DNA of 64,000 nt, from positions 62,001-126,000 of the forward strand of contig NZ_FQVT01000003.1 of NCBI RefSeq assembly GCF_900129445.1. Direction: 5' to 3'. This document shows, in pieces, positions 1 to 64,000 of this stretch. Origin of the DNA: Salegentibacter echinorum (GTDB lineage: Bacteria > Bacteroidota > Bacteroidia > Flavobacteriales > Flavobacteriaceae). The position numbers and the translations under genes are program-made. Position 1 is the stretch's first letter. Each line of letters starts with the position of its first letter. Below the pieces are notes generated by a model. The model did no database searches and was not told the DNA's origin. It saw nothing but the letters and a program-made list of their open reading frames with translations.

Positions 1-1
1 A

Positions 2-1165
2 CAAGATCAATATCAATTCTTTTTGGATATTGGACCTTTAACTAATTTAGATAAATATTACGGTGAGGATAATATTTTCTGGCAGCAGTTAAAAGACCAT
101 CCCAATTATGATGAATTTTGGCAGAGCAGGGATATTATACAACATTTAAACGATGTAAAACCGGCAGTAATGGTTGTGGGCGGATTATTTGATGCTGAAG
201 ATTTATACGGCCCATTCAATACTTATAAAAAGATTGAAAAAACCAGTGATAATTTTAATATGATGGTTTTTGGCCCCTGGAGCCACGGCGATTGGGCAAG
301 ACAATCTAAGAGACAGGCTGTGGGTAATGTATATTTTGGCAATGATATTTCCAAACATTATCAAAAAGATATTGAAACGAAATTTTTTAATCACTTTTTA
401 AAAGGTGATGGCAGCAAAGATGTAGATCTGCCCGAAGCTTATGTTTATGATACCGGGGCAAGAAAATGGAATGCTTATGCCCAGTGGCCTCCAAAAAATG
501 TCCAGGCTAAGGTTTTTTATCTAGGCGATGAACAAAAACTGACTAACGAGCCCGATGATAATAAAGAAAGCTTTGTTAGTGATCCCAAGAAACCGGTTTC
601 TTACAACAATGAAATTAAAGCAGTTTTTACACCCAGGGAATACATGACCGGAGATCAACGTTTTGCTGGCAGAAGACCAGATGTGCTAACTTTTGAAACC
701 GATGTTTTGGAAGAAGATATGAAATTGGCAGGTGAGATAGAGGCCCGTTTACAGGTAGCGACCACGGGTAGCGCTGCAGACTGGATTGTAAAGGTAATAG
801 ATGTTTATCCAGCAGATGCCGAGGATTATGAAGAAACCATGGAACATTTAGATATGGATAATTATCATATGATGGTGCGAAGTGAGGTAATGCGCGGCAG
901 ATTTAGAAATAGCTTTGAGCAACCCGAGCCTTTTGAACCCAATAAGAAAACTGCCGTGAATATCACACTGCAGGATATTAACCATACTTTTAAAAAAGGT
1001 CATAAATTGCAAATACAGGTGCAAAGTACCTGGTTTCCGCTTATCGATTTGAATCCGCAAACTTATGTGCCCAATATTTTTAAAGCTGAAGAAGATGATT
1101 TTCAAAAACAAACCCACAGTGTTTATGGAGATTCGGCTATAGAATTTTCAGTTTTAAAAGAGTAG
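2..1165 (+). CDS. CocE/NonD family hydrolase, C-terminal part (5' end outside window)
   Basis: The frame is open to the left edge, so this is the C-terminal part of a longer gene. The visible 388 codons hold the end of an alpha/beta-hydrolase domain and the jelly-roll C-terminal domain of the X-Pro dipeptidyl-peptidase / cocaine-esterase family. VGGLFDAED (from about residue 51, counting from position 23) supplies the presumed catalytic Asp and GPWSHGDW (about 84-91) the catalytic His. The nucleophile Ser would lie upstream of the window. Flavobacterial members are usually exported and are often annotated as glutaryl-7-ACA acylases; the substrate cannot be told from this fragment. The C-terminus looks intact and the stop is at 1163-1165. 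The family call is secure, the exact activity is not. Confidence 0.85.
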   Translation, partial: QDQYQFFLDIGPLTNLDKYYGEDNIFWQQLKDHPNYDEFWQSRDIIQHLNDVKPAVMVVGGLFDAEDLYGPFNTYKKIEKTSDNFNMMVFGPWSHGDWARQSKRQAVGNVYFGNDISKHYQKDIETKFFNHFLKGDGSKDVDLPEAYVYDTGARKWNAYAQWPPKNVQAKVFYLGDEQKLTNEPDDNKESFVSDPKKPVSYNNEIKAVFTPREYMTGDQRFAGRRPDVLTFETDVLEEDMKLAGEIEARLQVATTGSAADWIVKVIDVYPADAEDYEETMEHLDMDNYHMMVRSEVMRGRFRNSFEQPEPFEPNKKTAVNITLQDINHTFKKGHKLQIQVQSTWFPLIDLNPQTYVPNIFKAEEDDFQKQTHSVYGDSAIEFSVLKE

Positions 1166-1320
1166 CATATAAAATTAAGGTTCATAAAATATTGGAACTG
1201 CGAAAAACTGCAAAGAAAAAAATAAAAGATTTTAAAATTAAGCAGTTTCATGAGGTGATTCTTGTGCGTGGAACCTTACCTTTGAGCATTCTGGAAGAAA
1301 AAGTTAATGACTGGATTGTC
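1166..1320 (+). pseudogene. C-terminal remnant of a DUF885 protein, in frame with galM
   Basis: Translating from just after the peptidase stop gives AYKIKVHKILELRKTAKK, then FHEVILVRGTLPLSILEEKV and NDWI. This matches the conserved end of DUF885 proteins (a Q..AYKIG..KI.ELR helix followed by FHD.VL..G.LPL..LE..V..WI). The rest of that gene, normally about 550-600 codons, is absent, and the tail has lost its own stop and runs on into galM. I read it as a deletion scar between the peptidase gene and galM. Recognition is from memory of the family, not a search. Confidence 0.7.
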
Positions 1321-2340
1321 GAAAAAACAACTAAAGAATATATTTTGGATAAAACAGAAGAAAAAGCGCTAAAAGTTATCACTTTAAATAATGAAGCTGG
1401 TAATTCGTTGGAAATTTTGAATTTTGGAGCGGCTATTTTAGGCTTTAAGATGAATGATAAAAGAGGAGAAGAGGTAAATGTAATTGTCTCCCCGCATTCA
1501 AAAGAATATTTAAGCCCGGTTTACAAAGAGCACAATAAGTGTTTTGGCGCTTCGGTGGGACGTTATGCAGGTAGAATAGCTAACGGCACTTTTACATTGG
1601 ATGATAAGGAATATAAACTTAGTACAAAAAACGGTGTTCACCTGCACGGTGGAGAATCTGGTTTTCAATATAAGTTTTGGGAAGTTGGCGAAGAGAAATC
1701 GGCACCTAACCCATCGGTAAAGCTTAGCTATACCAGTGAAGATGGTGAAGAGAATTATCCCGGTAAGCTTGAGGTAAGTGTACTATATACCCTAACCGAG
1801 AATAATGAGATCCTCATTGAATATTCAGCAAAAACCGATAAGAAAACAGTGGTGAATATCACTAATCACGCTTATTTCAACTTAAATGGAAAAGGTAGTG
1901 TTAGCGATCATTTTCTACAAATTGAAGCTGAAAAAATACTGGAAGTAAATGAAGAGCTACTGCCTTCTGGAAATTTGACCAAATTGAAAAAACATCCTAA
2001 GAATTTTAATGAAAGTAAGCTCATTGGTAATAGAAGCCTTGATGATGCATTTGTGCTTAGATCTGGTAAAGATGAGGTTGCTGCAAGGCTATTCTCACCA
2101 TTAACAGGTATTAAGTTGGAAGTAGAAAGCAATCAACCTGCGCTTATTGCTTACGCACCAGAAGATCTTCCCGAAGATTTAAATTACCGTACAGAAATCG
2201 CAGATGAATATCCATCTATTTGTTTAGAAGCACAAAACTTTCCAAATGCACCCAATTTTAGAAATTTTCCTGTTGCATTATTAAAACCGGGAGAGGAGTA
2301 CTATAATAGAATAAACTACCGATTTTCGGTCTCAAAATAA
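1192..2340 (+). CDS. galM: Aldose 1-epimerase (mutarotase), with a foreign N-terminal extension
   Basis: Interconverts alpha and beta anomers of sugars such as galactose and glucose. Family landmarks are the N-terminal VITLNNEAG...NFGAAILGF strand pattern, GVHLHGGESGF, NITNHAYFNLNG with the catalytic His, and CLEAQNFPNAPNF with the catalytic Glu. From the TTG at 1192 the product is 382 residues, but the first 40 or so are the tail of a lost DUF885 gene (separate entry). A TTG at 1345 gives 331 residues, close to the usual 340-350, and is my preferred native start. No ATG lies near either. The neighbouring SGLT-type symporter fits a sugar-uptake role. Confidence 0.88.
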   Translation: MELRKTAKKKIKDFKIKQFHEVILVRGTLPLSILEEKVNDWIVEKTTKEYILDKTEEKALKVITLNNEAGNSLEILNFGAAILGFKMNDKRGEEVNVIVSPHSKEYLSPVYKEHNKCFGASVGRYAGRIANGTFTLDDKEYKLSTKNGVHLHGGESGFQYKFWEVGEEKSAPNPSVKLSYTSEDGEENYPGKLEVSVLYTLTENNEILIEYSAKTDKKTVVNITNHAYFNLNGKGSVSDHFLQIEAEKILEVNEELLPSGNLTKLKKHPKNFNESKLIGNRSLDDAFVLRSGKDEVAARLFSPLTGIKLEVESNQPALIAYAPEDLPEDLNYRTEIADEYPSICLEAQNFPNAPNFRNFPVALLKPGEEYYNRINYRFSVSK

Positions 2341-2465
2341 TACTAGTAAAAAGAACTTTTTAGAAATTTAATTTTAAATTAGCGAAACTTTGCTAATATC
2401 AACTATTAGGTTTTGAAACTTAAAGTCACACCCTACGCTTTTCGCGTTTTTTAATAGCTTATTTT

Positions 2466-4142
2466 ATGGAATTTGGATTATTAGATCAAATTATTTTTGC
2501 GGCATATGCTCTGTTAATCGTGGGCATTGGTTTGTATGTATCTAGGGGGAAAGGAGATTCTTCTGAAGGATACTTTTTAGCAGATAAAAGTTTACCCTGG
2601 TGGGCCATTGGAGCCTCTTTAATTGCAGCAAATATCTCTGCAGAACAGTTTATTGGCATGTCTGGCTCTGGCTTTGCTATAGGTCTCGCCATTGCTTCCT
2701 ATGAATGGATGGCGGCAATTACCCTACTTCTTGTAGGGAAGTTTTTCCTGCCTATTTTTATTAATAAAGGTCTATACACAATTCCCGAGTTTATTGAGGT
2801 GCGATACGGTTCGAACTTAAAAACAATTCTGGCCGTCTTCTGGATTTGTCTTTTTGTGTTTGTAAATCTCACATCTGTGTTATATCTGGGTGCTACAGCC
2901 TTAGATACCATTATGGGGGCCGGTGATGGATCTTTCTTTATTTATGCCATTATAGGCCTCGCCTTTTTTGCCGCAGCTTATTCGCTATACGGAGGGCTTT
3001 CGGCTGTAGCCTGGACCGATGTTGTGCAAGTAGTCTTGCTCATTATTGGTGGGCTTATTACCACATTTATTGCCCTTTCACACGTGACAGAAGATGGCGG
3101 GGTAATCTCTGGAATGGTCGCTGTATATGAAGAAGTTCCCGAGAAATTCTCTATGATTCTCGATAAAGGAGAAATTATTACCCCAAATGGCAAAGATGCC
3201 TGGTGGGATTTACCCGGTCTTGCAGTATTAATTGGTGGTCTATGGGTAGCTAACCTTTACTATTGGGGCTTTAATCAATATATCATTCAGCGTACTTTAG
3301 CGGCAAAGAGCCTTAGGGAATCACAAAAAGGAATTATCCTAGCCGGATTTTTAAAATTAATTGTTCCATTAATTGTAGTTATTCCCGGTATCATCGCTTT
3401 TGTGATGAATACTGGGCCAGATGGTACAATTTCTCAATCTTTTACCGATGCTTCCTTCTTTAGTGGTAATGGTAATATCATTAATGATAATGCAGCACCC
3501 TGGCTTATTCAGGAGTTTGTTCCTGCCGGTTTAAAAGGTTTGGTGCTTGCAGCCTTGGCGGCGGCGATTGTGTCTTCTGTCGCTTCTATGCTTAATTCTA
3601 CAGCCACAATATTCACTATGGATATTTATAAACCATACTTTGGCAAAGCTTCTTCAGAAAAGAAATTAGTAACTGTAGGAAGACTTTCTGCAACCATAGC
3701 ACTGGTTATTGCAGTTATATTGGCACCTCAATTAAATAATTTAGGGCAGGTTTTTCAATATATTCAAGAATACACCGGGGTAGTTAGTCCGGGGATATTA
3801 GCTGTATTTATGCTAGGTTTATTCTGGAAGAAGACAACAAATAAAGCGGCAATCTATGGGGTGCTGGCTTCTATTCCTATCGCACTTTTCTTTAAAATAG
3901 GTCCTAATGGCTGGATTGATAACCCTATTTTTGTAACGCTTCCATTTATGCATCAAATGATGTACACCTGGATCCTTACTATGCTCTTGATGATAAGCAT
4001 TAGTTTGGCAGAAAATAAAGGACGTGATCACGAGAAAGGAATTGAGCTTAGCAGTAAACTATTTAAAACAGGACCGGCATTTAATATTGGTGCCTTTGCA
4101 ATTCTTTTAATTGTTACTATGCTTTATGCGATGTTCTGGTAA
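2466..4142 (+). CDS. Sodium/solute (sugar) symporter of the SSS family
   Basis: A 558-residue inner-membrane protein with about 14 hydrophobic segments, typical of vSGLT-like sodium/galactose or sodium/glucose symporters. SSS landmarks include FLADKSLPWWAIGASLIAAN and ISAEQFIGMSGSG (about residues 37-68), the GGLSAVAWTDVVQ stretch near residue 176, and NSTATIFTMDIYKP near residue 375. It lies 125 bp after galM, so uptake of a hexose followed by mutarotation is a reasonable inference. A strong terminator follows directly. The substrate is inferred from similarity and context only. Confidence 0.9.
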   Translation: MEFGLLDQIIFAAYALLIVGIGLYVSRGKGDSSEGYFLADKSLPWWAIGASLIAANISAEQFIGMSGSGFAIGLAIASYEWMAAITLLLVGKFFLPIFINKGLYTIPEFIEVRYGSNLKTILAVFWICLFVFVNLTSVLYLGATALDTIMGAGDGSFFIYAIIGLAFFAAAYSLYGGLSAVAWTDVVQVVLLIIGGLITTFIALSHVTEDGGVISGMVAVYEEVPEKFSMILDKGEIITPNGKDAWWDLPGLAVLIGGLWVANLYYWGFNQYIIQRTLAAKSLRESQKGIILAGFLKLIVPLIVVIPGIIAFVMNTGPDGTISQSFTDASFFSGNGNIINDNAAPWLIQEFVPAGLKGLVLAALAAAIVSSVASMLNSTATIFTMDIYKPYFGKASSEKKLVTVGRLSATIALVIAVILAPQLNNLGQVFQYIQEYTGVVSPGILAVFMLGLFWKKTTNKAAIYGVLASIPIALFFKIGPNGWIDNPIFVTLPFMHQMMYTWILTMLLMISISLAENKGRDHEKGIELSSKLFKTGPAFNIGAFAILLIVTMLYAMFW

Positions 4143-4167
4143 ATGATATTGACTTATTAGTTTAGAA

Positions 4168-4193
4168 AAGTCCGGTTTTGCCGGACTTTTTTA
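4168..4193 (+). terminator. Rho-independent terminator after the symporter gene
   Basis: AAAGTCCGG and CCGGACTTT form a 9-bp GC-containing stem with a short loop, followed by a run of T, 26 bases after the symporter stop. Confidence 0.9.
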
Positions 4194-4228
4194 TTACTGA
4201 AAATTGGCGTTGTTAATGACTGGCGGTT

Positions 4229-4437
4229 TATACCAATTTAACCATATAATGACGCATTCAAACTCGTTCATTTTTTGCTCTATTTTCCCTGCCTGCCGGC
4301 AGGCAGGTTGCTCATAATTTCCATAGCTATGCTTCGACTAAGCTAAGCACAGGCTTAATGCTAAACCATTTCCAGCGTCATAGAACAAAAAACAGCTTCG
4401 CCTTCTGTGCGACATTACAAATGTTAAATTGATATTA
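4229..4437. mobile_element. MITE-like element with imperfect terminal inverted repeats
   Basis: The gap 4143-4790 holds no convincing gene. Its left part has ends that are imperfect inverted repeats of about 27 bases: reading inward from the right end, TGCGACATTACAAATG then TTAAATTGATA; from the left end, on the other strand, TGCGTCATTATATGG then TTAAATTGGTA. Inside lie a second inverted pair (ATGACGC near 4249 and GCGTCAT near 4374) and a perfect 20-bp GC palindrome at 4288-4307. It has no coding capacity. Mobility is inferred from the architecture. The remainder up to 4723 is AT-rich with nothing recognised. Confidence 0.5.
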
Positions 4438-4723
4438 TAAAAATAAAAACGCCGTTTTTGCTGTAATGGAACCAGGTTAATCGTAGAAAAGTCGCCACGA
4501 ATTCACAAATATTCTTTATTATTTCTGAATACTTAATTTTTCAACTTGAATATTTAAGATTTAGAAAACGCCGAATTTACTTGATTCTCAAAAAAGACTT
4601 AGTTGAGAAATTTTATTTCTGAAAAAAATAAAGTTTTTCAGTTAATTGCAGTTTAGTCTTTTCTCTTTTTTCTTACAGCGAGAGCGATCTTGGTTCTTTA
4701 ACCGAAAAATAGTGATAAAAATA

Positions 4724-4756
4724 AAAAGGTCTTCTGAATTAATCAAAAGACCTTTT
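4724..4756 (-). terminator. Rho-independent terminator of the ribonucleotide reductase gene
   Basis: AAAAGGTCTT (4724-4733) and AAGACCTTTT (4747-4756) form a perfect 10-bp stem. On the - strand it is followed by a T-rich tract, and it lies about 35 bases past the stop of the gene on that strand. Confidence 0.85.
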
Positions 4757-4790
4757 ATAATCTAATCTGTAAATTACAAGAGCTATACTA

Positions 4791-7346
4791 CTATCCACAT
4801 TTGGAAGAGCCGCAATCCTGGCAGGTTAAGCAACCTTCCTGATAGATAAGATTAGATGAGTTACAATTGCTACATTTTTGTTTTGGCGCCTTGGTGCCAT
4901 CGGCGATAAAGCGTTTCAATGCTCGCGCCACCCCATTTTTCCAGGTGTTGATAGATTCACTGTCCAACTGCAGGCTATTAATAAGATCTACGACCTTATC
5001 TATAGACATTCCGTGGCGCAGCGTACTGGAAATTAATTTCGCATAGTTCCAATATTCGGGATTAAATTTATGCGATAAACCTTCTATAGTAGTTTTATAA
5101 CCACGTTTATTCACGTATTGAAAATCATAACGGGAAGTTCCATCTTCATTACGGTTTTTAATAATATAACCATTGGTCACCCAACGCGGGATTAAAATTC
5201 CGTCTTCATCATCGGCAAAACCAGTAAAGATTTCATAAGGTTTGTCGTCAATAAGCCCTATAAATGCAATCCACTTATCCTTATTGTTTTGAAACCTTAC
5301 CACATCTGCATTTAAAGTTTGCGGTCGGGTAGTGGGGAACGGGGAGTTGCTCTCACCATCTTCGCTCTCTTTTTTCTCCTCATTAGAGATTAAAACCCCA
5401 GAGCGTGAACCGTCGCGATAAACGGTTACCCCTTTACAGCCAGCCTGCCAGGCTTCTAAATATAGTTTACCTACCAGGTCTTCACTAACATCGTTTGGAA
5501 GGTTAATTGTAACACTAATGGAGTGATCTACCCATTTCTGCACCGCTCCCTGCATCTTCACTTTGCTTAACCAATCTACATCATTGGAAGTCGCTTTGTA
5601 ATAAGGTGAAGCTTTAATAAGCTCATCTAATTCGGTTTGGGTATAATCGTCTGTAATTTCGTGACCATTTACTTTCATCCATTCTTTAAAGCGATGATGA
5701 AAAACTACATATTCTTCCCAGGAATCCCCAACTTCATCTACAAAGTCAACTCGGGAATCTTTATCATTGGGATTAACTTTTCTTCTTCTTTTATAAACCG
5801 GAAGAAAAACTGGCTCAATCCCAGAAGTTGTTTGGGTCATTAAACTGGTAGTGCCGGTTGGTGCAATGGTGAGCAAAGCGATATTACGACGGCCGTATTC
5901 CAGCATATCATAATAGAGTTTTTCATCGGCTTCTTTTAACCTAAGAATAAACGGATTTTCCTTTTCACGCTCGGCATCAAAAATACCGAAAGCGCCTCTG
6001 TCTTTGGCGGCATAAACTGAAGCTCTATAAGCTTCAAGAGCGATGGTTTTATGAATTTTTACTGAAAAATCCACGCCTTCATCACTTCCGTATTGAATAC
6101 CCAGGCCGGCAAGCATGTCGCCTTCTGCAGTAATACCAATTCCGGTTCTACGTCCTTCTTTTGCTTTTGTTTGAATATTTTTCCAAAGATTATATTCTAC
6201 GCTTTTAATTTCACCGCCTTCAGGATCGGCGTCAATTTTCTCGAGAATAGCGTCAATTTTTTCCAGCTCCAGGTCAATGATATCGTCCATGATACGCTGC
6301 GCTGCGGCAACGTGTTTTTTAAACAATTCAAAATTAAAGGAAGCTTTTTCGGTAAATGGATCTTCTACGTAAGAAAATAAATTAATAGCCAGTAACCTAC
6401 AGGAATCGTATGGGCAAAGAGGAATTTCCCCACAAGGATTAGTAGAAACTGTTTTATAACCAAGGTCTGCATAGCAATCTGGCACCGATTCGTTAATTAC
6501 CGTGTCCCAGAATAAAATACCGGGCTCTGCAGATTTCCACGCATTGTGAACAATCTTTTTCCAAACTTTTTCAGCTTCAATTTCTCGTGTCTTCTTAGGA
6601 TTTTCGCTAAAAATAGGATACTTCTGGGTGTATTTTTTATTGTCTTTCACCGCTCGCATAAACTCATCGTCTATACGCACAGAAACATTGGCGCCGGTAA
6701 CTTTACCCTGCTCCATTTTTGCATCTATAAAATCTTCAGAATCGGGGTGGTTTATAGAAACGGAGAGCATTAGGGCGCCACGGCGACCGTCTTGTGCTAC
6801 CTCGCGGGTAGAATTGGAGTAACGCTCCATAAAAGGCACAATTCCCGTAGAGGTAAGCGCCGAGTTTTTTACTGCGGAACCTTTTGGGCGTATGTGGGAA
6901 AGATCGTGCCCTACACCACCACGACGTTTCATAAGCTGCACCTGTTCCTGGTCTATTTTCATTATTCCACCATAGGAATCTGAATCCCCGTCGTTACCAA
7001 TTACAAAACAGTTGGAAAGCGAGGCAATTTGGTAAGGATTACCAATACCGGCCATTGGGCTACCCTGAGGAACGATGTATTTAAAGTCTTTTATAAGATC
7101 AAAAACTTCATCTTCGCTCATAGGGTTGGGGTAGCGTTGTTCAACACGGGCAATTTCTTTAGCAATTCGTTTGTGCATGTCGTTTGGCGTAAGCTCATAA
7201 ATACTCCCCTGGGAATCTTTAAGAGCATATTTGTTTACCCAAACCCGTGCGGCTAGATCGTCTCCTTTAAAATAGTCCAGAGAAGCCTTAAATGCTTCTT
7301 CCTGGCTGTAGGTTTTAGGAGCGGCGGTAGTAGTATTCACACCCAT
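4791..7346 (-). CDS. nrdJ: Adenosylcobalamin-dependent (class II) ribonucleoside reductase
   Basis: Reduces ribonucleotides to deoxyribonucleotides with a cobalamin-generated thiyl radical, without oxygen. The sequence has the class II landmarks: SLSNCFVIGN in the N-terminal half, NPCGEIPLCPYDSCRLLAIN in the middle, PTGTTSLMTQTTSG, and a Cys-rich tail (CSNCNSSNLIYQEGCLTCQD then CGSSKCG) that fits a zinc site plus redox-active cysteines. I start at the ATG at 7346 (MGVNTTTAAP, 851 residues); the frame is open to 7409, but those 21 residues are hydrophobic/basic and untypical. It is a single gene with its own terminator. No cobalamin riboswitch was recognised in the 289-bp gap upstream. Confidence 0.93.
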   Translation of the reverse strand: MGVNTTTAAPKTYSQEEAFKASLDYFKGDDLAARVWVNKYALKDSQGSIYELTPNDMHKRIAKEIARVEQRYPNPMSEDEVFDLIKDFKYIVPQGSPMAGIGNPYQIASLSNCFVIGNDGDSDSYGGIMKIDQEQVQLMKRRGGVGHDLSHIRPKGSAVKNSALTSTGIVPFMERYSNSTREVAQDGRRGALMLSVSINHPDSEDFIDAKMEQGKVTGANVSVRIDDEFMRAVKDNKKYTQKYPIFSENPKKTREIEAEKVWKKIVHNAWKSAEPGILFWDTVINESVPDCYADLGYKTVSTNPCGEIPLCPYDSCRLLAINLFSYVEDPFTEKASFNFELFKKHVAAAQRIMDDIIDLELEKIDAILEKIDADPEGGEIKSVEYNLWKNIQTKAKEGRRTGIGITAEGDMLAGLGIQYGSDEGVDFSVKIHKTIALEAYRASVYAAKDRGAFGIFDAEREKENPFILRLKEADEKLYYDMLEYGRRNIALLTIAPTGTTSLMTQTTSGIEPVFLPVYKRRRKVNPNDKDSRVDFVDEVGDSWEEYVVFHHRFKEWMKVNGHEITDDYTQTELDELIKASPYYKATSNDVDWLSKVKMQGAVQKWVDHSISVTINLPNDVSEDLVGKLYLEAWQAGCKGVTVYRDGSRSGVLISNEEKKESEDGESNSPFPTTRPQTLNADVVRFQNNKDKWIAFIGLIDDKPYEIFTGFADDEDGILIPRWVTNGYIIKNRNEDGTSRYDFQYVNKRGYKTTIEGLSHKFNPEYWNYAKLISSTLRHGMSIDKVVDLINSLQLDSESINTWKNGVARALKRFIADGTKAPKQKCSNCNSSNLIYQEGCLTCQDCGSSKCG

Positions 7347-7562
7347 TGTAATTTTGATTTTAGGATTATTATTTCTTAATAAGGAGTGTAAATATAGACA
7401 AAGAAACACAGGAAAATAAAATTATGTTGAAAAAAGTTATCAAGAAAATAGTGTTAATATATTGTAAATCAATAGAGTACGTATTTATCAACACTTAAAA
7501 GTTAACAAATTTTGAAAAAACATTGGGAAAGGCTTGTGTAGTAGTAAGCTGCTGATTTCAAG

Positions 7563-7596
7563 TAAAAAAAGAGGCCGATTGAATGAACAATCGGCC
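7563..7596 (-). terminator. Rho-independent terminator of the truncated amylase gene
   Basis: GGCCGATT (7573-7580) pairs with AATCGGCC (7589-7596) around an 8-base loop. On the - strand the stem is followed by seven T (A run at 7564-7570). It lies 40 bases past the stop of the GH13 fragment. Confidence 0.85.
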
Positions 7597-7635
7597 CGCT
7601 TTTGAATTAACACCTATGAAAATTCAAAATAAAAA

Positions 7636-8546
7636 CTATTTAGTTATAGACCAAATTGAAAACCCGTTTGCAGGGGCTTCAAGTTTTACCATTCCGTTTT
7701 CATTGGAGGTAGGGTTGTATGTTGTGTTACCGCTGTAATCATTTAAGGTAACATTATTCCAATTTGTTTGAACCTGGCGGCGTTTTGTCGTTCCGCTGGT
7801 GCTAATATATAGAATTAATCCGGGGTTTTCTGCATTGCCTTTTCTTTTCATGATATATTCATCTTCATCAACATGTAAAACTTCTACTTCGCCCGTGGCT
7901 AAACTATTATGAATCTCGATCAATCGCTTTAATTTTCTTTGAAAAGCGTCGTTTTCGTAATCTGAATAAAAAATTGTAGGATAACCGTCATGCGTTAAAA
8001 TGTATGCATAAGCCTTCATTTTATTTGCACTGGCTATACGGTTGTCTTCATTTTCATCTTTTTCTGTATCATGATTGGCTACAAAAGTTACCGCTTGCCC
8101 CGGATGGCTCTTTCTAAGCATCTTTCCATCCAGGTAATTTAGATCATCAAAACGGTCAAAAGCTTCTTCCATTTTGTAGAAAGCCGCAAAATCGAAGGCC
8201 GATACTCCTGCTTCTTCTACCCATTTAACCAGTACATCTGCATTGCCATCATAATTTTCGCCAACGGCAAATCCGCCAACTTCGTCCATCCATTCTTTTA
8301 TTACCCAGGGTTCAAATCCTTTTACGTAATCGAAACGCCAGCCATCAAAACCCATTTCGTTTTTATAATATTTTGCCACGGAATTTTCTTTTTTCCATAA
8401 CCAGTTTTGAACGCGTTCCCGGTGGTGATCCAGGTTGGTCTCTGGGTAGAAAAGACTGTTATCATAATAGTTGTTTACGCTATTGGGATAGAAATCTTCA
8501 TAAGTCCTGTTGAACATGCCGGAAGCATTTCCATGGGTTTCGTTGA
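7636..8546 (-). pseudogene. GH13 alpha-amylase, 5' truncated
   Basis: C-terminal two thirds of an alpha-amylase resembling archaeal/plant types. It keeps all three catalytic motifs: FDGWRFDYVKGF (nucleophile Asp), FAVGENYDGN (acid/base Glu) and TFVANHDTEKD (stabilising Asp), then a C-terminal beta domain. The start of the TIM barrel, including the DxVxNH motif, is missing. The frame stays open to 8628, but codons from about 8547 to 8628 are simply the antisense of another GH13 fragment on the + strand, which places the breakpoint near 8547. No signal peptide remains. Almost certainly non-functional, although its terminator is intact. Confidence 0.8.
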
Positions 8547-9160
8547 ATCGGGTATATTTCAGATTATACCGACGTAAATCCTGAATTTGGAACTTTTGAA
8601 GATTTTGAAGAGCTCGTAGAAACGACACACCAAAACGGTCTTATCTAATGAATTTTGTGACTAATCACGATGAGAATTCCTGGAACGGGACTGTTGCCGA
8701 GCGAATGGGAGAAGCTTCCGAAACTATGCTGGCTTTAACTTATACTTTACCCGGAGTTCCGTTAATTTATAGCGGTCAGGAATATGATATGAACAAAAGA
8801 TTGCGATTTTTTGAGAAAGACACAATTCCGAAGAAAAAAGCAAAAGTGTGGCCTGTTTTAGAAAAACTGGGAGCCTTAAAGAATTCCAGCAAAGCTCTGC
8901 ACGGGGCAAAACAAGCCGCCGGTTATGAAAATATAAAAACTTCTGCTGAGGATAAAATCCTCGCTTTCAGAAGACATAAAGAAGGAGAAGAACTTGTCTA
9001 TATCGCTAATATGAGTGAGGAGGCTGTATCATTCAACATAGAAAAAGAGGGTGCATTTAAGAATTATATGACCGGAGAAGAAATAGAAATTAAAGCTAAT
9101 GAAAAAATGCAATTAAACCCCTGGCAATATCTTATTTTGGTTAACGAGCATGTGAAATAA
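8547..9160 (+). pseudogene. Second GH13 amylase, internally deleted
   Basis: Two pieces of one GH13 frame lie side by side. Positions 8547-8645 encode IGYISDYTDVNPEFGTFEDF and ELVETTHQNGLI, the region before and around barrel strand 3, then stop at 8646-8648. An ATG at 8648 opens MNFVTNHDENSWNGT, the stabilising-Asp motif near strand 7, and continues for 170 residues through LPGVPLIYSGQEYDM to a C-terminal beta domain. The stretch in between, with the nucleophile and acid/base residues, is missing, and so is everything before 8547. The 8648-9160 part can be read as a free-standing 170-residue frame but would lack catalysis. Confidence 0.78.
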
Positions 9161-9329
9161 TCTCTTAAAAGCTTTAAAGTTCAGGATTAAGAGTGGTTTA
9201 AAATGACTTAAAGGCTTTAGATTTTAAAAATGCACCAATTGCTTGTTTTCTAAGCTTATATCGTTTAAAAAAATAATTAATGTAAATGCTAATTAGATAA
9301 TAAATAAGCAAGAATAATCCTAAAATTCT

Positions 9330-9362
9330 AAAAGCAGCCTCATAGAAAAGGCTGCTTTTTTT
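9330..9362 (+). terminator. Rho-independent terminator
   Basis: AAAAGCAGCC (9330-9339) pairs with GGCTGCTTTT (9350-9359), followed by further T. It ends transcription from the amylase remnant side before pfkA. The gap 9161-9329 holds nothing else recognisable. Confidence 0.88.
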
Positions 9363-9435
9363 AGTTATTAACCGAAAACGTTTTAGTTTTTTGAGAAATT
9401 AGGTTATATTATAAAATTAAGATAGCTTTGGCCTA

Positions 9436-10422
9436 ATGGCAAAAACAATAAACAAAATTGCAGTACTAACATCGGGTGGGGATGCACCTGGTATGAACGC
9501 TGCCATAAGGGCAGTAGTAAGATCCTGTTCCTATTACAATTTAGATTGCATAGGAGTTTATGGGGGTTTTCAAGGGCTTATTGAGGCAGATTTTGAGACG
9601 CTTACGGCGCGTTCTGTAAGAAATATTATCAACAAAGGAGGAACGTTTCTTCAATCTTCCAGGTCTATTGATTTTAAAACTAAAGAAGGTAGAAAAAAAG
9701 CTCATAAAAATTTAACCGATGCGGGCGTAGATGCATTAATTGTGGTTGGTGGCGATGGGACTTTTACAGGAGCCTTACATTTTTATAAAGAATTTGATTT
9801 TCCGGTTGTGGGAATCCCTGCAACTATAGATAACGATATTAACGGTACAGATTGCACCCTTGGTTATGATACTGCTTTAAACACGGTGGTAGAAGCTATA
9901 GATAAAATTCGCGATACTGCCAGTTCACATAACCGTTTATTCCTTATTGAAGTTATGGGGCGTGAAGCAGGTGATATTGCTTTAAATAGTGGTATTGGTG
10001 CTGGAGCTGAAGAAATTTTACTTCCCGAAGAAAAACACGGAATTCAACGTATGATGGATTCTTTGGAGAAAAGTAAGAAGTCTGGGAAAACTTCCAGTAT
10101 TATTGTTGTTGCCGAAGGTGAGAAGAGTGGAAAGAATATTTTTGAACTCGCAGAATTTATTTCAGAAAGCCATAAAGAATATGATATTCGGGTTTCTGTT
10201 TTAGGACATATTCAGCGAGGTGGTTCCCCCAGTTGTTTTGATCGCGTACTTGCCAGTAAACTTGGCGTGGGTGCAGTAGAAGCATTAACCGATGGGGCAA
10301 CCAATATTATGGTGGGATTGTGCCATCAAAAGGTGGTCCATGTTCCGCTTAAAACAGCCCTGAAGTCTGACAGGGAGTTAGATAAAGAATTGAGAAGGGT
10401 GGCAGACATCACTTCAGTTTAA
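9436..10422 (+). CDS. pfkA: ATP-dependent 6-phosphofructokinase
   Basis: Phosphorylates fructose 6-phosphate to fructose 1,6-bisphosphate in glycolysis. Landmarks are TSGGDAPGMNAA (residues 12-23), GGDGT (105-109; the Gly after GGD marks the ATP rather than pyrophosphate type), PATIDNDINGT with the catalytic Asp (about 129-138), EVMGREAGD, and GHIQRGGSPS. At 328 residues it has the usual bacterial length. It lies 16 bp upstream of gap, so the two are probably cotranscribed. Confidence 0.97.
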   Translation: MAKTINKIAVLTSGGDAPGMNAAIRAVVRSCSYYNLDCIGVYGGFQGLIEADFETLTARSVRNIINKGGTFLQSSRSIDFKTKEGRKKAHKNLTDAGVDALIVVGGDGTFTGALHFYKEFDFPVVGIPATIDNDINGTDCTLGYDTALNTVVEAIDKIRDTASSHNRLFLIEVMGREAGDIALNSGIGAGAEEILLPEEKHGIQRMMDSLEKSKKSGKTSSIIVVAEGEKSGKNIFELAEFISESHKEYDIRVSVLGHIQRGGSPSCFDRVLASKLGVGAVEALTDGATNIMVGLCHQKVVHVPLKTALKSDRELDKELRRVADITSV

Positions 10423-10435
10423 AATTAAAATGTAA

Positions 10436-11437
<1,002 letters not shown>

Positions 11438-11450
11438 TATTATTTCTTTA

Positions 11451-11504
11451 AAGCCTGAAGAAAACTATGCATAGACACCAGTCTAAAGCATATTCTTCAG
11501 GCTT
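11451..11504 (+). other. Nested stem-loop between gap and the sugar-kinase gene
   Basis: A 54-base element folds as AAGCCTGAAGAA (11451-11462) with TTCTTCAGGCTT (11493-11504), then an inner TATGC/GCATA, then TAGAC/GTCTA closed by an ACCA tetraloop. It starts 14 bases after the gap stop. The downstream sequence is only moderately T-rich (ATTAATTT), so it may be a weak terminator, a 3' end stabiliser of the gap mRNA, or a processing site. Function unknown. Confidence 0.6.
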
Positions 11505-11525
11505 ATTAATTTAAAGCAAGCACAC

Positions 11526-12383
11526 ATGATATTAATAGCAGACGGTGGTTCAACAAAATGTGATTGGATCTTACTTAGCTCTACTGGCGAAGAGATTTTG
11601 AGAACCCGAACCAAAGGATTAAATCCAGCAGTTTTTTCTGAAGATGTGTTGGAACGACGTGTAGAAGAAAATGCCGATCTAAGGGACGTAAAAGATAAAG
11701 TGGAAAAAGTCCATTTTTATGGTGCCGGTTGCGGTACTGCAGCTCCCAGTAAAAGGTTAGAAGGCATTTTTACCAACTTTTTCACAAATGTTCAGGAAGT
11801 ACTTATTTATGAGGATATGGTTGCAGCTGTATATGCAGCGACCAGAGAGCCGGGTATTGTTTGTATTTTAGGTACCGGTTCCAACAGTTGTTACTTTGAT
11901 GGTAAAGATATTCACCAGGCTGTGAACTCCCTGGGGTATATCCTTATGGATGAGGCCAGTGGAAATTACTTCGGAAAAAGATTGGTAAGGGATTATTACT
12001 ACAAAAGAATGCCCCCGGAATTAGCTGAAGATTTTGCTAAAAAATACAATATGGATTCCGATGAGATTAAAAAGAATCTCTATAGGAAGGATAATCCTAA
12101 CACTTACCTCGCTTCTTTTGCAGAATTTATATTCTCTAACGAGCGAAATGGCTATTTCTATAAATTAGTTCACGAAGGAATTACAGATTTTATGCATTCC
12201 CGTGTACTTTCTTATAAAGAAGCCAGGAGCATGCCAGTTCATTTTATAGGTACTATCGCCTATTTTAGTGAAGATATTATTCGCGCTGTTGCGCAACCAT
12301 ATGGTATTGAAATTGGTAATATTGTTCGCAGGCCTATTGATGGATTGTTAGAGTATTACCGAAATGATGTTCTTAAAGCTTAG
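11526..12383 (+). CDS. BadF/BadG/BcrA/BcrD-type ATPase, N-acetylglucosamine kinase-like
   Basis: A 285-residue ASKHA-fold kinase. The phosphate-1 motif is LIADGGSTKCDW (residues 3-14) and the phosphate-2 region CILGTGSNSCYFDG (about 117-130). Single-domain Bacteroidetes proteins of this kind are commonly called N-acetylglucosamine kinases, which phosphorylate amino sugars on the hydroxyl. Location after pfkA-gap, separated by a structured element, fits carbohydrate metabolism. The substrate is not provable from sequence. Confidence 0.82.
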   Translation: MILIADGGSTKCDWILLSSTGEEILRTRTKGLNPAVFSEDVLERRVEENADLRDVKDKVEKVHFYGAGCGTAAPSKRLEGIFTNFFTNVQEVLIYEDMVAAVYAATREPGIVCILGTGSNSCYFDGKDIHQAVNSLGYILMDEASGNYFGKRLVRDYYYKRMPPELAEDFAKKYNMDSDEIKKNLYRKDNPNTYLASFAEFIFSNERNGYFYKLVHEGITDFMHSRVLSYKEARSMPVHFIGTIAYFSEDIIRAVAQPYGIEIGNIVRRPIDGLLEYYRNDVLKA

Positions 12384-12440
12384 TATTTGATAAAATTCAT
12401 AAAACTTTTTAGTACATTTAAGAAATTATATCTCTCTTAG

Positions 12441-13979
12441 ATGCTTATTAAGGTTTATGGAAGTGCAGTTTTTGGGGTAGAGGCCACAACAATTACTATA
12501 GAGGTGAATGTTGCTACCGGTATTGGTTATCATCTTGTGGGTTTGCCCGATAATGCGGTGAGGGAAAGCAGTTTTAGGATTGCTGCCGCACTTCAAAATA
12601 ATGATTACAAATTCCCCGGAAAAAAGATTATAGTAAATATGGCACCGGCCGATCTAAGGAAAGAGGGATCGGCCTATGATCTTAGCCTTAGTCTTGGGAT
12701 TCTGGCCGCTTCTGGCCAAATTAAAGCAGAAAATATTTCAGATTATCTTATTATGGGAGAGCTTTCCCTGGACGGTAGCCTACAACCCATAAGAGGGGCG
12801 TTACCAATTGCTATAAAAGCAAAAGAAGACGGTTTTAAAGGCTTTATCCTTCCAAAACAGAATGCCAAAGAAGCCGCAATAGTTAGTGGTCTGGAAGTTT
12901 ATGGCGTAGAAAATATTACTGAAGTAATAAATTTTTTCGATACAGGAGCAGTCCTGGAACAAACTATAATCAATACCCGCGAAGAATTTTATAAAAACCT
13001 GGATCATCCTGAACATGATTTTGCCGATGTAAAAGGACAGGAATCTATAAAACGCTGTATGGAAATTGCAGCGGCCGGTGGGCATAATATAATTCTTATA
13101 GGTCCGCCGGGAGCCGGTAAAACCATGCTGGCTAAACGTTTGCCCAGTATTTTACCACCTATGACGCTTAGGGAGGCATTGGAAACTACAAAAATACACA
13201 GCGTGGTAGGTCGCATTAAAGAGCACGTGGGGTTGATGTCTCAGCGTCCTTTTAGGAGCCCACACCACACGATTTCAGATGTAGCTTTAGTAGGAGGCGG
13301 TGCTTATCCGCAACCGGGGGAGATTTCACTTTCTCATAATGGTGTACTATTTTTAGATGAATTACCTGAATTTAAACGCGGAGTTTTAGAAGTGATGCGG
13401 CAACCTTTGGAGGATAGGGAAGTTACTATTTCCCGGGCAAAATTTACAGTAACCTATCCATCCAGTTTTATGCTGGTAGCGAGTATGAATCCCAGTCCCA
13501 GTGGTTATTTTAACGATCCCGATGCCCCGGCAACCTCTTCGCCGGCCGAAATGCAACGTTATTTGGGTAAAATAAGTGGTCCGCTTTTAGACCGTATAGA
13601 TATTCATATTGAAGTGACGCCCGTTCCGTTCGATAAGTTAAGCGAGGAACGTCGCGGTGAAACGAGTGTGGAGATTAGAAAAAGGGTGACCAGGGCCCGG
13701 CAATTGCAAACAGAAAGGTTTCAGGAGTCAGATACGGTGCATTATAACGCGCAAATGAATGTGAAGCAAATAAGAAAGTATTGCGCGTTAGATGAAGCTT
13801 CAAAAAGCTTACTCAAAACAGCGATGGAGCGCTTAAACCTCTCGGCCCGGGCTTATGATAGGATTTTAAAAGTTTCACGCACTATTGCCGATTTAGAAAA
13901 TTCAGCAAACATACAGGGGAGTCATATTAGTGAAGCGATACAATATCGCAGCCTGGACCGCGATGGTTGGTTGGGTTGA
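12441..13979 (+). CDS. comM: YifB/ComM-family Mg-chelatase-like AAA ATPase
   Basis: A 512-residue ATPase with an N-terminal Lon-protease-like (ChlI) domain (about residues 1-170), Walker A GPPGAGKT at 221-228, Walker B GVLFLDELPEF near 300, sensor region RDVASMNPSPSG-like (VASMNPSPSG), and a C-terminal Mg-chelatase subdomain ending with the LNLSARAYDRILKVSRTIAD signature. In transformable bacteria ComM is a hexameric helicase that aids branch migration when taken-up DNA is integrated. Full length, 57 bp after the kinase gene. Confidence 0.93.
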   Translation: MLIKVYGSAVFGVEATTITIEVNVATGIGYHLVGLPDNAVRESSFRIAAALQNNDYKFPGKKIIVNMAPADLRKEGSAYDLSLSLGILAASGQIKAENISDYLIMGELSLDGSLQPIRGALPIAIKAKEDGFKGFILPKQNAKEAAIVSGLEVYGVENITEVINFFDTGAVLEQTIINTREEFYKNLDHPEHDFADVKGQESIKRCMEIAAAGGHNIILIGPPGAGKTMLAKRLPSILPPMTLREALETTKIHSVVGRIKEHVGLMSQRPFRSPHHTISDVALVGGGAYPQPGEISLSHNGVLFLDELPEFKRGVLEVMRQPLEDREVTISRAKFTVTYPSSFMLVASMNPSPSGYFNDPDAPATSSPAEMQRYLGKISGPLLDRIDIHIEVTPVPFDKLSEERRGETSVEIRKRVTRARQLQTERFQESDTVHYNAQMNVKQIRKYCALDEASKSLLKTAMERLNLSARAYDRILKVSRTIADLENSANIQGSHISEAIQYRSLDRDGWLG

Positions 13980-14112
13980 TGTTTCTTCAGAAATAAGTAT
14001 TTAACCATTCCAAGTAGTCGATAATTTTAGAACAACTATGTAAGTATTTAAATTATATTTACTTTTTGTTTACCATTATAAAAAATAGAAGCTTATTTTA
14101 AGACCAACCACT

Positions 14113-15264
14113 ATGAAAAAAGTTTTTTTGCTGCTACTGGGTGTATTGATATGTTCTTGCAAAGGAGATCCAAAAGTTGAAACTAAAACAGAAATGAACA
14201 TCGATAGTATTAATGAAGCAGATTCTTTAAGTATAAATTTGTTAACAGAAGAGAAAATAGTATTCACTTTGTCTGAAGCCAATAAACTGGCCGAAATGCC
14301 TTTAAGCTGCCTTAATACCGAATATCCCAATAAATTAAACCAGGTTTTAGAAAATGAAAAGGCCCTGGGAGAGCCTTCAGAATTACATCCGGCGTTTTAT
14401 GGTTGTTTCGATTGGCATTCTTCGGTACACGCACATTGGTCTTTGGTTAGTCTTTTAAAGCAATTTCCAGATTTGGAAAAAGCAGCTGAAATTAGAAAAA
14501 AGCTTCAGGAATCGCTTTCAAAAAAGAATATCCAGGGGGAAATTGCCTATTTTAAGCGAAAAGAAAGTGGTTCTTTTGAGCGTACTTATGGGTGGGCCTG
14601 GCTTTTAAAACTTTCAGAAGAAATTGAAACCTGGGAAGATCCTATGGCTAAAGAACTGGAAAATAATTTAGCTCCTTTAACCAGTCTTATCGTAGAAAAA
14701 TACCTTGAATTTTTGCCAAAACTAAATTATCCAATTAGGGTAGGGGAGCATTCTAATACTGCATTCGGACTTAGTTTTGCTTACGATTATGCACAGGCAA
14801 CTAAAAAAGATAGCCTTATGGGTGTTGTTTCTAAAAAAGCCCGTGATTTTTATTTAAATGATGATAATTGTCCCTTGGGTTGGGAACCCAGTGGCTTCGA
14901 CTTTCTTTCACCCTGTCTCGAAGAGGTAAGTATTATGCGAAGGGTGCTGCCGAAAAATGCCTTTCAAATGTGGCTGGGTGATTTTATGCCACAACTTAAA
15001 AAGGCCGATTTTAATATTCCGGTAGCCGAAGTTTCAGATAGGACCGATGGTAAATTAGTACATCTCGACGGACTCAATTTTAGCAGGGCCTGGGTCTTTT
15101 ATGACCTTATTAGTAAATACCCCGATTTGTTTTCCCACCTACAGCCATTAGCCAATAGGCATATAAAAAAGTCTTTTCCCAATGTAGTGGGCGATAGCTA
15201 TGAAGGTGGGCATTGGTTGGGTACTTTTGCTATTTATGCCCTGCAGGAATCTAAAGATATTTAG
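14113..15264 (+). CDS. DUF2891 family lipoprotein
   Basis: A 383-residue protein with a lipoprotein signal peptide (KKVFLLLLGVLICSC, Cys about residue 16). The mature part matches DUF2891: HPAFYGCFDWHSSVHAHWSL (about 95-114), YGWAWLLKLSEEIE, GEHSNTAFGLSFAYDYA, SGFDFLSPCLEE, and the FSRAWVFYDL tail. Function is not established; the alpha/alpha-barrel look and conserved His/Asp/Trp suggest a carbohydrate- or peptide-acting enzyme, but that is speculation. The stop overlaps the transporter start (TAGTG), and the pxp genes follow, so it is the first gene of a probable pyroglutamate operon. Confidence 0.85.
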   Translation: MKKVFLLLLGVLICSCKGDPKVETKTEMNIDSINEADSLSINLLTEEKIVFTLSEANKLAEMPLSCLNTEYPNKLNQVLENEKALGEPSELHPAFYGCFDWHSSVHAHWSLVSLLKQFPDLEKAAEIRKKLQESLSKKNIQGEIAYFKRKESGSFERTYGWAWLLKLSEEIETWEDPMAKELENNLAPLTSLIVEKYLEFLPKLNYPIRVGEHSNTAFGLSFAYDYAQATKKDSLMGVVSKKARDFYLNDDNCPLGWEPSGFDFLSPCLEEVSIMRRVLPKNAFQMWLGDFMPQLKKADFNIPVAEVSDRTDGKLVHLDGLNFSRAWVFYDLISKYPDLFSHLQPLANRHIKKSFPNVVGDSYEGGHWLGTFAIYALQESKDI

Positions 15265-16487
15265 TGCGAAACTTTATAAAAAACCTTGGTCCCGGCATCC
15301 TGGTTTCGGCTGCATTTATTGGTCCCGGAACGGTGACGGTTTGTACCCTGGCTGGCGTAGAATTTGGGTATGGCTTGCTATGGGCTTTACTGCTTTCTAT
15401 ACTTTCCTGCCTTGTTTTACAGGAAATGGCAGCGCGCCTGGGGATTATTTCCCAGAAAGGTCTAAGTGAAGTACTGCGGGAAGAAATAAAGCACCCTGTA
15501 GTCAAAATTTTGGCCCTTACACTAATATTTTCGGCTATTGTGATTGGAAATGCCTCTTATGAAGCCGGAAATATTACCGGTGCCGTTTTAGGTGCCGAAG
15601 CACTTTTTGGCGTGCAGAAACTGCAGCTGGGGGATTTTTCACTCAATCTTTGGAGTTTACTAATTGGCGCGATAGCCTTTGCGTTGCTTTATTCTGGCAA
15701 TTATAAAAGGCTTGAGAAGATTTTTATTGGCCTGGTGTTGCTTATGAGTTTCAGCTTCGTATTAACAGCCATACTCACCCGACCAAATCTTACAGCACTG
15801 TTAAAAGGCTTTGTGCCGTCAATTAATTCTACCACGGGTTTGCTTGGTGTAATGGCAATTGTTGGCACTACAGTAGTTCCTTATAACCTTTTTCTGCACG
15901 CTTCCCTTGTTAGTGAGAAGTGGAAAAGCCCATCTGCTTTACCTATAGCAAGAAAAGAACTTCTGGTGTCCATTCTTCTTGGAGGGATGGTTTCCATGGC
16001 TATTTTAGTTAGTGCTGCTTCGGCTGGTTTTTCAAATATTGACTCGGCGGCGTCCATGGCGGTGAGTTTAGAGCCGCTATTTGGTAGTTATGCCACCTGG
16101 TTTATGTCCCTTGGGTTAATGGCAGCCGGAATTACCTCGTCAATCACAGCGCCCCTTGCAGCCGCTTATGTGGTAAAAGGATGTTTTGGCTGGAATGGCG
16201 GATTACGAGCAGCAAAGTTCAAAATGATTTGGGCTTTTGTCTTGTTAATGGGGGTTTTCTTTTCTTCCCTAAAGATCAATCCGATAGAAATCATACGTTT
16301 TGCTCAAGTTGCAAATGGGATTTTATTGCCCGTTATCGCTATTTTCTTATTTTGGATAGCTAATAAAGCTTCGGTGTTGGGAGAAAACCGAAATTCTAAA
16401 TGGCAAAACCTCCTGGGTGCTATTGTAATTGCAATTGCAATGTTTTTGGGTTTTAAGGCGATATTAAGCGTATTACAGAATTTTTAA
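15264..16487 (+). CDS. NRAMP-fold transporter lacking the canonical metal ligands
   Basis: A 407-residue LeuT-fold membrane protein of the NRAMP family with about 11 membrane segments. GTG start overlapping the upstream stop. Canonical NRAMP metal transporters carry DPGN in TM1 and MPHN in TM6; here TM1 reads FIGPGTVT (residues 19-26) and TM6 reads VVPYNLFLH (204-212). The metal-binding Asp, Asn and Met are therefore Gly, Thr and Val, and the His is Tyr. With pxpABC downstream in the same direction, transport of 5-oxoproline or another organic substrate is more plausible than Mn/Fe uptake; this is inference. Confidence 0.85.
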   Translation: MRNFIKNLGPGILVSAAFIGPGTVTVCTLAGVEFGYGLLWALLLSILSCLVLQEMAARLGIISQKGLSEVLREEIKHPVVKILALTLIFSAIVIGNASYEAGNITGAVLGAEALFGVQKLQLGDFSLNLWSLLIGAIAFALLYSGNYKRLEKIFIGLVLLMSFSFVLTAILTRPNLTALLKGFVPSINSTTGLLGVMAIVGTTVVPYNLFLHASLVSEKWKSPSALPIARKELLVSILLGGMVSMAILVSAASAGFSNIDSAASMAVSLEPLFGSYATWFMSLGLMAAGITSSITAPLAAAYVVKGCFGWNGGLRAAKFKMIWAFVLLMGVFFSSLKINPIEIIRFAQVANGILLPVIAIFLFWIANKASVLGENRNSKWQNLLGAIVIAIAMFLGFKAILSVLQNF

Positions 16488-16574
16488 TGCTGCTGAAAAT
16501 ATAGTTGTAGCGATGTTTTCTCATATCCATTTTGAATGGGTAACTTGAAGTTTACTAATCTAAAAGTATAAATT

Positions 16575-17315
16575 ATGAAAGAAATCCACATTAACTGCGA
16601 TTTAGGTGAAGGCGGAGATTTTGATGCAGCGCTTATGCCGCATATTTCTGCCTGTAATATTGCCTGTGGCGGCCACGCAGGAAATTTAGAAACCATGCGT
16701 GACACTATTCGTTTAGCAATGGAAAACAATGTTGAAATTGGTGCGCATCCTTCATACCCAGACAAGGAAAATTTTGGTCGGAAACCAATGGATATTTCTT
16801 CGGAAGAATTAAAGCGAACGGTAGTCGCCCAGATTTTAAGTTTAAAACAATTGGCCGAAGCAGATGGGGTAAAACTCACTCATGTAAAACCCCATGGAGC
16901 ACTTTATAACGAAGCTGTAAAAGATGAAAAAACTGCCAAAATTATTGTAGATGCGATGCTTGAATTCGACCAGAATTTAGCATTATTTTGTCCGCAAAAT
17001 TCAGTAATTTCTAACCTGGCTATGGGAAAAATTACGGTTGTTTTTGAAGCCTTTGCAGACCGAAATTACACCACAAATTATCAACTTGTTTCCCGGTCTA
17101 AACCCAATGCTTTAATCACCGAAAAAGAAGCGGTTTTTAAGCATGTTTTTTCAATGTTTTCTGAAGGGAAAATACACTGTGAAAACGGAGAGAAATTAGA
17201 CTGTAAAGCGGGTACTTTTTGCTTGCATAGCGACACACCAAATTCGGTAGAAATCATGTTATTTTTACGTAAAAAGTTTGCAGAAAAATCTGTAAAAATC
17301 AAGCACGCTCAATGA
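16575..17315 (+). CDS. pxpA: 5-oxoprolinase subunit A (LamB/YcsF family)
   Basis: With PxpB and PxpC it forms the widespread prokaryotic ATP-dependent 5-oxoprolinase, which opens pyroglutamate to glutamate. Family landmarks: INCDLGEGGDFD (residues 5-16), HISACNIACGGHAGN (about 24-38), EIGAHPSYPDKENFGR, and VKPHGALYNEA. It is 246 residues, the usual length. Stop and pxpB start overlap by four bases (ATGA), so the subunits are translationally coupled. Confidence 0.95.
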   Translation: MKEIHINCDLGEGGDFDAALMPHISACNIACGGHAGNLETMRDTIRLAMENNVEIGAHPSYPDKENFGRKPMDISSEELKRTVVAQILSLKQLAEADGVKLTHVKPHGALYNEAVKDEKTAKIIVDAMLEFDQNLALFCPQNSVISNLAMGKITVVFEAFADRNYTTNYQLVSRSKPNALITEKEAVFKHVFSMFSEGKIHCENGEKLDCKAGTFCLHSDTPNSVEIMLFLRKKFAEKSVKIKHAQ

Positions 17316-18043
17316 AAGGTTTTCCAAAGATAAGTCCTATGGGGGAGCGCGGGGTCCTCATAGAATTTGCTCCTATAATTGATGAAATACTACTTCAGGA
17401 GATATTGTTCTTCAAGAATAAACTTGAAAATTTATATATTAAAGCAAATGTTGAAGTAATTAACACATATAACTCGTTATTAATTAACTACCTGTTTAGT
17501 ATAGAAGATGTCTATGGTGAAATTTCTAAGCTTAAAAAGCTGTTTGAAAATGCTAAGATAGAAAAAATAAGTGACCAGAAAATTGTTTACTTGCCGGTTT
17601 GTTATGACGAGGATTTTGGTTGGGATTTAGAATTCATTTCCAAAGAAAAAGACCTGACTAAAGAGGAAGTAATTAGCTTGCATACAGCCCCGCTCTACAC
17701 CGTTTATTTTATAGGTTTTTTACCCGGGTTTTTATACCTGGGCGGCCTGGATGAAAAGCTACAAATTTCCCGTAAAAAACAACCGCGTTTAAAGATCGAA
17801 AAAGGAGCGGTTGGAATAGGCGAAAACCAGACGGGAATTTATCCAAAATCGAGTCCCGGCGGATGGCAAATTTTGGGAAATTGTCCCGTTAATTTATTTG
17901 ATAAAAATGCTAATCCGCCCTTTGAAATTTCTTCTGGAGACAAGGTGAAATTTGAGAGGGTGTCTAAAGCCGAATTTCAGGAAATTCGAGAACAAATTTT
18001 AGAAGGAAAATTTCAGTTAAAAAAGGAAAAATATGAAGGCTAA
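17312..18043 (+). CDS. pxpB: 5-oxoprolinase subunit B (KipI-like)
   Basis: A 243-residue carboxyltransferase subdomain C/D protein. Landmarks are MGERGVLIEF at the N-terminus, LPVCYDEDFGWDLE near residue 95, the YTVYFIGFLPGFLYLGGL block, and GAVGIGENQTGIYPKSSPGG then WQILG. It overlaps pxpA by 4 bp and pxpC by 11 bp. Older names for homologues (KipI, kinase inhibitor) reflect one Bacillus observation; here the oxoprolinase role follows from the full pxpABC set. Confidence 0.95.
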   Translation: MKGFPKISPMGERGVLIEFAPIIDEILLQEILFFKNKLENLYIKANVEVINTYNSLLINYLFSIEDVYGEISKLKKLFENAKIEKISDQKIVYLPVCYDEDFGWDLEFISKEKDLTKEEVISLHTAPLYTVYFIGFLPGFLYLGGLDEKLQISRKKQPRLKIEKGAVGIGENQTGIYPKSSPGGWQILGNCPVNLFDKNANPPFEISSGDKVKFERVSKAEFQEIREQILEGKFQLKKEKYEG

Positions 18044-18902
18044 ACTTAAAGTTTTACAACCGGGATTACTTTCCACAATTCAGGATTTTGGGAGACGCGG
18101 ATTTCAAAAATATGGAGTTCCCAGTAGTGGCGCTATGGATAAAAACGCTTCGAAAACCGCGAATCTTATTTTACAAAATGATGCTAATGCGGCTACTTTA
18201 GAAATTACTCAAATGGGACCAAAGCTGGAATTTGAAGCAGCGGCAAAAATTGCAATTTCCGGTGCCGATTTATCTCCAAAACTTAATGATTCTAAAATTG
18301 AAAATAATGAAATTATAAAAGCTGAAGCCGGGGATATTCTTTCTTTTGGAAGACCAATTATAGGAATGCGGGCTTACTTAGCTATAAAAAACGGTTTTCA
18401 ATTGGAAAAAATCCTGGAAAGTAGAAGTTGGTATGCTGAAATTACCGAAAACACAAAACTGGAAAAAGGAATGACCTTAACCTATTTATCTTCCGAAGAA
18501 GAAAAAATTGAAACCCATACTTCGGTTAAGTACAACGATGCTTATCTGGAAAGTGAAAATTTGAGTGTTTTTCCCGGTCCCGAGTATGATAACCTGCCGG
18601 AAACTTTAAAAAGTCATCTAAGACAAAGCGCGTTTAGCCTGGATAAAAACAACAACCGAATGGCGATTCAATTGAGTGAAATTTTAAAAAATGAACTCGA
18701 TCCTATTATTACGGGACCTGTTCTACCGGGAACTGTACAGTTAACCCCAGGAGGAAAATTAATAGTCCTGATGCGTGACTGCCAAACTACCGGGGGATAT
18801 CCACGGGTACTGCAGTTGAGCGAAGATGCCATAAACACCATAGCACAAAAAAAGACCGGTGATAAAATTAGGTTTAAAAGCGCCCCGATCCCCAAAGGAT
18901 GA
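18033..18902 (+). CDS. pxpC: 5-oxoprolinase subunit C (KipA-like)
   Basis: A 289-residue carboxyltransferase subdomain A/B protein. It has LKVLQPGLLSTIQDFGRRGF (residues 4-23), GVPSSGAMDKNASKTAN, FPGPEYDNLP, SEILKNELDPIITGPVLPGT then VQLTPGGKLIVLMRDCQTTG, all typical of biotin-independent allophanate-hydrolase-subunit-2-like proteins. Last gene of the DUF2891-NRAMP-pxpABC unit, with a weak terminator after it. Confidence 0.95.
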   Translation: MKAKLKVLQPGLLSTIQDFGRRGFQKYGVPSSGAMDKNASKTANLILQNDANAATLEITQMGPKLEFEAAAKIAISGADLSPKLNDSKIENNEIIKAEAGDILSFGRPIIGMRAYLAIKNGFQLEKILESRSWYAEITENTKLEKGMTLTYLSSEEEKIETHTSVKYNDAYLESENLSVFPGPEYDNLPETLKSHLRQSAFSLDKNNNRMAIQLSEILKNELDPIITGPVLPGTVQLTPGGKLIVLMRDCQTTGGYPRVLQLSEDAINTIAQKKTGDKIRFKSAPIPKG

Positions 18903-18908
18903 GAAGCA

Positions 18909-18940
18909 TAACCCTGAAAAAGTAAGGTTAATTTTTTCTT
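18909..18940 (+). terminator. Weak Rho-independent terminator after pxpC
   Basis: TAACC (18909-18913) and GGTTA (18926-18930) form a short stem followed by ATTTTTTCTT. The stem is only 5 bp, so efficiency is doubtful. Confidence 0.4.
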
Positions 18941-19060
18941 TGTACTTATGTTAAGCTGAATTTATTTTAACGTTTAACTTGATAAATGTTCGAATAAAGT
19001 TCGTAATAGGTTCTGAATGAAGTTCAGGTTGAAAAATTACTTTAAGCAAAGAGGTGAGAA

Positions 19061-19171
19061 TTCCCCCTTCGGGGGTTAGGGGGCTTTCACTAATAAAAAA
19101 GTGCCGTTTTGGATATATAGAAATCCGATTACCCTACCAATCGAACCTCACACCATAAACGACACTTTTTT
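19061..19171. repeat. GC-rich hairpin and long imperfect inverted repeat
   Basis: The gap 18903-19398 has no gene. At 19061-19080 a CCCCCTTCGGGGG hairpin is followed by TTAGGGGG, a common Bacteroidetes intergenic motif type. At 19095-19112 AAAAAAGTGCCGTTTTGG is mirrored at 19153-19171 by CCATAAACGACACTTTTTT (about 80% complementary), with an inner CGATT/AATCG hairpin near 19126-19143. It looks like a cruciform-type repeat or the stump of a small element. No coding potential. Confidence 0.5.
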
Positions 19172-19327
19172 GCCCCAAAACATTTTAGCTACCTAAAATG
19201 ACTATGTCAAATGTAGTTTAAGAGCTTAGCGTTCACAAGGGGAAAAATCCCCTTTTTCTAAAAACTCGCTGCCTGTAAGGGTAGAACAGCTATATTTTTT
19301 TTAATCCTAGCTGGAAGAACAAAAAAC

Positions 19328-19358
19328 TTTGGCTAATTCAATTTTTCGGTTAAATTTA
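19328..19358 (+). promoter_or_regulatory. Bacteroidetes-type promoter of the signalling operon
   Basis: TTTG (19328-19331), 19 bases, then TAAATTTA (19351-19358) fits the Bacteroidetes sigma-A consensus TTTG-N19-TAnnTTTG with one mismatch. The start codon of the first gene lies about 40 bases downstream. Confidence 0.6.
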
Positions 19359-19398
19359 CTTTAACATAATTTTAAACCAACCAATCGATTAAACTCTT

Positions 19399-19797
19399 AT
19401 GAAAAAGCCTAAAAAATGTATTAGTGTCGAAGAAGCTAGAAGAGAGCAGGATGAATGGGTGAAAACCAGAGGAAAGGATATTGAAAAATGTTGTGGCTAT
19501 GAAGATACCCGCGAATTCTGGTATAGCCTGGACGAATTACAGGAATACCTGGATTACGTTCGCGAAAAATCTAAGGAACAGGATGTAGAAAAACCGGGAA
19601 TTCGGTTTTATTTAGGGGCTTATCCTAAAACTAAAGGGAAAAGAAGTTATACTACCATGTTCCTTTCACCCACCAAAGAAAAATCGAGAAAATTAAGAAA
19701 ATTAAATTATAAAAATGATGGTGATGACAATGAGAATAATTATGATATTGAGCCTATGAATATAATTCAGGGTGGCGAACCTCCAAGAAACTATTAA
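19399..19797 (+). CDS. Hypothetical protein, first gene of a signalling operon
   Basis: A 132-residue soluble, highly charged protein without signal peptide or membrane segment. It has an N-terminal KCISVEEARREQDEWVKTRG stretch, ECCGY-like EKCCGYED near residue 32, a LDELQEYLDYVREKSKEQ helix, a FYLGAYP strand and a KRSYTTMFLSP strand, then an Asn/Asp-rich tail. The pattern (VEEA...W...YS.DEL..YL...GIR.YLGAY..G..T.F..P) is conserved in Bacteroidetes proteins of unknown function. Its stop overlaps the next start (TAATG), so it is likely coupled to the membrane protein. Confidence 0.75.
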   Translation: MKKPKKCISVEEARREQDEWVKTRGKDIEKCCGYEDTREFWYSLDELQEYLDYVREKSKEQDVEKPGIRFYLGAYPKTKGKRSYTTMFLSPTKEKSRKLRKLNYKNDGDDNENNYDIEPMNIIQGGEPPRNY

Positions 19798-20513
19798 TGC
19801 AACACCTTACTTTTTTGGTAATTCTACTTGAAGGTTTTGCTGCGATTTCCGGATTATATTATTACAGTAAAAAGCCGACCGATAAAGCGGTCGGTTTTTT
19901 TTCCTATTTTTTATTGCTTACCTATTTTGTGGAAGCGCTAGCTGCAATACCCAAAATAATTTATTGGAATGAGTCTTTGCATTTTCTGAAGAATACTTTC
20001 CTGTATAACAATTTCTGGATATATAATCCTTACTTGATTATAAGTTTTTTGGTTTATATTCTATATTTTACCTGGAATATTTCAAATAAAAAAATAAAAA
20101 ACATTATCCACATAAGCTTGATCCTGTATGTTATAACCTGTATCCTCAATTTAATTTTTTCAGATGTGTTTTTTGAAAGTCATTCTATAGTCACTTATAT
20201 TACAGGGAGCTTCCTTTTGGTGGTAGTGATTTTCTATTATTATCTTGAAATTTTATTGAGTTCAAAAATATTAAGCATCAAAAGGGAGATTAGTTTTTAT
20301 ATTTCTTTTATGGCGCTCCTGTTTTTTTTGACTTCCACCCCTATTTTGATCTATTATAAATATTTTACTTTCCAGAGTCCGGAGTTTATTAAACTTAGTA
20401 AATCTGTTTTAGTTGGTTTGAGTCTTTTAATGTATAGTTTTTACAGCATTGCTTTTTTATACCTGGCCAATAAGAAAAAGTCAACTTCTAAAATATTTAC
20501 AAATGATCACTAA
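19797..20513 (+). CDS. Seven-TM-like integral membrane protein next to a histidine kinase
   Basis: A 238-residue protein with about seven hydrophobic segments and very few charged residues outside short loops. No known family was recognised. It starts inside the upstream stop (TAATG) and overlaps the kinase start by 11 bp. Because that kinase has only one membrane helix and no sensor domain of its own, this protein is a good candidate for the sensory partner. Inference from context only. Confidence 0.75.
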   Translation: MQHLTFLVILLEGFAAISGLYYYSKKPTDKAVGFFSYFLLLTYFVEALAAIPKIIYWNESLHFLKNTFLYNNFWIYNPYLIISFLVYILYFTWNISNKKIKNIIHISLILYVITCILNLIFSDVFFESHSIVTYITGSFLLVVVIFYYYLEILLSSKILSIKREISFYISFMALLFFLTSTPILIYYKYFTFQSPEFIKLSKSVLVGLSLLMYSFYSIAFLYLANKKKSTSKIFTNDH

Positions 20514-21291
20514 AGAAGACCTGCTGCTTATTATTTATTTTATCGTGGTCATCTTGTTGCTAACAGGGTTTGTGATCGTGTTTTTTGTGGTGTACCAGCG
20601 GCGTAAAAACAAAATGTTGCAGGAACAATTTGAAGCTAAGCAGCGTTTTGAAAGAGAGATTTCTCAATCGCGAATAGAAATGCAGGAGCAAACCTTAAAA
20701 AATGTAGGTTGGGAATTACACGATAATATTGGGCAATTGCTTTCTGTAGCGGTTTTGCAATTAAATATCTTAAACAAAAACGCGAAGGAAGAAAATAGAC
20801 AGTCTTTTGAAGAAGTGAAAGAAACTGTTGCTAATTCCCTTAGAGAGGTACGCTCGCTTTCTAAATCGTTAAACAACGAAGTAATAGGCTATGCTGGTTT
20901 ACAAACTGCCATCGCGAATGAGTTAACCAGGTTTCAGCGATTAGGGGTGATAGAGACCAGGTTAGTAATTAAAGGGGAGAAGAAAGAAATAGAACAACAG
21001 CATAGCATTATCTTATTTAGAATTCTTCAGGAGTTTTTTGCCAATGTGATTAAGCATGCTAAAGCTTCAGAATTAACCGTACGCTTAAGTTTTACTTCCG
21101 AAGAATTAATAATTACCGCTAAAGATAATGGGAAAGGATTTATATTAAATGATATAAAAAAGAGTTCGGGGTTGTTTAATATGGAGAGTAGGGCAGCACT
21201 AATTTCAGCAAATTTTAAATTAAAATCTGCCCCGGGCGAAGGAACTTCTCTATATTTACGCTACGCTTTAAAAGAAGATACCAATGAGTAG
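20503..21291 (+). CDS. Sensor histidine kinase, NarX/DegS-like (HisKA_3 type)
   Basis: A 262-residue kinase: one N-terminal membrane helix (about residues 8-31), a coiled-coil linker, the H-box WELHDNIGQLLS with phospho-acceptor His73, and a HATPase domain with ILQEFFANVIKHAKAS (N box) and DNGKGF (G1 box). I start at the ATG at 20503 rather than an in-frame ATG at 20449, because the latter would translate the end of the membrane-protein gene. It overlaps the regulator gene by 8 bp. No periplasmic sensor domain is present. Confidence 0.92.
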   Translation: MITKEDLLLIIYFIVVILLLTGFVIVFFVVYQRRKNKMLQEQFEAKQRFEREISQSRIEMQEQTLKNVGWELHDNIGQLLSVAVLQLNILNKNAKEENRQSFEEVKETVANSLREVRSLSKSLNNEVIGYAGLQTAIANELTRFQRLGVIETRLVIKGEKKEIEQQHSIILFRILQEFFANVIKHAKASELTVRLSFTSEELIITAKDNGKGFILNDIKKSSGLFNMESRAALISANFKLKSAPGEGTSLYLRYALKEDTNE

Positions 21292-21910
21292 AACGGTAGC
21301 CATTGTAGATGACCATACTTTGTTCGCCCAATCTTTAAAAAACCTTATAAATACGTTTGATGGTTATGAGGTTTCAGGCATTTACAAAAACGGGCGGGAA
21401 TTGACACATCAATTTGAAGCCAATCGCGCTAAACCCAATTTGGTTTTACTGGATATTAAAATGCCAATTATGGATGGCCCCGAAACTATGTGCTGGCTTA
21501 AGGAAAACTATCCCACCCAAAAGGTGCTCGCATTATCCATGGAAGATGACGAAGAAACGATTACTTTTATGGTGAAACAGGGTTGCAGGGGGTATTTATT
21601 AAAAGACATAGACCCCGATGGTTTTAAATTTGCCTTAAATAAAGTAATAGAAGAAGGCTATTTCTATACCGATGCTGTTTCTGATGCTATTAAAAATAAA
21701 GAAAAAAGTTTATCAAAACTTACCAAAAGAGAAATTGAATTTCTAAGTCTGGCCTGTACCGAAATGACCTATAAAGAAGTGGCAAGCGAAATGAATCTAA
21801 GCCCAAAAACTATAGACGGTTACCGGGAAAGTTTATTTCAGAAGTTAAATGTGAAAAGTAGGACTGGCCTGGTACTTTATGCCATAAAAAATCGAATTCT
21901 GCTACTCTAA
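21284..21910 (+). CDS. Response regulator, NarL/FixJ family
   Basis: A 208-residue two-domain regulator. The receiver domain has VAIVDDHTLF at the N-terminus, the phospho-acceptor Asp57 in LVLLDIKMP and a Lys in YLLKDIDPDG. The C-terminal LuxR-type helix-turn-helix contains LTKREIEFLSLACTEMTYKE and SPKTIDGYRESLFQKLNV. Cognate partner of the overlapping kinase gene. Targets unknown; it ends 127 bp before the ilv leader promoter, so control of that operon cannot be excluded. Confidence 0.94.
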   Translation: MSRTVAIVDDHTLFAQSLKNLINTFDGYEVSGIYKNGRELTHQFEANRAKPNLVLLDIKMPIMDGPETMCWLKENYPTQKVLALSMEDDEETITFMVKQGCRGYLLKDIDPDGFKFALNKVIEEGYFYTDAVSDAIKNKEKSLSKLTKREIEFLSLACTEMTYKEVASEMNLSPKTIDGYRESLFQKLNVKSRTGLVLYAIKNRILLL

Positions 21911-22036
21911 CAAATTAGAAAAAAATCCTTGGTAAATATAGGTATCGCTTCTCTTTAGAAAGTTGTGTTGTTTTCTAAACGTAAGGGATGTGAAATTGTA
22001 AGAAAGGATATGTAAGTCTAAAGAAAAAAATAAAAC

Positions 22037-22067
22037 TTTGATTTATCAGAAATAAAGCATAAGTTTG
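22037..22067 (+). promoter_or_regulatory. Bacteroidetes-type promoter of the ilv operon
   Basis: TTTG (22037-22040), exactly 19 bases, then TAAGTTTG (22060-22067): a perfect match to the Bacteroidetes consensus. Transcription would start near 22071, about 17 bases before the Ile-rich leader peptide and about 365 bases before ilvD. The gap 21911-22036 holds nothing else recognisable. Confidence 0.75.
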
Positions 22068-22087
22068 TCTAAAGTTAAGATAGAAAA

Positions 22088-22147
22088 TTGAATAAAAGAA
22101 TTACCATATCCATTATTATAGAGATCATTTTCCCCGTGAAAACCTGA
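22088..22147 (+). CDS. Isoleucine-rich leader peptide of the ilv operon
   Basis: A short frame with TTG start and TGA stop encodes MNKRITISIIIEIIFPVKT. Seven of 19 residues are Ile, six of them within residues 7-14, plus one Val. It lies between a consensus promoter and a Rho-independent terminator, upstream of genes for isoleucine/valine synthesis. This matches the logic of ribosome-mediated attenuation: stalling at Ile codons when charged tRNA-Ile is scarce would let an antiterminator form. The gene is too short for usual gene callers and the start codon is inferred. Confidence 0.75.
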   Translation: MNKRITISIIIEIIFPVKT

Positions 22148-22150
22148 TCC

Positions 22151-22205
22151 GGATTTGGTGTGCAAGATAAAAGTTATAAAACCATCCTTCCGGGATGGTT
22201 TTTTT
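22151..22205 (+). terminator. ilv attenuator: antiterminator segment and terminator
   Basis: The terminator is AAACCATCC (22179-22187), loop TTCCG, GGATGGTTT (22193-22201), then T to 22205. Just after the leader-peptide stop, GGATTTGGT (22151-22159) is complementary, with a two-base bulge, to ACCATCC in the terminator's 5' arm, so it can act as an antiterminator. The terminator also lies about 270 bases past the response-regulator gene, but the promoter and peptide in between argue for attenuation. From 22206 to ilvD nothing further was recognised. Confidence 0.72.
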
Positions 22206-22434
22206 GTTTTAAAAATAAATATGCGGATTATGAAAGAATGTTAAAAGAAAATAACAGAAGATTTCAATAGATTAATTATATCAGCAATCGTAATATTTTA
22301 AACTATAATGCGATGAGGTACAGAATTTTATGAGGTTTTACTTAGTTATGGAAATAGTTTTTCCAGACTAAAAATTACCATAAAGACAACTAAGGAAAGT
22401 AATTTTAATTTCACAAAGTAGATAAAGATTCTCC

Positions 22435-24108
22435 ATGTATAATAAATTCAGTAAAATTTTAACACAAAGCGATTCTCAACCGGCATCTCAAGCTATGCTG
22501 CACGCTATAGGTTTAACCAAAGAAGATTTTAAAAAACCATTTGTTGGGATCGCCAGCACGGGTTATGAGGGAAACCCTTGTAACATGCACCTTAACGACC
22601 TGGCTAAATTGGTGAAAAAAGGCGCTAATGAAAGCGAATTGGTAGGTTTAATTTTTAACACCATAGGGGTTAGCGACGGTATTTCCATGGGGACGCCGGG
22701 AATGCGTTATTCCCTTCCTTCCCGCGATATTATTGCCGATTCTATGGAAACAGTAATCCACGCAATGTCTTATGATGCCTTAATTACCGTGGTGGGCTGT
22801 GATAAAAATATGCCGGGCGCATTAATGGCGATGCTGCGCATTAACCGGCCGGCGATTTTGGTTTATGGTGGCACAATAGCTTCAGGATGCCATAAAGATA
22901 AAAAGCTGGATATAGTTTCGGCTTTTGAGGCCTGGGGCGCAAAAACTGCCGGGGATATTGAAAAAGAAGAGTACGATAGTATTATTGAAAAAGCCTGTCC
23001 CGGGGCAGGTGCTTGTGGTGGGATGTACACGGCAAATACCATGGCTTCAGCTATTGAAGCATTGGGTATGGCCCTACCATATAACTCTTCCAATCCCGCA
23101 GTGGGCGAAGAAAAGAAAAAGGATAGCGAAGAAGCGGGGAAAGCGGTTCGCCTGCTTATAGAAAAAGATATTAAACCTCGCGATATTGTAACCAAAAAAG
23201 CGATAGAGAATGCCATTCGTTTGCTTACGGTTTTAGGTGGTTCTACCAATGCCGTACTGCATTTCCTTGCGATAGCGAAAGCGGCAGAAGTTGATTTTAG
23301 CTTAACCGATTTTGAAAAAATTTGTGATAACACGCCCTTTTTAGCAGATCTTAAACCAAGTGGTAAATATGCGATGGAAGATGTGCACAGAATTGGCGGT
23401 ATCCCGGCAGTTTTAAAATATATGTTGCAAAACGATATGTTGCACGGCGACTGTCTAACCGTTACCGGTAAAACCCTGGCCGAAAACCTGGCTGAAGTGC
23501 CAGAAATGGAAGAAGGACAGGATGTATTTAGGCCGCTTGATAATCCTATTAAGAAAACCGGACATATTAGAATTCTCTACGGAAATATAGCTGAAGGTGG
23601 ATCTGTAGCGAAAATAACCGGAAAAGAAGGTTTGCAATTTACCGGAACGGCCAAAGTGTTCGATAGTGAATATGCTGCAAATGATGGTATTGCTGAAGGA
23701 AAAGTGAAGAAAGGCGATGTAGTCGTCATTAGGTACGAAGGCCCAAAAGGTGGCCCGGGAATGCCCGAAATGCTTAAACCTACTTCGGCCATTATGGGTG
23801 CGAAACTAGGGAAAGACGTAGCTTTAATTACCGATGGAAGATTCTCTGGAGGAACCCACGGGTTTGTAGTAGGCCATATCACCCCGGAAGCCCAGGAAGG
23901 CGGATTACTGGCTTTCCTAAAAGACCGGGATGAAATTACAATTAATGCTGAAACCAACCGCATTGAGGTTGCGCTTTCAGAAGAAGAAATAACAAAAAGA
24001 AAGAAAAACTGGAAAGCCCCAGATTTGAAATTTAAAAAAGGAGTGCTTTATAAATATGCAAGAACGGTTTCTTCGGCCTCAGATGGCTGCGTTACCGATG
24101 AATTTTAA
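22435..24108 (+). CDS. ilvD: Dihydroxy-acid dehydratase
   Basis: Dehydrates 2,3-dihydroxy acids to 2-oxo acids in isoleucine and valine synthesis, using an Fe-S cluster. Cluster cysteines are seen in [10 protein letters not shown] (about residue 50), [11 protein letters not shown] (about 122) and [15 protein letters not shown] (about 195). [18 protein letters not shown] marks the C-terminal domain. It is 557 residues, full length. First structural gene after the Ile leader; ilvB follows after 11 bp. Confidence 0.97.
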
Positions 24109-24119
24109 TAAGGTGAATT

Positions 24120-25853
24120 ATGGAAGTAAAAACAGCGAATTTTGAAAAAGTAGCTTCTCCAAAAGCAACCACGGTATCTGGCGCAGAAGCCGTGATTAAA
24201 TGTTTGTTGGAAGAAGGCGTGGAGACGCTTTACGGCTATCCCGGCGGTGCTATTATGCCCGTTTATGATGAATTGTATAAATACCAGAACCAAATTCACC
24301 ACGTCCTCACACGCCACGAACAAGGCGCAACACACGCGGCACAGGGGTATGCCAGGGTAACCGGTAAAGTAGGGGTTGCCATGGCAACTTCGGGACCGGG
24401 GGCCACAAACCTGGTTACCGGTATTGCAGATGCACAAATAGATTCTACCCCTATGGTATGTATTACCGGGCAGGTAGGTTCACATTTGTTGGGAAGTGAT
24501 GCTTTTCAGGAGACTGATATTATTGGGATTTCTACGCCAATTACAAAGTGGAATTATCAAATAACCAAAGCCGAAGAAATCCCGGAAATTTTAGCAAAGG
24601 CTTTTTATATCGCTCGCTCGGGAAGACCGGGGCCGGTTTTAATAGATATTACTAAAGATGCCCAATTTGATTCTTTAGATTTTAATTATAAAAAATGCTG
24701 CGGTATAAGGAGCTATAAGCCAATTCCTGAAATAAACCTGTTGCAGGTAGAAAGAGCAGCAGAAGCTATTAATAACGCTAAAAAGCCAATGATTGTTTTT
24801 GGTCAAGGCGTGATTTTAGGGGGTGCTGAGGATCTCTTTAAAGAAGTAGTAGAAAAATCTGGGGTGCCGGCGGCCTGGACTATTTTAGGCCTTTCTGCCC
24901 TGCCTTCAACACATCCATTAAATGTGGGAATGGTGGGTATGCATGGGAATTATGGACCCAACGTACTTACCAATGAGTGCGATGTTTTAATTGCCATTGG
25001 AATGCGGTTTGACGATAGGGTAACCGGAGATTTAAGCAAATACGCTAAGCAGGCACAGGTAATTCACTTTGAAATTGATCCAGCCGAAATAAATAAAAAT
25101 GTTCATGCAGATATCCCGGTTTTGGGTAATGTAAAAGAAACACTTAAGGTTTTACTGGAATTAATAAAACCAAATAAACACGAAGCCTGGCACCAGGAAT
25201 TTAAAGATCATTACCAGGTAGAATATGACAAAATCATTAAAAATGATCTAAATGCCGAGCGGGGTAAAATTGGTATGGCCGAGGTTATTGATGAAATAAA
25301 TACCTGCTCTAAAGGTGATGCAGTAATTGTTTCAGATGTTGGCCAGCATCAAATGGTGGCTTGTCGCTATTCTAAATTCAATAAAACCAGGAGCAATGTA
25401 ACCTCTGGCGGACTTGGGACCATGGGGTTTGCACTGCCGGCAGCCATAGGTGCCAAAATGGGCACGCCTAACAGGGAAGTGGTTGCAGTAATAGGCGATG
25501 GAGGTTATCAAATGACCATTCAGGAATTGGGAACTATTTTTCAAACTAAAGTTCCGGTGAAAATTGTGGTGTTAAATAATGGATTCCTGGGAATGGTACG
25601 CCAGTGGCAACAGTTGTTTTTTGATAAACGCTATGCCTCTACAGAAATGATTAATCCAGATTTTGGCACTATAGCCCAGGGTTTTCATATTAAAAACAGA
25701 AAAGTTACCGAACGTTCGAATTTAAAAGATGCGGTAAAGGAAATGATGGAGTCTAAGGAGTCTTATTTCCTTGAAGTAGTTGTTGAACAGGAAGAGAATG
25801 TGTTCCCTATGGTTCCTAGCGGAGCATCAGTTTCAGATATAAGATTGGAATAA
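24120..25853 (+). CDS. ilvB: Acetolactate synthase, large (catalytic) subunit
   Basis: Thiamine-diphosphate enzyme that joins pyruvate with pyruvate or 2-oxobutyrate. It shows GYPGGAIMPVYDEL near residue 40, the catalytic Glu in LTRHEQGATHAAQGYARVTG, SGPGATNLVTGIADA, and the ThDP/Mg motif GDGGYQMTIQEL followed about 25 residues later by VVLNNGFLGMVRQWQ. It is 577 residues, full length. It overlaps the small-subunit gene by one base (TAATG). Confidence 0.97.
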   Translation: MEVKTANFEKVASPKATTVSGAEAVIKCLLEEGVETLYGYPGGAIMPVYDELYKYQNQIHHVLTRHEQGATHAAQGYARVTGKVGVAMATSGPGATNLVTGIADAQIDSTPMVCITGQVGSHLLGSDAFQETDIIGISTPITKWNYQITKAEEIPEILAKAFYIARSGRPGPVLIDITKDAQFDSLDFNYKKCCGIRSYKPIPEINLLQVERAAEAINNAKKPMIVFGQGVILGGAEDLFKEVVEKSGVPAAWTILGLSALPSTHPLNVGMVGMHGNYGPNVLTNECDVLIAIGMRFDDRVTGDLSKYAKQAQVIHFEIDPAEINKNVHADIPVLGNVKETLKVLLELIKPNKHEAWHQEFKDHYQVEYDKIIKNDLNAERGKIGMAEVIDEINTCSKGDAVIVSDVGQHQMVACRYSKFNKTRSNVTSGGLGTMGFALPAAIGAKMGTPNREVVAVIGDGGYQMTIQELGTIFQTKVPVKIVVLNNGFLGMVRQWQQLFFDKRYASTEMINPDFGTIAQGFHIKNRKVTERSNLKDAVKEMMESKESYFLEVVVEQEENVFPMVPSGASVSDIRLE

Positions 25854-26383
25854 TGGAAAAGAAAAATTTTACCGTTTCGGCATATACCGAAAACAATATA
25901 GGCTTGTTAAGCCGTATTTCAGCTATTTTTCAGAGAAGACATATTAATATAGAAAGTATTACCGCCTCAAGAAGCGAGGTAAATGAGGTGATGCGGTTTG
26001 TTATTGTAGTTTCTGTAACTGAAGAACAGGTTAAGAAAATTGTGCGCCAAATAGAGAAACAAATTGAAGTGATAAAAGCTTTTTATCATCTCGATGAAGA
26101 TATGATCTACCAGGAAACCGCGCTTTACAAAATTAATTCAGCAGAATTTGTAGAAGATTTGAGCATTCAGGACTTTATAAAAGAATCCAATGCACGTATC
26201 GTGACAGTTACACCAAAATTCTTTGTAATAGAAAAGACCGGTAAACGTCACGAAACAGATAGTCTTTACGAAAAATTAAAACCCTACGGCTTAATGCAGT
26301 TTGTGAGATCGGGGACTATTGCCGTAACTAAAAGTGAAATGCCGATCTCCAACATTTTAGAAAAATTTGATACAACCAATTAA
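25853..26383 (+). CDS. ilvN: Acetolactate synthase, small (regulatory) subunit
   Basis: A 176-residue protein with an N-terminal ACT domain: FTVSAYTENNIGLLSRISAI (residues 5-24) then FQRRHINIESITAS, followed by a second, less conserved regulatory domain. It activates IlvB and gives feedback inhibition by valine. Translationally coupled to ilvB by the TAATG overlap, which fits stoichiometric assembly. The name ilvH would be equally valid. Confidence 0.95.
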   Translation: MEKKNFTVSAYTENNIGLLSRISAIFQRRHINIESITASRSEVNEVMRFVIVVSVTEEQVKKIVRQIEKQIEVIKAFYHLDEDMIYQETALYKINSAEFVEDLSIQDFIKESNARIVTVTPKFFVIEKTGKRHETDSLYEKLKPYGLMQFVRSGTIAVTKSEMPISNILEKFDTTN

Positions 26384-26392
26384 ATAAGAGAC

Positions 26393-27868
26393 ATGACAAA
26401 TTATTTTAACAGTCTTTCTTTACGTGACCAATTAGCCCAATTAGGAACCTGTAGGTTCATGGAAAGTGATGAGTTTAACGAAGGAGTGGCTGCTTTAAAA
26501 GGAAAAAAAATAGTAATTGTAGGCTGTGGGGCACAGGGCCTTAACCAGGGACTTAACATGCGCGATAGCGGGTTGGATATTTCTTATGCGCTTCGGGAAG
26601 GTGCTATTAAGGAAAAACGACAATCCTATAAAAATGCTTCAGAAAATAATTTTACTGTTGGGACTTATGAAGAATTGATCCCAACGGCAGATTTGGTTAT
26701 TAACCTTACGCCAGATAAACAGCATACTTCAGTAATAAAAGCGATTCAGCCACACATTAAAAAAGACGCGGTACTTTCCTATTCACACGGATTTAATATT
26801 GTGGAAGAAGGTATGGAAATTAGGAAAGATATTACCGTGATTATGGTAGCGCCAAAGTGTCCCGGTAGTGAAGTTAGGGAAGAATACAAAAGAGGTTTTG
26901 GCGTACCTACTTTAATTGCTGTACACCCAGAGAACGATCCGCAGGGGATTGGTTTCGAATGGGCCAAAGCTTATGCTGTGGCTACCGGTGGAGATAAAGC
27001 AGGGGTTTTGGAATCTTCGTTTGTTGCCGAAGTGAAATCTGATTTAATGGGAGAGCAAACCATTTTATGTGGAATCTTGCAAACCGGTTCTATTTTAAGT
27101 TTTGATAAAATGGTGGCAGAAGGAGTAGATGCTTCCTATGCTGCAAAGCTAATCCAATATGGATGGGAAACCATTACCGAGGCTTTAAAACACGGCGGAA
27201 TCACCAATATGATGGACAGGCTTTCTAACCCGGCAAAAATTAAAGCCAATGAGATTTCTGAAGAATTAAAGGAAATTATGCGTCCGCTTTTCCAGAAACA
27301 TATGGACGATATTATTTCGGGGGCATTTAGCAGCAGAATGATGAAAGACTGGGCTAATGACGATAAAGAATTATTGGAATGGCGAGCCGCGACCGGGGAA
27401 ACCGCATTTGAAAAAACCGAGGCTACTTCTGAAGAAATTAAAGAACAGGAGTATTTTGATAAAGGCGTGCTTTTGGTCGCATTTGTAAAATCTGGAGTAG
27501 AACTGGCTTTTGAAACTATGGATGAAGCGGGAATTATACCAGAATCGGCTTACTATGAGTCTTTACACGAAACGCCGTTAATCGCGAATACCATTGCGAG
27601 AAAGAAATTGTTTGAGATGAACAGGATTATTTCAGATACTGCAGAATACGGTTGTTATTTATTTGATCACTCGGCCAAACCGCTTATTAAAGATTTTGTA
27701 AATAACCTGCCAAAGGAAGTAATTGGCCACGCTTATGGAACCGATTATACCGGGGTGGACAATCAGGAATTAATTGCAGTTAATGACGAGATAAGAAAAC
27801 ATCCGGTTGAAAAAGTGGGTGGCAGACTTAGAAAAGCAATGACAGCAATGAAAAAAATACAGGAATAA
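26393..27868 (+). CDS. ilvC: Ketol-acid reductoisomerase, long (class II) form
   Basis: NADPH-dependent isomeroreductase converting acetohydroxy acids to dihydroxy acids. The Rossmann motif is [18 protein letters not shown] with YALREG after strand 2, and metal-binding residues lie in [11 protein letters not shown] and the duplicated C-terminal knotted domain. At 491 residues it is the class II form, as in E. coli, plants and Bacteroidetes, rather than the 330-residue class I form. ilvA begins at the very next base. Confidence 0.97.
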
Positions 27869-29143
27869 ATGGATACAGTACTGGCAAACAAAAAAATATA
27901 CAAACCTCAATTATCAGCTGTTAAAAAAGCGGCTGAGCGAATTTCTAATGTGGCAGTAAAAACCCCACTAGGACAATCTTTTACTTACAGCAGTAAATTT
28001 TCAGCAAATGTGATGTTAAAAAGAGAAGATTTGCAACAGGTAAGGTCTTACAAGATTCGCGGCGCTTTTAATAAAATTTCCAGCTTGCCGAAAGAGCAGA
28101 TAAATAAAGGGGTGATTTGTGCCAGTGCAGGAAATCACGCGCAAGGTGTTGCTTTTGCCTGCAATAAACTGCAGGCAAAAGGCGTGATCTATATGCCCAT
28201 TACAACACCGCGACAAAAAGTGGAGCAAACTAAGATGTTTGGTGGCGATTGGGTTGAGGTTGTATTAAAAGGCGATACTTTTGATGATTCTTATAAAAGC
28301 GCAATAAAACACGGCGATAAACACGGGCTGGTTTTTATTCATCCTTTTGACGATGAAAAAGTAATTGAAGGCCAGGGGACAATAGGCCTGGAAATATTGG
28401 AACAAGCAGAAGAACCCATAGACTATGTTTTTGCTCCATTGGGCGGTGGCGGCTTGCTCGCTGGCTTGTCTTCCATGTTTAAAGAACTTTCTCCCAACAC
28501 CAAAATAATTGGTGTGGAACCAGAGGGTGCGCCTTCTATGACAGCCTCTTTAAAGGAAGGGAAACTAACAGAATTAAAATCTATTGAACGCTTTGTAGAT
28601 GGTGCTGCGGTGCAGAAAGTGGGTTCCCGAAATTTTGAAATATGCCGGGAGAACCTTCACAAAGTGATCACAATTGCAGAAGGCAAAATCTGTCAAACAA
28701 TTTTAGATCTATACAATCAGGATGCTATTGTGGTAGAGCCAGCCGGGGCCATGGCTATAAGTGCTTTAGACTTTTTTGCCGAAGAAATTAAAGGTAAAAA
28801 TGTGGTTTGCATTGTTAGTGGAAGTAATAATGATATTACGCGAACGGCAGAGATCAAAGAAAGAGCCTTGCTTTATGCAGGCTTAAAACATTACTTTGTG
28901 GTAAGCTTTCCACAGCGAGCCGGTGCTTTAAAGGATTTTGTAGAGAAGGTGTTGGGGCCAAATGATGATATTACGCATTTTGAATATTCAAAAAAACACC
29001 ATCGGGAGAATGCTCCGGCAGTGGTTGGAATAGAACTCAACGACCCTGCCGATTTTGATCCACTGGTGGCGAGAATGAAAACGAAGAATTTTTATGGTGA
29101 ATATTTAAATGACAAACCAAATTTGTTTCAATATTTAGTGTAA
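27869..29143 (+). CDS. ilvA: Threonine ammonia-lyase (biosynthetic)
   Basis: PLP enzyme making 2-oxobutyrate from threonine, the committed step to isoleucine. The PLP Lys lies in VRSYKIRGAFNKI (about residue 58), the phosphate loop is PLGGGGLLAGLSS, and SASAGNHAQGVAF-like CASAGNHAQGVAF is near 88. The 424-residue length includes a C-terminal ACT-like regulatory domain (SFPQRAGALKDFVEKVLGPN), so Ile feedback is likely. Last gene of ilvDBNCA; no terminator was seen before the arginine leader, so read-through into it is possible. Confidence 0.96.
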   Translation: MDTVLANKKIYKPQLSAVKKAAERISNVAVKTPLGQSFTYSSKFSANVMLKREDLQQVRSYKIRGAFNKISSLPKEQINKGVICASAGNHAQGVAFACNKLQAKGVIYMPITTPRQKVEQTKMFGGDWVEVVLKGDTFDDSYKSAIKHGDKHGLVFIHPFDDEKVIEGQGTIGLEILEQAEEPIDYVFAPLGGGGLLAGLSSMFKELSPNTKIIGVEPEGAPSMTASLKEGKLTELKSIERFVDGAAVQKVGSRNFEICRENLHKVITIAEGKICQTILDLYNQDAIVVEPAGAMAISALDFFAEEIKGKNVVCIVSGSNNDITRTAEIKERALLYAGLKHYFVVSFPQRAGALKDFVEKVLGPNDDITHFEYSKKHHRENAPAVVGIELNDPADFDPLVARMKTKNFYGEYLNDKPNLFQYLV

Positions 29144-29146
29144 ATA

Positions 29147-29177
29147 TTTTGTTGGTTAAAATAATTGTGTACATTTA
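29147..29177 (+). promoter_or_regulatory. Bacteroidetes-type promoter of the arginine operon leader
   Basis: TTTTG (29147-29151), 18 bases, then TACATTTA (29170-29177) resembles TTTG-N19-TAnnTTTG. The element ends only four bases before the ATG of the first Arg-rich frame, so that message would be leaderless or nearly so. It starts four bases after the ilvA stop. Confidence 0.5.
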
Positions 29178-29181
29178 CATT

Positions 29182-29244
29182 ATGCTTTCAAAGAGACAAA
29201 TAATATTACCCGTTTTTCGCTTTTTCCCGCGCCGCCGCTGGTAG
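29182..29244 (+). CDS. Arginine-rich leader peptide 1 of the arg operon
   Basis: ATG-started frame encoding MLSKRQIILPVFRFFPRRRW then TAG. Five Arg in 20 residues, with three consecutive CGC codons just before the end. It lies directly upstream of the arginine biosynthesis operon and downstream of a promoter-like pair. CGC is otherwise an uncommon Arg codon in this AT-rich window and this stretch is strikingly GC-rich against its surroundings. Interpretation as an attenuation sensor of Arg-tRNA is inference. Confidence 0.68.
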   Translation: MLSKRQIILPVFRFFPRRRW

Positions 29245-29298
29245 AAAACGAACGCGAATTAACTTTTCTTTTTTAATATTATTTGATTTTAATTTACC

Positions 29299-29403
29299 TT
29301 GAAAGATCCAAAAAACATACATACTATTTTAAACTTCAAAATTAATCCTGAAGTTTTATTTGTACGCCGCCGTTTTCCGCGTCGCACCCCGGTGCGTGTA
29401 TAA
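29299..29403 (+). CDS. Arginine-rich leader peptide 2 of the arg operon
   Basis: A second frame, TTG start (29299) and TAA stop, encodes 34 residues ending FVRRRFPRRTPVRV, with six Arg in the last 13 residues and all codons CGC or CGT. An in-frame TAA at 29290-29292 precedes it, so TTG is the only plausible start. Its tail shares the Phe-Pro-Arg-Arg flavour of leader 1. A CGCACCCCGGTGCG hairpin overlaps its last codons, and GGAAC (29410-29414) can pair with GTTCC (29428-29432) after the stop. No Rho-independent terminator follows before the first enzyme gene at 29481. Confidence 0.62.
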   Translation: MKDPKNIHTILNFKINPEVLFVRRRFPRRTPVRV

Positions 29404-29480
29404 TTATTTGGAACTTAGGTGAGTCCGGTTCCCCCTTCAAAAAACATTTTAAAATTATTTTCTCATTAATTCTTTAGCAA

Positions 29481-30128
29481 ATGAAGATTATCATTGCTAA
29501 CAAATCTCATGCGCAGTACGCAGGGATCATTTGTACAACCATAGAAGAATCTGCAAAGGTTCGAGGCACTGGGATAGCGCAAAGAACGCCAGAATATGTC
29601 ATTAACAAGATGGAAAAAGGCAATGCGGTTATCGCTTTAGAAGGCGAAAAATTCGCCGGCTTTTGCTATATCGAAACCTGGAGTCACGAAAAATATGTGG
29701 CAAACTCAGGTCTTATTGTACATCCAGACTTTCGGAATAGAGGTCTTGCGAAACAGATCAAAGCAGTAGTTTTTAATCACTCCCGGGAAAAATATCCACA
29801 TGCGAAAATCTTCGGAATTACCACCGGCCTGGCGGTAATGAAGATCAACTACGAGCTGGGATATCAACCTGTGACTTTTTCAGAATTAACCGATGATGAC
29901 AGCTTTTGGGAAGGATGTAAAACCTGTAAAAATTACGATATACTTACCAGGACCGAAAGAAAAATGTGCCTTTGTACGGGAATGATGTACGATCCCGAGC
30001 GCAAAAAAGAAAAGAAGAAAGAGACAAAGAGACAAACAAAGAAAGAAAGTCTAAATGATAAAGCTTTTAAAAGATTAAAGAACATTAAACAGACTTTGTT
30101 TTACAAAAAAGAGAAAAACAAATCTTAA
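29481..30128 (+). CDS. GNAT acyltransferase, likely N-acylglutamate synthase of the arg operon
   Basis: A 215-residue GNAT protein. The acetyl-CoA loop region is SGLIVHPDFRNRGLAKQIK (about residues 76-94), followed by GITTGLAVMKINYELGYQPV. After the fold come four cysteines in WEGCKTCKNYDILTRTERKM and CLCTGMM, possibly a metal site, and then a Lys-rich tail of about 45 residues. As the first enzyme gene of the arginine operon, with no argA or argJ seen, it is the best candidate for the first step (acylation of glutamate). Acetyl or succinyl donor undecided. Confidence 0.82.
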   Translation: MKIIIANKSHAQYAGIICTTIEESAKVRGTGIAQRTPEYVINKMEKGNAVIALEGEKFAGFCYIETWSHEKYVANSGLIVHPDFRNRGLAKQIKAVVFNHSREKYPHAKIFGITTGLAVMKINYELGYQPVTFSELTDDDSFWEGCKTCKNYDILTRTERKMCLCTGMMYDPERKKEKKKETKRQTKKESLNDKAFKRLKNIKQTLFYKKEKNKS

Positions 30129-30166
30129 AATGGGGAGAGGAAAAAATAACAGAATCTCAGCAAATG

Positions 30167-30199
30167 AGACCTCATAGGTTTCAAAAACCTGTGAGGTCT
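30167..30199. repeat. 33-bp palindrome, family A, copy 1 (before argG)
   Basis: AGACCTCATAGGTTT and AAACCTGTGAGGTCT form a 15-bp stem with one T-G wobble and a 3-base loop. First of five copies in the window. Confidence 0.88.
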
Positions 30200-30294
30200 G
30201 GAGTTAATGCGGCTCGAGATTTTATGAATGAAAACCGATATCTTAAGAAATAATAAAGAACTGGTAGTGAAAACCTGCCTTTTAATTAAACAGA

Positions 30295-31482
30295 ATGAAA
30301 AAAGTAGTAATAGCATATAGTGGTGGCCTGGATACTTCCTATTGCGCCAAATATTTATCTAAAGAAGAAAACTTTGAAGTTCATGCGGTAAGTGTAAATA
30401 CCGGCGGATTTAGTGAAGAAGAAATTAATCATATTGGAGAAAATGCAAAAAAGATAGGTGCAAAAACCTATAAAAACATTGATGCAGTAGCTTCGTTTTA
30501 CCAAAAGGTAGTGAAGTACCTAATTTTTGGAAACGTCTTAAAAAATAATACCTATCCGCTTTCGGTGAGTGCAGAACGTATAGTTCAGGCAATCGAAATT
30601 GTAAATTATGCGAAGGAAATAGGTGCTAAATTTATCGCCCACGGTAGTACCGGTGCCGGTAATGATCAAGTAAGGTTCGATATGATTTTTCAAATAATCG
30701 CTCCCGAAATTGAGATCATCACACCAATTAGGGATAAACAATTGAGCCGACAGGAAGAAATTGATTACCTACAGCAAAATGGGGTAGATATGAATTGGGA
30801 AAAGTCTAAGTATTCGGTCAATAAAGGTTTATGGGGTACCAGTGTGGGAGGTGAAGAAACCCTTACTTCAAAAGAACCACTTCCTGAAGCTGCTTATCCT
30901 TCTCAACTTCAGGAAAAAGAACCTAAAAAAATCACTTTAAGTTTTACCAAAGGTGAACTTTCTGCAGTAGATGGCAAGGCGAACTCCCCGCAAAAAAATA
31001 TTGAAATTCTTGAAAATATTGCTTCAAAATATGCTATTGGTCGTGATATCCACGTTGGAGATACCATAATTGGGATAAAAGGAAGGGTTGGTTTTGAAGC
31101 GGCAGCGGCTTTAATCACAATTAAAGCTCATCATTTATTAGAGAAGCATTGCTTGAGCAAATGGCAGCTACAACATAAAGATTACCTGGCCAATTGGTAT
31201 GGAACGCATTTGCACGAAGGCCTATATTTAGACCCAGTGATGCGTGATCTGGAAGCATTTTTAGAAAGTTCGCAGGAACAAGTGAGTGGAGAAGTGCATC
31301 TAAGCCTGCATCCGTACCGATTTACCTTAGATGGGATCACTTCTAAGAATGATTTAATGAATAATAGTTTTGGAAATTACGGTGAAGAAAATAAAGCCTG
31401 GACGGCAGATGATGCGAAGGGTTTTATAAAAATCCTTTCCAATTCGGGTAAAGTATATCAACACGTAAAAGCAGAAAAATGA
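30295..31482 (+). CDS. argG: Argininosuccinate synthase
   Basis: ATP-dependent joining of citrulline and aspartate. The P-loop-like IAYSGGLDTSYCAKYL is at residues 5-20 and HGSTGAGNDQVRFD near 120. It is 395 residues, full length and close to Bacteroidetes homologues. The ATGA overlap with argC implies coupled translation. A family A palindrome sits in the 166-bp gap before it. Confidence 0.96.
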   Translation: MKKVVIAYSGGLDTSYCAKYLSKEENFEVHAVSVNTGGFSEEEINHIGENAKKIGAKTYKNIDAVASFYQKVVKYLIFGNVLKNNTYPLSVSAERIVQAIEIVNYAKEIGAKFIAHGSTGAGNDQVRFDMIFQIIAPEIEIITPIRDKQLSRQEEIDYLQQNGVDMNWEKSKYSVNKGLWGTSVGGEETLTSKEPLPEAAYPSQLQEKEPKKITLSFTKGELSAVDGKANSPQKNIEILENIASKYAIGRDIHVGDTIIGIKGRVGFEAAAALITIKAHHLLEKHCLSKWQLQHKDYLANWYGTHLHEGLYLDPVMRDLEAFLESSQEQVSGEVHLSLHPYRFTLDGITSKNDLMNNSFGNYGEENKAWTADDAKGFIKILSNSGKVYQHVKAEK

Positions 31483-32441
31483 TTAAGGCAGGAATTATTG
31501 GTGGGGCCGGCTATACCGCCGGGGAACTTATTAGAATACTTTTAAATCATCCTAAAGTAACGCTGGATTTTGTGTTTAGCACTTCGCAGCCTGGAAAACC
31601 GGTTGCAGGAGTCCACCAGGATCTTCTAGGCGATACAGATTTACAATTTAGTGGAGCAATTAATCCTGAAGCAGATGTTGTATTTTTATGTTTAGGACAC
31701 GGAAATTCGGTTAAATTCCTCACGGAAAATCAATTTTCTGAAAAGACAAAAATTGTAGATCTAAGCACCGATTACAGGATGGAAGGCGAACATTCTTTTG
31801 TATATGGACTCCCGGAATTTTACAAGGATGAAATTAAGAAAGCAGAAAAGATTGCCAACCCCGGTTGTTTTGCTACAGCAATTAACCTGGCAATTTTACC
31901 TCTCGCAAAAGCAGAAATTTTAAAAGAAGATGTACACATTAATGCAGTAACCGGAGCAACGGGGGCTGGCACTTCACTTTCTCCCACGACACATTTTACC
32001 TGGCGTGATAATAATTTTTCTACTTATAAAGCTTTTGAACATCAACACCTCAATGAAATTGGAGAGCGGATAAAAAAATTACAGGATGATAGCCTGCCCG
32101 AAATTAATTTTATTCCAAATAGAGGGGATTTCTCAAGAGGAATTCACGCGACTGCTTATACCAAATTTTCGGGTACTCTGGAAGATGCAAAGCAAATTTT
32201 TGAAGATGCTTATAAAGCTTCCCCTTTTACCCATGTAATTTCAGAAAATTTACATTTAAAACAGGTAGTAAATACCAATAAATGCCTATTGCAGTTGCAA
32301 AAATTTGGTGATAAACTTTTAATAACCAGTATCATCGATAATCTTTTAAAAGGAGCTTCGGGACAGGCTGTAGAAAATATGAACCTCATGTTTGGTTTTG
32401 AACAAACCACAGGATTAAAATTAAAAGCGAATTATTTTTAA
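31479..32441 (+). CDS. argC: N-acyl-gamma-glutamyl-phosphate reductase
   Basis: NADPH-dependent reduction of N-acylglutamyl phosphate to the semialdehyde. N-terminal IIGGAGYTAGELIRILLNHP (residues 6-25), catalytic Cys in IANPGCFATAINLAILPL (about residue 130), and the C-terminal GASGQAVENMNLMFG signature. It is 320 residues. Its TAA lies at the first bases of a dispersed 99-bp repeat (family B). Confidence 0.96.
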   Translation: MIKAGIIGGAGYTAGELIRILLNHPKVTLDFVFSTSQPGKPVAGVHQDLLGDTDLQFSGAINPEADVVFLCLGHGNSVKFLTENQFSEKTKIVDLSTDYRMEGEHSFVYGLPEFYKDEIKKAEKIANPGCFATAINLAILPLAKAEILKEDVHINAVTGATGAGTSLSPTTHFTWRDNNFSTYKAFEHQHLNEIGERIKKLQDDSLPEINFIPNRGDFSRGIHATAYTKFSGTLEDAKQIFEDAYKASPFTHVISENLHLKQVVNTNKCLLQLQKFGDKLLITSIIDNLLKGASGQAVENMNLMFGFEQTTGLKLKANYF

Positions 32442-32539
32442 TCGCGGGGCGATAGCCAAGGGTTTAATTCCCCGGGGCTTGCCGCGAAATAAAAGAGTTT
32501 TTTCAGAAGCATACCTCGCACCCTTGGGTCGAGGTTGTT
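32441..32539. repeat. 99-bp dispersed repeat, family B, copy 1
   Basis: Begins at the argC stop codon. It contains CGCGG/CCGCG and CCCCGGGG inverted segments and a 3' hairpin ACCTCG-N11-CGAGGT. A second copy, about 80% identical over its whole length by eye, is at 57371-57467, also starting exactly at a gene's stop codon. Confidence 0.82.
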
Positions 32540-32566
32540 AATTAGGAATAAACCTTACACATAATC

Positions 32567-32598
32567 AGACCTCACAGGTTTTTAAAATTATGAGGTCT
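32567..32598. repeat. Palindrome, family A, copy 2 (before proC)
   Basis: AGACCTCACAGGTTT and, after a short loop, AAATTATGAGGTCT; one arm is degraded. A further half-site GTGAGGTCTT follows at 32609-32618. Confidence 0.82.
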
Positions 32599-32631
32599 AA
32601 CAGAATCAGTGAGGTCTTAAAAAGTAAAACC

Positions 32632-33426
32632 ATGAAAATAGCCATCATTGGAGCCGGGAATTTGGGACTTTCTATAGCGAAAGGACTTATTGTTAACAAT
32701 GCTTTTACCACGTTAGTACTTACCAGGCGTAACCTGGAGGAAATTCAGGAATACGAAGAATACGCAAAAGTAAAAGTGACTACAGATAATATGGAAGCGG
32801 TGCAGTATTCAGATATATTGATCTTTGCGGTGCAACCCACGCAATTGGAGCGAATTTTAGAAGAAATTAAAGACGATTTAACCGAAAAGCACGTCTTGAT
32901 TTCTACGGTTACCGGCTATAAAATTTCCAGTATGGAAAGCCTGGTGGGAAAAGAGCAGTTTATTATAAGAGCTATGCCAAATACCGCAATTGCTGTAGGA
33001 AAGTCTATGACCTGTTTATGTTGCAATGAAATAGGCGAGAAACGAATCACTATCGCAGAGGCTATTTTCAACAGATTGGGAAGCAGTATAATAATTCCTG
33101 AAAACAAAATGCAAGCGGCCACGGTCATTTGTGCCAGTGGTATTGCTTTTTGGATGCGGCTAATTCGCGCCACTACCCAGGGCGGGGTACAGCTTGGTTT
33201 TGATGCTGAAGATGCACAGGAGCTTTCCATGCAAACCTGTCTGGGGGCGGCAAGTTTGTTAATTGAATCTGGAAAGCATCCTGAAGAAGAAATAGACAAA
33301 GTGACCACGCCCAGAGGCTGCACCATTGAAGGCTTAAACGAAATGGAGCACAACGGGTTAAGCTCGTCGTTAATAAAAGGAATTCAGGCCTCATTTAAAA
33401 AAATCAATACCATTACAACAAATTAA
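32632..33426 (+). CDS. proC: Pyrroline-5-carboxylate reductase
   Basis: Last step of proline synthesis: NAD(P)H reduction of pyrroline-5-carboxylate. The Rossmann motif IAIIGAGNLGLSIAKGLI is at residues 3-20, and the C-terminal KVTTPRGCTIEGLNEME is the ProC signature (usual form VTSPGGTT..GL). I start at the ATG at 32632 (264 residues); the frame opens at 32590, but that part is translated palindrome. Placement inside the arginine operon links the proline branch from glutamate semialdehyde to arginine regulation. It is unlikely to belong to arginine synthesis itself. Confidence 0.93.
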   Translation: MKIAIIGAGNLGLSIAKGLIVNNAFTTLVLTRRNLEEIQEYEEYAKVKVTTDNMEAVQYSDILIFAVQPTQLERILEEIKDDLTEKHVLISTVTGYKISSMESLVGKEQFIIRAMPNTAIAVGKSMTCLCCNEIGEKRITIAEAIFNRLGSSIIIPENKMQAATVICASGIAFWMRLIRATTQGGVQLGFDAEDAQELSMQTCLGAASLLIESGKHPEEEIDKVTTPRGCTIEGLNEMEHNGLSSSLIKGIQASFKKINTITTN

Positions 33427-33428
33427 CT

Positions 33429-34556
33429 ATGGAACTATTTGATGTTTATCTGCTTTATGATATTACGCCCGTGAAAGGGAAAGATGTTTATATTTTTGAT
33501 AAAGAAGACAACAATTACCTGGATATGTATGGCGGTCACGCTGTAATTTCCATTGGACACTCTCATCCCGCCTACGTGAACGGGATTGCCAACCAGGTAA
33601 AAAAGCTGGGATTTTACTCCAATTCTATTAAAAATCCCTTGCAAAAGGAGCTTGCAGATAAGTTGGAAGAAGTTTCGGGAGTAAAGGACTATCAGCTTTT
33701 TTTATGCAATTCGGGGGCTGAAGCTAACGAAAACGCTTTAAAAGTAGCCTCCTTTCAAACCGGTAAAGACCGGGTTATATATTTTGAAAAAGCTTTCCAC
33801 GGAAGGACTTCGGGGGTGGTTGCAGTAACCGATAATAAGAAAGTGCAGGCTGCCTACAATCAGCATCATAAAACCACCAAACTTGCTTTTGAAGATTCCC
33901 GGGCCTTGGAAGAAGAATTAAAAAAAGGGGATGTGGCTGCAGTTATTTTTGAAGTGATTCAGGGAGTTGGCGGACTTGATGAAGCTGCGTCAGAATTTTA
34001 TAAGAAAACTGCAGAATTATCGAAAAAATATGGAGCCTTGTTAATTGCTGATGAAGTGCAATCGGGCTACGGAAGAACCGGAGACTTCTTCGCTTTTCAG
34101 AAACACGGGATTAGGCCAGATCTTATTTCTATCGCTAAGGGAATGGGGAATGGTTTTCCCATTGGCGGAGTCTTGATCGATAAAAATATTGAAGCAAAGC
34201 CGGGAATGCTCGGTACTACTTTTGGTGGAAACCACCTGGCCTGTGCTGCCGGAATCGCCGTCTTAGACGTTATTCAGAAGAAAAATTTAATGCAAAATGC
34301 GAAAGAACTTTTCGATTTTGTAAAAGCTGAAGCAGCAAATATTCCCGAGATTAAAAATGTAAAAGGTCGGGGCTTGATGATAGGCCTGGAATTTGATTTT
34401 GAAATTGCCGGGCTAAGAAAAGAGCTTTTGTACAAACATCAAATTTTTACTGGAGCTTCAGCAAATAAAAACCTCTTAAGGATTTTACCGCCTTTAACTA
34501 TTCAAAAACAGCATTTTAAAGCCTATTTTAAAGCATTAAAAATCGCTTTAAAATAG
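33429..34556 (+). CDS. argD: N-acylornithine aminotransferase
   Basis: PLP class III aminotransferase turning N-acylglutamate semialdehyde into N-acylornithine. It has FLCNSGAEANENALKVA (about 95-111), FHGRTSG, LLIADEVQSGYGRTGDFF and the PLP Lys in ISIAKGMGNGFPIGG (about 235). It is 375 residues, slightly short but complete. It starts two bases after proC. Confidence 0.95.
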   Translation: MELFDVYLLYDITPVKGKDVYIFDKEDNNYLDMYGGHAVISIGHSHPAYVNGIANQVKKLGFYSNSIKNPLQKELADKLEEVSGVKDYQLFLCNSGAEANENALKVASFQTGKDRVIYFEKAFHGRTSGVVAVTDNKKVQAAYNQHHKTTKLAFEDSRALEEELKKGDVAAVIFEVIQGVGGLDEAASEFYKKTAELSKKYGALLIADEVQSGYGRTGDFFAFQKHGIRPDLISIAKGMGNGFPIGGVLIDKNIEAKPGMLGTTFGGNHLACAAGIAVLDVIQKKNLMQNAKELFDFVKAEAANIPEIKNVKGRGLMIGLEFDFEIAGLRKELLYKHQIFTGASANKNLLRILPPLTIQKQHFKAYFKALKIALK

Positions 34557-34578
34557 GCTGAAAATATAGTAAAATAGA

Positions 34579-34618
34579 ACTCACAGGTCTTCGATCCCGT
34601 ATCGGGACTGTGAGGTCT
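34579..34618. repeat. Palindrome, family A, copy 3, with an inserted inner hairpin (before argF')
   Basis: Outer arms ACTCACAGGTC and GACTGTGAGGTCT flank an inner CCCGTATCGGG hairpin at about 34596-34606. The inner part resembles the CCCGATAGCTATCGGG core of repeat family C. Confidence 0.78.
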
Positions 34619-34633
34619 GGAAAACCTAGATTT

Positions 34634-35608
34634 ATGAAGAATTATATAGATTTATCAGATATAAAAGATTTACAGGCTTTATTAACCGAGGCATCAGAAC
34701 TTAAAAAAGCTCACGCTGCCTTAGAAATAGGTAAAGGTAAAACCCTGGGAATGTTATTTTTTAATCCCAGTTTGAGAACCCGATTAAGTACAGAAAAGGC
34801 TGCAAAATTGTTGGGTATGGATGTGCTGGTAATGAATGCGGGAAGCGATGGCTGGGCTTTAGAGTTTGAAGACGGCGCTATTATGAACTCCAATAAAGCC
34901 GAGCATATAAAAGAAGCTGCAGCGGTGCTTTCTCAATACTGCGACATCATTGCAGTAAGGGCATTTCCCGAATTGAAAGATAGAAAGGAAGATGAAGCTG
35001 AAAATATATTAAACAGTTTTAAAAATTATGCTTCTGTGCCGGTAGTAAATTTAGAAAGTGCCACGGGACACCCTTTACAGGCGCTTACCGATGCCCTGAC
35101 TATCCAGGAATTAAAGAAAAAAGATAAGCCCAAAGTTGTTTTAACCTGGGCACCACATCCTAAAGCATTGCCACAAAGTGTGCCCAATTCTTTTACGAAA
35201 ATGATGCAAAAAATGGAGTTTGATTTTGTGATTACCAATCCCGAAGGATATGATTTGAATCCTGAAATTACTAAAAATACCCGGGTAGTTCACAATCAGG
35301 ATGAAGCCTTAAAAGATGCCGATTTTGTATATGTAAAGAATTGGAGCAGCTATGAGGATTACGGGCAAAAACTTAGTGAAGATAAAAGCTGGATGATTTC
35401 CCAGGAAAAATTGAAGGCGACCAACAATGCCCGAGTAATGCATTGCTTACCGGTGAGACGAAATATGGTTATCGCCGATGATGTTTTGGATTCTTCAAGT
35501 TCAGCGGTAATCCTACAGGCCAAAAACCGAACATTTGCTGCACAGGCAGTATTAAAAGAAATTCTGGAAGAAACAGCAAATGCTTCAGAACTAGGAAAAA
35601 ATGCTTAG
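34634..35608 (+). CDS. argF': N-acylornithine (acetyl or succinyl) carbamoyltransferase
   Basis: Carbamoylates N-acylornithine to N-acylcitrulline, the Bacteroidetes/Xanthomonas variant of the ornithine carbamoyltransferase step. It has the carbamoyl-phosphate loop NPSLRTRLSTEKA (residues about 41-53), GHPLQALTDALTIQE, WAPHPKALPQSVPNSF and the C-terminal HCLPVRRN. The latter three are typical of the acylornithine enzymes. I use the ATG at 34634 (324 residues) rather than 34610, which would translate a palindrome. The specificity loop reads NSNKAEHIKEA; published work separates acetyl (Glu) from succinyl (Pro) types at a residue I place in this loop, and neither is obvious here. Confidence 0.93.
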   Translation: MKNYIDLSDIKDLQALLTEASELKKAHAALEIGKGKTLGMLFFNPSLRTRLSTEKAAKLLGMDVLVMNAGSDGWALEFEDGAIMNSNKAEHIKEAAAVLSQYCDIIAVRAFPELKDRKEDEAENILNSFKNYASVPVVNLESATGHPLQALTDALTIQELKKKDKPKVVLTWAPHPKALPQSVPNSFTKMMQKMEFDFVITNPEGYDLNPEITKNTRVVHNQDEALKDADFVYVKNWSSYEDYGQKLSEDKSWMISQEKLKATNNARVMHCLPVRRNMVIADDVLDSSSSAVILQAKNRTFAAQAVLKEILEETANASELGKNA

Positions 35609-35625
35609 AAATTATTAATTGACCA

Positions 35626-36405
35626 ATGACAAGACCAACATTAAAAATCGTAAAAATAGGAGGGAAGCTCATTGAGGATGAGACTAAATTCACTGAATTC
35701 TTAGACGATTTTGCTGCTTTAGAGTCGCCTAAGATTTTAATTCACGGCGGTGGAAACTTAGCTACAGAAATGGCTTCAAAGTTAGGTTATAAAACACAAA
35801 TGCACGAAGGTCGTAGAATTACCGATGTCAACTCGGTAAAAGTAATTACCATGGTTTACGGCGGATTGATCAATAAAAATATTGTGGCCAAATTGCAAGC
35901 GAGAGAAAATAATGCTATTGGCATGTGTGGGGCAGACGGGGCCAGTATCATCTCTACAAAACGCCCCGTGAAAGAAGTAGATTTTGGTTTTGTGGGAGAT
36001 GTGGAGAAAGTGAATTCGGGATTTATTGGTTCGCTTTTAGAACAACAAATTACTCCGGTGTTTTCAGCCATTTCCTGTACTAAAGAGGGGATGTTGCTTA
36101 ATACGAATGGCGATTCGGTGGCCGCTGAAATTGCCAAAGCGATGAGTGTGGAGTACAAAACAAAACTGATTTTCTGTTTTGAGAAAAAAGGAGTTTTAGC
36201 TAATCCTAAAGATGATTTATCGGTAATTGAAAACATAGATGGAGAAAAGTACAAGACGTTATTAGCAGAAAAAGTAATTAGTGATGGGATGCTCCCAAAG
36301 CTACACAATGCTTTTGAAGCTTTAGAAAATGGGGTTTCAGAGATAATCCTTGGAGATTTCAAACTTTTAAAAGGAGGTTCAATTCATACAAAAATTGTAA
36401 ACTAA
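35626..36405 (+). CDS. argB: N-acylglutamate kinase
   Basis: Phosphorylates N-acylglutamate. Amino-acid-kinase fold with VKIGGKLIEDE at the N-terminus, ILIHGGGNLATEMASKLG (about 38-55), EGRRITDVNSVKVITM, and ISDGMLPKLHNAFEAL near the C-terminus. It is 259 residues, the short Bacteroidetes type without the long N-terminal helix seen in arginine-inhibited hexameric kinases; this suggests weak arginine feedback, which would make transcription control more important. Overlaps argE by one base (TAATG). Confidence 0.94.
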   Translation: MTRPTLKIVKIGGKLIEDETKFTEFLDDFAALESPKILIHGGGNLATEMASKLGYKTQMHEGRRITDVNSVKVITMVYGGLINKNIVAKLQARENNAIGMCGADGASIISTKRPVKEVDFGFVGDVEKVNSGFIGSLLEQQITPVFSAISCTKEGMLLNTNGDSVAAEIAKAMSVEYKTKLIFCFEKKGVLANPKDDLSVIENIDGEKYKTLLAEKVISDGMLPKLHNAFEALENGVSEIILGDFKLLKGGSIHTKIVN

Positions 36406-37475
36406 TGCAAATTTCAACACTTCAGAAAGAAGCTATTAATCTACTTAAAGAGCTTATTGGCACCCAGTCCTTTTCGAAAGAAGAAGATAAAACGGCCAAT
36501 TTGCTAGAGACATGGTTTAATAATCATAACATTCCTTATGAGCGCTACTTAAATAATGTTTGGGCAACCAGCAAGTATTTTGATGAAGCCAAGCCTACTT
36601 TGCTTCTAAACTCCCACCACGATACCGTGAGACCCAATTCGGCTTATACGCGTGATCCTTTTGAGGCGACGATAGCCGATGGAAAGTTATTTGGCCTGGG
36701 GAGTAATGATGCGGGTGGATGTTTGGTGTCGCTTTTAGCGACCTTTACATACTACTATGCTTCTGAAGATTTAAATTATAACCTCATTTTCGCAGGAACA
36801 GGAGAGGAAGAGATTAATGGAAAATACGGTGTAGCCTGCCTGCTTCCTAAAATGCCAAAGATTGATGTGGCTATTGTGGGAGAACCAACCTTAATGAACC
36901 TGGCAATTGCAGAAAAAGGTTTGATTGTTTTTGATGCAAAAGTAAAAGGAACTCCTTCTCACGCAGCGCATCCAAATAATAACAATGCGATTTACAAAAG
37001 CGCTGAAACTTTAAACTGGTTTAGGGACTTTAAGTTTAAAAAGATTTCACAGGCTCTGGGCGAAGTGAAATTAACGGTCACACAAATTAAGGCGGGCAGC
37101 CAACATAATGTTGTCCCAGGGCACGTGGACCTGGTAATAGATGTAAGGGTGACCGATGCTTATTCTAATGCTGAAGTTAATGAAATACTTAAAAAAGAAG
37201 CGCCGGTAGATGAACTTAAAGCCCGATCTTTACGTTTAAATTCTTCGTCTATTCCTAAAGATCACGATTTGGTAAAAGCGGGAATCGCTTTGGGTATGGA
37301 AACATATGGTTCTCCTACACTTTCAGACCAGGCGATGTTGAATTGCCCATCCTTAAAATTAGGGCCCGGGGATTCCACGAGATCACACTCGGCAGATGAA
37401 TTTATATATGTAAAGGAGATCGAAGAAGGAATAGAAAAGTATATAAAATTATTAGAAAGAGCATTAAAAAACTAG
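36405..37475 (+). CDS. argE: M20 family deacylase, N-acylcitrulline deacylase-like
   Basis: Zinc M20 amidohydrolase. Metal and catalytic residues are visible in LLLNSHHDTVRP (about 66-77), LGSNDAGGCLVSLLATF (about 98-114) and AGTGEEEINGKYG (about 128-140), with the dimerisation domain from about residue 170. In the acylornithine pathway the acyl group is removed after carbamoylation, so the likely substrate is N-acetyl- or N-succinylcitrulline. It is 356 residues and coupled to argB. Confidence 0.92.
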   Translation: MQISTLQKEAINLLKELIGTQSFSKEEDKTANLLETWFNNHNIPYERYLNNVWATSKYFDEAKPTLLLNSHHDTVRPNSAYTRDPFEATIADGKLFGLGSNDAGGCLVSLLATFTYYYASEDLNYNLIFAGTGEEEINGKYGVACLLPKMPKIDVAIVGEPTLMNLAIAEKGLIVFDAKVKGTPSHAAHPNNNNAIYKSAETLNWFRDFKFKKISQALGEVKLTVTQIKAGSQHNVVPGHVDLVIDVRVTDAYSNAEVNEILKKEAPVDELKARSLRLNSSSIPKDHDLVKAGIALGMETYGSPTLSDQAMLNCPSLKLGPGDSTRSHSADEFIYVKEIEEGIEKYIKLLERALKN

Positions 37476-37508
37476 AGACCTCCCAGGTTTCAAAAACCTG
37501 TGAGGTCT
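37476..37508. repeat. 33-bp palindrome, family A, copy 4 (before argH)
   Basis: AGACCTCCCAGGTTT and AAACCTGTGAGGTCT around a 3-base loop, directly after the argE stop. One mismatch in the stem. Confidence 0.88.
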
Positions 37509-37528
37509 TATTTCAAGACAAAAAAATT

Positions 37529-38806
37529 ATGAAACTTTGGGATAAAGGATTAGCGATAGATAAAAAAATAGAAAATTTCACGGTGGGAAATGACCGGGAA
37601 TTAGATATGCATATCGTAAAATATGACATTGCAGCTTCTAAGGCTCACGCAAAAATGTTGGGAGAAGTTGGTATTATTACTTCAAAAGAAGTGGAGATTT
37701 TAGAACAGGAGTTGCTAAAATTACAGGAACAGGTAACCGATGGTAGTTTTCAAATTGAAGAAGATTTTGAAGATGTTCATTCCAAAATTGAATATGAACT
37801 CACCAAAGCCCTGGGTGATACCGGTAAAAAGATACATACTGCCAGATCACGAAATGACCAGATCCTGGTAGCTATGCAGTTATATTTTAAAGAAAACTTA
37901 CAGGAAATTTCAGGAAAAACAAAAGACCTAAGCGAGTTGCTTTTAGATTTAGCTGAAGAACATAAGGAAAAGTTGTTACCTGGATATACTCATTTACAGG
38001 TGGCAATGCCTTCTAGTTTTGGCCTGTGGTTCTCGGCTTATGCTGAATTGTTGATAGACGATCTTTATTTGCTAGAAGCCGGATTAAAAGTAGTAGATCA
38101 AAACCCTTTAGGTTCGGCAGCTGGCTATGGTTCTTCTTTCCCCATAGACCGGGAATTCACGACCAGGGAATTGGGCTTTTCAAACTTAAAATATAATGTA
38201 GTCGCCGCACAATTGGGACGCGGAAAATGTGAGCGTACCGTAACGGCTAATATCGCTGCGGTAGCTAACACATTATCTAGATTTGCTATGGATATTTGTC
38301 TTTATATGGGTCAGAATTTTGGATTTATTAGTTTTCCCGACGAATTAACCACGGGATCCAGCATCATGCCGCATAAAAAAAATCCAGATGTTTTTGAGTT
38401 GATTAGAGGTAAGTGCAATAAGCTTCAGGCTATTGCCAATGAGATGATCCTCATCACCAACAATTTGCCCAGCGGTTATCATAGAGATTATCAGCTTATT
38501 AAAGAAAACAGTATTTACGCCGTAGAGAATATTAAAGAAATTTTAGAAATATTTATTCACGCTATTGCAAAGATTGAAGTGAAGGAAATAGATTTAACCG
38601 ATGAAAAATATCAATATTTATTTACTGTAGATAGTATTAACGACCTGGTGTTGCAGGGGAAATCCTTTAGAGAGGCTTATCAAATTATTGGAGGACAGGT
38701 GCAGGAGGGCACCTATAAAGCCGGAGCAAATAAAGAACATACCCATCTGGGCAGCAAAGATAATTTAGTTTTAAATGAGATTAGGAAAAAGCTGAAGGAG
38801 GTTTAA
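37529..38806 (+). CDS. argH: Argininosuccinate lyase
   Basis: Splits argininosuccinate to arginine and fumarate. Landmarks are HTARSRNDQILVAMQLYFKE (about 105-124), LPGYTHLQVAMPSSFGLW, and the family signature GSSIMPHKKNPDVFELIRGK (about 280-299). It is 425 residues; bacterial homologues are often 450-460, and the C-terminal helical domain is somewhat short, as in other Bacteroidetes. Last gene of the arginine operon; no clear terminator follows. Confidence 0.95.
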   Translation: MKLWDKGLAIDKKIENFTVGNDRELDMHIVKYDIAASKAHAKMLGEVGIITSKEVEILEQELLKLQEQVTDGSFQIEEDFEDVHSKIEYELTKALGDTGKKIHTARSRNDQILVAMQLYFKENLQEISGKTKDLSELLLDLAEEHKEKLLPGYTHLQVAMPSSFGLWFSAYAELLIDDLYLLEAGLKVVDQNPLGSAAGYGSSFPIDREFTTRELGFSNLKYNVVAAQLGRGKCERTVTANIAAVANTLSRFAMDICLYMGQNFGFISFPDELTTGSSIMPHKKNPDVFELIRGKCNKLQAIANEMILITNNLPSGYHRDYQLIKENSIYAVENIKEILEIFIHAIAKIEVKEIDLTDEKYQYLFTVDSINDLVLQGKSFREAYQIIGGQVQEGTYKAGANKEHTHLGSKDNLVLNEIRKKLKEV

Positions 38807-38952
38807 TTAAAAAGCTTGGGGTTTCAAGTTTATACAGTTTAGATTAACATTAAAAAAAGCCACAAAGGCTCCAAAACTCCAAAAAAAAGGAACTAAGATT
38901 ATCTTTTTGTATCTTGGTAATTTCCTGTCTTAGTGACAAAATATGCCTGACG

Positions 38953-39024
38953 TTTACTCGATAATCGAGATTTATCCCGGTACTTATCGGGAGCTCCGTA
39001 GCTATCGGGATACCTCGAAATCAA
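38953..39024. repeat. Dispersed palindromic repeat, family C, 5' half
   Basis: TTTACTCGATAATCGAGATT, TTATCCCG, a slightly expanded middle, CTATCGGGATACCTCGAAAT. It shares its sequence with 41206-41307 and 51671-51776. The rest of the gap 38807-39042 has A-rich GCCACAAAGGCTCC-type repeat debris and no gene. Confidence 0.78.
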
Positions 39025-39042
39025 AATAATCCGATGTTGTGG

Positions 39043-39384
39043 TTAGTGCTGACCTTGTAAGTTGTTTATTTCTTTTTTAAGTTTTGGTAACTCTCTTAAA
39101 ATAATGGTCCAAATAACTTCATCCGATATGTTGTCATATTCGTGGGTGATCCTGTTTCTTGTTCCTATAATTTTTTGAGCATTTTTTATTTTTAAATTTG
39201 AATTTTTGTGTTTTGAAATTCTGTTGATCGCTTCTCCAATTATCTCAATATTTCTTTCAATCGCTTTCTTCGTTTTTAAATCTTTTTGATATTCAAAAAA
39301 ATCTCTTTTTTCAGGAAGGAAGTCAAATATTTCATCAATTGACCTAATAATATCTTCAAGCCAGGCATTAATTCTGTTGTCCAT
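39043..39384 (-). CDS. hepT: HepT-like (DUF86) toxin of a HepT-MntA module
   Basis: A 113-residue HEPN-domain ribonuclease-like protein. The HEPN motif R-x4-H-x-Y is present as RNRITHEY (Arg76, His81, Tyr83). In studied HepT/MntA pairs MntA neutralises HepT by AMPylating its Tyr. It overlaps the upstream mntA gene by 17 bp. Its stop codon lies inside one of two inverted repeats that bracket the pair, which suggests it arrived as a mobile unit. Confidence 0.92.
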   Translation of the reverse strand: MDNRINAWLEDIIRSIDEIFDFLPEKRDFFEYQKDLKTKKAIERNIEIIGEAINRISKHKNSNLKIKNAQKIIGTRNRITHEYDNISDEVIWTIILRELPKLKKEINNLQGQH

Positions 39385-39676
39385 AAATCAGAATTTTCGT
39401 GTTATCTAATTCTTTTCTGAAATATGTATTTTTAATACCTCTTTCTTCAATAAGATCAATTTGTCGTTTTAGTAATTTTTCTAATTTTTCTTTAAGCTGA
39501 AAGTATAAGTCCGTATATATAAAAGGATCATTTTCTTCGAAATCAACAACGAAATCGATATCAGAATCACTTTTAAAATCTTCTCTCGTTACTGATCCGA
39601 AAGCGGAAAATGTTTTCACTTTATATTGCTTACAAAGTTTTTTGATCCGATTAATATTTTTTTCATCTATTTTCAT
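39368..39676 (-). CDS. mntA: MntA-like nucleotidyltransferase antitoxin
   Basis: A 102-residue minimal nucleotidyltransferase. The GSX10DXD motif is visible as FGSVTREDFKSDSDIDFV (Gly27-Ser28, Asp39, Asp41). It is expected to AMPylate and inactivate the HepT toxin encoded directly downstream. It is very AT-rich, slightly more than its biosynthetic neighbours, consistent with acquisition. Confidence 0.92.
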   Translation of the reverse strand: MKIDEKNINRIKKLCKQYKVKTFSAFGSVTREDFKSDSDIDFVVDFEENDPFIYTDLYFQLKEKLEKLLKRQIDLIEERGIKNTYFRKELDNTKILIYGQQN

Positions 39677-39867
39677 AATTCAAAAATAATTAAAATTTCC
39701 TGATCAATTTTCTTCTGTACTACGATTATTCTGGCATTAGCCACAACGGTTACGGTTATCGCAAGTTACGGGAGTTGGGACACGAATTTGTCGGCCTCGT
39801 TGTTTTTATAATTGGTCTCTAAAATTACACTTTTTCGGCAATATCCGTTATTTGCGATGAACCTTCT

Positions 39868-39902
39868 ATATAATACCTCGTGGGCTCGCCCTGAGGTAAT
39901 TT
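39868..39902. repeat. Dispersed repeat, family C, 3' half, plus nearby hairpin
   Basis: TATAATACCTCGTGGGCTCG followed by CCCTGAGGTAATTT has the ACCTC/GAGGT hairpin found at the 3' end of the longer family C copies. At 39920-39942 a separate CCCCGAT/ATCGGGG hairpin occurs. The gap 39677-40071 has no gene. Confidence 0.6.
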
Positions 39903-39992
39903 AGTGAAATCTGGATTAAAGACCCCGATCTTCATCGGGGTTAATTCAACTAAAGATTTACAGGTATTAAAAATGTCAGTAAATCTAAGTTT

Positions 39993-40035
39993 CAAAAAAA
40001 AACCTCCCACATAACCACACGAAACATGAGAGGTT
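39993..40035 (-). terminator. Probable terminator of the leu operon
   Basis: On the - strand, GAACCTC...GAGGTT brackets a 23-base loop and is followed by nine T. The pairing arms are AACCTC (40001-40006) and GAGGTT (40030-40035). It lies about 40 bases past the leuB stop. Confidence 0.6.
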
Positions 40036-40071
40036 CAAAACATAAATGAAGAAATAATAATCGTAAATATT

Positions 40072-41187
40072 TTAAATAATTGTCATTTGCCCAAGATTCA
40101 GGTTTTCGTTGTTTATGCTTATATTTTCAACTTCGCTAATAAGACCTTCCAGGAAACCACCCACTTTATCGGTGGTGTAGTGGTTGTCTTTATTAATATC
40201 TATGGTACAAACATTCAGTTTAATACTTAGTTCTACCGATTTTTTTACGGCTTCGGCTTCTTCAGTTAAACCAAAATGCTCCAACAGCATGGCTGCGGAT
40301 AAAATAGAAGCGACAGGATTGGCAATTCCTTTTCCCGTAGCCTGTGGATAAGAACCGTGAATAGGCTCGAACATTGCATTTTCTTTCCCAACTGAGGCAG
40401 AGGCCAGTAGCCCAATACTACCACCAATCACACTGGCTTCATCAGATAAAATATCGCCAAACATATTTTCGGTTAAAATTACATCAAACTGAGTAGGATT
40501 AAGGATCATTTGCATTGCAGCGTTATCTACAAAAAGGAAATCGAGTTTAACCTGCGGATATTCCTTTGCAATTTCAGTAACTGTTTTTCTCCATAATCTC
40601 GAAGTTTCCAAAACATTGGCTTTGTCTACCAGGGTCAACTTTTTATTACGTTGCTGTGCGGCTTTAAATGCCAGGTGCGCTATTCTGGTAATTTCTTCTA
40701 CCGAATAACTGCAAAGATCGCTGGCGCTTTGCCCATCTTCTGCGGTGGATTTTTCACCGAAGTAAATTCCACCGGTAAGCTCGCGATAAATCACCATATC
40801 TGCTCCGCCAATGCGATCTGCTTTTAGCGGTGACTGTGGAATAAGTTTGTCGTAAGCCTTAACTGGCCTAACGTTAGCAAAAAGACCTAATTCTTTTCTA
40901 AGTTTCAATAGTCCCTGCTCGGGTCTTACTTTTGCATCTGGGTTATTGTCATATTTGGGATCGCCAATAGCCCCAAACAACACAGCATCAGAATTTTTGC
41001 ATAGTTCTAATGTAGCTTCCGGTAACGGACTGTCCAATAAGTCTATGGCTGCCGCTCCTACCAGGGCTTCTTCAAATTCAAAATGGTGATCAAAACGATC
41101 TGCTACTGCTTTTAAAACTTTAACCGATTGCTGCGTTATCTCAGGACCTATCCCGTCCCCGGGTAAAACTGCTATTTTTAATTTCAT
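40072..41187 (-). CDS. leuB: 3-isopropylmalate dehydrogenase
   Basis: NAD-dependent oxidative decarboxylation in leucine synthesis. It has VLPGDGIGPEITQQSVKVL (residues 6-24), RPEQGLLKLRKELGLFANVR, DKANVLETSRLWRKTVTEI, and FEPIHGSYPQATGKGIANP. It is 371 residues, usual length. Last gene of leuACDB on this strand; the 177-bp gap to leuD holds a family C repeat. Confidence 0.96.
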   Translation of the reverse strand: MKLKIAVLPGDGIGPEITQQSVKVLKAVADRFDHHFEFEEALVGAAAIDLLDSPLPEATLELCKNSDAVLFGAIGDPKYDNNPDAKVRPEQGLLKLRKELGLFANVRPVKAYDKLIPQSPLKADRIGGADMVIYRELTGGIYFGEKSTAEDGQSASDLCSYSVEEITRIAHLAFKAAQQRNKKLTLVDKANVLETSRLWRKTVTEIAKEYPQVKLDFLFVDNAAMQMILNPTQFDVILTENMFGDILSDEASVIGGSIGLLASASVGKENAMFEPIHGSYPQATGKGIANPVASILSAAMLLEHFGLTEEAEAVKKSVELSIKLNVCTIDINKDNHYTTDKVGGFLEGLISEVENISINNENLNLGQMTII

Positions 41188-41205
41188 ATTTTTCTTCTTA
41201 TGTTT

Positions 41206-41307
41206 TATTCGATAATCGAGTTGTATCCCGATAGCTATTGGGATACCTCGAAATCAAATCATTACTTCTTTATAATACCTCGCGGGTTTGGCCGGAGATA
41301 GTTTATT
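41206..41307. repeat. Dispersed palindromic repeat, family C, full copy between leuD and leuB
   Basis: TTATTCGATAATCGAGTTG, TATCCCGATAGCTATTGGGA, TACCTCGAAATCAA, then a spacer and AATACCTCGCGGGTTTGGCC, GGAGATAGTTTATT. It matches 51671-51776 in order and spacing. It lies in the mRNA between two cotranscribed genes. Confidence 0.8.
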
Positions 41308-41364
41308 TTTTTGTAAATTATTTCTTGTTCCAATGTTCTTCTTTTTTTATTTGGAACACGTCAA

Positions 41365-41976
41365 CTACAACTGTGTGGCAGGTTGTAATTTATTATTTTT
41401 TTCTTCAAATTTTTTAATGGCGTCCAGCTTACTTACCAGAAAATCGATATCATCAAAACCGTTCAACAAACAGGTTTTTTTATATGGATCTATTTCAAAT
41501 TTTTCTGAAATGTTTTTCTGCGGAATTTCAATTTTTTGAGCTTTCAAATCTACCTTTATTGCTATTGAAGCATCTTTACTGATTTCGGCAAAAAGCTGTT
41601 CTAAAAACTGCGGACTTACCTGCACCGGAAGTAAGCCATTATTTAAGGCGTTGCCCTTAAAAATATCTGCAAAATAACTGGAAACCACTACTTTAAATCC
41701 GTAAGCTTTCAAAGCCCAGGCGGCATGCTCTCTACTGGAACCGCAACCAAAGTTATTTCCCGCAACCAATATAGAACCGGAATATTCTGGCTTATTTAAA
41801 GGAAACTCAGGTTCTGGTTCGTCGTTATTATTAAACCGCCAATCCCTAAAAAGGTTTTCTCCAAAGCCGGCTTTATCGGTTGCTTTTAAAAATCTCGCCG
41901 GAATGATTTGATCGGTATCTACGTTCTCTATGTCTAAAGGAACCGCCGTATCTGTTAAGGTGATAAACTTTTCCAT
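41365..41976 (-). CDS. leuD: 3-isopropylmalate dehydratase, small subunit
   Basis: A 203-residue swivel domain of the isomerase that converts 2- to 3-isopropylmalate. It has [20 protein letters not shown] (about 20-39), [20 protein letters not shown] (about 70-89), and NNGLLPVQV. It starts one base after the leuC stop, as expected for a two-subunit enzyme. Confidence 0.96.
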
Positions 41977-41977
41977 C

Positions 41978-43360
41978 TTAATTTAAATGTTTTGTGAAAT
42001 CGGTTATTTTTCCTGAAACAGCCGTCGCTGCAGCTGTTAATGGACTAGCCAATATGGTTCTTGATCCCTGTCCCTGCCTGCCTTCAAAATTTCGGTTACT
42101 GGTAGAAACACAGTATTCCCCGGCAGGTATTTTATCGTCGTTCATTGCCAAACAAGCCGAACAACCAGGTTGTCTTAAGGTAAAACCGGCATTTTCAAAA
42201 ACTTCCCTTAAACCTTCGGCTTCAATTTGAGCCGCTACCTGTCTTGAACCGGGAACAATTAGTGCATTTACATTATTCGCTTTTTGCTTTCCTTTTATAT
42301 AAGCGGCAGCCTGGCGAAAATCTTCTATCCTGGAATTGGTGCAACTACCAATAAAAATCCAGTTAATGGTTTTCTCCAATAACGTCTCGCCGGGTTTAAA
42401 GCCCATGTAGGAAAGAGCTTTTGCATCGCTTTTTCCGCCTTCTGTGGGAATGGCACCGGTAATTTTTATTCCCATACCGGGATTAGTGCCATAAGTTATC
42501 ATTGGTTCTATATCTTCAGCATCAAAACTGAATTCCTTATCGAATTCAGCATCGTCATCGGTTTTTAAGGTTTCCCAAAAGGATTTTAATTGCTCAAATT
42601 CGGCTCCTTTTGGAGCGAATTCTTTGTCTTTCACATATTCAAAGGTAGTCTCATCTGGTGCGATTAAGCCGCCGCGGGCGCCCATTTCAATACTCATATT
42701 ACAAACGGTCATACGGCCTTCCATAGACATTTCTTCAAAAACATTTCCGGCATACTCGCAAAAATATCCTGTGCCGGAGTTTGTGCCCAATTTGCTAATA
42801 ATATAAAGGATAACGTCTTTTGGAAGTACGCCTTTTTTAAGTTTTCCGTTTACATTTACCCGCAATTTTTTAGGTTTTTCAACCAACAAACACTGGCTGG
42901 CAAAGGCCTGGGAAACCTGGCTGGTACCAATCCCAAAAGCAATAGTGCCAAAAGCACCGTGGGTAGAGGTGTGGCTGTCGCCGCAAACCATAGTCATTCC
43001 CGGTTGTGTAATTCCCAGTTCTGGCGCCATAACATGAACAATTCCATTATAAGGATGTCCCAGCCCATAAAGGGTAATATTGTTGGCTTCGCAGTTTTCA
43101 CTTAATTCTTTTAGCTGTTTTCTGGACAGGAGATCTTTAACCGGTAAATGTTGATTTTGGGTCGGGGTATTATGATCTGCCGTGGCAACGATTTGATCTG
43201 GTCTAAACACGGGGATATCGCGCTCCTTTAGCTCGTTAAAAGCTTGTGGACTGGTAACTTCGTGGATAAGGTGTTTGTCTATATATAAAATATCGGGACC
43301 GTCTGGTATAGATTCTACTACGTGACGATCCCATATTTTATCAAATAAAGTCTTTTTCAT
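41978..43360 (-). CDS. leuC: 3-isopropylmalate dehydratase, large subunit
   Basis: A 460-residue aconitase-family subunit. The [4Fe-4S] cysteines are seen in [14 protein letters not shown]-adjacent blocks, [18 protein letters not shown] (Cys about 340) and [14 protein letters not shown] (two Cys, about 400). [20 protein letters not shown] is the C-terminal signature. Sits directly after leuA (one base apart) and before leuD. Confidence 0.96.
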
Positions 43361-43361
43361 T

Positions 43362-44534
43362 TTATGCTATGGCTCTAATTTTTCTTTCTGAAATTTGCAT
43401 TATTTCGTGTATATCGTGATCTTCTACGCATCTTCTGGCATCGGCAAAGTTTAGGAACTCAGCATAAACTTCATCTAATTGAAGCTTGGTTAATTCATAT
43501 CCCATTTTCTTGGCTTTGTGTGCTAACGCAGCTCTACCACTTCTGGCTGTAAGGATAATTGCCGATTCTGTTACCCCAACTTCTGCAGGATCGATAATCT
43601 CATAGGTTTCACGATTCTTAATTACCCCATCCTGATGGATTCCAGAGCTGTGAGCAAAAGCATTTGCTCCTACAATAGCCTTATTTGGCTGTACAAACAT
43701 GCCCATTTCTTTGGAAACCATGCAACTGGTATCGAACAAGAATTTTGGGTCTATTAGCGTGTTTAAGTTTAAGGTTGGGTGTTGTCTTAAAATCATCACC
43801 ACTTCTTCCAGGGCGGTGTTCCCGGCACGTTCTCCAATTCCGTTAATGGTACACTCAATTTGGCGGGCACCGTTCATTACCCCGGCAATTGCATTTGCAG
43901 TAGCCAAGCCTAGATCATTATGACAATGACAGGAAATCCTCACCTTGTCAATATCTTTCACATTGTCTTTAAGATATTTTATTTTTCTTCCATATTCTTC
44001 GGGAAGGCAGTAACCTGTGGTGTCTGGAATGTTCAGTACCGTAGCCCCGGCTTTGATCATTTCTGTACAAACGCGGGCTAAGAATTCGTTGTCGGTTCGG
44101 CCGGCATCTTCAGCATAAAATTCCACATCATCTACAAAATTTTTGGCGTAGGCAACCGCTTTAGAGCCACGCTCAATAATTTCTTCACGGGTAGAATTAA
44201 ATTTGTGCTTAATATGAGGATCAGATGTTCCTATCCCGGTATGAATACGTGGCTTTTTTGCATATTTTAAGGCTTCGGCAGCTACCTCGATATCTTTCTT
44301 AACAGCACGGGTGAGCCCACAAACAGCGGCATTCTTGGCCAGTTTTGAGATTTCTGAAACCGATTGAAAATCACCTGGGCTGGAAACCGGAAACCCGGCT
44401 TCAATTACATCTACCCCCAGTTCATCCAGTCTTGCAGCTATTTTTAGTTTTTGAGCTGTATTTAATTTACAGCCTGGAACCTGCTCTCCGTCTCGTAACG
44501 TCGTGTCAAAAATTTCTACCTTTTCTGTGCTCAT
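43362..44534 (-). CDS. leuA: 2-isopropylmalate synthase, short form without regulatory domain
   Basis: Condenses acetyl-CoA with 2-oxoisovalerate, first step of leucine synthesis. The catalytic TIM barrel is complete: [16 protein letters not shown] (residues 9-24), [18 protein letters not shown], and [14 protein letters not shown]. At 390 residues it lacks the C-terminal leucine-binding LeuA dimer domain of the usual 510-residue enzyme. Feedback by leucine would then be absent or different. A related homocitrate/citramalate-type activity is conceivable, but the leuCDB neighbours favour isopropylmalate. First gene of the operon; no Leu-rich leader frame was seen in the 90-150 bp upstream. Confidence 0.9.
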
Positions 44535-44681
44535 AAGAGATTTATTTTGCTTTATCTTTATCTAAAGTATTGTTAATCTATACACTCGCGACCTATGCAG
44601 ATTGGGTCATTACGATAATTAAACTTGAAATTAAACTGTAATAACACTGTAAATCAGTATGTTAAAAACTATTCTGTTACA

Positions 44682-46226
44682 ATGACTAATGATTTAACCG
44701 ATAACCTTTTTTCTCTTATTAAGTCACTTTCTCCTTCAGAAAAGAGACAATTTTCGCTATACGTGGGAAGAATTGGCGTAAATACCGATAGTAAATTTTT
44801 GAATTTATTTAAGGTAATGACCAAAATGAAGAAGTATAATGAAAAAGCCATTTTACAGAAGACAAAGATTAGCAAACAACAGTTGTCTAATGTAAAGGCA
44901 CATTTGTACAAGCAGATCCTAATTAGTTTAAGGTTAAATCCCGCCCACCAGAGTGTCCCTGTACAAATAAGGGAACAGTTCGATTTTGCATATATCCTTT
45001 ATAGGAAAGGTTTGTATAAGCAGAGTCTTAAACTTTTGGATAAAATTAAAATTCAGGCTTTAGATTATGAAGAAAAGAACCTTGCCTATGAAATTCTTGA
45101 GCTAGAAAAAGTAATTGAGTCGCAATATATCACACGCAGTATAGAAAACAGGGCCGATAGCCTTATTAAGCAAACTACAACTTTAAGCGATCTTAATTTA
45201 ATATCCAGTAAACTGTCTAATTTATCGCTGCAGTTGTATGGCATATTTTTAAAGATGGGCTATGCCAGGACCAAAGAAGAAGCCGAGAGTATTCGTAATT
45301 ATTTTTATCAAAGTTTGCCCGAATATAAATTTAGCGAGATAGGTTTTAGGGAAAAGTTATGGTTATATAAAGCACATTTGTGGTATAGTTTTATCACTCA
45401 GGATTTTTTAGCTTGCTATCGCTATTCCATGAAATGGATTGATCTCTTTAATGATTACCCCCATTTGGTGCCTATACATCCTGTTTCTTATTTAAAAGGG
45501 AATCATTATTTATTGGAATCCCTGTTTTATTTAAACCATACCAACTTATTTGAAACTACATTAAAAAACCTGGAATCTACATTAAAAAACCCAAAAATTC
45601 CAGACGATGATAATATTAAGGCGCTGGCATTTCTATATCTCTACTCCAATAAACTAAACCTTCGTTTTATGCGGGGTAATTTTGCGAATGGTGATGAGCT
45701 GGTAGAGAAAATTCAGAAAAAAATAAAAAAATTTCAGAATCGTATCGATGGGCACCACATTATGGTTTTTTACTATAAGATTGCCTGTCTTTACTTTGGC
45801 GACGGTAACAATAAAAAGTGTATTGAATTTCTGAATAAGATTATTGAAAATAAATCGCTTGAAATGCGTGAAGATCTTATGTGCTTTTCCCGTATTCTAA
45901 GTTTGGTAGCTCATTATGAAGCTGGTTTAGATTATCATTTAGATCGTTTGGTAAAATCTACTTATAAGTTTTTGATTAAAATGAACGATTTACACGAGGT
46001 GCAAAAAGAAATGATTCGTTTTCTTAGAAATTTACCTGAAGTTTCTCCTTTAGATATTAAAGCTGAATTCAAAAAACTCCATGCGAAATTAAAAAGTTAT
46101 GAAGATCATCCTTACGAGCGCAGGGCATTTCTTTATCTGGACATTATTTCCTGGCTGGAAAGTAAGATAGAGAATAGACCGGTGGCTGATGTAATCGCTA
46201 AAAAAGTGGCATCAGCAAAACGTTAA
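44682..46226 (+). CDS. Conserved Bacteroidetes protein, predicted all-helical
   Basis: A 514-residue, Lys/Leu/Tyr-rich protein without signal peptide or membrane segments. It begins MTNDLTDNLFSLIKSLSPSE then KRQFSLYV, and consists of helical pairs reminiscent of degenerate TPR or SEL-like repeats, for example YKQSLKLLDKIKIQALDYEE and NKKCIEFLNKIIENKSLEMR. Function unknown. I use the ATG at 44682; an upstream in-frame TTG at 44625 is less likely. Divergent from leuA, and its end overlaps the toxin remnant on the other strand by four bases. Confidence 0.85.
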   Translation: MTNDLTDNLFSLIKSLSPSEKRQFSLYVGRIGVNTDSKFLNLFKVMTKMKKYNEKAILQKTKISKQQLSNVKAHLYKQILISLRLNPAHQSVPVQIREQFDFAYILYRKGLYKQSLKLLDKIKIQALDYEEKNLAYEILELEKVIESQYITRSIENRADSLIKQTTTLSDLNLISSKLSNLSLQLYGIFLKMGYARTKEEAESIRNYFYQSLPEYKFSEIGFREKLWLYKAHLWYSFITQDFLACYRYSMKWIDLFNDYPHLVPIHPVSYLKGNHYLLESLFYLNHTNLFETTLKNLESTLKNPKIPDDDNIKALAFLYLYSNKLNLRFMRGNFANGDELVEKIQKKIKKFQNRIDGHHIMVFYYKIACLYFGDGNNKKCIEFLNKIIENKSLEMREDLMCFSRILSLVAHYEAGLDYHLDRLVKSTYKFLIKMNDLHEVQKEMIRFLRNLPEVSPLDIKAEFKKLHAKLKSYEDHPYERRAFLYLDIISWLESKIENRPVADVIAKKVASAKR

Positions 46227-46519
46227 TATCTCTTGTGGGATATTGAAGATCTGGTGTCGAAAAAATTTAAAACTATTAAAACATCTTCATCTACACGATA
46301 GAACATTATGTTATGCTTTGAAATAAGAAAGCCCCTTATTCCTTTCTTAGGATTTTCTAGTGTTCCCAAATTAGGTTGTTTCTTTAAAAGAGCCAGCATG
46401 TCAAATGTTTTTGAAACAAAGCTCTGAGTTACGTTTTTACCCCAGTTTTCCTTCAAATGATCAAGAATTTTATCATATTAATCGGCAGCCCTTTCCGTCC
46501 ATACTATTCTATGAACCAT
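46223..46519 (-). pseudogene. ParE/RelE-family toxin with an in-frame stop
   Basis: Reading from the ATG at 46519 gives MVHRIVWTERAAD, a TAA at 46480-46478, then YDKILDHLKENWGKNVTQSF and onward to DTRSSISHKRY: a complete ParE-type toxin of 98 codons broken by one nonsense codon (a Gln CAA is the likely ancestor, one change away). The part after the stop can start again at MKENWGKNV (46456, 77 residues) but would lack the first strand and helix. The start overlaps the antitoxin gene by 16 bp, the usual antitoxin-first arrangement. Confidence 0.8.
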
Positions 46520-46743
46520 TTGGAATGTTTTTCTGAAAGCTTTTCGTGTGAAATTAATTTTGAAGAATCTAAACTTTCTTCATAAGACAGAAGCAACTCA
46601 TCTTTTTCAAGCTCCGATAATCTCTTCCATAATTCACCGGATTCATTTTGGTGTAACCGATTTACCAGCTTATAGTAAGACTTTAGATTCTTATCATTCC
46701 CGATAGCATCAATAAGTTTATGAAAGCGTGCTTTTGTATTCAT
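46504..46743 (-). CDS. Probable antitoxin of the ParE-type module
   Basis: A 79-residue acidic/helical protein: TKARFHKLIDAIGNDKNLKS, YYKLVNRLHQ, then LEKDELLLSYEESLDSSKLI near the C-terminus, resembling antitoxins paired with ParE in Bacteroidetes that have no obvious DNA-binding domain. It overlaps the toxin gene by 16 bp and is upstream in the same direction. It appears intact although the toxin is interrupted. Confidence 0.8.
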   Translation of the reverse strand: MNTKARFHKLIDAIGNDKNLKSYYKLVNRLHQNESGELWKRLSELEKDELLLSYEESLDSSKLISHEKLSEKHSKWFIE

Positions 46744-46781
46744 AATACGAGTTTAAGGTTTTTAAAGATAAGAATATTTCC

Positions 46782-47483
46782 CTAAACTTTTATAGCTTTC
46801 CAGATAGCATCTAAGTGGGGGGGTGGGGCAACAATATGAATTTCTTCTTTTTTTACAGGATGAATAAATTTTAACTCCCTGGCGTGTAAATGAATGCTGG
46901 CGTCTTTATTACTTCGGTCAAAACCATATTTTAGATCGCCTTTAATGGGACAGCCAATTGCTGAAAGTTGGCTCCGAATTTGATGATGTCTTCCAGTATG
47001 TAAAGCTACTTCCAGTAAAAAATAATTATCCAGTTCTTTTAAAATCTCATAATCTAATATGGCTTCTTTACTATTGGGCACCTCTTTTATATGAGCGTAA
47101 GATTTGTTCTGTTTGGGATTGCGTTTTAAAAAATGGGTTAGACGATCGTTGTCTTTGGGAGGAGCATTTTTCACCACCGACCAATAGGTCTTTTGTGCTT
47201 CTTTTTTCTGAAAAATTTTATTGAGCCTGGGAAGCGCTTTAGATGTTTTTGCAAAAAGTACGATACCACTGGTAGGCCTGTCCAATCTATGTACCACCCC
47301 CAAATAAACATTTCCCGGTTTATTGTATTTTTCTTTTAAAAAAGATTTCACCACGTCACTTAGAGGTTTGTCACCGGTTTTATCCCCCTGCACAATATCC
47401 CCGGGTCGCTTATTGACCACAATAATATGGTTGTCTTCATAAAGCACCTGAAGATTATTTTTATCTGAAATTATTTTTTCCAC
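46782..47483 (-). CDS. RluA-family pseudouridine synthase
   Basis: A 233-residue RNA-modifying enzyme that converts uridine to pseudouridine. The catalytic Asp is in VVHRLDRPTSGIVLFAKTSK (about residues 63-82), with DNHIIVVNKRPGDIVQ near the N-terminus and LHTGRHHQIRSQLSAIG near residue 165. There is no S4 domain, so it is the short RluA type; the RNA target is unknown. GTG start. It lies 58 bp after panB on the same strand. Confidence 0.93.
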   Translation of the reverse strand: MEKIISDKNNLQVLYEDNHIIVVNKRPGDIVQGDKTGDKPLSDVVKSFLKEKYNKPGNVYLGVVHRLDRPTSGIVLFAKTSKALPRLNKIFQKKEAQKTYWSVVKNAPPKDNDRLTHFLKRNPKQNKSYAHIKEVPNSKEAILDYEILKELDNYFLLEVALHTGRHHQIRSQLSAIGCPIKGDLKYGFDRSNKDASIHLHARELKFIHPVKKEEIHIVAPPPHLDAIWKAIKV

Positions 47484-47511
47484 GCCATAAATTTAAAGAG
47501 AGAGAAGAACT

Positions 47512-47528
47512 CCTCCCCTTTGGGGAGG
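47512..47528. repeat. GC-rich hairpin between panB and the pseudouridine synthase gene
   Basis: CCTCCCC (47512-47518), TTT, GGGGAGG (47522-47528) form a perfect hairpin, followed by CTGGGAGGGG. No T-tract follows on either strand, so it is more likely a repeat of the type also seen at 19061 and 54144 than a terminator. Confidence 0.7.
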
Positions 47529-47541
47529 CTGGGAGGGGCTA

Positions 47542-48360
47542 TTAATATTGTTCATCATCGGCAGGAAAATCCCTGCTTTTCACATCGTCGCGGTAAGACT
47601 CAAAAGCTTTGGTCATTTCAGAATAAAGATCGGTGTACCTTCTTAAAAAACGCGGATTAAATTCGTGGGTCATCCCCAGCATATCGTGTACCACTAAAAC
47701 CTGCCCATCTACACCGTTTCCGGCACCAATGCCAATTACTGGAATACTTATACTCTCGGCAACTTCTTTTGCTAATTTGGCGGGAACTTTCTCTAATACT
47801 ACGGCAAAACAACCTAATTTTTCTAATAAACGAGCATCAGATTTTAACTGCTCGGCTTCGGCTTCTTCTTTGGCGCGAACCGTGTAGGTTCCAAATTTAT
47901 AAATAGATTGGGGCGTTAAGCCTAAATGTCCCATCACCGGAATACCGGCGTGCAAAATTCGCTTTAAAGACTCTTTAATCTCCTTTCCACCTTCTAATTT
48001 TACCGCGTGAGCACCACTTTCTTTCATAATCCTAATGGAAGATCGAAGCGCTTCTTTAGGATCACTTTGGTAGCTTCCAAATGGTAAATCTACCACTACG
48101 AGCGCCCTGTTTATGGCGCGTACCACGCTAGAAGCGTGATAGATCATTTGATCTAAAGTTATAGGCAGGGTAGTTTCGTGACCGGCCATTACATTACTGG
48201 CCGAGTCTCCTACTAAAATCACATCTATACCGGCACTATCTACGATTTTCGCCATCGAAAAATCGTAGGAAGTGAGCATTGCGATTTTTTCGCCATTTTT
48301 CTTCATATCTACCAAAGATTTGGTAGTGACCCTTTTGTATTCCTTTTTAGCTACAGACAT
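47542..48360 (-). CDS. panB: 3-methyl-2-oxobutanoate hydroxymethyltransferase
   Basis: First step of pantothenate synthesis: transfers hydroxymethyl from methylene-THF to 2-oxoisovalerate, an intermediate supplied by the ilv operon in this window. It has [20 protein letters not shown] (about 28-47), [18 protein letters not shown] with Mg ligand Asp, VKLEGG, and [14 protein letters not shown]. It is 272 residues, full length. Confidence 0.96.
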
Positions 48361-48599
48361 GAGCTTTTATTTAATGTGAAAAATAGCCCGGGATAGACCC
48401 CAAAGGCGTTTCCCATTTACATCTTAAATAAATGGGGTAGGTTGAAAATTAAGAAACACTTTTTCGGCAGGCTTTCTAATATTCTTTTTAAAGTTACATA
48501 AAAGAGCCAGCGATAAAGATTCTGCTTAATTTTTGAATCCAGTTTCTACTTAGTGAGTAAAAATAGTAAATTAGTAAGCTACAATCAAAATACAGTGGA

Positions 48600-49061
48600 A
48601 TGAAACCTCTAATTTTATTCGCTTCTTTATTGGTTTTTCAGGCATCTTTTTCACAGGTTGTTGAAGATAAAAAAGCCGCGAAACAGCTTATAGAAGATTT
48701 TTATGAAGCTTTTCACAAACAGGATGAAAAAACTTTAAAAACCTTTGCTCATCCTAAAATTAAAATGCATTCGGTGAGTATTGATGCCAGGGGAAGCACT
48801 TCCCTGTCTTCAGAGACTTTTTCTAATTTTTTAGATTATTTGGTTGCTATTCCTGCTTCTACCAAATTTAATGAAAAACTGCACAACTTTGAGATCACTT
48901 TAAATGGAATGATAGCCACAGTGAGTGCGGCGTATTCTTTTTACATTAACGATCAATTAAGTCATTGCGGGGTAAATACTTTTCAGCTTATAAAATCGAG
49001 AGCGGGGAACTGGAAGATTATTTATTTTGTAGATACCCGTAGCAAGTTAGGTTGTGAGTAG
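48600..49061 (+). CDS. Exported SnoaL/NTF2-like protein
   Basis: A 153-residue protein with an N-terminal signal peptide (KPLILFASLLVFQASFSQVV, cleavage near residue 19). The mature part has the alpha+beta NTF2-like pattern: KQLIEDFYEAFHKQDEKTL, a strand-rich middle, and FQLIKSRAGNWKIIYFVDTR at the end, as in DUF4440/SnoaL-type proteins. Such folds bind small hydrophobic ligands or act as scaffolds. Role unknown; single gene between unrelated neighbours. Confidence 0.82.
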   Translation: MKPLILFASLLVFQASFSQVVEDKKAAKQLIEDFYEAFHKQDEKTLKTFAHPKIKMHSVSIDARGSTSLSSETFSNFLDYLVAIPASTKFNEKLHNFEITLNGMIATVSAAYSFYINDQLSHCGVNTFQLIKSRAGNWKIIYFVDTRSKLGCE

Positions 49062-49100
49062 GTTGCTAAAGCATATTTTTTCTTCTTTAGAAATAAAAAA

Positions 49101-49787
49101 TTAATAAATTCCAAACAACTTTGGAAGCATAAAGAAAGCGACAATACCATTATTCATGGCATGCATAGCGATTGGCCAGAGCAGGCTATGATTTTCAAGC
49201 TTTATTTTTCCGAAGAAATAACCAGCGATAATCCTTGGGAAAATTAGTAGGAATAGAATAAGATCAAATTGCCAGCCTTCTACATAATTCCAAATATGTA
49301 CAACGCCAAAAATAATCGCACTCAACCACCAAACCATCCTATAATTTCTATGTAAAAAGATCCTGAATTTTCTAAACCAGGTAGAAGGCTTTAGCGATTG
49401 CAAAAACAAAAAGATGATAACCCCAGATAAAATAATGATCCCAAACTTTAGCAGGGCATGCGCTTCCAGAGGGATAAAACCAAGGCTAATAAAAGCTAAA
49501 ATAGCGCAAATGAAAATGTATATTTCTGTAAAAGAAGGCTTGATTAGCGTTCTAAACATACTTTCTTCCAAGACCGGCGCAATCACAACGGCCATAAATA
49601 TAAACGTAAACGGACTTTCATCCATTAAGTTAAAGAGTTCGGTTTGCTGATATTTACTTAAATCTAAATTGGGCAAAAACGAATTTAAAATTCCGGTTAA
49701 AAAGAAAAACAGGAAATAAGCACCCAACATTAAGGAATAGTTGAGAAATAGGTTCTTAGTTTTGGGTGAAATTTTAATTATCGACAA
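49101..49787 (-). CDS. CPBP-family intramembrane metalloprotease (CAAX protease-like)
   Basis: A 228-residue membrane protein with about six to seven segments. The glutamyl-protease motifs are visible: EESMFR (Glu74, Glu75, Arg79), a second motif around FGVVHIWNYVEG (His), and SLLWPIAMHAMNNGIV near the C-terminus (His plus Asn). These proteins process or guard against small peptides or act in prenyl-protein handling; the substrate is unknown. The start appears to be TTG at 49787, an ATG at 49730 would remove the first segment. Confidence 0.87.
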   Translation of the reverse strand: MSIIKISPKTKNLFLNYSLMLGAYFLFFFLTGILNSFLPNLDLSKYQQTELFNLMDESPFTFIFMAVVIAPVLEESMFRTLIKPSFTEIYIFICAILAFISLGFIPLEAHALLKFGIIILSGVIIFLFLQSLKPSTWFRKFRIFLHRNYRMVWWLSAIIFGVVHIWNYVEGWQFDLILFLLIFPRIIAGYFFGKIKLENHSLLWPIAMHAMNNGIVAFFMLPKLFGIY

Positions 49788-50200
49788 TTTAGTTCAAGGT
49801 TCAAGGTTCAATGAAAAATCAGTAGGCAGTCGCGGTATTCAGTGGGCAGTGGCAGTGTATATTAAGCAGAAACTCCAAACCCCAAAAGACTACCTAGAGA
49901 TTGCCGCGCGCCTGCGTCGCTCGCAATGACACGTAACCATTTTACAGTGGCGGTATTCAGTAAGCAGTCGCAGTATTCAGTGGGCAGAACTCCAAACCCC
50001 AAACAGCAAACTCCCAGTAACCGAGAGATTGTCACGCTTCTGCGTCGCTCTCAATGACACACGGCCAGTTTGCAGTCGCGGTATTCAGTAAGCAGTCGCA
50101 GTTATTACTGGGCGGAAACTTCAAACCCCAAACAACAAACAACAAATAACCGGGAGATAGGCGCGCTCTTGCGTCGCTCGCAATGTCAAACTGACAACTG
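49788..50200. repeat. Degenerate tandem array of composite repeats
   Basis: The gap 49788-50223 has no gene. It contains about three tandem copies of a roughly 120-130-bp unit, each made of a CAGTCGCGGTATTCAGT.GGCAG block, an AAACTCCAAACCCCAAA block and a block like GAGATTGTCACGCTTCTGCG then TCGCTCTCAATGACAC. Approximate copies are 49830-49930, 49945-50060 and 50078-50195. At 49795-49812 a short GTTCAAG triplication precedes the array. Relatives of these blocks occur at 51969-51995 and 63330-63530. Confidence 0.75.
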
Positions 50201-50223
50201 ATAACTCATAACCCACAACTGTC

Positions 50224-51657
50224 TTAGCAGTCGCTTAGGTTTACTTTTACTGCGAGTCCACCTTCTGAGGTTTCTTTATATTTAGAGTTCATATCTTTTG
50301 CGGTGTCCCACATGGTCGCAATCACCTTATCTAAAGGAACTTTAGCTTTGGTGGCATCACTTTCCAGTGCGATTTCAGCAGCATTAATTGCTTTTATGGC
50401 CCCCATAGCGTTTCTCTCAATACACGGCACCTGTACGAGTCCGCCAATAGGATCACAAGTCAGCCCTAGGTGATGCTCCATGGCGATTTCTGCAGCCATA
50501 AGCACCTGTGCAGGGGAACCACCAAGCAATTCTGTAAGTCCGCCGGCAGCCATAGCCGAAGATACACCAATCTCTGCCTGGCAACCGCCCATCGCTGCAG
50601 AAATTGTGGCGCCTTTTTTAAACAAACTACCAATCTCACCCGCTACCAGCATAAAGCGTTTTAAATCTTTAAACGTCGCTTCGTGATTTTCTATAACCAT
50701 ATAATACATCATTACCGAGGGTAAAGTACCCGCACTTCCATTGGTAGGCGCGGTTACCACGCGGCCCAGGGACGCATTTACTTCATTTACGCTTATTGCG
50801 AAGCAGCTCACCCATTTAAGGATTTGCCTAAACTTAACTTCGGTTCTTCTAATGGCGGTAATCCAACTTTCTGGAGAATCATATTTCTCATCTCCAATGA
50901 GCCTTTGGTGCATTTCAAAAGAACGTCTTTTTACATTTAAACCGCCTGGCAGGGTGCCTTCGGTATGACAGCCTATATACATAGATTCCAGCATCACTTT
51001 CCAGATATCCCTTAAACCATCGTCGATTTCTTTTTCGCTGCGAAGGGATTTTTCATTTTCCAGAACAATTTCAGAAATTGTTTTATCTTCTGCATCGCAA
51101 TATTCCAGCAACTCGGTTGCTTTTTCTATGGAAAACGGAAACTCCATAAAGCTTTTTATCTTTTTACTGGCGTTTTTGCGTTCTTTTTTAACTACAAATC
51201 CCCCGCCTATAGAATAAAAAGAAGAGGAGGTTTTTTTGCCATTTTTTAAAGTAGCGCGAAAGGTCATTCCGTTAGGATGAAATTCCAGAAAATTCTTATT
51301 GAATTTTACATCGTCTTTTATACTAAAATCTATAGTCCTTTCAGCATTTAATGACAGTTTGCCCGTTTCCCTAATTTTATCAATTTCAGGATTAATAATA
51401 TCAATATCCATCGTAACAGGATCGTGGCCGCACAAACCTAAAATGGTTGCGATATCTGTAGCGTGGCCTTTTCCGGTAAGGGATAAAGAACCATAAAGAT
51501 CTATATGAATCGCTTCAACTTCATTAAAGATTTCTTTTTTCTTTAATTCGTCTATCCAACGCTGGGAAGCACGCCAGGGTCCTAAAGTATGGGAGCTTGA
51601 GGGACCTACGCCCACCTTTAGCATATCAAAAACACTTATGCATTCAATTTTTCGCAT
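50224..51657 (-). CDS. sdaA: L-serine ammonia-lyase, single-chain iron-sulfur type
   Basis: Deaminates L-serine to pyruvate. The N-terminal domain has GVGPSSSHTLGPWRAS (residues 17-32), the catalytic domain NGSAGTLPSVM, GGCQAEIGVSSAMAAGGLTE and GLTCDPIGGLVQVPCIERNA, with cysteines for a [4Fe-4S] cluster. It is 477 residues, full length. Single gene; a family C repeat lies just upstream of its start. Confidence 0.95.
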   Translation of the reverse strand: MRKIECISVFDMLKVGVGPSSSHTLGPWRASQRWIDELKKKEIFNEVEAIHIDLYGSLSLTGKGHATDIATILGLCGHDPVTMDIDIINPEIDKIRETGKLSLNAERTIDFSIKDDVKFNKNFLEFHPNGMTFRATLKNGKKTSSSFYSIGGGFVVKKERKNASKKIKSFMEFPFSIEKATELLEYCDAEDKTISEIVLENEKSLRSEKEIDDGLRDIWKVMLESMYIGCHTEGTLPGGLNVKRRSFEMHQRLIGDEKYDSPESWITAIRRTEVKFRQILKWVSCFAISVNEVNASLGRVVTAPTNGSAGTLPSVMMYYMVIENHEATFKDLKRFMLVAGEIGSLFKKGATISAAMGGCQAEIGVSSAMAAGGLTELLGGSPAQVLMAAEIAMEHHLGLTCDPIGGLVQVPCIERNAMGAIKAINAAEIALESDATKAKVPLDKVIATMWDTAKDMNSKYKETSEGGLAVKVNLSDC

Positions 51658-51670
51658 GGTATATCTTTAC

Positions 51671-51776
51671 TTTTACTCGATAATCGAGATTTATCCCGAT
51701 AGCTATCGGGATGCATCGAAATCAATTTTCTTATTTTTTTGTAATACCTCATGGCCTTTTCCTGAGATAGTTTATT
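51671..51776. repeat. Dispersed palindromic repeat, family C, full copy upstream of sdaA
   Basis: TTTTACTCGATAATCGAGAT, TTATCCCGATAGCTATCGGG, ATGCATCGAAATCAA, then AATACCTCATGGCCTTTTCC and TGAGATAGTTTATT. The same two-part structure as 41206-41307. It begins 13 bases upstream of the sdaA start, so it lies in that gene's 5' leader. From 51777 to about 52100 only AT-rich sequence and a fragment of the 49.8-kb array unit (51969-51995) were seen. Confidence 0.8.
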
Positions 51777-52100
51777 CTAAAATTTTAGTATTTAAAACAT
51801 CCGCATTTAAAATACCGGATGGTTCCTTCTGAATTTAATTTTCTCAGGCTTATTTATTACTTTCCACATCTTTCTTTGCACGAGGAATCGCAGTGCAAAA
51901 ATAAGGATTTGTTCTGATGATAAATAATTAAACAACCAAAGAAAAAACGTTTGCGTAAGCCGGAGTTTTCAGTGAGCAGTTGCAGTTTGCAGTCAATATA
52001 AAATCACATAACAAATTATATATGAAGGTTTATTGCATTAAGGTGTCACTTTTGAGGTAGGTTATATAAAGAAGGAATGACAAGTCTTTTAGAAGAAAAA

Positions 52101-52140
52101 TGACAACTTGTCACAAGTTTTTCGCTGGCACAAAGATTGA
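52101..52140 (+). promoter_or_regulatory. Palindrome and sigma54-like promoter before dnaK
   Basis: TGACAACTTGTCA (52101-52113) is a perfect 13-bp palindrome. It is followed at 52126-52140 by TGGCAC, five bases, TTGA, which matches the -24/-12 sigma54 pattern (TGGCAC-N5-TTGC) at nine of ten positions. The start codon of dnaK is 55 bases downstream. No CIRCE element (TTAGCACTC inverted pair) is present. The regulatory reading is inferred. Confidence 0.5.
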
Positions 52141-52194
52141 CTTTAACATGGCGAGCATTTGAAATAATAATATAAAAATTCAACGTATAAAGTT

Positions 52195-54126
52195 ATGAGT
52201 AAAATAATTGGAATTGACTTGGGTACTACCAATTCTTGCGTTTCTGTAATGGAAGGTAATGATCCCACGGTAATACCTAATGCTGAAGGAAAAAGAACAA
52301 CCCCATCTGTAATAGCATTTGTTGAAGATGGTGAAATAAAGGTAGGTGACCCGGCAAAACGCCAGGCGGTAACTAACCCAGAAAAAACTATTTCTTCTAT
52401 AAAACGTTTTATGGGTAATAAATTCTCTGAGTCTTCTAAGGAAGCGGGAAGAGTACCTTATAAAGTAGTAAAAGGAGATAACGATACACCACGTGTAGAT
52501 GTGGATGGTAGAAAATATACGCCACAGGAACTTTCTGCAATGATTCTTCAAAAAATGAAGAAAACAGCAGAAGACTATCTTGGGCAGGATGTAAATGAAG
52601 CTGTAATTACTGTACCGGCATATTTTAACGATTCTCAACGTCAGGCTACTAAAGAGGCTGGAGAGATCGCCGGGTTAAAAGTAAGCCGAATTATTAACGA
52701 GCCAACCGCGGCAGCTTTAGCTTACGGATTGGACAAGAAATCGCAAGATCAAAAAATTGCTGTTTATGACCTTGGTGGTGGTACTTTCGATATTTCTATT
52801 CTTGAATTAGGAGATGGCGTGTTTGAAGTATTATCTACACACGGTGATACACATCTTGGAGGTGACGATTTTGATGAGGTATTGATAGACTACCTTGCAG
52901 ATAGCTTCCAAAAGGCAGAAGACATCGATCTTAGAAAAGATCCAATGGCACTTCAACGTTTAAAAGAAGCTGCAGAAAAAGCTAAAATTGAATTGTCTTC
53001 TTCAAGCCAAACGGAAATTAATCTTCCTTATGTAACGGCGACTTCAAGCGGTCCTAAACACCTTGTAGAAACTATTACCCGTTCTAAATTTGAGCAGCTT
53101 TCTTCAGAATTGGTGACCAGATCTATGGAGCCGGTGAAAAGAGCGCTTAAAGATGCAGGGCTTTCTACAAGCGAAATAGATGAGGTTATTTTAGTAGGTG
53201 GTTCTACCCGTATTCCTAAAATTCAGGAAGAAGTAGAAGCATTCTTCGGAAAAAAACCATCTAAAGGAGTAAACCCAGATGAGGTTGTGGCAATTGGAGC
53301 AGCCATTCAGGGTGGTGTATTGACTGGAGATGTAAAAGATGTATTGTTATTGGATGTGACTCCACTATCCCTTGGTATTGAAACTATGGGTGGTGTAAAC
53401 ACAAAATTAATTGAAGCCAATACAACTATTCCAACCAAGAAATCGCAGACGTTCTCTACCGCGGCCGATAATCAGCCTTCCGTAGAAATTCACGTACTGC
53501 AGGGGGAACGTTCTATGGCGACCGATAATAAGACCATTGGTAGGTTCCACTTAGATGGAATTCCACCAGCGCCAAGAGGAACACCTCAAATTGAAGTGAC
53601 TTTCGATATTGATGCTAACGGTATCATTAAAGTAAGTGCTACAGATAAAGCAACCGGTAAATCTCAGGATATTCGTATCGAAGCTTCTTCAGGCTTAACC
53701 GAGGAAGAAATCGAGAAAATGAAGAAAGAGGCAGAAGCTAATGCTGAAACCGATAAGAAAGCCAAAGAAAAAGTAGATAAGCTAAACGAAGCAGATTCTA
53801 TGATCTTCCAAACTGAAAAGCAGTTGAAAGAATTTGGTGATAAGATTTCTGAAGACAAAAAGAAACCGGTAGAAGAAGCTTTAGAGGAATTGAAAAAAGC
53901 TTATGAAACCAAAGAGCTGGAACAAATAACTCCTGCTTTAGACAAATTGAACGAAGCCTGGAAAACAGCTTCCGAAGAAATGTATAAAGCACAGCAAGAA
54001 GCTCAGGGCGGCCAGGCTGGAGCACAACAAGGTGCTACCGGAGCAGAAGGCGGACAACAAGCCGGAGGCGGTGATGCCAAAGAAGGAGACGATGTAGAAG
54101 ATGTTGACTTTGAGGAGGTTAAATAA
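52195..54126 (+). CDS. dnaK: Chaperone DnaK (Hsp70)
   Basis: ATP-dependent chaperone that works with DnaJ and GrpE. It has the three Hsp70 signatures: [17 protein letters not shown] (residues 4-20), [13 protein letters not shown] (about 194-206) and [17 protein letters not shown] (about 337-353). The substrate-binding domain follows and the tail is Gly/Gln/Ala-rich, ending with the [10 protein letters not shown] variant of the C-terminal acidic motif. It is 643 residues, full length, with a strong terminator. dnaJ and grpE are not adjacent. Confidence 0.98.
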
Positions 54127-54165
54127 AAAAGCTCCACCTAAATCCTCCCCTAAGGGAAGGACTTG

Positions 54166-54199
54166 AAAAAACGCAATCATTAATTTGGTTGCGTTTTTT
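54166..54199 (+). terminator. Rho-independent terminator after dnaK
   Basis: AAAAAACGCAA (54166-54176) pairs with TTGCGTTTTTT from 54189, closing a 12-base loop, followed by further T. A smaller CCTCCCCTAAGGGAAGG element precedes it at 54144-54160. Confidence 0.9.
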
Positions 54200-54365
54200 T
54201 TATGCATAATTCTTTGTCAAAAATTTAGTGGTATTTCCCCATAAATTCCTAATGAAGGTTTTCTTAATTTTTACTCATAACATTTTTCTTTTTTATACCC
54301 CCTCCTTAGAGTTCAGTAAATTTTTTTAGAAACAATATTATAATTATTAACCAAAAGATGAAATT

Positions 54366-55931
54366 ATGGAGAAAATTAGATGTTATTTGGCTTTTATAGT
54401 GGTTTTATTACTGCTAATTGCCGGTTGTAGTGAAGAGCGGGAAGGGTTGGAAAATAAAGATGATTCTGCGGAATATATTACGCTGGAGTTTGGTGCTATG
54501 CTAAACGAGCTGGTCAATCAAGAAATGAGCAAAAATTATTTTAGCGAGGTGCCTAATTGTGATAATGGTGCTGCGCCTTTAGTGGCTCGGCTTACTTTAA
54601 ACATTAATGGTGGTACAAATAAAACGATAGAGGTAACTATTTTATCTAATGGCACTAATTTTTATACAGATTACTCAGAAGAACTTGAAATTCCGGTTGC
54701 GGTGAGTGACGATGGTGATGATAGTAATGATTTCTCTACCGTAAATCTTTCAGAATTTTTAATATATGATGGCGATCCAAATACTAATGGTAATTTAATT
54801 TGGGTGGCACCAACTGGTGAAGGGGAACTTGCTGGTTATGTAGAGAATCCACTTCCGCTAGATATTATTGTGCGTCCCGGTACTAAAAAATATGTAGAGG
54901 TTGAAGTACTTTGTTTTGACAGAAGAATGTTGAAAGAATATGGATACATGTTCTTCGATCTTATTCCAGAAAAATTATATGAGCTTTGCTTTTTTGCTAA
55001 CTATTGTGACAGCAGCGGTAGGCATTATCCTGGTTCTTATGGTCTCGACTTGTTTTTAGAAGATGAACAGGGCTTTCGTACGCAGTTATATAACAGTAGT
55101 CTTACAATGACAGAAGTGGCACAAAATGATGATGGTGATTACTTTGCAAAAGCATTGTGTTTGGTGGTGCCTGGCCCACCAGCCGGTGTAGCCGATGATG
55201 AGGAGTATTTGTTCTATTCTGTGGTACCTAAAGATTGGGAAATGGTTTATGGTGATATAGATAATGCAGTCATGGAAGAAGAAGGTTTAAGTTGGAATGA
55301 TATAAAAGGGTTGTTTAATGATGATGGGGAAACCAGTGAATACATGCATATCTTTATTAATTGTAAGGAAGATACATCGGAATGTGGAGAATTTGAAGCC
55401 ATTTCAGAAACACCCTATGCCGGTCTAATTCCCAAAGATCCTGTAGATTACTTTGAGATTGTTAATTATCTCGATGGAATTATATATAGTTTTTCCCAGG
55501 GAGAATTATGTCTGGAAGCTGAGGACGAGGAAGCTTGTATCGAACAATTCAATAACCTTATTCCAGAAGGTGGTTTTGTTATTAGTTGTCTACCAGCAGG
55601 TTGCTATACCTTTATAAGGCACCAAACAGCTGGTGTAAATGAACTGGTTACAACCGATGAGGAATTATTGGAATTTTTAGGAAGTATAGATTCTAAAGCA
55701 GATGCTTTATTATTAGCACTTGCCAATGATTATTATTGGACCGAAAATGATATTGAAAATGGAGCTATTAAAGAAACTTGTGATGGTGCTTACGAGTTGA
55801 TCGCAAGTAAAATAGTAAGCAGCTGTGTGCCTTTACAAATAAGCAGGTTTCATTTAAGAATTACCACTTCTGGTGAGATAATTATTTTAGATGAGCAAGT
55901 GATAGAGTATGAGGAAAATTTATGTATTTAA
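54366..55931 (+). CDS. Large hypothetical lipoprotein with C-terminal domain shared with the gene at 56739
   Basis: A 521-residue protein with a lipoprotein signal (AFIVVLLLLIAGCSEE, Cys about residue 21). The middle part is acidic, rich in beta-strand-like sequence and has a few cysteines; no family was recognised. The last 150 residues (from about CLEAEDEEACIEQFNNL) match the 210-residue lipoprotein at 56739-57371 in sequence and cysteine spacing, including CLPAGCYTFIRHQ, ELLEFLGSIDSKADALLLAL and ANDYYW. Probably an outer-membrane or periplasmic surface lipoprotein of accessory type. Confidence 0.8.
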   Translation: MEKIRCYLAFIVVLLLLIAGCSEEREGLENKDDSAEYITLEFGAMLNELVNQEMSKNYFSEVPNCDNGAAPLVARLTLNINGGTNKTIEVTILSNGTNFYTDYSEELEIPVAVSDDGDDSNDFSTVNLSEFLIYDGDPNTNGNLIWVAPTGEGELAGYVENPLPLDIIVRPGTKKYVEVEVLCFDRRMLKEYGYMFFDLIPEKLYELCFFANYCDSSGRHYPGSYGLDLFLEDEQGFRTQLYNSSLTMTEVAQNDDGDYFAKALCLVVPGPPAGVADDEEYLFYSVVPKDWEMVYGDIDNAVMEEEGLSWNDIKGLFNDDGETSEYMHIFINCKEDTSECGEFEAISETPYAGLIPKDPVDYFEIVNYLDGIIYSFSQGELCLEAEDEEACIEQFNNLIPEGGFVISCLPAGCYTFIRHQTAGVNELVTTDEELLEFLGSIDSKADALLLALANDYYWTENDIENGAIKETCDGAYELIASKIVSSCVPLQISRFHLRITTSGEIIILDEQVIEYEENLCI

Positions 55932-56178
55932 TCACTATTGTCCGGTAAAGAAACAAGATCGCTTCTCTGCAAGAAAAAAGAGAAAAGACTAAACTCTAAC
56001 AAACAGAGCATCCTGCTTTTTCATACGTAATATTCTTTAATTGACTTTTTTCGTGATGATTTCAAATAGCAAAGAAGATAATTATGAAATCGCTTTTAGG
56101 CTTTGTAATAAAAGAGAACATGCTAATCAGTTAATTTTCATCGAACATCAATGGTATTTAATAACATGTAATAGCAAA

Positions 56179-56217
56179 GACGCAATAGCCTTGTTTTATA
56201 GGGAATTGCGTTTTTTT
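56179..56217 (+). terminator. Rho-independent terminator
   Basis: GACGCAAT (56179-56186) pairs with ATTGCGTT (56205-56212) around an 18-base loop, followed by TTTTT. Within the gap 55932-56275 this is the only recognised signal; it may serve the large lipoprotein gene 250 bases upstream. Confidence 0.72.
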
Positions 56218-56275
56218 ATTTTTACACGCAACCTTTTCATAGTTTTATCATCTATTATGTATAAAACCTATCATT

Positions 56276-56665
56276 ATGAAAAAAATTACCATTATTGCGT
56301 TATTGTTATCAGTAACTTTAAGTTCTTGTAGTGAAAATGACAACGATTTAGTTGCAAATTCCAAACAGGATTTAGAGAATGCGTGTACTGCAACAAACCC
56401 TTTAGAAGTGAAATGGATGCAAGATTTGATTACTGAGTTAAATTGCGGTGAATATGCTTGTAAGGTCTCTATCTTAAAAAGTGAATATGAAGAGGAAACA
56501 GTTTTTTATATCCAAATGACAGACCCGTTGTGTAATGGAGTTGATGAAATAATATTATACAACTGTACTGGGAAAAAATTAAAAGAATTTACGATAGAAG
56601 AAAGCTGGGAGTTTATAAATAGTCCCGGGCGACAAGTGGAAGAAATGTTTAGTTGTAATGGTTAG
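56276..56665 (+). CDS. Small hypothetical lipoprotein
   Basis: A 129-residue protein with a clear lipobox (ITIIALLLSVTLSSCSEN, Cys about residue 18). The mature part has five cysteines spread over ENACTATN, ELNCGEYACK, DPLCNG, YNCTGK and EEMFSCNG, which suggests disulfides or a small compact fold. A helical-strand mix with EEETVFYIQMTDP in the middle resembles small secreted DUF6970-like proteins, but I cannot confirm that. It lies between two related lipoprotein genes. Confidence 0.78.
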   Translation: MKKITIIALLLSVTLSSCSENDNDLVANSKQDLENACTATNPLEVKWMQDLITELNCGEYACKVSILKSEYEEETVFYIQMTDPLCNGVDEIILYNCTGKKLKEFTIEESWEFINSPGRQVEEMFSCNG

Positions 56666-56738
56666 ATGTAAAACTAAAACTGGATTCTCCATATGTACAC
56701 TACTAAATTGTAGTCTGTCCAACTTTTAAACTATCAGA

Positions 56739-57371
56739 ATGAAAAAGCTAATATTAATTTTCACATTAATTTTTTTAATTTCCTGCAGTAGCGATGATGC
56801 TATTACCACCGATGGCTTTGAGCCGATTTCTGAAAAGTATCCGTTTTACGATCTGGATCCTGCCGTGGCAACCAATTACTGGGAGCTTAATTATGTTATA
56901 GCAAATGGAGGTGAGAATAATGAGGAAGAAATAATTGTACAAAAAGGAACTTTATGTGATCAGGCCGAAGAATCAGTATGTGTAAAAGAATTTCAAGAAT
57001 TGCAACCAGAGTTTGGTTTTGCTTCCGGTTGTCTCCCAGGTTTATGCTACCTTTATTTAAAACACCAGGTAGATTCTCAAAATCAATTGGTTGACTCAAA
57101 AGATAAATTATTGGAATTTCTTGGTGCTATAAATACAAAAGAAGAAGCCTTGTTATGGGCCAGGGCAAACGACTATTACTTTCAGGTTGAGAGAATTGAT
57201 GCTGGTGCTATTAAAACAACCGGTTCCAATTTTGAACTTATTGTATTAAAAACGGTGAGTTACTGTACTCCGGTTCAAAGTAATAGATATCATCTTAAAA
57301 TTAAGCCCAGTGGCGATATTAAAATCCTAAAAGAAGAAGTGTTTTCTCGTGATGAAAATTCCTGTGTTTAA
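56739..57371 (+). CDS. Hypothetical lipoprotein, paralogous domain to 54366-55931
   Basis: A 210-residue lipoprotein (lipobox ILIFTLIFLISCSSDD, Cys about 16). From about residue 70 it aligns with the C-terminus of the large lipoprotein: CLPGLCYLYLKHQ, KLLEFLGAINTKEEAL, ARANDYYF, GAIK, the block KTVSYCTPVQSNRYHLKIKP, and the ending ENSCV. Five cysteine positions are shared. Function unknown. Its TAA lies at the first bases of a family B repeat. Confidence 0.8.
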   Translation: MKKLILIFTLIFLISCSSDDAITTDGFEPISEKYPFYDLDPAVATNYWELNYVIANGGENNEEEIIVQKGTLCDQAEESVCVKEFQELQPEFGFASGCLPGLCYLYLKHQVDSQNQLVDSKDKLLEFLGAINTKEEALLWARANDYYFQVERIDAGAIKTTGSNFELIVLKTVSYCTPVQSNRYHLKIKPSGDIKILKEEVFSRDENSCV

Positions 57372-57467
57372 TCGTGGGGCGATAGCTAAGGGTGTAATTC
57401 CTCTGGGCTTGCCTCGAAAAAGATTCTTTTTCTGAGACATACCTCGTACTCTTGGATCGAGGTTGTT
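57371..57467. repeat. 97-bp dispersed repeat, family B, copy 2
   Basis: ATCGTGGGGCGATAGCTAAG, GGTGTAATTCCTCTGGGCTT and so on to TCGAGGTTGTT, collinear with 32441-32539. It begins exactly at the stop codon of the lipoprotein gene. Confidence 0.82.
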
Positions 57468-57568
57468 GATTTGTCGGGTTTCGATCAAAAACTTATAGAC
57501 ATTGATATTCAGAAATGTATTTAATTTTTTGTTTTTGAAAGACTGGGAGCGGAAACCTGTTTATTTAA

Positions 57569-58204
57569 TCAACCAAACTCCGCCATAAGTTCAGCATTAA
57601 CCTCGTGACCACCCTCGTAAGTTTTTATCTTAAAATTATTGGGGAACAACCTCTTTAAGCGCCTTTCTTCAACTCTAATAATTCCATTTTTAAGGTATTC
57701 GTCTTCGGTGCCGTAGATAGAGGTGAAATTGGTGTTTTTTAGGAATTTAAAATCTTCTGCATTTAATTCTGCAGGGACTTTTCCGGAATGCATAATCAAC
57801 TCATCGCATTTAATTTTTCGTTTGGCAATCCAGCGTGTAGCTACCGAAACCCCTTGGGAATAACCCAGAATGATAAGCTTGGGAGCATTTTTTAGATTCT
57901 CAGCCTTGTAAACTTCATCGAGATAATTCAACACATTTTCTGTTTCTTCTTCGCGCCTTTCTTTAGTAAGCCAGGAAGCGCCAACGTGTTTATAATCGTT
58001 GTTTAAATAATATTTAGATTGTGCTTGTGGCGCAATAATATAATTTTCTTCAGCATTTAAGTGATAAAAATGCCGAAGGAAATATCGGCTTAAATAGCCA
58101 ATGCCGTGACAAACAAGCCAAACGGTTTTGGTTTTTTCGGTAAAATCGTTTAAAACGCTGTAGGTATTCGTGATTTGATAAGAAAGCTCTTTTTCAGTAC
58201 TCAT
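57569..58204 (-). CDS. Alpha/beta hydrolase, small esterase type
   Basis: A 211-residue predicted serine hydrolase. The nucleophile elbow is LGYSQGVSVATRW, the acid is likely Asp in YGTEDEYL and the His is in YEGGHEV near the C-terminus, which fits the carboxylesterase/phospholipase (AB hydrolase 2) group. I start at the ATG at 58204 (MSTEKELSYQ); the frame runs on to 58294 but through a copy of repeat family C. It is divergent from the menaquinone genes. Substrate unknown. Confidence 0.86.
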   Translation of the reverse strand: MSTEKELSYQITNTYSVLNDFTEKTKTVWLVCHGIGYLSRYFLRHFYHLNAEENYIIAPQAQSKYYLNNDYKHVGASWLTKERREEETENVLNYLDEVYKAENLKNAPKLIILGYSQGVSVATRWIAKRKIKCDELIMHSGKVPAELNAEDFKFLKNTNFTSIYGTEDEYLKNGIIRVEERRLKRLFPNNFKIKTYEGGHEVNAELMAEFG

Positions 58205-58335
58205 AATCTGTTGCCTGTTTTGTATTTTTACTCGATAATCTAGAATTAAATGACCTGAGGTTTGCGGTGAATCAAAAAATATAAAATGGCTCACTGGATA
58301 TCTCGAGGTGGTTTACAAAGAAACCAATTATTGCT

Positions 58336-58755
58336 ATGACTCAAGAAGAAATTTTAGCACTTTCCAAAAAAGTATGTAAAAATACCTTAATGGAAACCCT
58401 GGAAATCGAATTTACTGAAATAGGAGACGATTTTTTGATTGCAAAAATGCCGGTAACCCCAAAAGTGCATCAACCCGATGGCGTTTTACACGGCGGTGCC
58501 AGCGTGGCTTTAGCAGAAAGTGTAGGCAGCATGGCGAGCTATGTTTTCCTGGATACCAATCATTTTACAATTCGTGGGATAGAGATTTCTGCCAATCATG
58601 TAAAGAGCGTTGCCGATGGTTTTGTATATGCCAGGGCTTCTTTTATTCACAAAGGACGAACCACTCAATTGATAGAAATTAGAATTACCGATGATGCGCA
58701 AAATCTCATTTCTTTAGTAAAACTTACCACTATAGCTTTACCTAAAAAGAGATAA
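58336..58755 (+). CDS. menI: Hotdog-fold thioesterase, probable DHNA-CoA hydrolase
   Basis: A 139-residue PaaI-type thioesterase. HQPDGVLHGGASVALAESVG (about residues 44-63) matches the MenI signature with the catalytic Glu after HGGAS; IRGIEISANHVKSV and GRTTQLIEIRI follow. Position directly before menF and menD supports hydrolysis of 1,4-dihydroxy-2-naphthoyl-CoA in menaquinone synthesis. Three bases separate it from menF. Confidence 0.9.
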   Translation: MTQEEILALSKKVCKNTLMETLEIEFTEIGDDFLIAKMPVTPKVHQPDGVLHGGASVALAESVGSMASYVFLDTNHFTIRGIEISANHVKSVADGFVYARASFIHKGRTTQLIEIRITDDAQNLISLVKLTTIALPKKR

Positions 58756-58758
58756 ATT

Positions 58759-59904
58759 ATGAAACCTGAACTATTTTTTGAGAAATTAGAAAATCAACTG
58801 TTAGATGAAAAACCTTTTGTCGCATATAGCAAACCCGGCTTGAGAGAAAGAGAAACCAAAGCCTGGCTTCAAATTACCAAGCAGTCTTTTAATACAAAGG
58901 ATTTTACAGAAAGCGGATTTGTATTTTCACCGTTTAATGCTGCCGAAAAAACTTATCTTATTCCTACGGAAGATGCTGAAGAAATTACTACCGAATATTT
59001 TGCTGAAGAAAATTCTGAAGAGAATATTTCTGAAGCTACAAATTTTCCACCTGTATTAACGAATGCCAAAACTCAAAAACAACACGAAGAATTAATTCAG
59101 CGGGGAATTGAAAGCATTGAAAAAGGAAATTTTGAAAAAGTAGTTTTATCCCGAAGTGAAAAAGTGGAGACCCAACTTAAAGCTATAGAAATCTTTAAAA
59201 ACCTGCTAAAAAAATACGATTCAGCTTTTGTTTATTTTTGGTATCATCCCGAAACCGGCATTTGGCTGGGTGCAACCCCAGAGCGATTACTTGAAGTAGA
59301 GCGCAATAAATTTAAAACTATGGCCCTTGCGGGAACCCAGCCATATAAAGGAACTATAGATGTACACTGGCGGGAAAAGGAAATAGATGAACAACAAATA
59401 GTTACTAATGCTATTTTTGAAAATCTAAAGGATAAAGTTTCGGGAAGTATTAAAAAATCTGAATTATATACCAGCAGAGCCGGAAATCTATTGCATTTAA
59501 AAACCGATATTCAGGGGGCTTTGGATAAAAGCACCAAATTGAAACAGCTTATTATGGCCTTACATCCTACGCCCGCGGTATGCGGACTTCCAAAAGAAAA
59601 AGCTAAAAGTTTTATTTTAGAGAATGAAAATTACAATAGGGAGTTTTACTCGGGCTTTTTAGGAGAGTTAAATATTAAATCTGAGAAAAAACGAAATTCA
59701 AATCGGCGTAACCAGGAAAATCAGGCTTACGCCAGTATTTCAAAAAAGACAGATTTATTTGTGAATTTACGTTGTATGAAATTGGAAGCGGGAAAAGCCA
59801 ATCTTTTTGTAGGTGGCGGTATTACCAAAGATTCCAATCCTACTGAAGAATGGGAAGAAACCGTAAATAAAACGCATACTATAAAATCGGTGCTTGTTAA
59901 ATAA
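58759..59904 (+). CDS. menF: Isochorismate synthase
   Basis: Converts chorismate to isochorismate. The chorismate-binding fold is visible: ERGIESIEKGNFEKVVLSRS-like block (IESIEKGNFEKVVLSRS, about 117-133), WLGATPERLLEVERNKFKTM, ALAGTQPY, HLKTDIQGAL, HPTPAVCGLPKEKA and FYSGFLGELN. It is 381 residues, short at the N-terminus as in EntC/MenF of Bacteroidetes. Salicylate-type alternatives are excluded by the menD neighbour. Confidence 0.94.
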   Translation: MKPELFFEKLENQLLDEKPFVAYSKPGLRERETKAWLQITKQSFNTKDFTESGFVFSPFNAAEKTYLIPTEDAEEITTEYFAEENSEENISEATNFPPVLTNAKTQKQHEELIQRGIESIEKGNFEKVVLSRSEKVETQLKAIEIFKNLLKKYDSAFVYFWYHPETGIWLGATPERLLEVERNKFKTMALAGTQPYKGTIDVHWREKEIDEQQIVTNAIFENLKDKVSGSIKKSELYTSRAGNLLHLKTDIQGALDKSTKLKQLIMALHPTPAVCGLPKEKAKSFILENENYNREFYSGFLGELNIKSEKKRNSNRRNQENQAYASISKKTDLFVNLRCMKLEAGKANLFVGGGITKDSNPTEEWEETVNKTHTIKSVLVK

Positions 59905-59959
59905 GGTAAAAACGCCCGTTTAAAATCCATTTGAAATTGTAATTTTGAAATAGTTAGAA

Positions 59960-59992
59960 AAACCTCACAGGTTTTTGAAACCTGTGAGGTTT
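59960..59992. repeat. 33-bp palindrome, family A, copy 5 (between menF and menD)
   Basis: AAACCTCACAGGTTT and AAACCTGTGAGGTTT form a perfect 15-bp stem with loop TTG. T-rich sequence follows, so it could also end transcription partially. Confidence 0.9.
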
Positions 59993-60011
59993 GTTTTGAA
60001 AAATAAATTCT

Positions 60012-61745
60012 GTGAAATACTCCAAAATCCCCGTTGCTAGATCTATCGTAGCGCTGTGCGTCGCAAAGAATATAAATCATGTGGTTATTTCGCCAGGCTC
60101 CAGAAATGCTCCTTTAACCATTGGCTTTACGCATCACCCCGATATTAAACCGTTTAGTATTGTTGATGAACGCTGTGCTGCTTTTTATGCGCTAGGCATG
60201 GCGCAGCAGCTACAGAAACCGGTAGCGCTGGTGTGTACTTCGGGCTCGGCTTTATTGAATTATTATCCGGCTATAGCGGAAGCTTTTTACAGCGATATTC
60301 CCCTGGTAATTATCTCGGCCGATCGTCCAATAGAACGCATAGATATTGGCGACGGACAAACAATTAGACAGAAAAATGTCTTTGAAAACCATATTTTATA
60401 TTCGGCAAATTTACATTCCGAATTAGTGATGGATGCGGAAGCGACGGATAGGAAACTTCAGCAGAAACAATTTGAATCCCAAAAACACAATGAGCGGGAA
60501 GTAAATCTCGCGTTAAACAGGGCAATAGAGAAGAAGGGGCCGGTGCATATAAATGTACCATTTTACGAACCTTTGTACGATTTGGTGGAAAATGTGGAAG
60601 TGAATCCCTTGCAAATTTTACCGGAAATAAAGGAGCGCACTTATACTAAAAACCAGTTGGAAACTTATGCAGAGCTTTGGAACCGCGCCAAACGAAAAAT
60701 GGTGATTGTGGGAGTTGCCCAACCCGGGGCAGTAGAACAACGTTTTCTTGAAAAATTAGCCAAAGATGAGTCGGTTATTGTATTAACCGAAACAACTTCA
60801 AATTTAGATCATCCTGAGTTTTTTACGCGCATCGATACCTTAATTGGTCCCATAGAAAAGGATAAAAATAGTGAGGAATTATTTCAAGCTTTACAGCCAG
60901 ATATTTTATTGAGTTTTGGCGGCCTAATCGTTTCCAAGAAAATTAAGGCATTTTTACGCAATTTTCAGCCTCAACAGCACTGGCATATTGACCCCAAAAA
61001 AGCCTATAATACTTATTTCTGCCTGAATAAACATTTTGAAACAACGGTCAATTCGTTTTTTAGTAATTTCTTTCCGCTCACAAATACAGTAGAAAGTGAT
61101 TATGCTGAATTTTGGAAGGATGTTAAAGCTAAAAGACAAGGCAGGCACGAAGAATATATGAATGAGATTCCTTATTCAGATTTAAAGGCGATGCAGGAAA
61201 TTGTTCCCCGGGTGCCAGAGGATTATATTCTTCAGTTGGGAAACAGTTCTACGATACGTTATGCCCAATTATTCGAGTGGAAAGAAAGTTTGCGTATTTT
61301 TTGTAACCGGGGCACTAGCGGAATAGACGGCAGCGTTTCTACCGCAGTTGGTGCTGCTTGTGTAAATGGCGAGCCCACGCTAATGATCACGGGGGATTTG
61401 AGTTTTTTCTATGACAGTAATGCTCTTTGGAACAACTATATTCCCAATAACTTTAGAATCATTATTTTGAATAATAATGGAGGCGGGATTTTTAGGATCT
61501 TACCCGGAAATAAGGATACCGAAAATTTCGATACTTATTTTGAAACAAAACACGAGCTTAAAGCGAAACCCTTATGTGAGTTGTATGGTTTTGACTATGA
61601 AGCCGCAACGAATCCTGAAGAACTTTCAGAAAAGATAAGCAGATTCTTTACAACTTCAGAAAAACCGAGACTTCTGGAAATTTTCACCCCAAGGAAATTA
61701 AATGATGAAATAATGCTGGAATATTTTAATTTTATGAAATCTTAA
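60012..61745 (+). CDS. menD: SEPHCHC synthase (MenD)
   Basis: Thiamine-diphosphate enzyme adding succinyl semialdehyde to isochorismate in menaquinone synthesis. It has VVISPGSRNAPLTIGFTHHP (about residues 24-43) with VDERCAAFYALGMAQ and catalytic Glu, VALVCTSGSALLNYYPAIAE, the ThDP motif TGDLSFFYDSNALWNNYIPN then LNNNGGGIFRILPG, and CNRGTSGIDGSVSTAVGAA. It is 577 residues. GTG start. Next to it, a palindrome of family A separates it from menF. Confidence 0.96.
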   Translation: MKYSKIPVARSIVALCVAKNINHVVISPGSRNAPLTIGFTHHPDIKPFSIVDERCAAFYALGMAQQLQKPVALVCTSGSALLNYYPAIAEAFYSDIPLVIISADRPIERIDIGDGQTIRQKNVFENHILYSANLHSELVMDAEATDRKLQQKQFESQKHNEREVNLALNRAIEKKGPVHINVPFYEPLYDLVENVEVNPLQILPEIKERTYTKNQLETYAELWNRAKRKMVIVGVAQPGAVEQRFLEKLAKDESVIVLTETTSNLDHPEFFTRIDTLIGPIEKDKNSEELFQALQPDILLSFGGLIVSKKIKAFLRNFQPQQHWHIDPKKAYNTYFCLNKHFETTVNSFFSNFFPLTNTVESDYAEFWKDVKAKRQGRHEEYMNEIPYSDLKAMQEIVPRVPEDYILQLGNSSTIRYAQLFEWKESLRIFCNRGTSGIDGSVSTAVGAACVNGEPTLMITGDLSFFYDSNALWNNYIPNNFRIIILNNNGGGIFRILPGNKDTENFDTYFETKHELKAKPLCELYGFDYEAATNPEELSEKISRFFTTSEKPRLLEIFTPRKLNDEIMLEYFNFMKS

Positions 61746-61811
61746 AACATAAAATATAGAAAAATACTTTTATTTAGTTAAATTGGGCATTGATCAATTT
61801 AAAATTATATT

Positions 61812-62156
61812 ATGAGTACAAAAACTGATGAAAAAGTAGGGAAATACATCAAAGATGTTAAAGAAAAAATAGGGGAGGAACCAGATGTGGACCTTCTAAG
61901 AAAAGTGACCGAAGCTTGCGGCCCCAGCATTTTTAGGAGCGATGCCGAAACTATTTCGAGTTCTTCAGAATCTGAATTGGAAACCGTGAAAAAGAACTTC
62001 TTGATTAAAAAATTGGGCTTAAAAGATGACGAAAAACTGGACCAGGGATTAGACGCTGTACTGGAAAAGTACGGTAAATCTAACCGAAATAAATATCGTG
62101 CGGTAGTTTATTATTTGCTCACCAAGCATTTTAAAAAGGAAAATGTTTATAGCTAG
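61812..62156 (+). CDS. DUF2853 family protein
   Basis: A 114-residue, acidic, helical protein. KYIKDVKEKIGEEPDVDLLR and KVTEACGPSIFRSDAETISS (about residues 12-52), SELETVKKNFLIKKLGL, and the C-terminal KYGKSNRNKYRAVVYYLLTK match DUF2853. No function is established. Well conserved in Bacteroidetes and Proteobacteria. A strong terminator follows. Confidence 0.9.
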   Translation: MSTKTDEKVGKYIKDVKEKIGEEPDVDLLRKVTEACGPSIFRSDAETISSSSESELETVKKNFLIKKLGLKDDEKLDQGLDAVLEKYGKSNRNKYRAVVYYLLTKHFKKENVYS

Positions 62157-62180
62157 AAACTAGTTTAAACTTAATTTAAG

Positions 62181-62213
62181 ATCCGTTTTTTCGTAAAAAG
62201 AACGGATTTTTTT
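62181..62213 (+). terminator. Rho-independent terminator after the DUF2853 gene
   Basis: ATCCGTT (62181-62187) pairs with AACGGAT (62201-62207), extended by TTT/AAA pairs inside, followed by seven T. Confidence 0.88.
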
Positions 62214-62432
62214 ATGGTGGGATACATCAGGTACTTCTTACAGATTTTTAGGTATGTTTTACCTACCGGGTACTGTGACTGCCTATTGTTCTTTAAAGTT
62301 TGTTTTTCTTAAACACTTAGGACGAGTCGAATCCCGAATCTCAATTCCCCATTTCTCATTCCCGGCTCCTAACTTTAAACTTTTTGCAGAAATCTTAAAT
62401 TATAAAGTATCTTTGTTACCTAAATTTATTTT

Positions 62433-63269
62433 ATGCTGAATATTGGCGAAAATCATACGCTTAACATTGTAAGAGAAACTGAACCCGGGCTCTTTTTAAC
62501 AGATACTGAAGGGAATGAGGTTTTATTACCTAATAAATATGTTCCCGAGGAATTTGAAATAGGGCAGGAGATAAACGTTTTTGTTTATCTGGATCACGAA
62601 GAAAGGCTTATTGCCACTACTTTAGATCCATTGGTTAAACTCGACGAATTTGCTTTTTTAAAATGTGTAGAGGTCACCGAATTTGGTGCTTTTTTAGATT
62701 GGGGCCTGGAGAAACATTTATTTGTACCGTTTAAAGAACAGGCTTATCCTATGAAAAAGGGTGGCTGGTATTTGATTTTCTGCAACCTCGATTTGGAAAC
62801 AAACAGGTTGGTTGCTTCCAGTAAAGTACACGCTTTTTTAGATAATTCAGAGCTTACTGTAGAACCTTTTGAAGAGGTGGATTTAATTATTAGTAATAAA
62901 AGTGATCTAGGGTATAACGTGATTATCAATCAGATTCATTTGGGTTTGATTTATCACGATGATATTTTTCAGGAAATCAACGTAGGTGATGAAATGCGTG
63001 GCTTTATAACTAAAACCCGACCAGATGGTAAAATAGACGTAAGCTTGCAGCGTCCCGGTTACAGGAGTATTGAGCCAAACGCCGATTTGATTCTGGAGCA
63101 TTTAAAAAAGAACGATGGTTACCTTCAATTAACCGATAAATCTTCTCCCGAAGCTATAAAAAGTCAGTTGGGTATTAGTAAAAAGAGCTTTAAACGCGCG
63201 GCAGGAAACCTCTATAAACAACGAAAAATAGACATTAAAAACGACGGACTCTATTTGAAAATTACGTAA
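62433..63269 (+). CDS. CvfB-like S1-domain RNA-binding protein
   Basis: A 278-residue protein with tandem S1-like OB folds and a C-terminal winged helix, as in CvfB/YitL. Visible are GLFLTDTEGNEVLLPNKYVP (first S1-like), VEVTEFGAFLDWGLEKHLFV (second, about 77-96), GYNVIINQIHLGLIYHDDIF (third) and the ending ISKKSFKRAAGNLYKQRKID then IKNDGLYLKI (winged helix). Such proteins bind RNA; in Staphylococcus CvfB affects virulence gene expression. The role here is unknown. Confidence 0.9.
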   Translation: MLNIGENHTLNIVRETEPGLFLTDTEGNEVLLPNKYVPEEFEIGQEINVFVYLDHEERLIATTLDPLVKLDEFAFLKCVEVTEFGAFLDWGLEKHLFVPFKEQAYPMKKGGWYLIFCNLDLETNRLVASSKVHAFLDNSELTVEPFEEVDLIISNKSDLGYNVIINQIHLGLIYHDDIFQEINVGDEMRGFITKTRPDGKIDVSLQRPGYRSIEPNADLILEHLKKNDGYLQLTDKSSPEAIKSQLGISKKSFKRAAGNLYKQRKIDIKNDGLYLKIT

Positions 63270-63329
63270 TCAAAACTGGAGATGATATTTATTATCTTGA
63301 GGTTGATTTACGCAAAGGTCGCAAAAATT

Positions 63330-63530
63330 AAGTTCAAGTTCCAAGGTCCAAGGCTGAAATCACCTCGATACCAAAACCCAAACGAGTTCACAGTCACAAT
63401 AATCAGTAGACAGAATTGCCAACCGATGTAAACTCACAATCGAATACCGACAACTGTTTTTTTACTTAAAGTTGGCAAAGAGAATCAATTCAAGGTCTTA
63501 ATGACAACCCACAACCGATAACTGACTTTT
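63330..63530. repeat. Repeat debris related to the 49.8-kb array
   Basis: The gap 63270-63587 has no gene. It contains AAGTTCAAGTTCCAAGGTCC, AATCAGTAGACAGAATTGCC and CCACAACCGATAACTGAC, resembling blocks of the tandem array at 49788-50223 (GTTCAAGG runs, CAGTAGGCAG, GACAACTGATAACTCATAAC). Confidence 0.5.
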
Positions 63531-63587
63531 CCGTGCAAAGTTCATAAAAAATGGAGCCTGGAAATATCTCCAACTTTCTATTTAGTA

Positions 63588-64000
63588 TTAGTAATAACGC
63601 CTTCCGGGGACGTAATAAGAAGAACCGTAATACCTGTTTCTATAGCTTTGTCTATGTAATGCGTTCTGATAAGCACGTTGATTTTGGTAGTAAGGATTTG
63701 AATTTAGGGCGTCATTATAAGGTTTATCGGTGTCTCTAATTTCATAATTTCCGGAAACCTCAAAAGTTTTTTTCTCTCGTTCCACTTTAGGTAGGGGCGA
63801 GCCAATATCTACTGTGCGTTTTTTCATATTTCGCCGCTCTTCCAGGATAGCAATCATATCTACGCTAGCCGGTTTATCCCTATCTACATCAATAAATTTC
63901 CCACTGGGTAGATTAAAATCACCAGAAAAAAACTCCTGCCCAAAGCTAAGGTCGCTCCAGGAAGGTTCAACACTATAGTTGCTTATCTCAAAATCTTCCA
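63588..64000 (-). CDS. Hypothetical protein, C-terminal part (5' end outside window)
   Basis: The frame is open to the right edge; about 137 codons are visible. It reads EDFEISNYSVEPSWSDLSFG then QEFFSGDFNLPSGKFIDVDR at the window edge, a basic KKRTVDIGSPLPKVEREKKT middle, and a Tyr/Asn/Arg-rich tail ending YYGSSYYVPGRRYY. The tail is low-complexity and could be surface exposed or RNA-binding. No family was recognised. An internal ATG at 63857 is not its start. Confidence 0.65.
   Translation of the reverse strand, partial: EDFEISNYSVEPSWSDLSFGQEFFSGDFNLPSGKFIDVDRDKPASVDMIAILEERRNMKKRTVDIGSPLPKVEREKKTFEVSGNYEIRDTDKPYNDALNSNPYYQNQRAYQNALHRQSYRNRYYGSSYYVPGRRYY

Follow-up and report, generated by a model that had tools for sequence, protein, structure and literature searches.

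The leader of the arginine biosynthesis operon in Salegentibacter echinorum carries short reading frames rich in codons for the end product of the operon, arginine, ahead of the genes for its synthesis. The preliminary description of this DNA had proposed two peptides in series; both frames are present, but they are unequal. The second frame (ORF2), together with two hairpins (A and B), is the conserved core of the leader, and the first frame (ORF1) is an additional module that about half of the loci carry and the rest lack. On comparison of the sequence with its relatives, we judge it moderately probable that the region is a ribosome-operated arginine sensor of the arg operon with two leader modules in series, in which stalling at Arg codons would keep the operon on.

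The window analyzed is a stretch of 64,000 nucleotides from a genome assembled in 40 contigs, and its features are given in Table 1. The preliminary description had placed two mini-ORFs directly ahead of the arginine biosynthesis genes, within a GC-rich island amid AT-rich sequence; both frames and their position were confirmed in the sequence, and GC content was 0.47 at 29350–29449 against 0.21 at 29250–29349. The GNAT gene that opens the operon had no NCBIfam match at 1e-10, and the assignments of several other operon genes score below the strictest curated NCBIfam cut-offs. Beside the operon end, two small adjoining genes on the minus strand (39043–39676) resemble a toxin–antitoxin pair of the HEPN/MNT type. 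Elsewhere in the window (22088–22207), a classical-looking ilv attenuator was noted by eye, with a TTG-started 19-codon frame containing seven Ile codons and a hairpin (AACCATCC-TTCC-GGGATGGTTTTTTT) with seven T, about 230 bases ahead of the first ilv gene. The TTG start is common to this ilv leader frame and ORF2.

Table 1. Coordinates of the leader and operon features within the window
Feature	Position	Strand	Basis
Leader region	29144–29480	+	between ilvA end (29143) and GNAT start (29481)
Promoter-like TTG-18 nt-TACATTTA	29149–29181	+	sequence, spacing in relatives; 4 nt ahead of ORF1 start
ORF1 leader peptide, ATG start, MLSKRQIILPVFRFFPRRRW	29182–29244	+	sequence, relatives
P1 5' strand, ORF1 codons 6–9	29197–29208	+	perfect 12-nt complement of 29274–29285, p = 0.002 versus shuffles
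Inner stem-loop region T1 around ORF1 Arg codons and stop	29211–29258	+	predicted fold
P1 3' strand, 13 nt before ORF2 start	29274–29285	+	complementarity, relatives
ORF2 leader peptide, TTG start, 34 aa, tail FVRRRFPRRTPVRV / RRRFPRRTPVRV, six Arg, all CGC/CGT	29299–29403	+	sequence, relatives
Hairpin A, CGCAC-CCCG-GTGCG, overlaps last ORF2 codons	29383–29396	+	pair counts
Hairpin B, 6-bp stem, UA bulge, GG/CC, loop UGAGU	29410–29432	+	pair counts, model matches
G-poor spacer up to GNAT start	29433–29480	+	base composition
GNAT gene, first of arg operon	29481–30128	+	gene calls, homology
argG, argC, proC, argD, N-acetylornithine carbamoyltransferase, argB, ArgE/DapE-type deacylase, argH	30295–38806	+	gene calls, NCBIfam

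Arg-rich frames of the leader

Conservation was assessed in 81 loci, comprising the window and the best 80 of 240 GNAT relatives, for which 340–420 bases upstream were read. An automatic test detected a short frame with at least four Arg in its last nine codons in 55 of the 81 loci, compared with five on the reverse strand and a mean of 0.33 (maximum 3) in dinucleotide shuffles, in agreement with the initial claim of an Arg-rich leader of the arg operon; the Arg-tail score of the window alone was matched in 0.6% of dinucleotide shuffles. The hairpin B loop, present in 79 of the 81 loci, served as an anchor, and L023 and L077, from which the loop motif is absent, were left out of the anchored set. 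An ORF2 Arg tail (frame stop 8–40 nt before the hairpin B loop and at least three Arg in the last nine codons) was found in 77 of the 79 anchored loci, the two below threshold, L042 and L080, having two Arg each, and in all 40 loci of a second set drawn from other genera, which was selected by the hairpin model and is not an independent sample for the hairpin. Throughout the relatives' leaders the Arg codon run was kept while flanking residues drifted, the pattern that the preliminary description had anticipated upstream of GNAT/argG. Its F-P-R-R core common to both tails does not generalise and is not supported as a meaningful shared motif, since in most of the listed relatives ORF1 and ORF2 do not have it in common.

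All 38 two-ORF loci examined at the ORF2 start have TTGA, which is invariant in 36 aligned rows, and in the 40-locus set ORF2 stops either 26–31 nt or 17–19 nt before the hairpin B loop. Arg codons of the ORF2 tail are CGC or CGT in 267 of 279 cases (79 loci) and 155 of 162 (40 loci), compared with 191 of 572 in 48 ORFs of the window; the automatic frame choice behind the codon counts took another frame in L200 and L209. Such bias is compatible with few tRNA species reading these codons or with constraints set by hairpin A, from which part of it may come. The residue encoded at the hairpin A arm tracks the pairing, proline accompanying CCC/GGG and threonine CAC/GTG, which points to the codons and the RNA, not to the peptide.

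ORF1 has five Arg among 20 residues (four CGC, one AGA). An automatic rule, which may include chance frames, counted frames of this type (at least three Arg in the last nine codons) in 39 of 79 and 18 of 40 loci, and their Arg codons are CGC/CGT in 113 of 154 and 63 of 72 cases, respectively. The promoter-like sequence TTG-18 nt-TACATTTA resembles the Bacteroidetes promoter consensus. In 34 of 42 two-ORF loci the first start codon follows a TAnnTTTN motif at a distance of exactly 4 nt, and in 27 of 39 single-ORF loci the distance is exactly 7 nt; TTG lies 18–19 nt upstream in 24 of 40 loci carrying the motif. With the motif so close to the start, the first frame of two-ORF and single-ORF loci alike is nearly leaderless, and ORF1 is probably almost leaderless, consistent with the suggestion of a possibly leaderless first frame in the preliminary description.

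A putative pairing, P1, would connect the first codons of ORF1 with the sequence immediately ahead of the ORF2 start. Its strands are CAAATAATATTA and TAATATTATTTG in the window, and in other two-ORF loci the corresponding sequences are ATGAAAAATA, AAAAATAAAAT, AAATTAAAAT or ATGAATAAAA. The longest complement averaged 9.3 nt versus 6.5 nt in shuffles, reaching p < 0.05 in 13 of 25 loci and not significant in 12, and an energy test with swapped partners ranked the native pair first in just 3 of 25 loci; both tests left out L148, in which the start pattern did not occur as expected, and L118, for which an ORF1 start was not listed. Counterparts of T1 in relatives, seen by eye and in folds, have enclosing stems of different sequence. 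Fold z scores of module 1 in five relatives were −4.1, −4.4, −3.5, −3.2 and −1.6.

A different layout was found in the most frequent genus of the sample (g43), which is probably Flavobacterium. Eight of its 13 loci (L123–L128, L148 and L149) keep ORF1 with Arg codons, followed by a frame from TTG that has no Arg run (zero to two scattered Arg) and is open for 55–63 codons; no sign of the A/B element was seen by eye in these eight. The TGA of this relay frame overlaps the ATG of GNAT in six loci and stands one base before it in two (L123 and L148). The relay frames have partly conserved ends, LKS... and, in several, ...QLLK. No such frame was seen in the other five of the 13: L122 has an RRRFRP end and an altered hairpin, and the relay frame was not found in L129, L130, L147 and L150 (second GNAT copy). 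It is mainly this g43 layout, as expected of a relay from ORF1 to ORF2 to GNAT, that leads us to read ORF1 as controlling ORF2. Dual sensing by ORF1 and ORF2 is possible, set against the 8 of 13 g43 loci in which an ORF2 lacking the Arg run looks like a relay.

Hairpins A and B and their distribution

Hairpin A most commonly takes the forms CGCAC/GTGCG and CGCCC/GGGTG. Hairpin B with its near-invariant loop, which the preliminary description did not mention, is the most unusual feature of the leader. Hairpin B has a bulge of A or UA and a loop of UGAGU, in relatives also UGUGU or UGCGU, that usually conforms to U-G-N-G-U; its stem varies among GGAAC/GTTCC, GGAAAT/ATTTCC, GGAGC/GCTCC and GAAGT/GCTTC, and in L116 the inner GG/CC is changed to GA/TC. 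A MAFFT alignment of 28 sequences had 97% of cells pairing, with two pairs changed on both sides. Among 82 wider-spread model matches, a few of them weak, two-sided changes affected 11 of 13 pairs (90 cells versus 19.3 in shuffles), and the first set, with 81 matches, had them in 5 of 13 pairs (52 cells versus 17.5), although such model-fitted alignments lean towards the model. Ensemble folding of 43 single-ORF sequences recovered both hairpins, and no shared alternative exceeded about 0.2 in mean pairing probability. No Rfam 15 match was found to E = 1 in 21000–31000 of the window, and six relatives yielded only a tRNA at gathering scores.

Several roles for these structures were considered and dropped. 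The AGGUGA of the hairpin B loop matches the complement of the 16S 3' end, but a Shine–Dalgarno role was set aside because the UGUGU and UGCGU loops of several relatives and the closing GA in place of GG in L116 and L158 weaken or break that pairing, and because no start codon lies at a usable distance. Docking of hairpin A as a GNRA loop was likewise dropped, since its frequent GTAA loop gives way to GTTT or other sequences in some loci. A T-box was rejected as no UGGN able to take a tRNA end was seen by eye. The bulged A beside GG/CC of hairpin B resembles an MS2-type protein-binding hairpin.

The hairpin model gave one match in the own genome. Four further AGGTGNGTCC sites in this genome have no flanking inverted repeat and no stem, and hairpin B is therefore seemingly not a general element. 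A first model matched 80 of the 81 source loci at E ≤ 2e-7 (all except L077) and 35 of 60 relatives' genomes at E ≤ 0.1, with a single match in most, and a second model matched 197 of 299 Flavobacteriaceae genomes, representing 140 of 203 genera, at E ≤ 0.01. In a sample of the class, besides two family members, only weak matches were obtained, in 6 of 149 genomes (E 0.002–0.01). Upstream of GNAT–argG lay 56 of 60 inspected matches, a count that leaves out 15 further weak ones; the four not at GNAT (L111, L175, L178 and L181) are weak, with E from 2e-5 to 0.003. The 56 include L171, L173, L174 and L177, where 155–233 bases separate hairpin B from GNAT, so that the typical spacing of about 60 bases is not strictly required.

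In other families of the order, single Arg-rich leaders were found in L132, L137, L133, L143 and L144 and, less clearly, in L135, L136, L138 and L139. The hairpins that follow the leaders in L132, L143, L144 and L122 have, by eye, UACGU or UCCGU loops that recall the UGNGU of hairpin B, and are possibly a diverged form of this element. None of the seven loci of family f5 (L134, L140, L141, L142, L145, L146 and L151) had a visible Arg leader; AT-rich repeats around GATAAT/ATATCT were noted by eye directly before GNAT in L134, L140, L142, L145 and L151 and may represent a different, DNA-level control. The family appears to lack the usual arginine repressor, ArgR (PF01316), which was found in none of the 60 relatives' genomes, the own genome included. 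Across the class it was found in 8 of 149 genomes, seven of them over the cut-off, the own genome again having none; this rarity means that the absence of ArgR is not special to leader-carrying genomes.

Candidate mechanisms of control

Were charged tRNA-Arg in short supply, the proposed sensor would have ribosomes stall or queue on ORF1, so that P1 is held open and the ORF2 start is free; ORF2 would then be translated, and its ribosome would stall at the CGC/CGT run, covering the 5' arm of hairpin A and leaving the leader in the expressing state. With sufficient arginine, ribosomes would quit both frames, P1 and hairpin A would form, and expression of GNAT and the genes downstream would drop through a last step that may be translational, Rho-dependent or factor-bound. 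Evidence against the sensor is that the folds of the window are not outstanding, with z of −1.75 for module 1 and +1.18 for segment 29385–29440, which holds hairpin B and most of A with two bases missing. The 12 of 25 loci without a significant P1, the outcome of the partner-swap test and the five g43 loci without a relay frame also count against it. By the usual footprint, a ribosome stalled at R17–R19 of ORF1 would moreover not reach the P1 5' strand, which only queued ribosomes would cover. Direct hiding of the GNAT start by hairpin A or B is not apparent, since the start lies in a G-poor and apparently open spacer.

How expression would be lowered bears on two related alternatives. In classical transcription attenuation, hairpin A (and T1 of module 1) would terminate weakly because its U tract is imperfect, and a stalled ribosome would prevent this. 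The preliminary description had noted no Rho-independent terminator, and a standard scan indeed detected none in 29144–29480 of the window, the two sites found being inside or after GNAT; a loose scan qualifies this absence, as terminator-like sites around hairpin A (module 2) occurred in 43 of 81 loci versus a mean of 11.1 in shuffles. Some ORF1 modules, e.g., L008 and L016, also have a stem followed by a U run, and the ilv leader at 22088–22207 has a classical appearance by eye. Module 1, however, was near chance in the loose scan (7 of 42 loci versus 4.1, shuffle maximum 6), A and G interrupt the tract after hairpin A, and a terminator at A would leave the conservation of hairpin B downstream unexplained, and we regard attenuation of this type as unlikely. 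Alternatively, Rho may load on the G-poor spacer once ribosomes are released and stop transcription before or in GNAT, as in the precedent of Salmonella orf34–speF (PMC6386406). Spacer composition is indirectly in line with such loading, with G at 5.8% over 79 loci and C minus G at +0.117, compared with 14.1% and +0.017 in 31 other 5' stretches of the window, and the ORF2 that stays open up to GNAT in 8 of 13 g43 loci would also shield from Rho. At a mean of 48 nt the spacer is nonetheless short, its C content of 17.5% is no more than moderate, its low G fits Rho or simply an open start, and the hairpin B loop is again unexplained; we view Rho-dependent attenuation as possible but rather doubtful.

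Two further explanations concern the frames themselves. In 35 of the 40 other-genus loci the last residues of the frame are RRP, and the stop falls within the hairpin A loop, reminiscent of an arginine-responsive arrest peptide in which excess arginine, not its lack, would stall the ribosome at the stop codon. Loci with a differing hairpin A also differ in this end (RRT-stop, RRTFVRV, RRTFVRA, RRRPGRM), such that pairing can explain the residue, and the remainder of the ORF2 peptide drifts; nascent-peptide arrest accordingly seems quite improbable to us. Even less credible, and highly improbable overall, is that the frames are by-products, hairpins A and B alone mattering and the CGC/CGT repeats feeding hairpin A. 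The last ORF2 Arg codons do fall within hairpin A, but the Arg run reaches upstream of it, ORF1 is also Arg-rich while lying outside it, and in families f2, f3 and f7 even loci that gave no model match carry a single Arg-rich leader.

The reader of hairpin B is probably either a factor acting in trans or the transcription machinery itself. Its near-invariant loop is explained by neither Rho, a terminator nor an open start, which leads us to suggest, tentatively and with limited confidence, that it is the binding site of a novel trans-acting factor or itself a sensing motif and that the arg operon would thereby integrate two signals.

Relation to known leaders and significance

In attenuation of the trp/his/ilv type, codons for the end product occupy a leader frame that precedes the operon for its biosynthesis. 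The arg leader shares this arrangement and differs in that no standard terminator/antiterminator pair was found, that tandem frames occur in some loci and that one hairpin loop is near-invariant. The systems below are compared as far as the available portions of the cited reports describe them. In orf34 of Salmonella speF, consecutive Arg codons in a short leader sense arginine by ribosome pausing (PMC6386406); the Arg-codon leader frame is the clear point of likeness, and the refolding RNA, the involvement of Rho and the lack of an intrinsic terminator in orf34 are features that the arg leader may share. Unlike the arg leader, orf34–speF precedes a polyamine gene, has one frame, responds to high arginine with mRNA decay and belongs to another phylum, and the available part of that report mentions no hairpin B-like element (PMC6386406). 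Translational attenuation of ermB also has two leader frames in series before its target gene but relies on drug-induced stalling ahead of a resistance gene, with no amino acid codon sensing in the portion available (PMC8274638). Arg codons in the leader frame of Staphylococcus aureus rbfL sense arginine at the level of translation, a parallel to the proposed sensor; there, pausing blocks the downstream start, the target is a biofilm regulator and the codons are AGA/AGG (PMC13009471).

Among related bacteria, leader-peptide attenuation has been proposed in general terms before amino acid operons of Flavobacterium psychrophilum, and the conserved 5' elements named in the available part of that source include pheA and hisG but no arg element (PMC9723704). 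Leader genes proposed to raise translation through reinitiation, with a short frame near the gene start, have also been counted in Bacteroidetes, comparable to the g43 relay; this is a statistical proposal that, in the part available, makes no tie to arginine or to an A/B element (PMC4833913). No arg leader of this bacterial group was among the matches listed in the open-access literature (without supplements). The leader is of a known kind with regard to its Arg-codon frames (speF, rbf) and serial leaders (ermB), and no match to hairpin B was found.

The analysis defines an RNA element, backed by paired changes, in about two-thirds of the sampled family genomes (197 of 299), and the double, single and relay forms among loci make the logic and evolution of serial leader peptides directly testable. 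Because ribosomes of these bacteria work without Shine–Dalgarno pairing (PMC9976891), the finding raises the question of how a leader works where such pairing is forgone. If the two-signal reading of hairpin B were true, tRNA-Arg charging would be sensed through one or two leader frames and combined with a second input at hairpin B in most of the family. The proposed sensor would provide a means of controlling arginine synthesis for a large family in which the sampled members are without ArgR.
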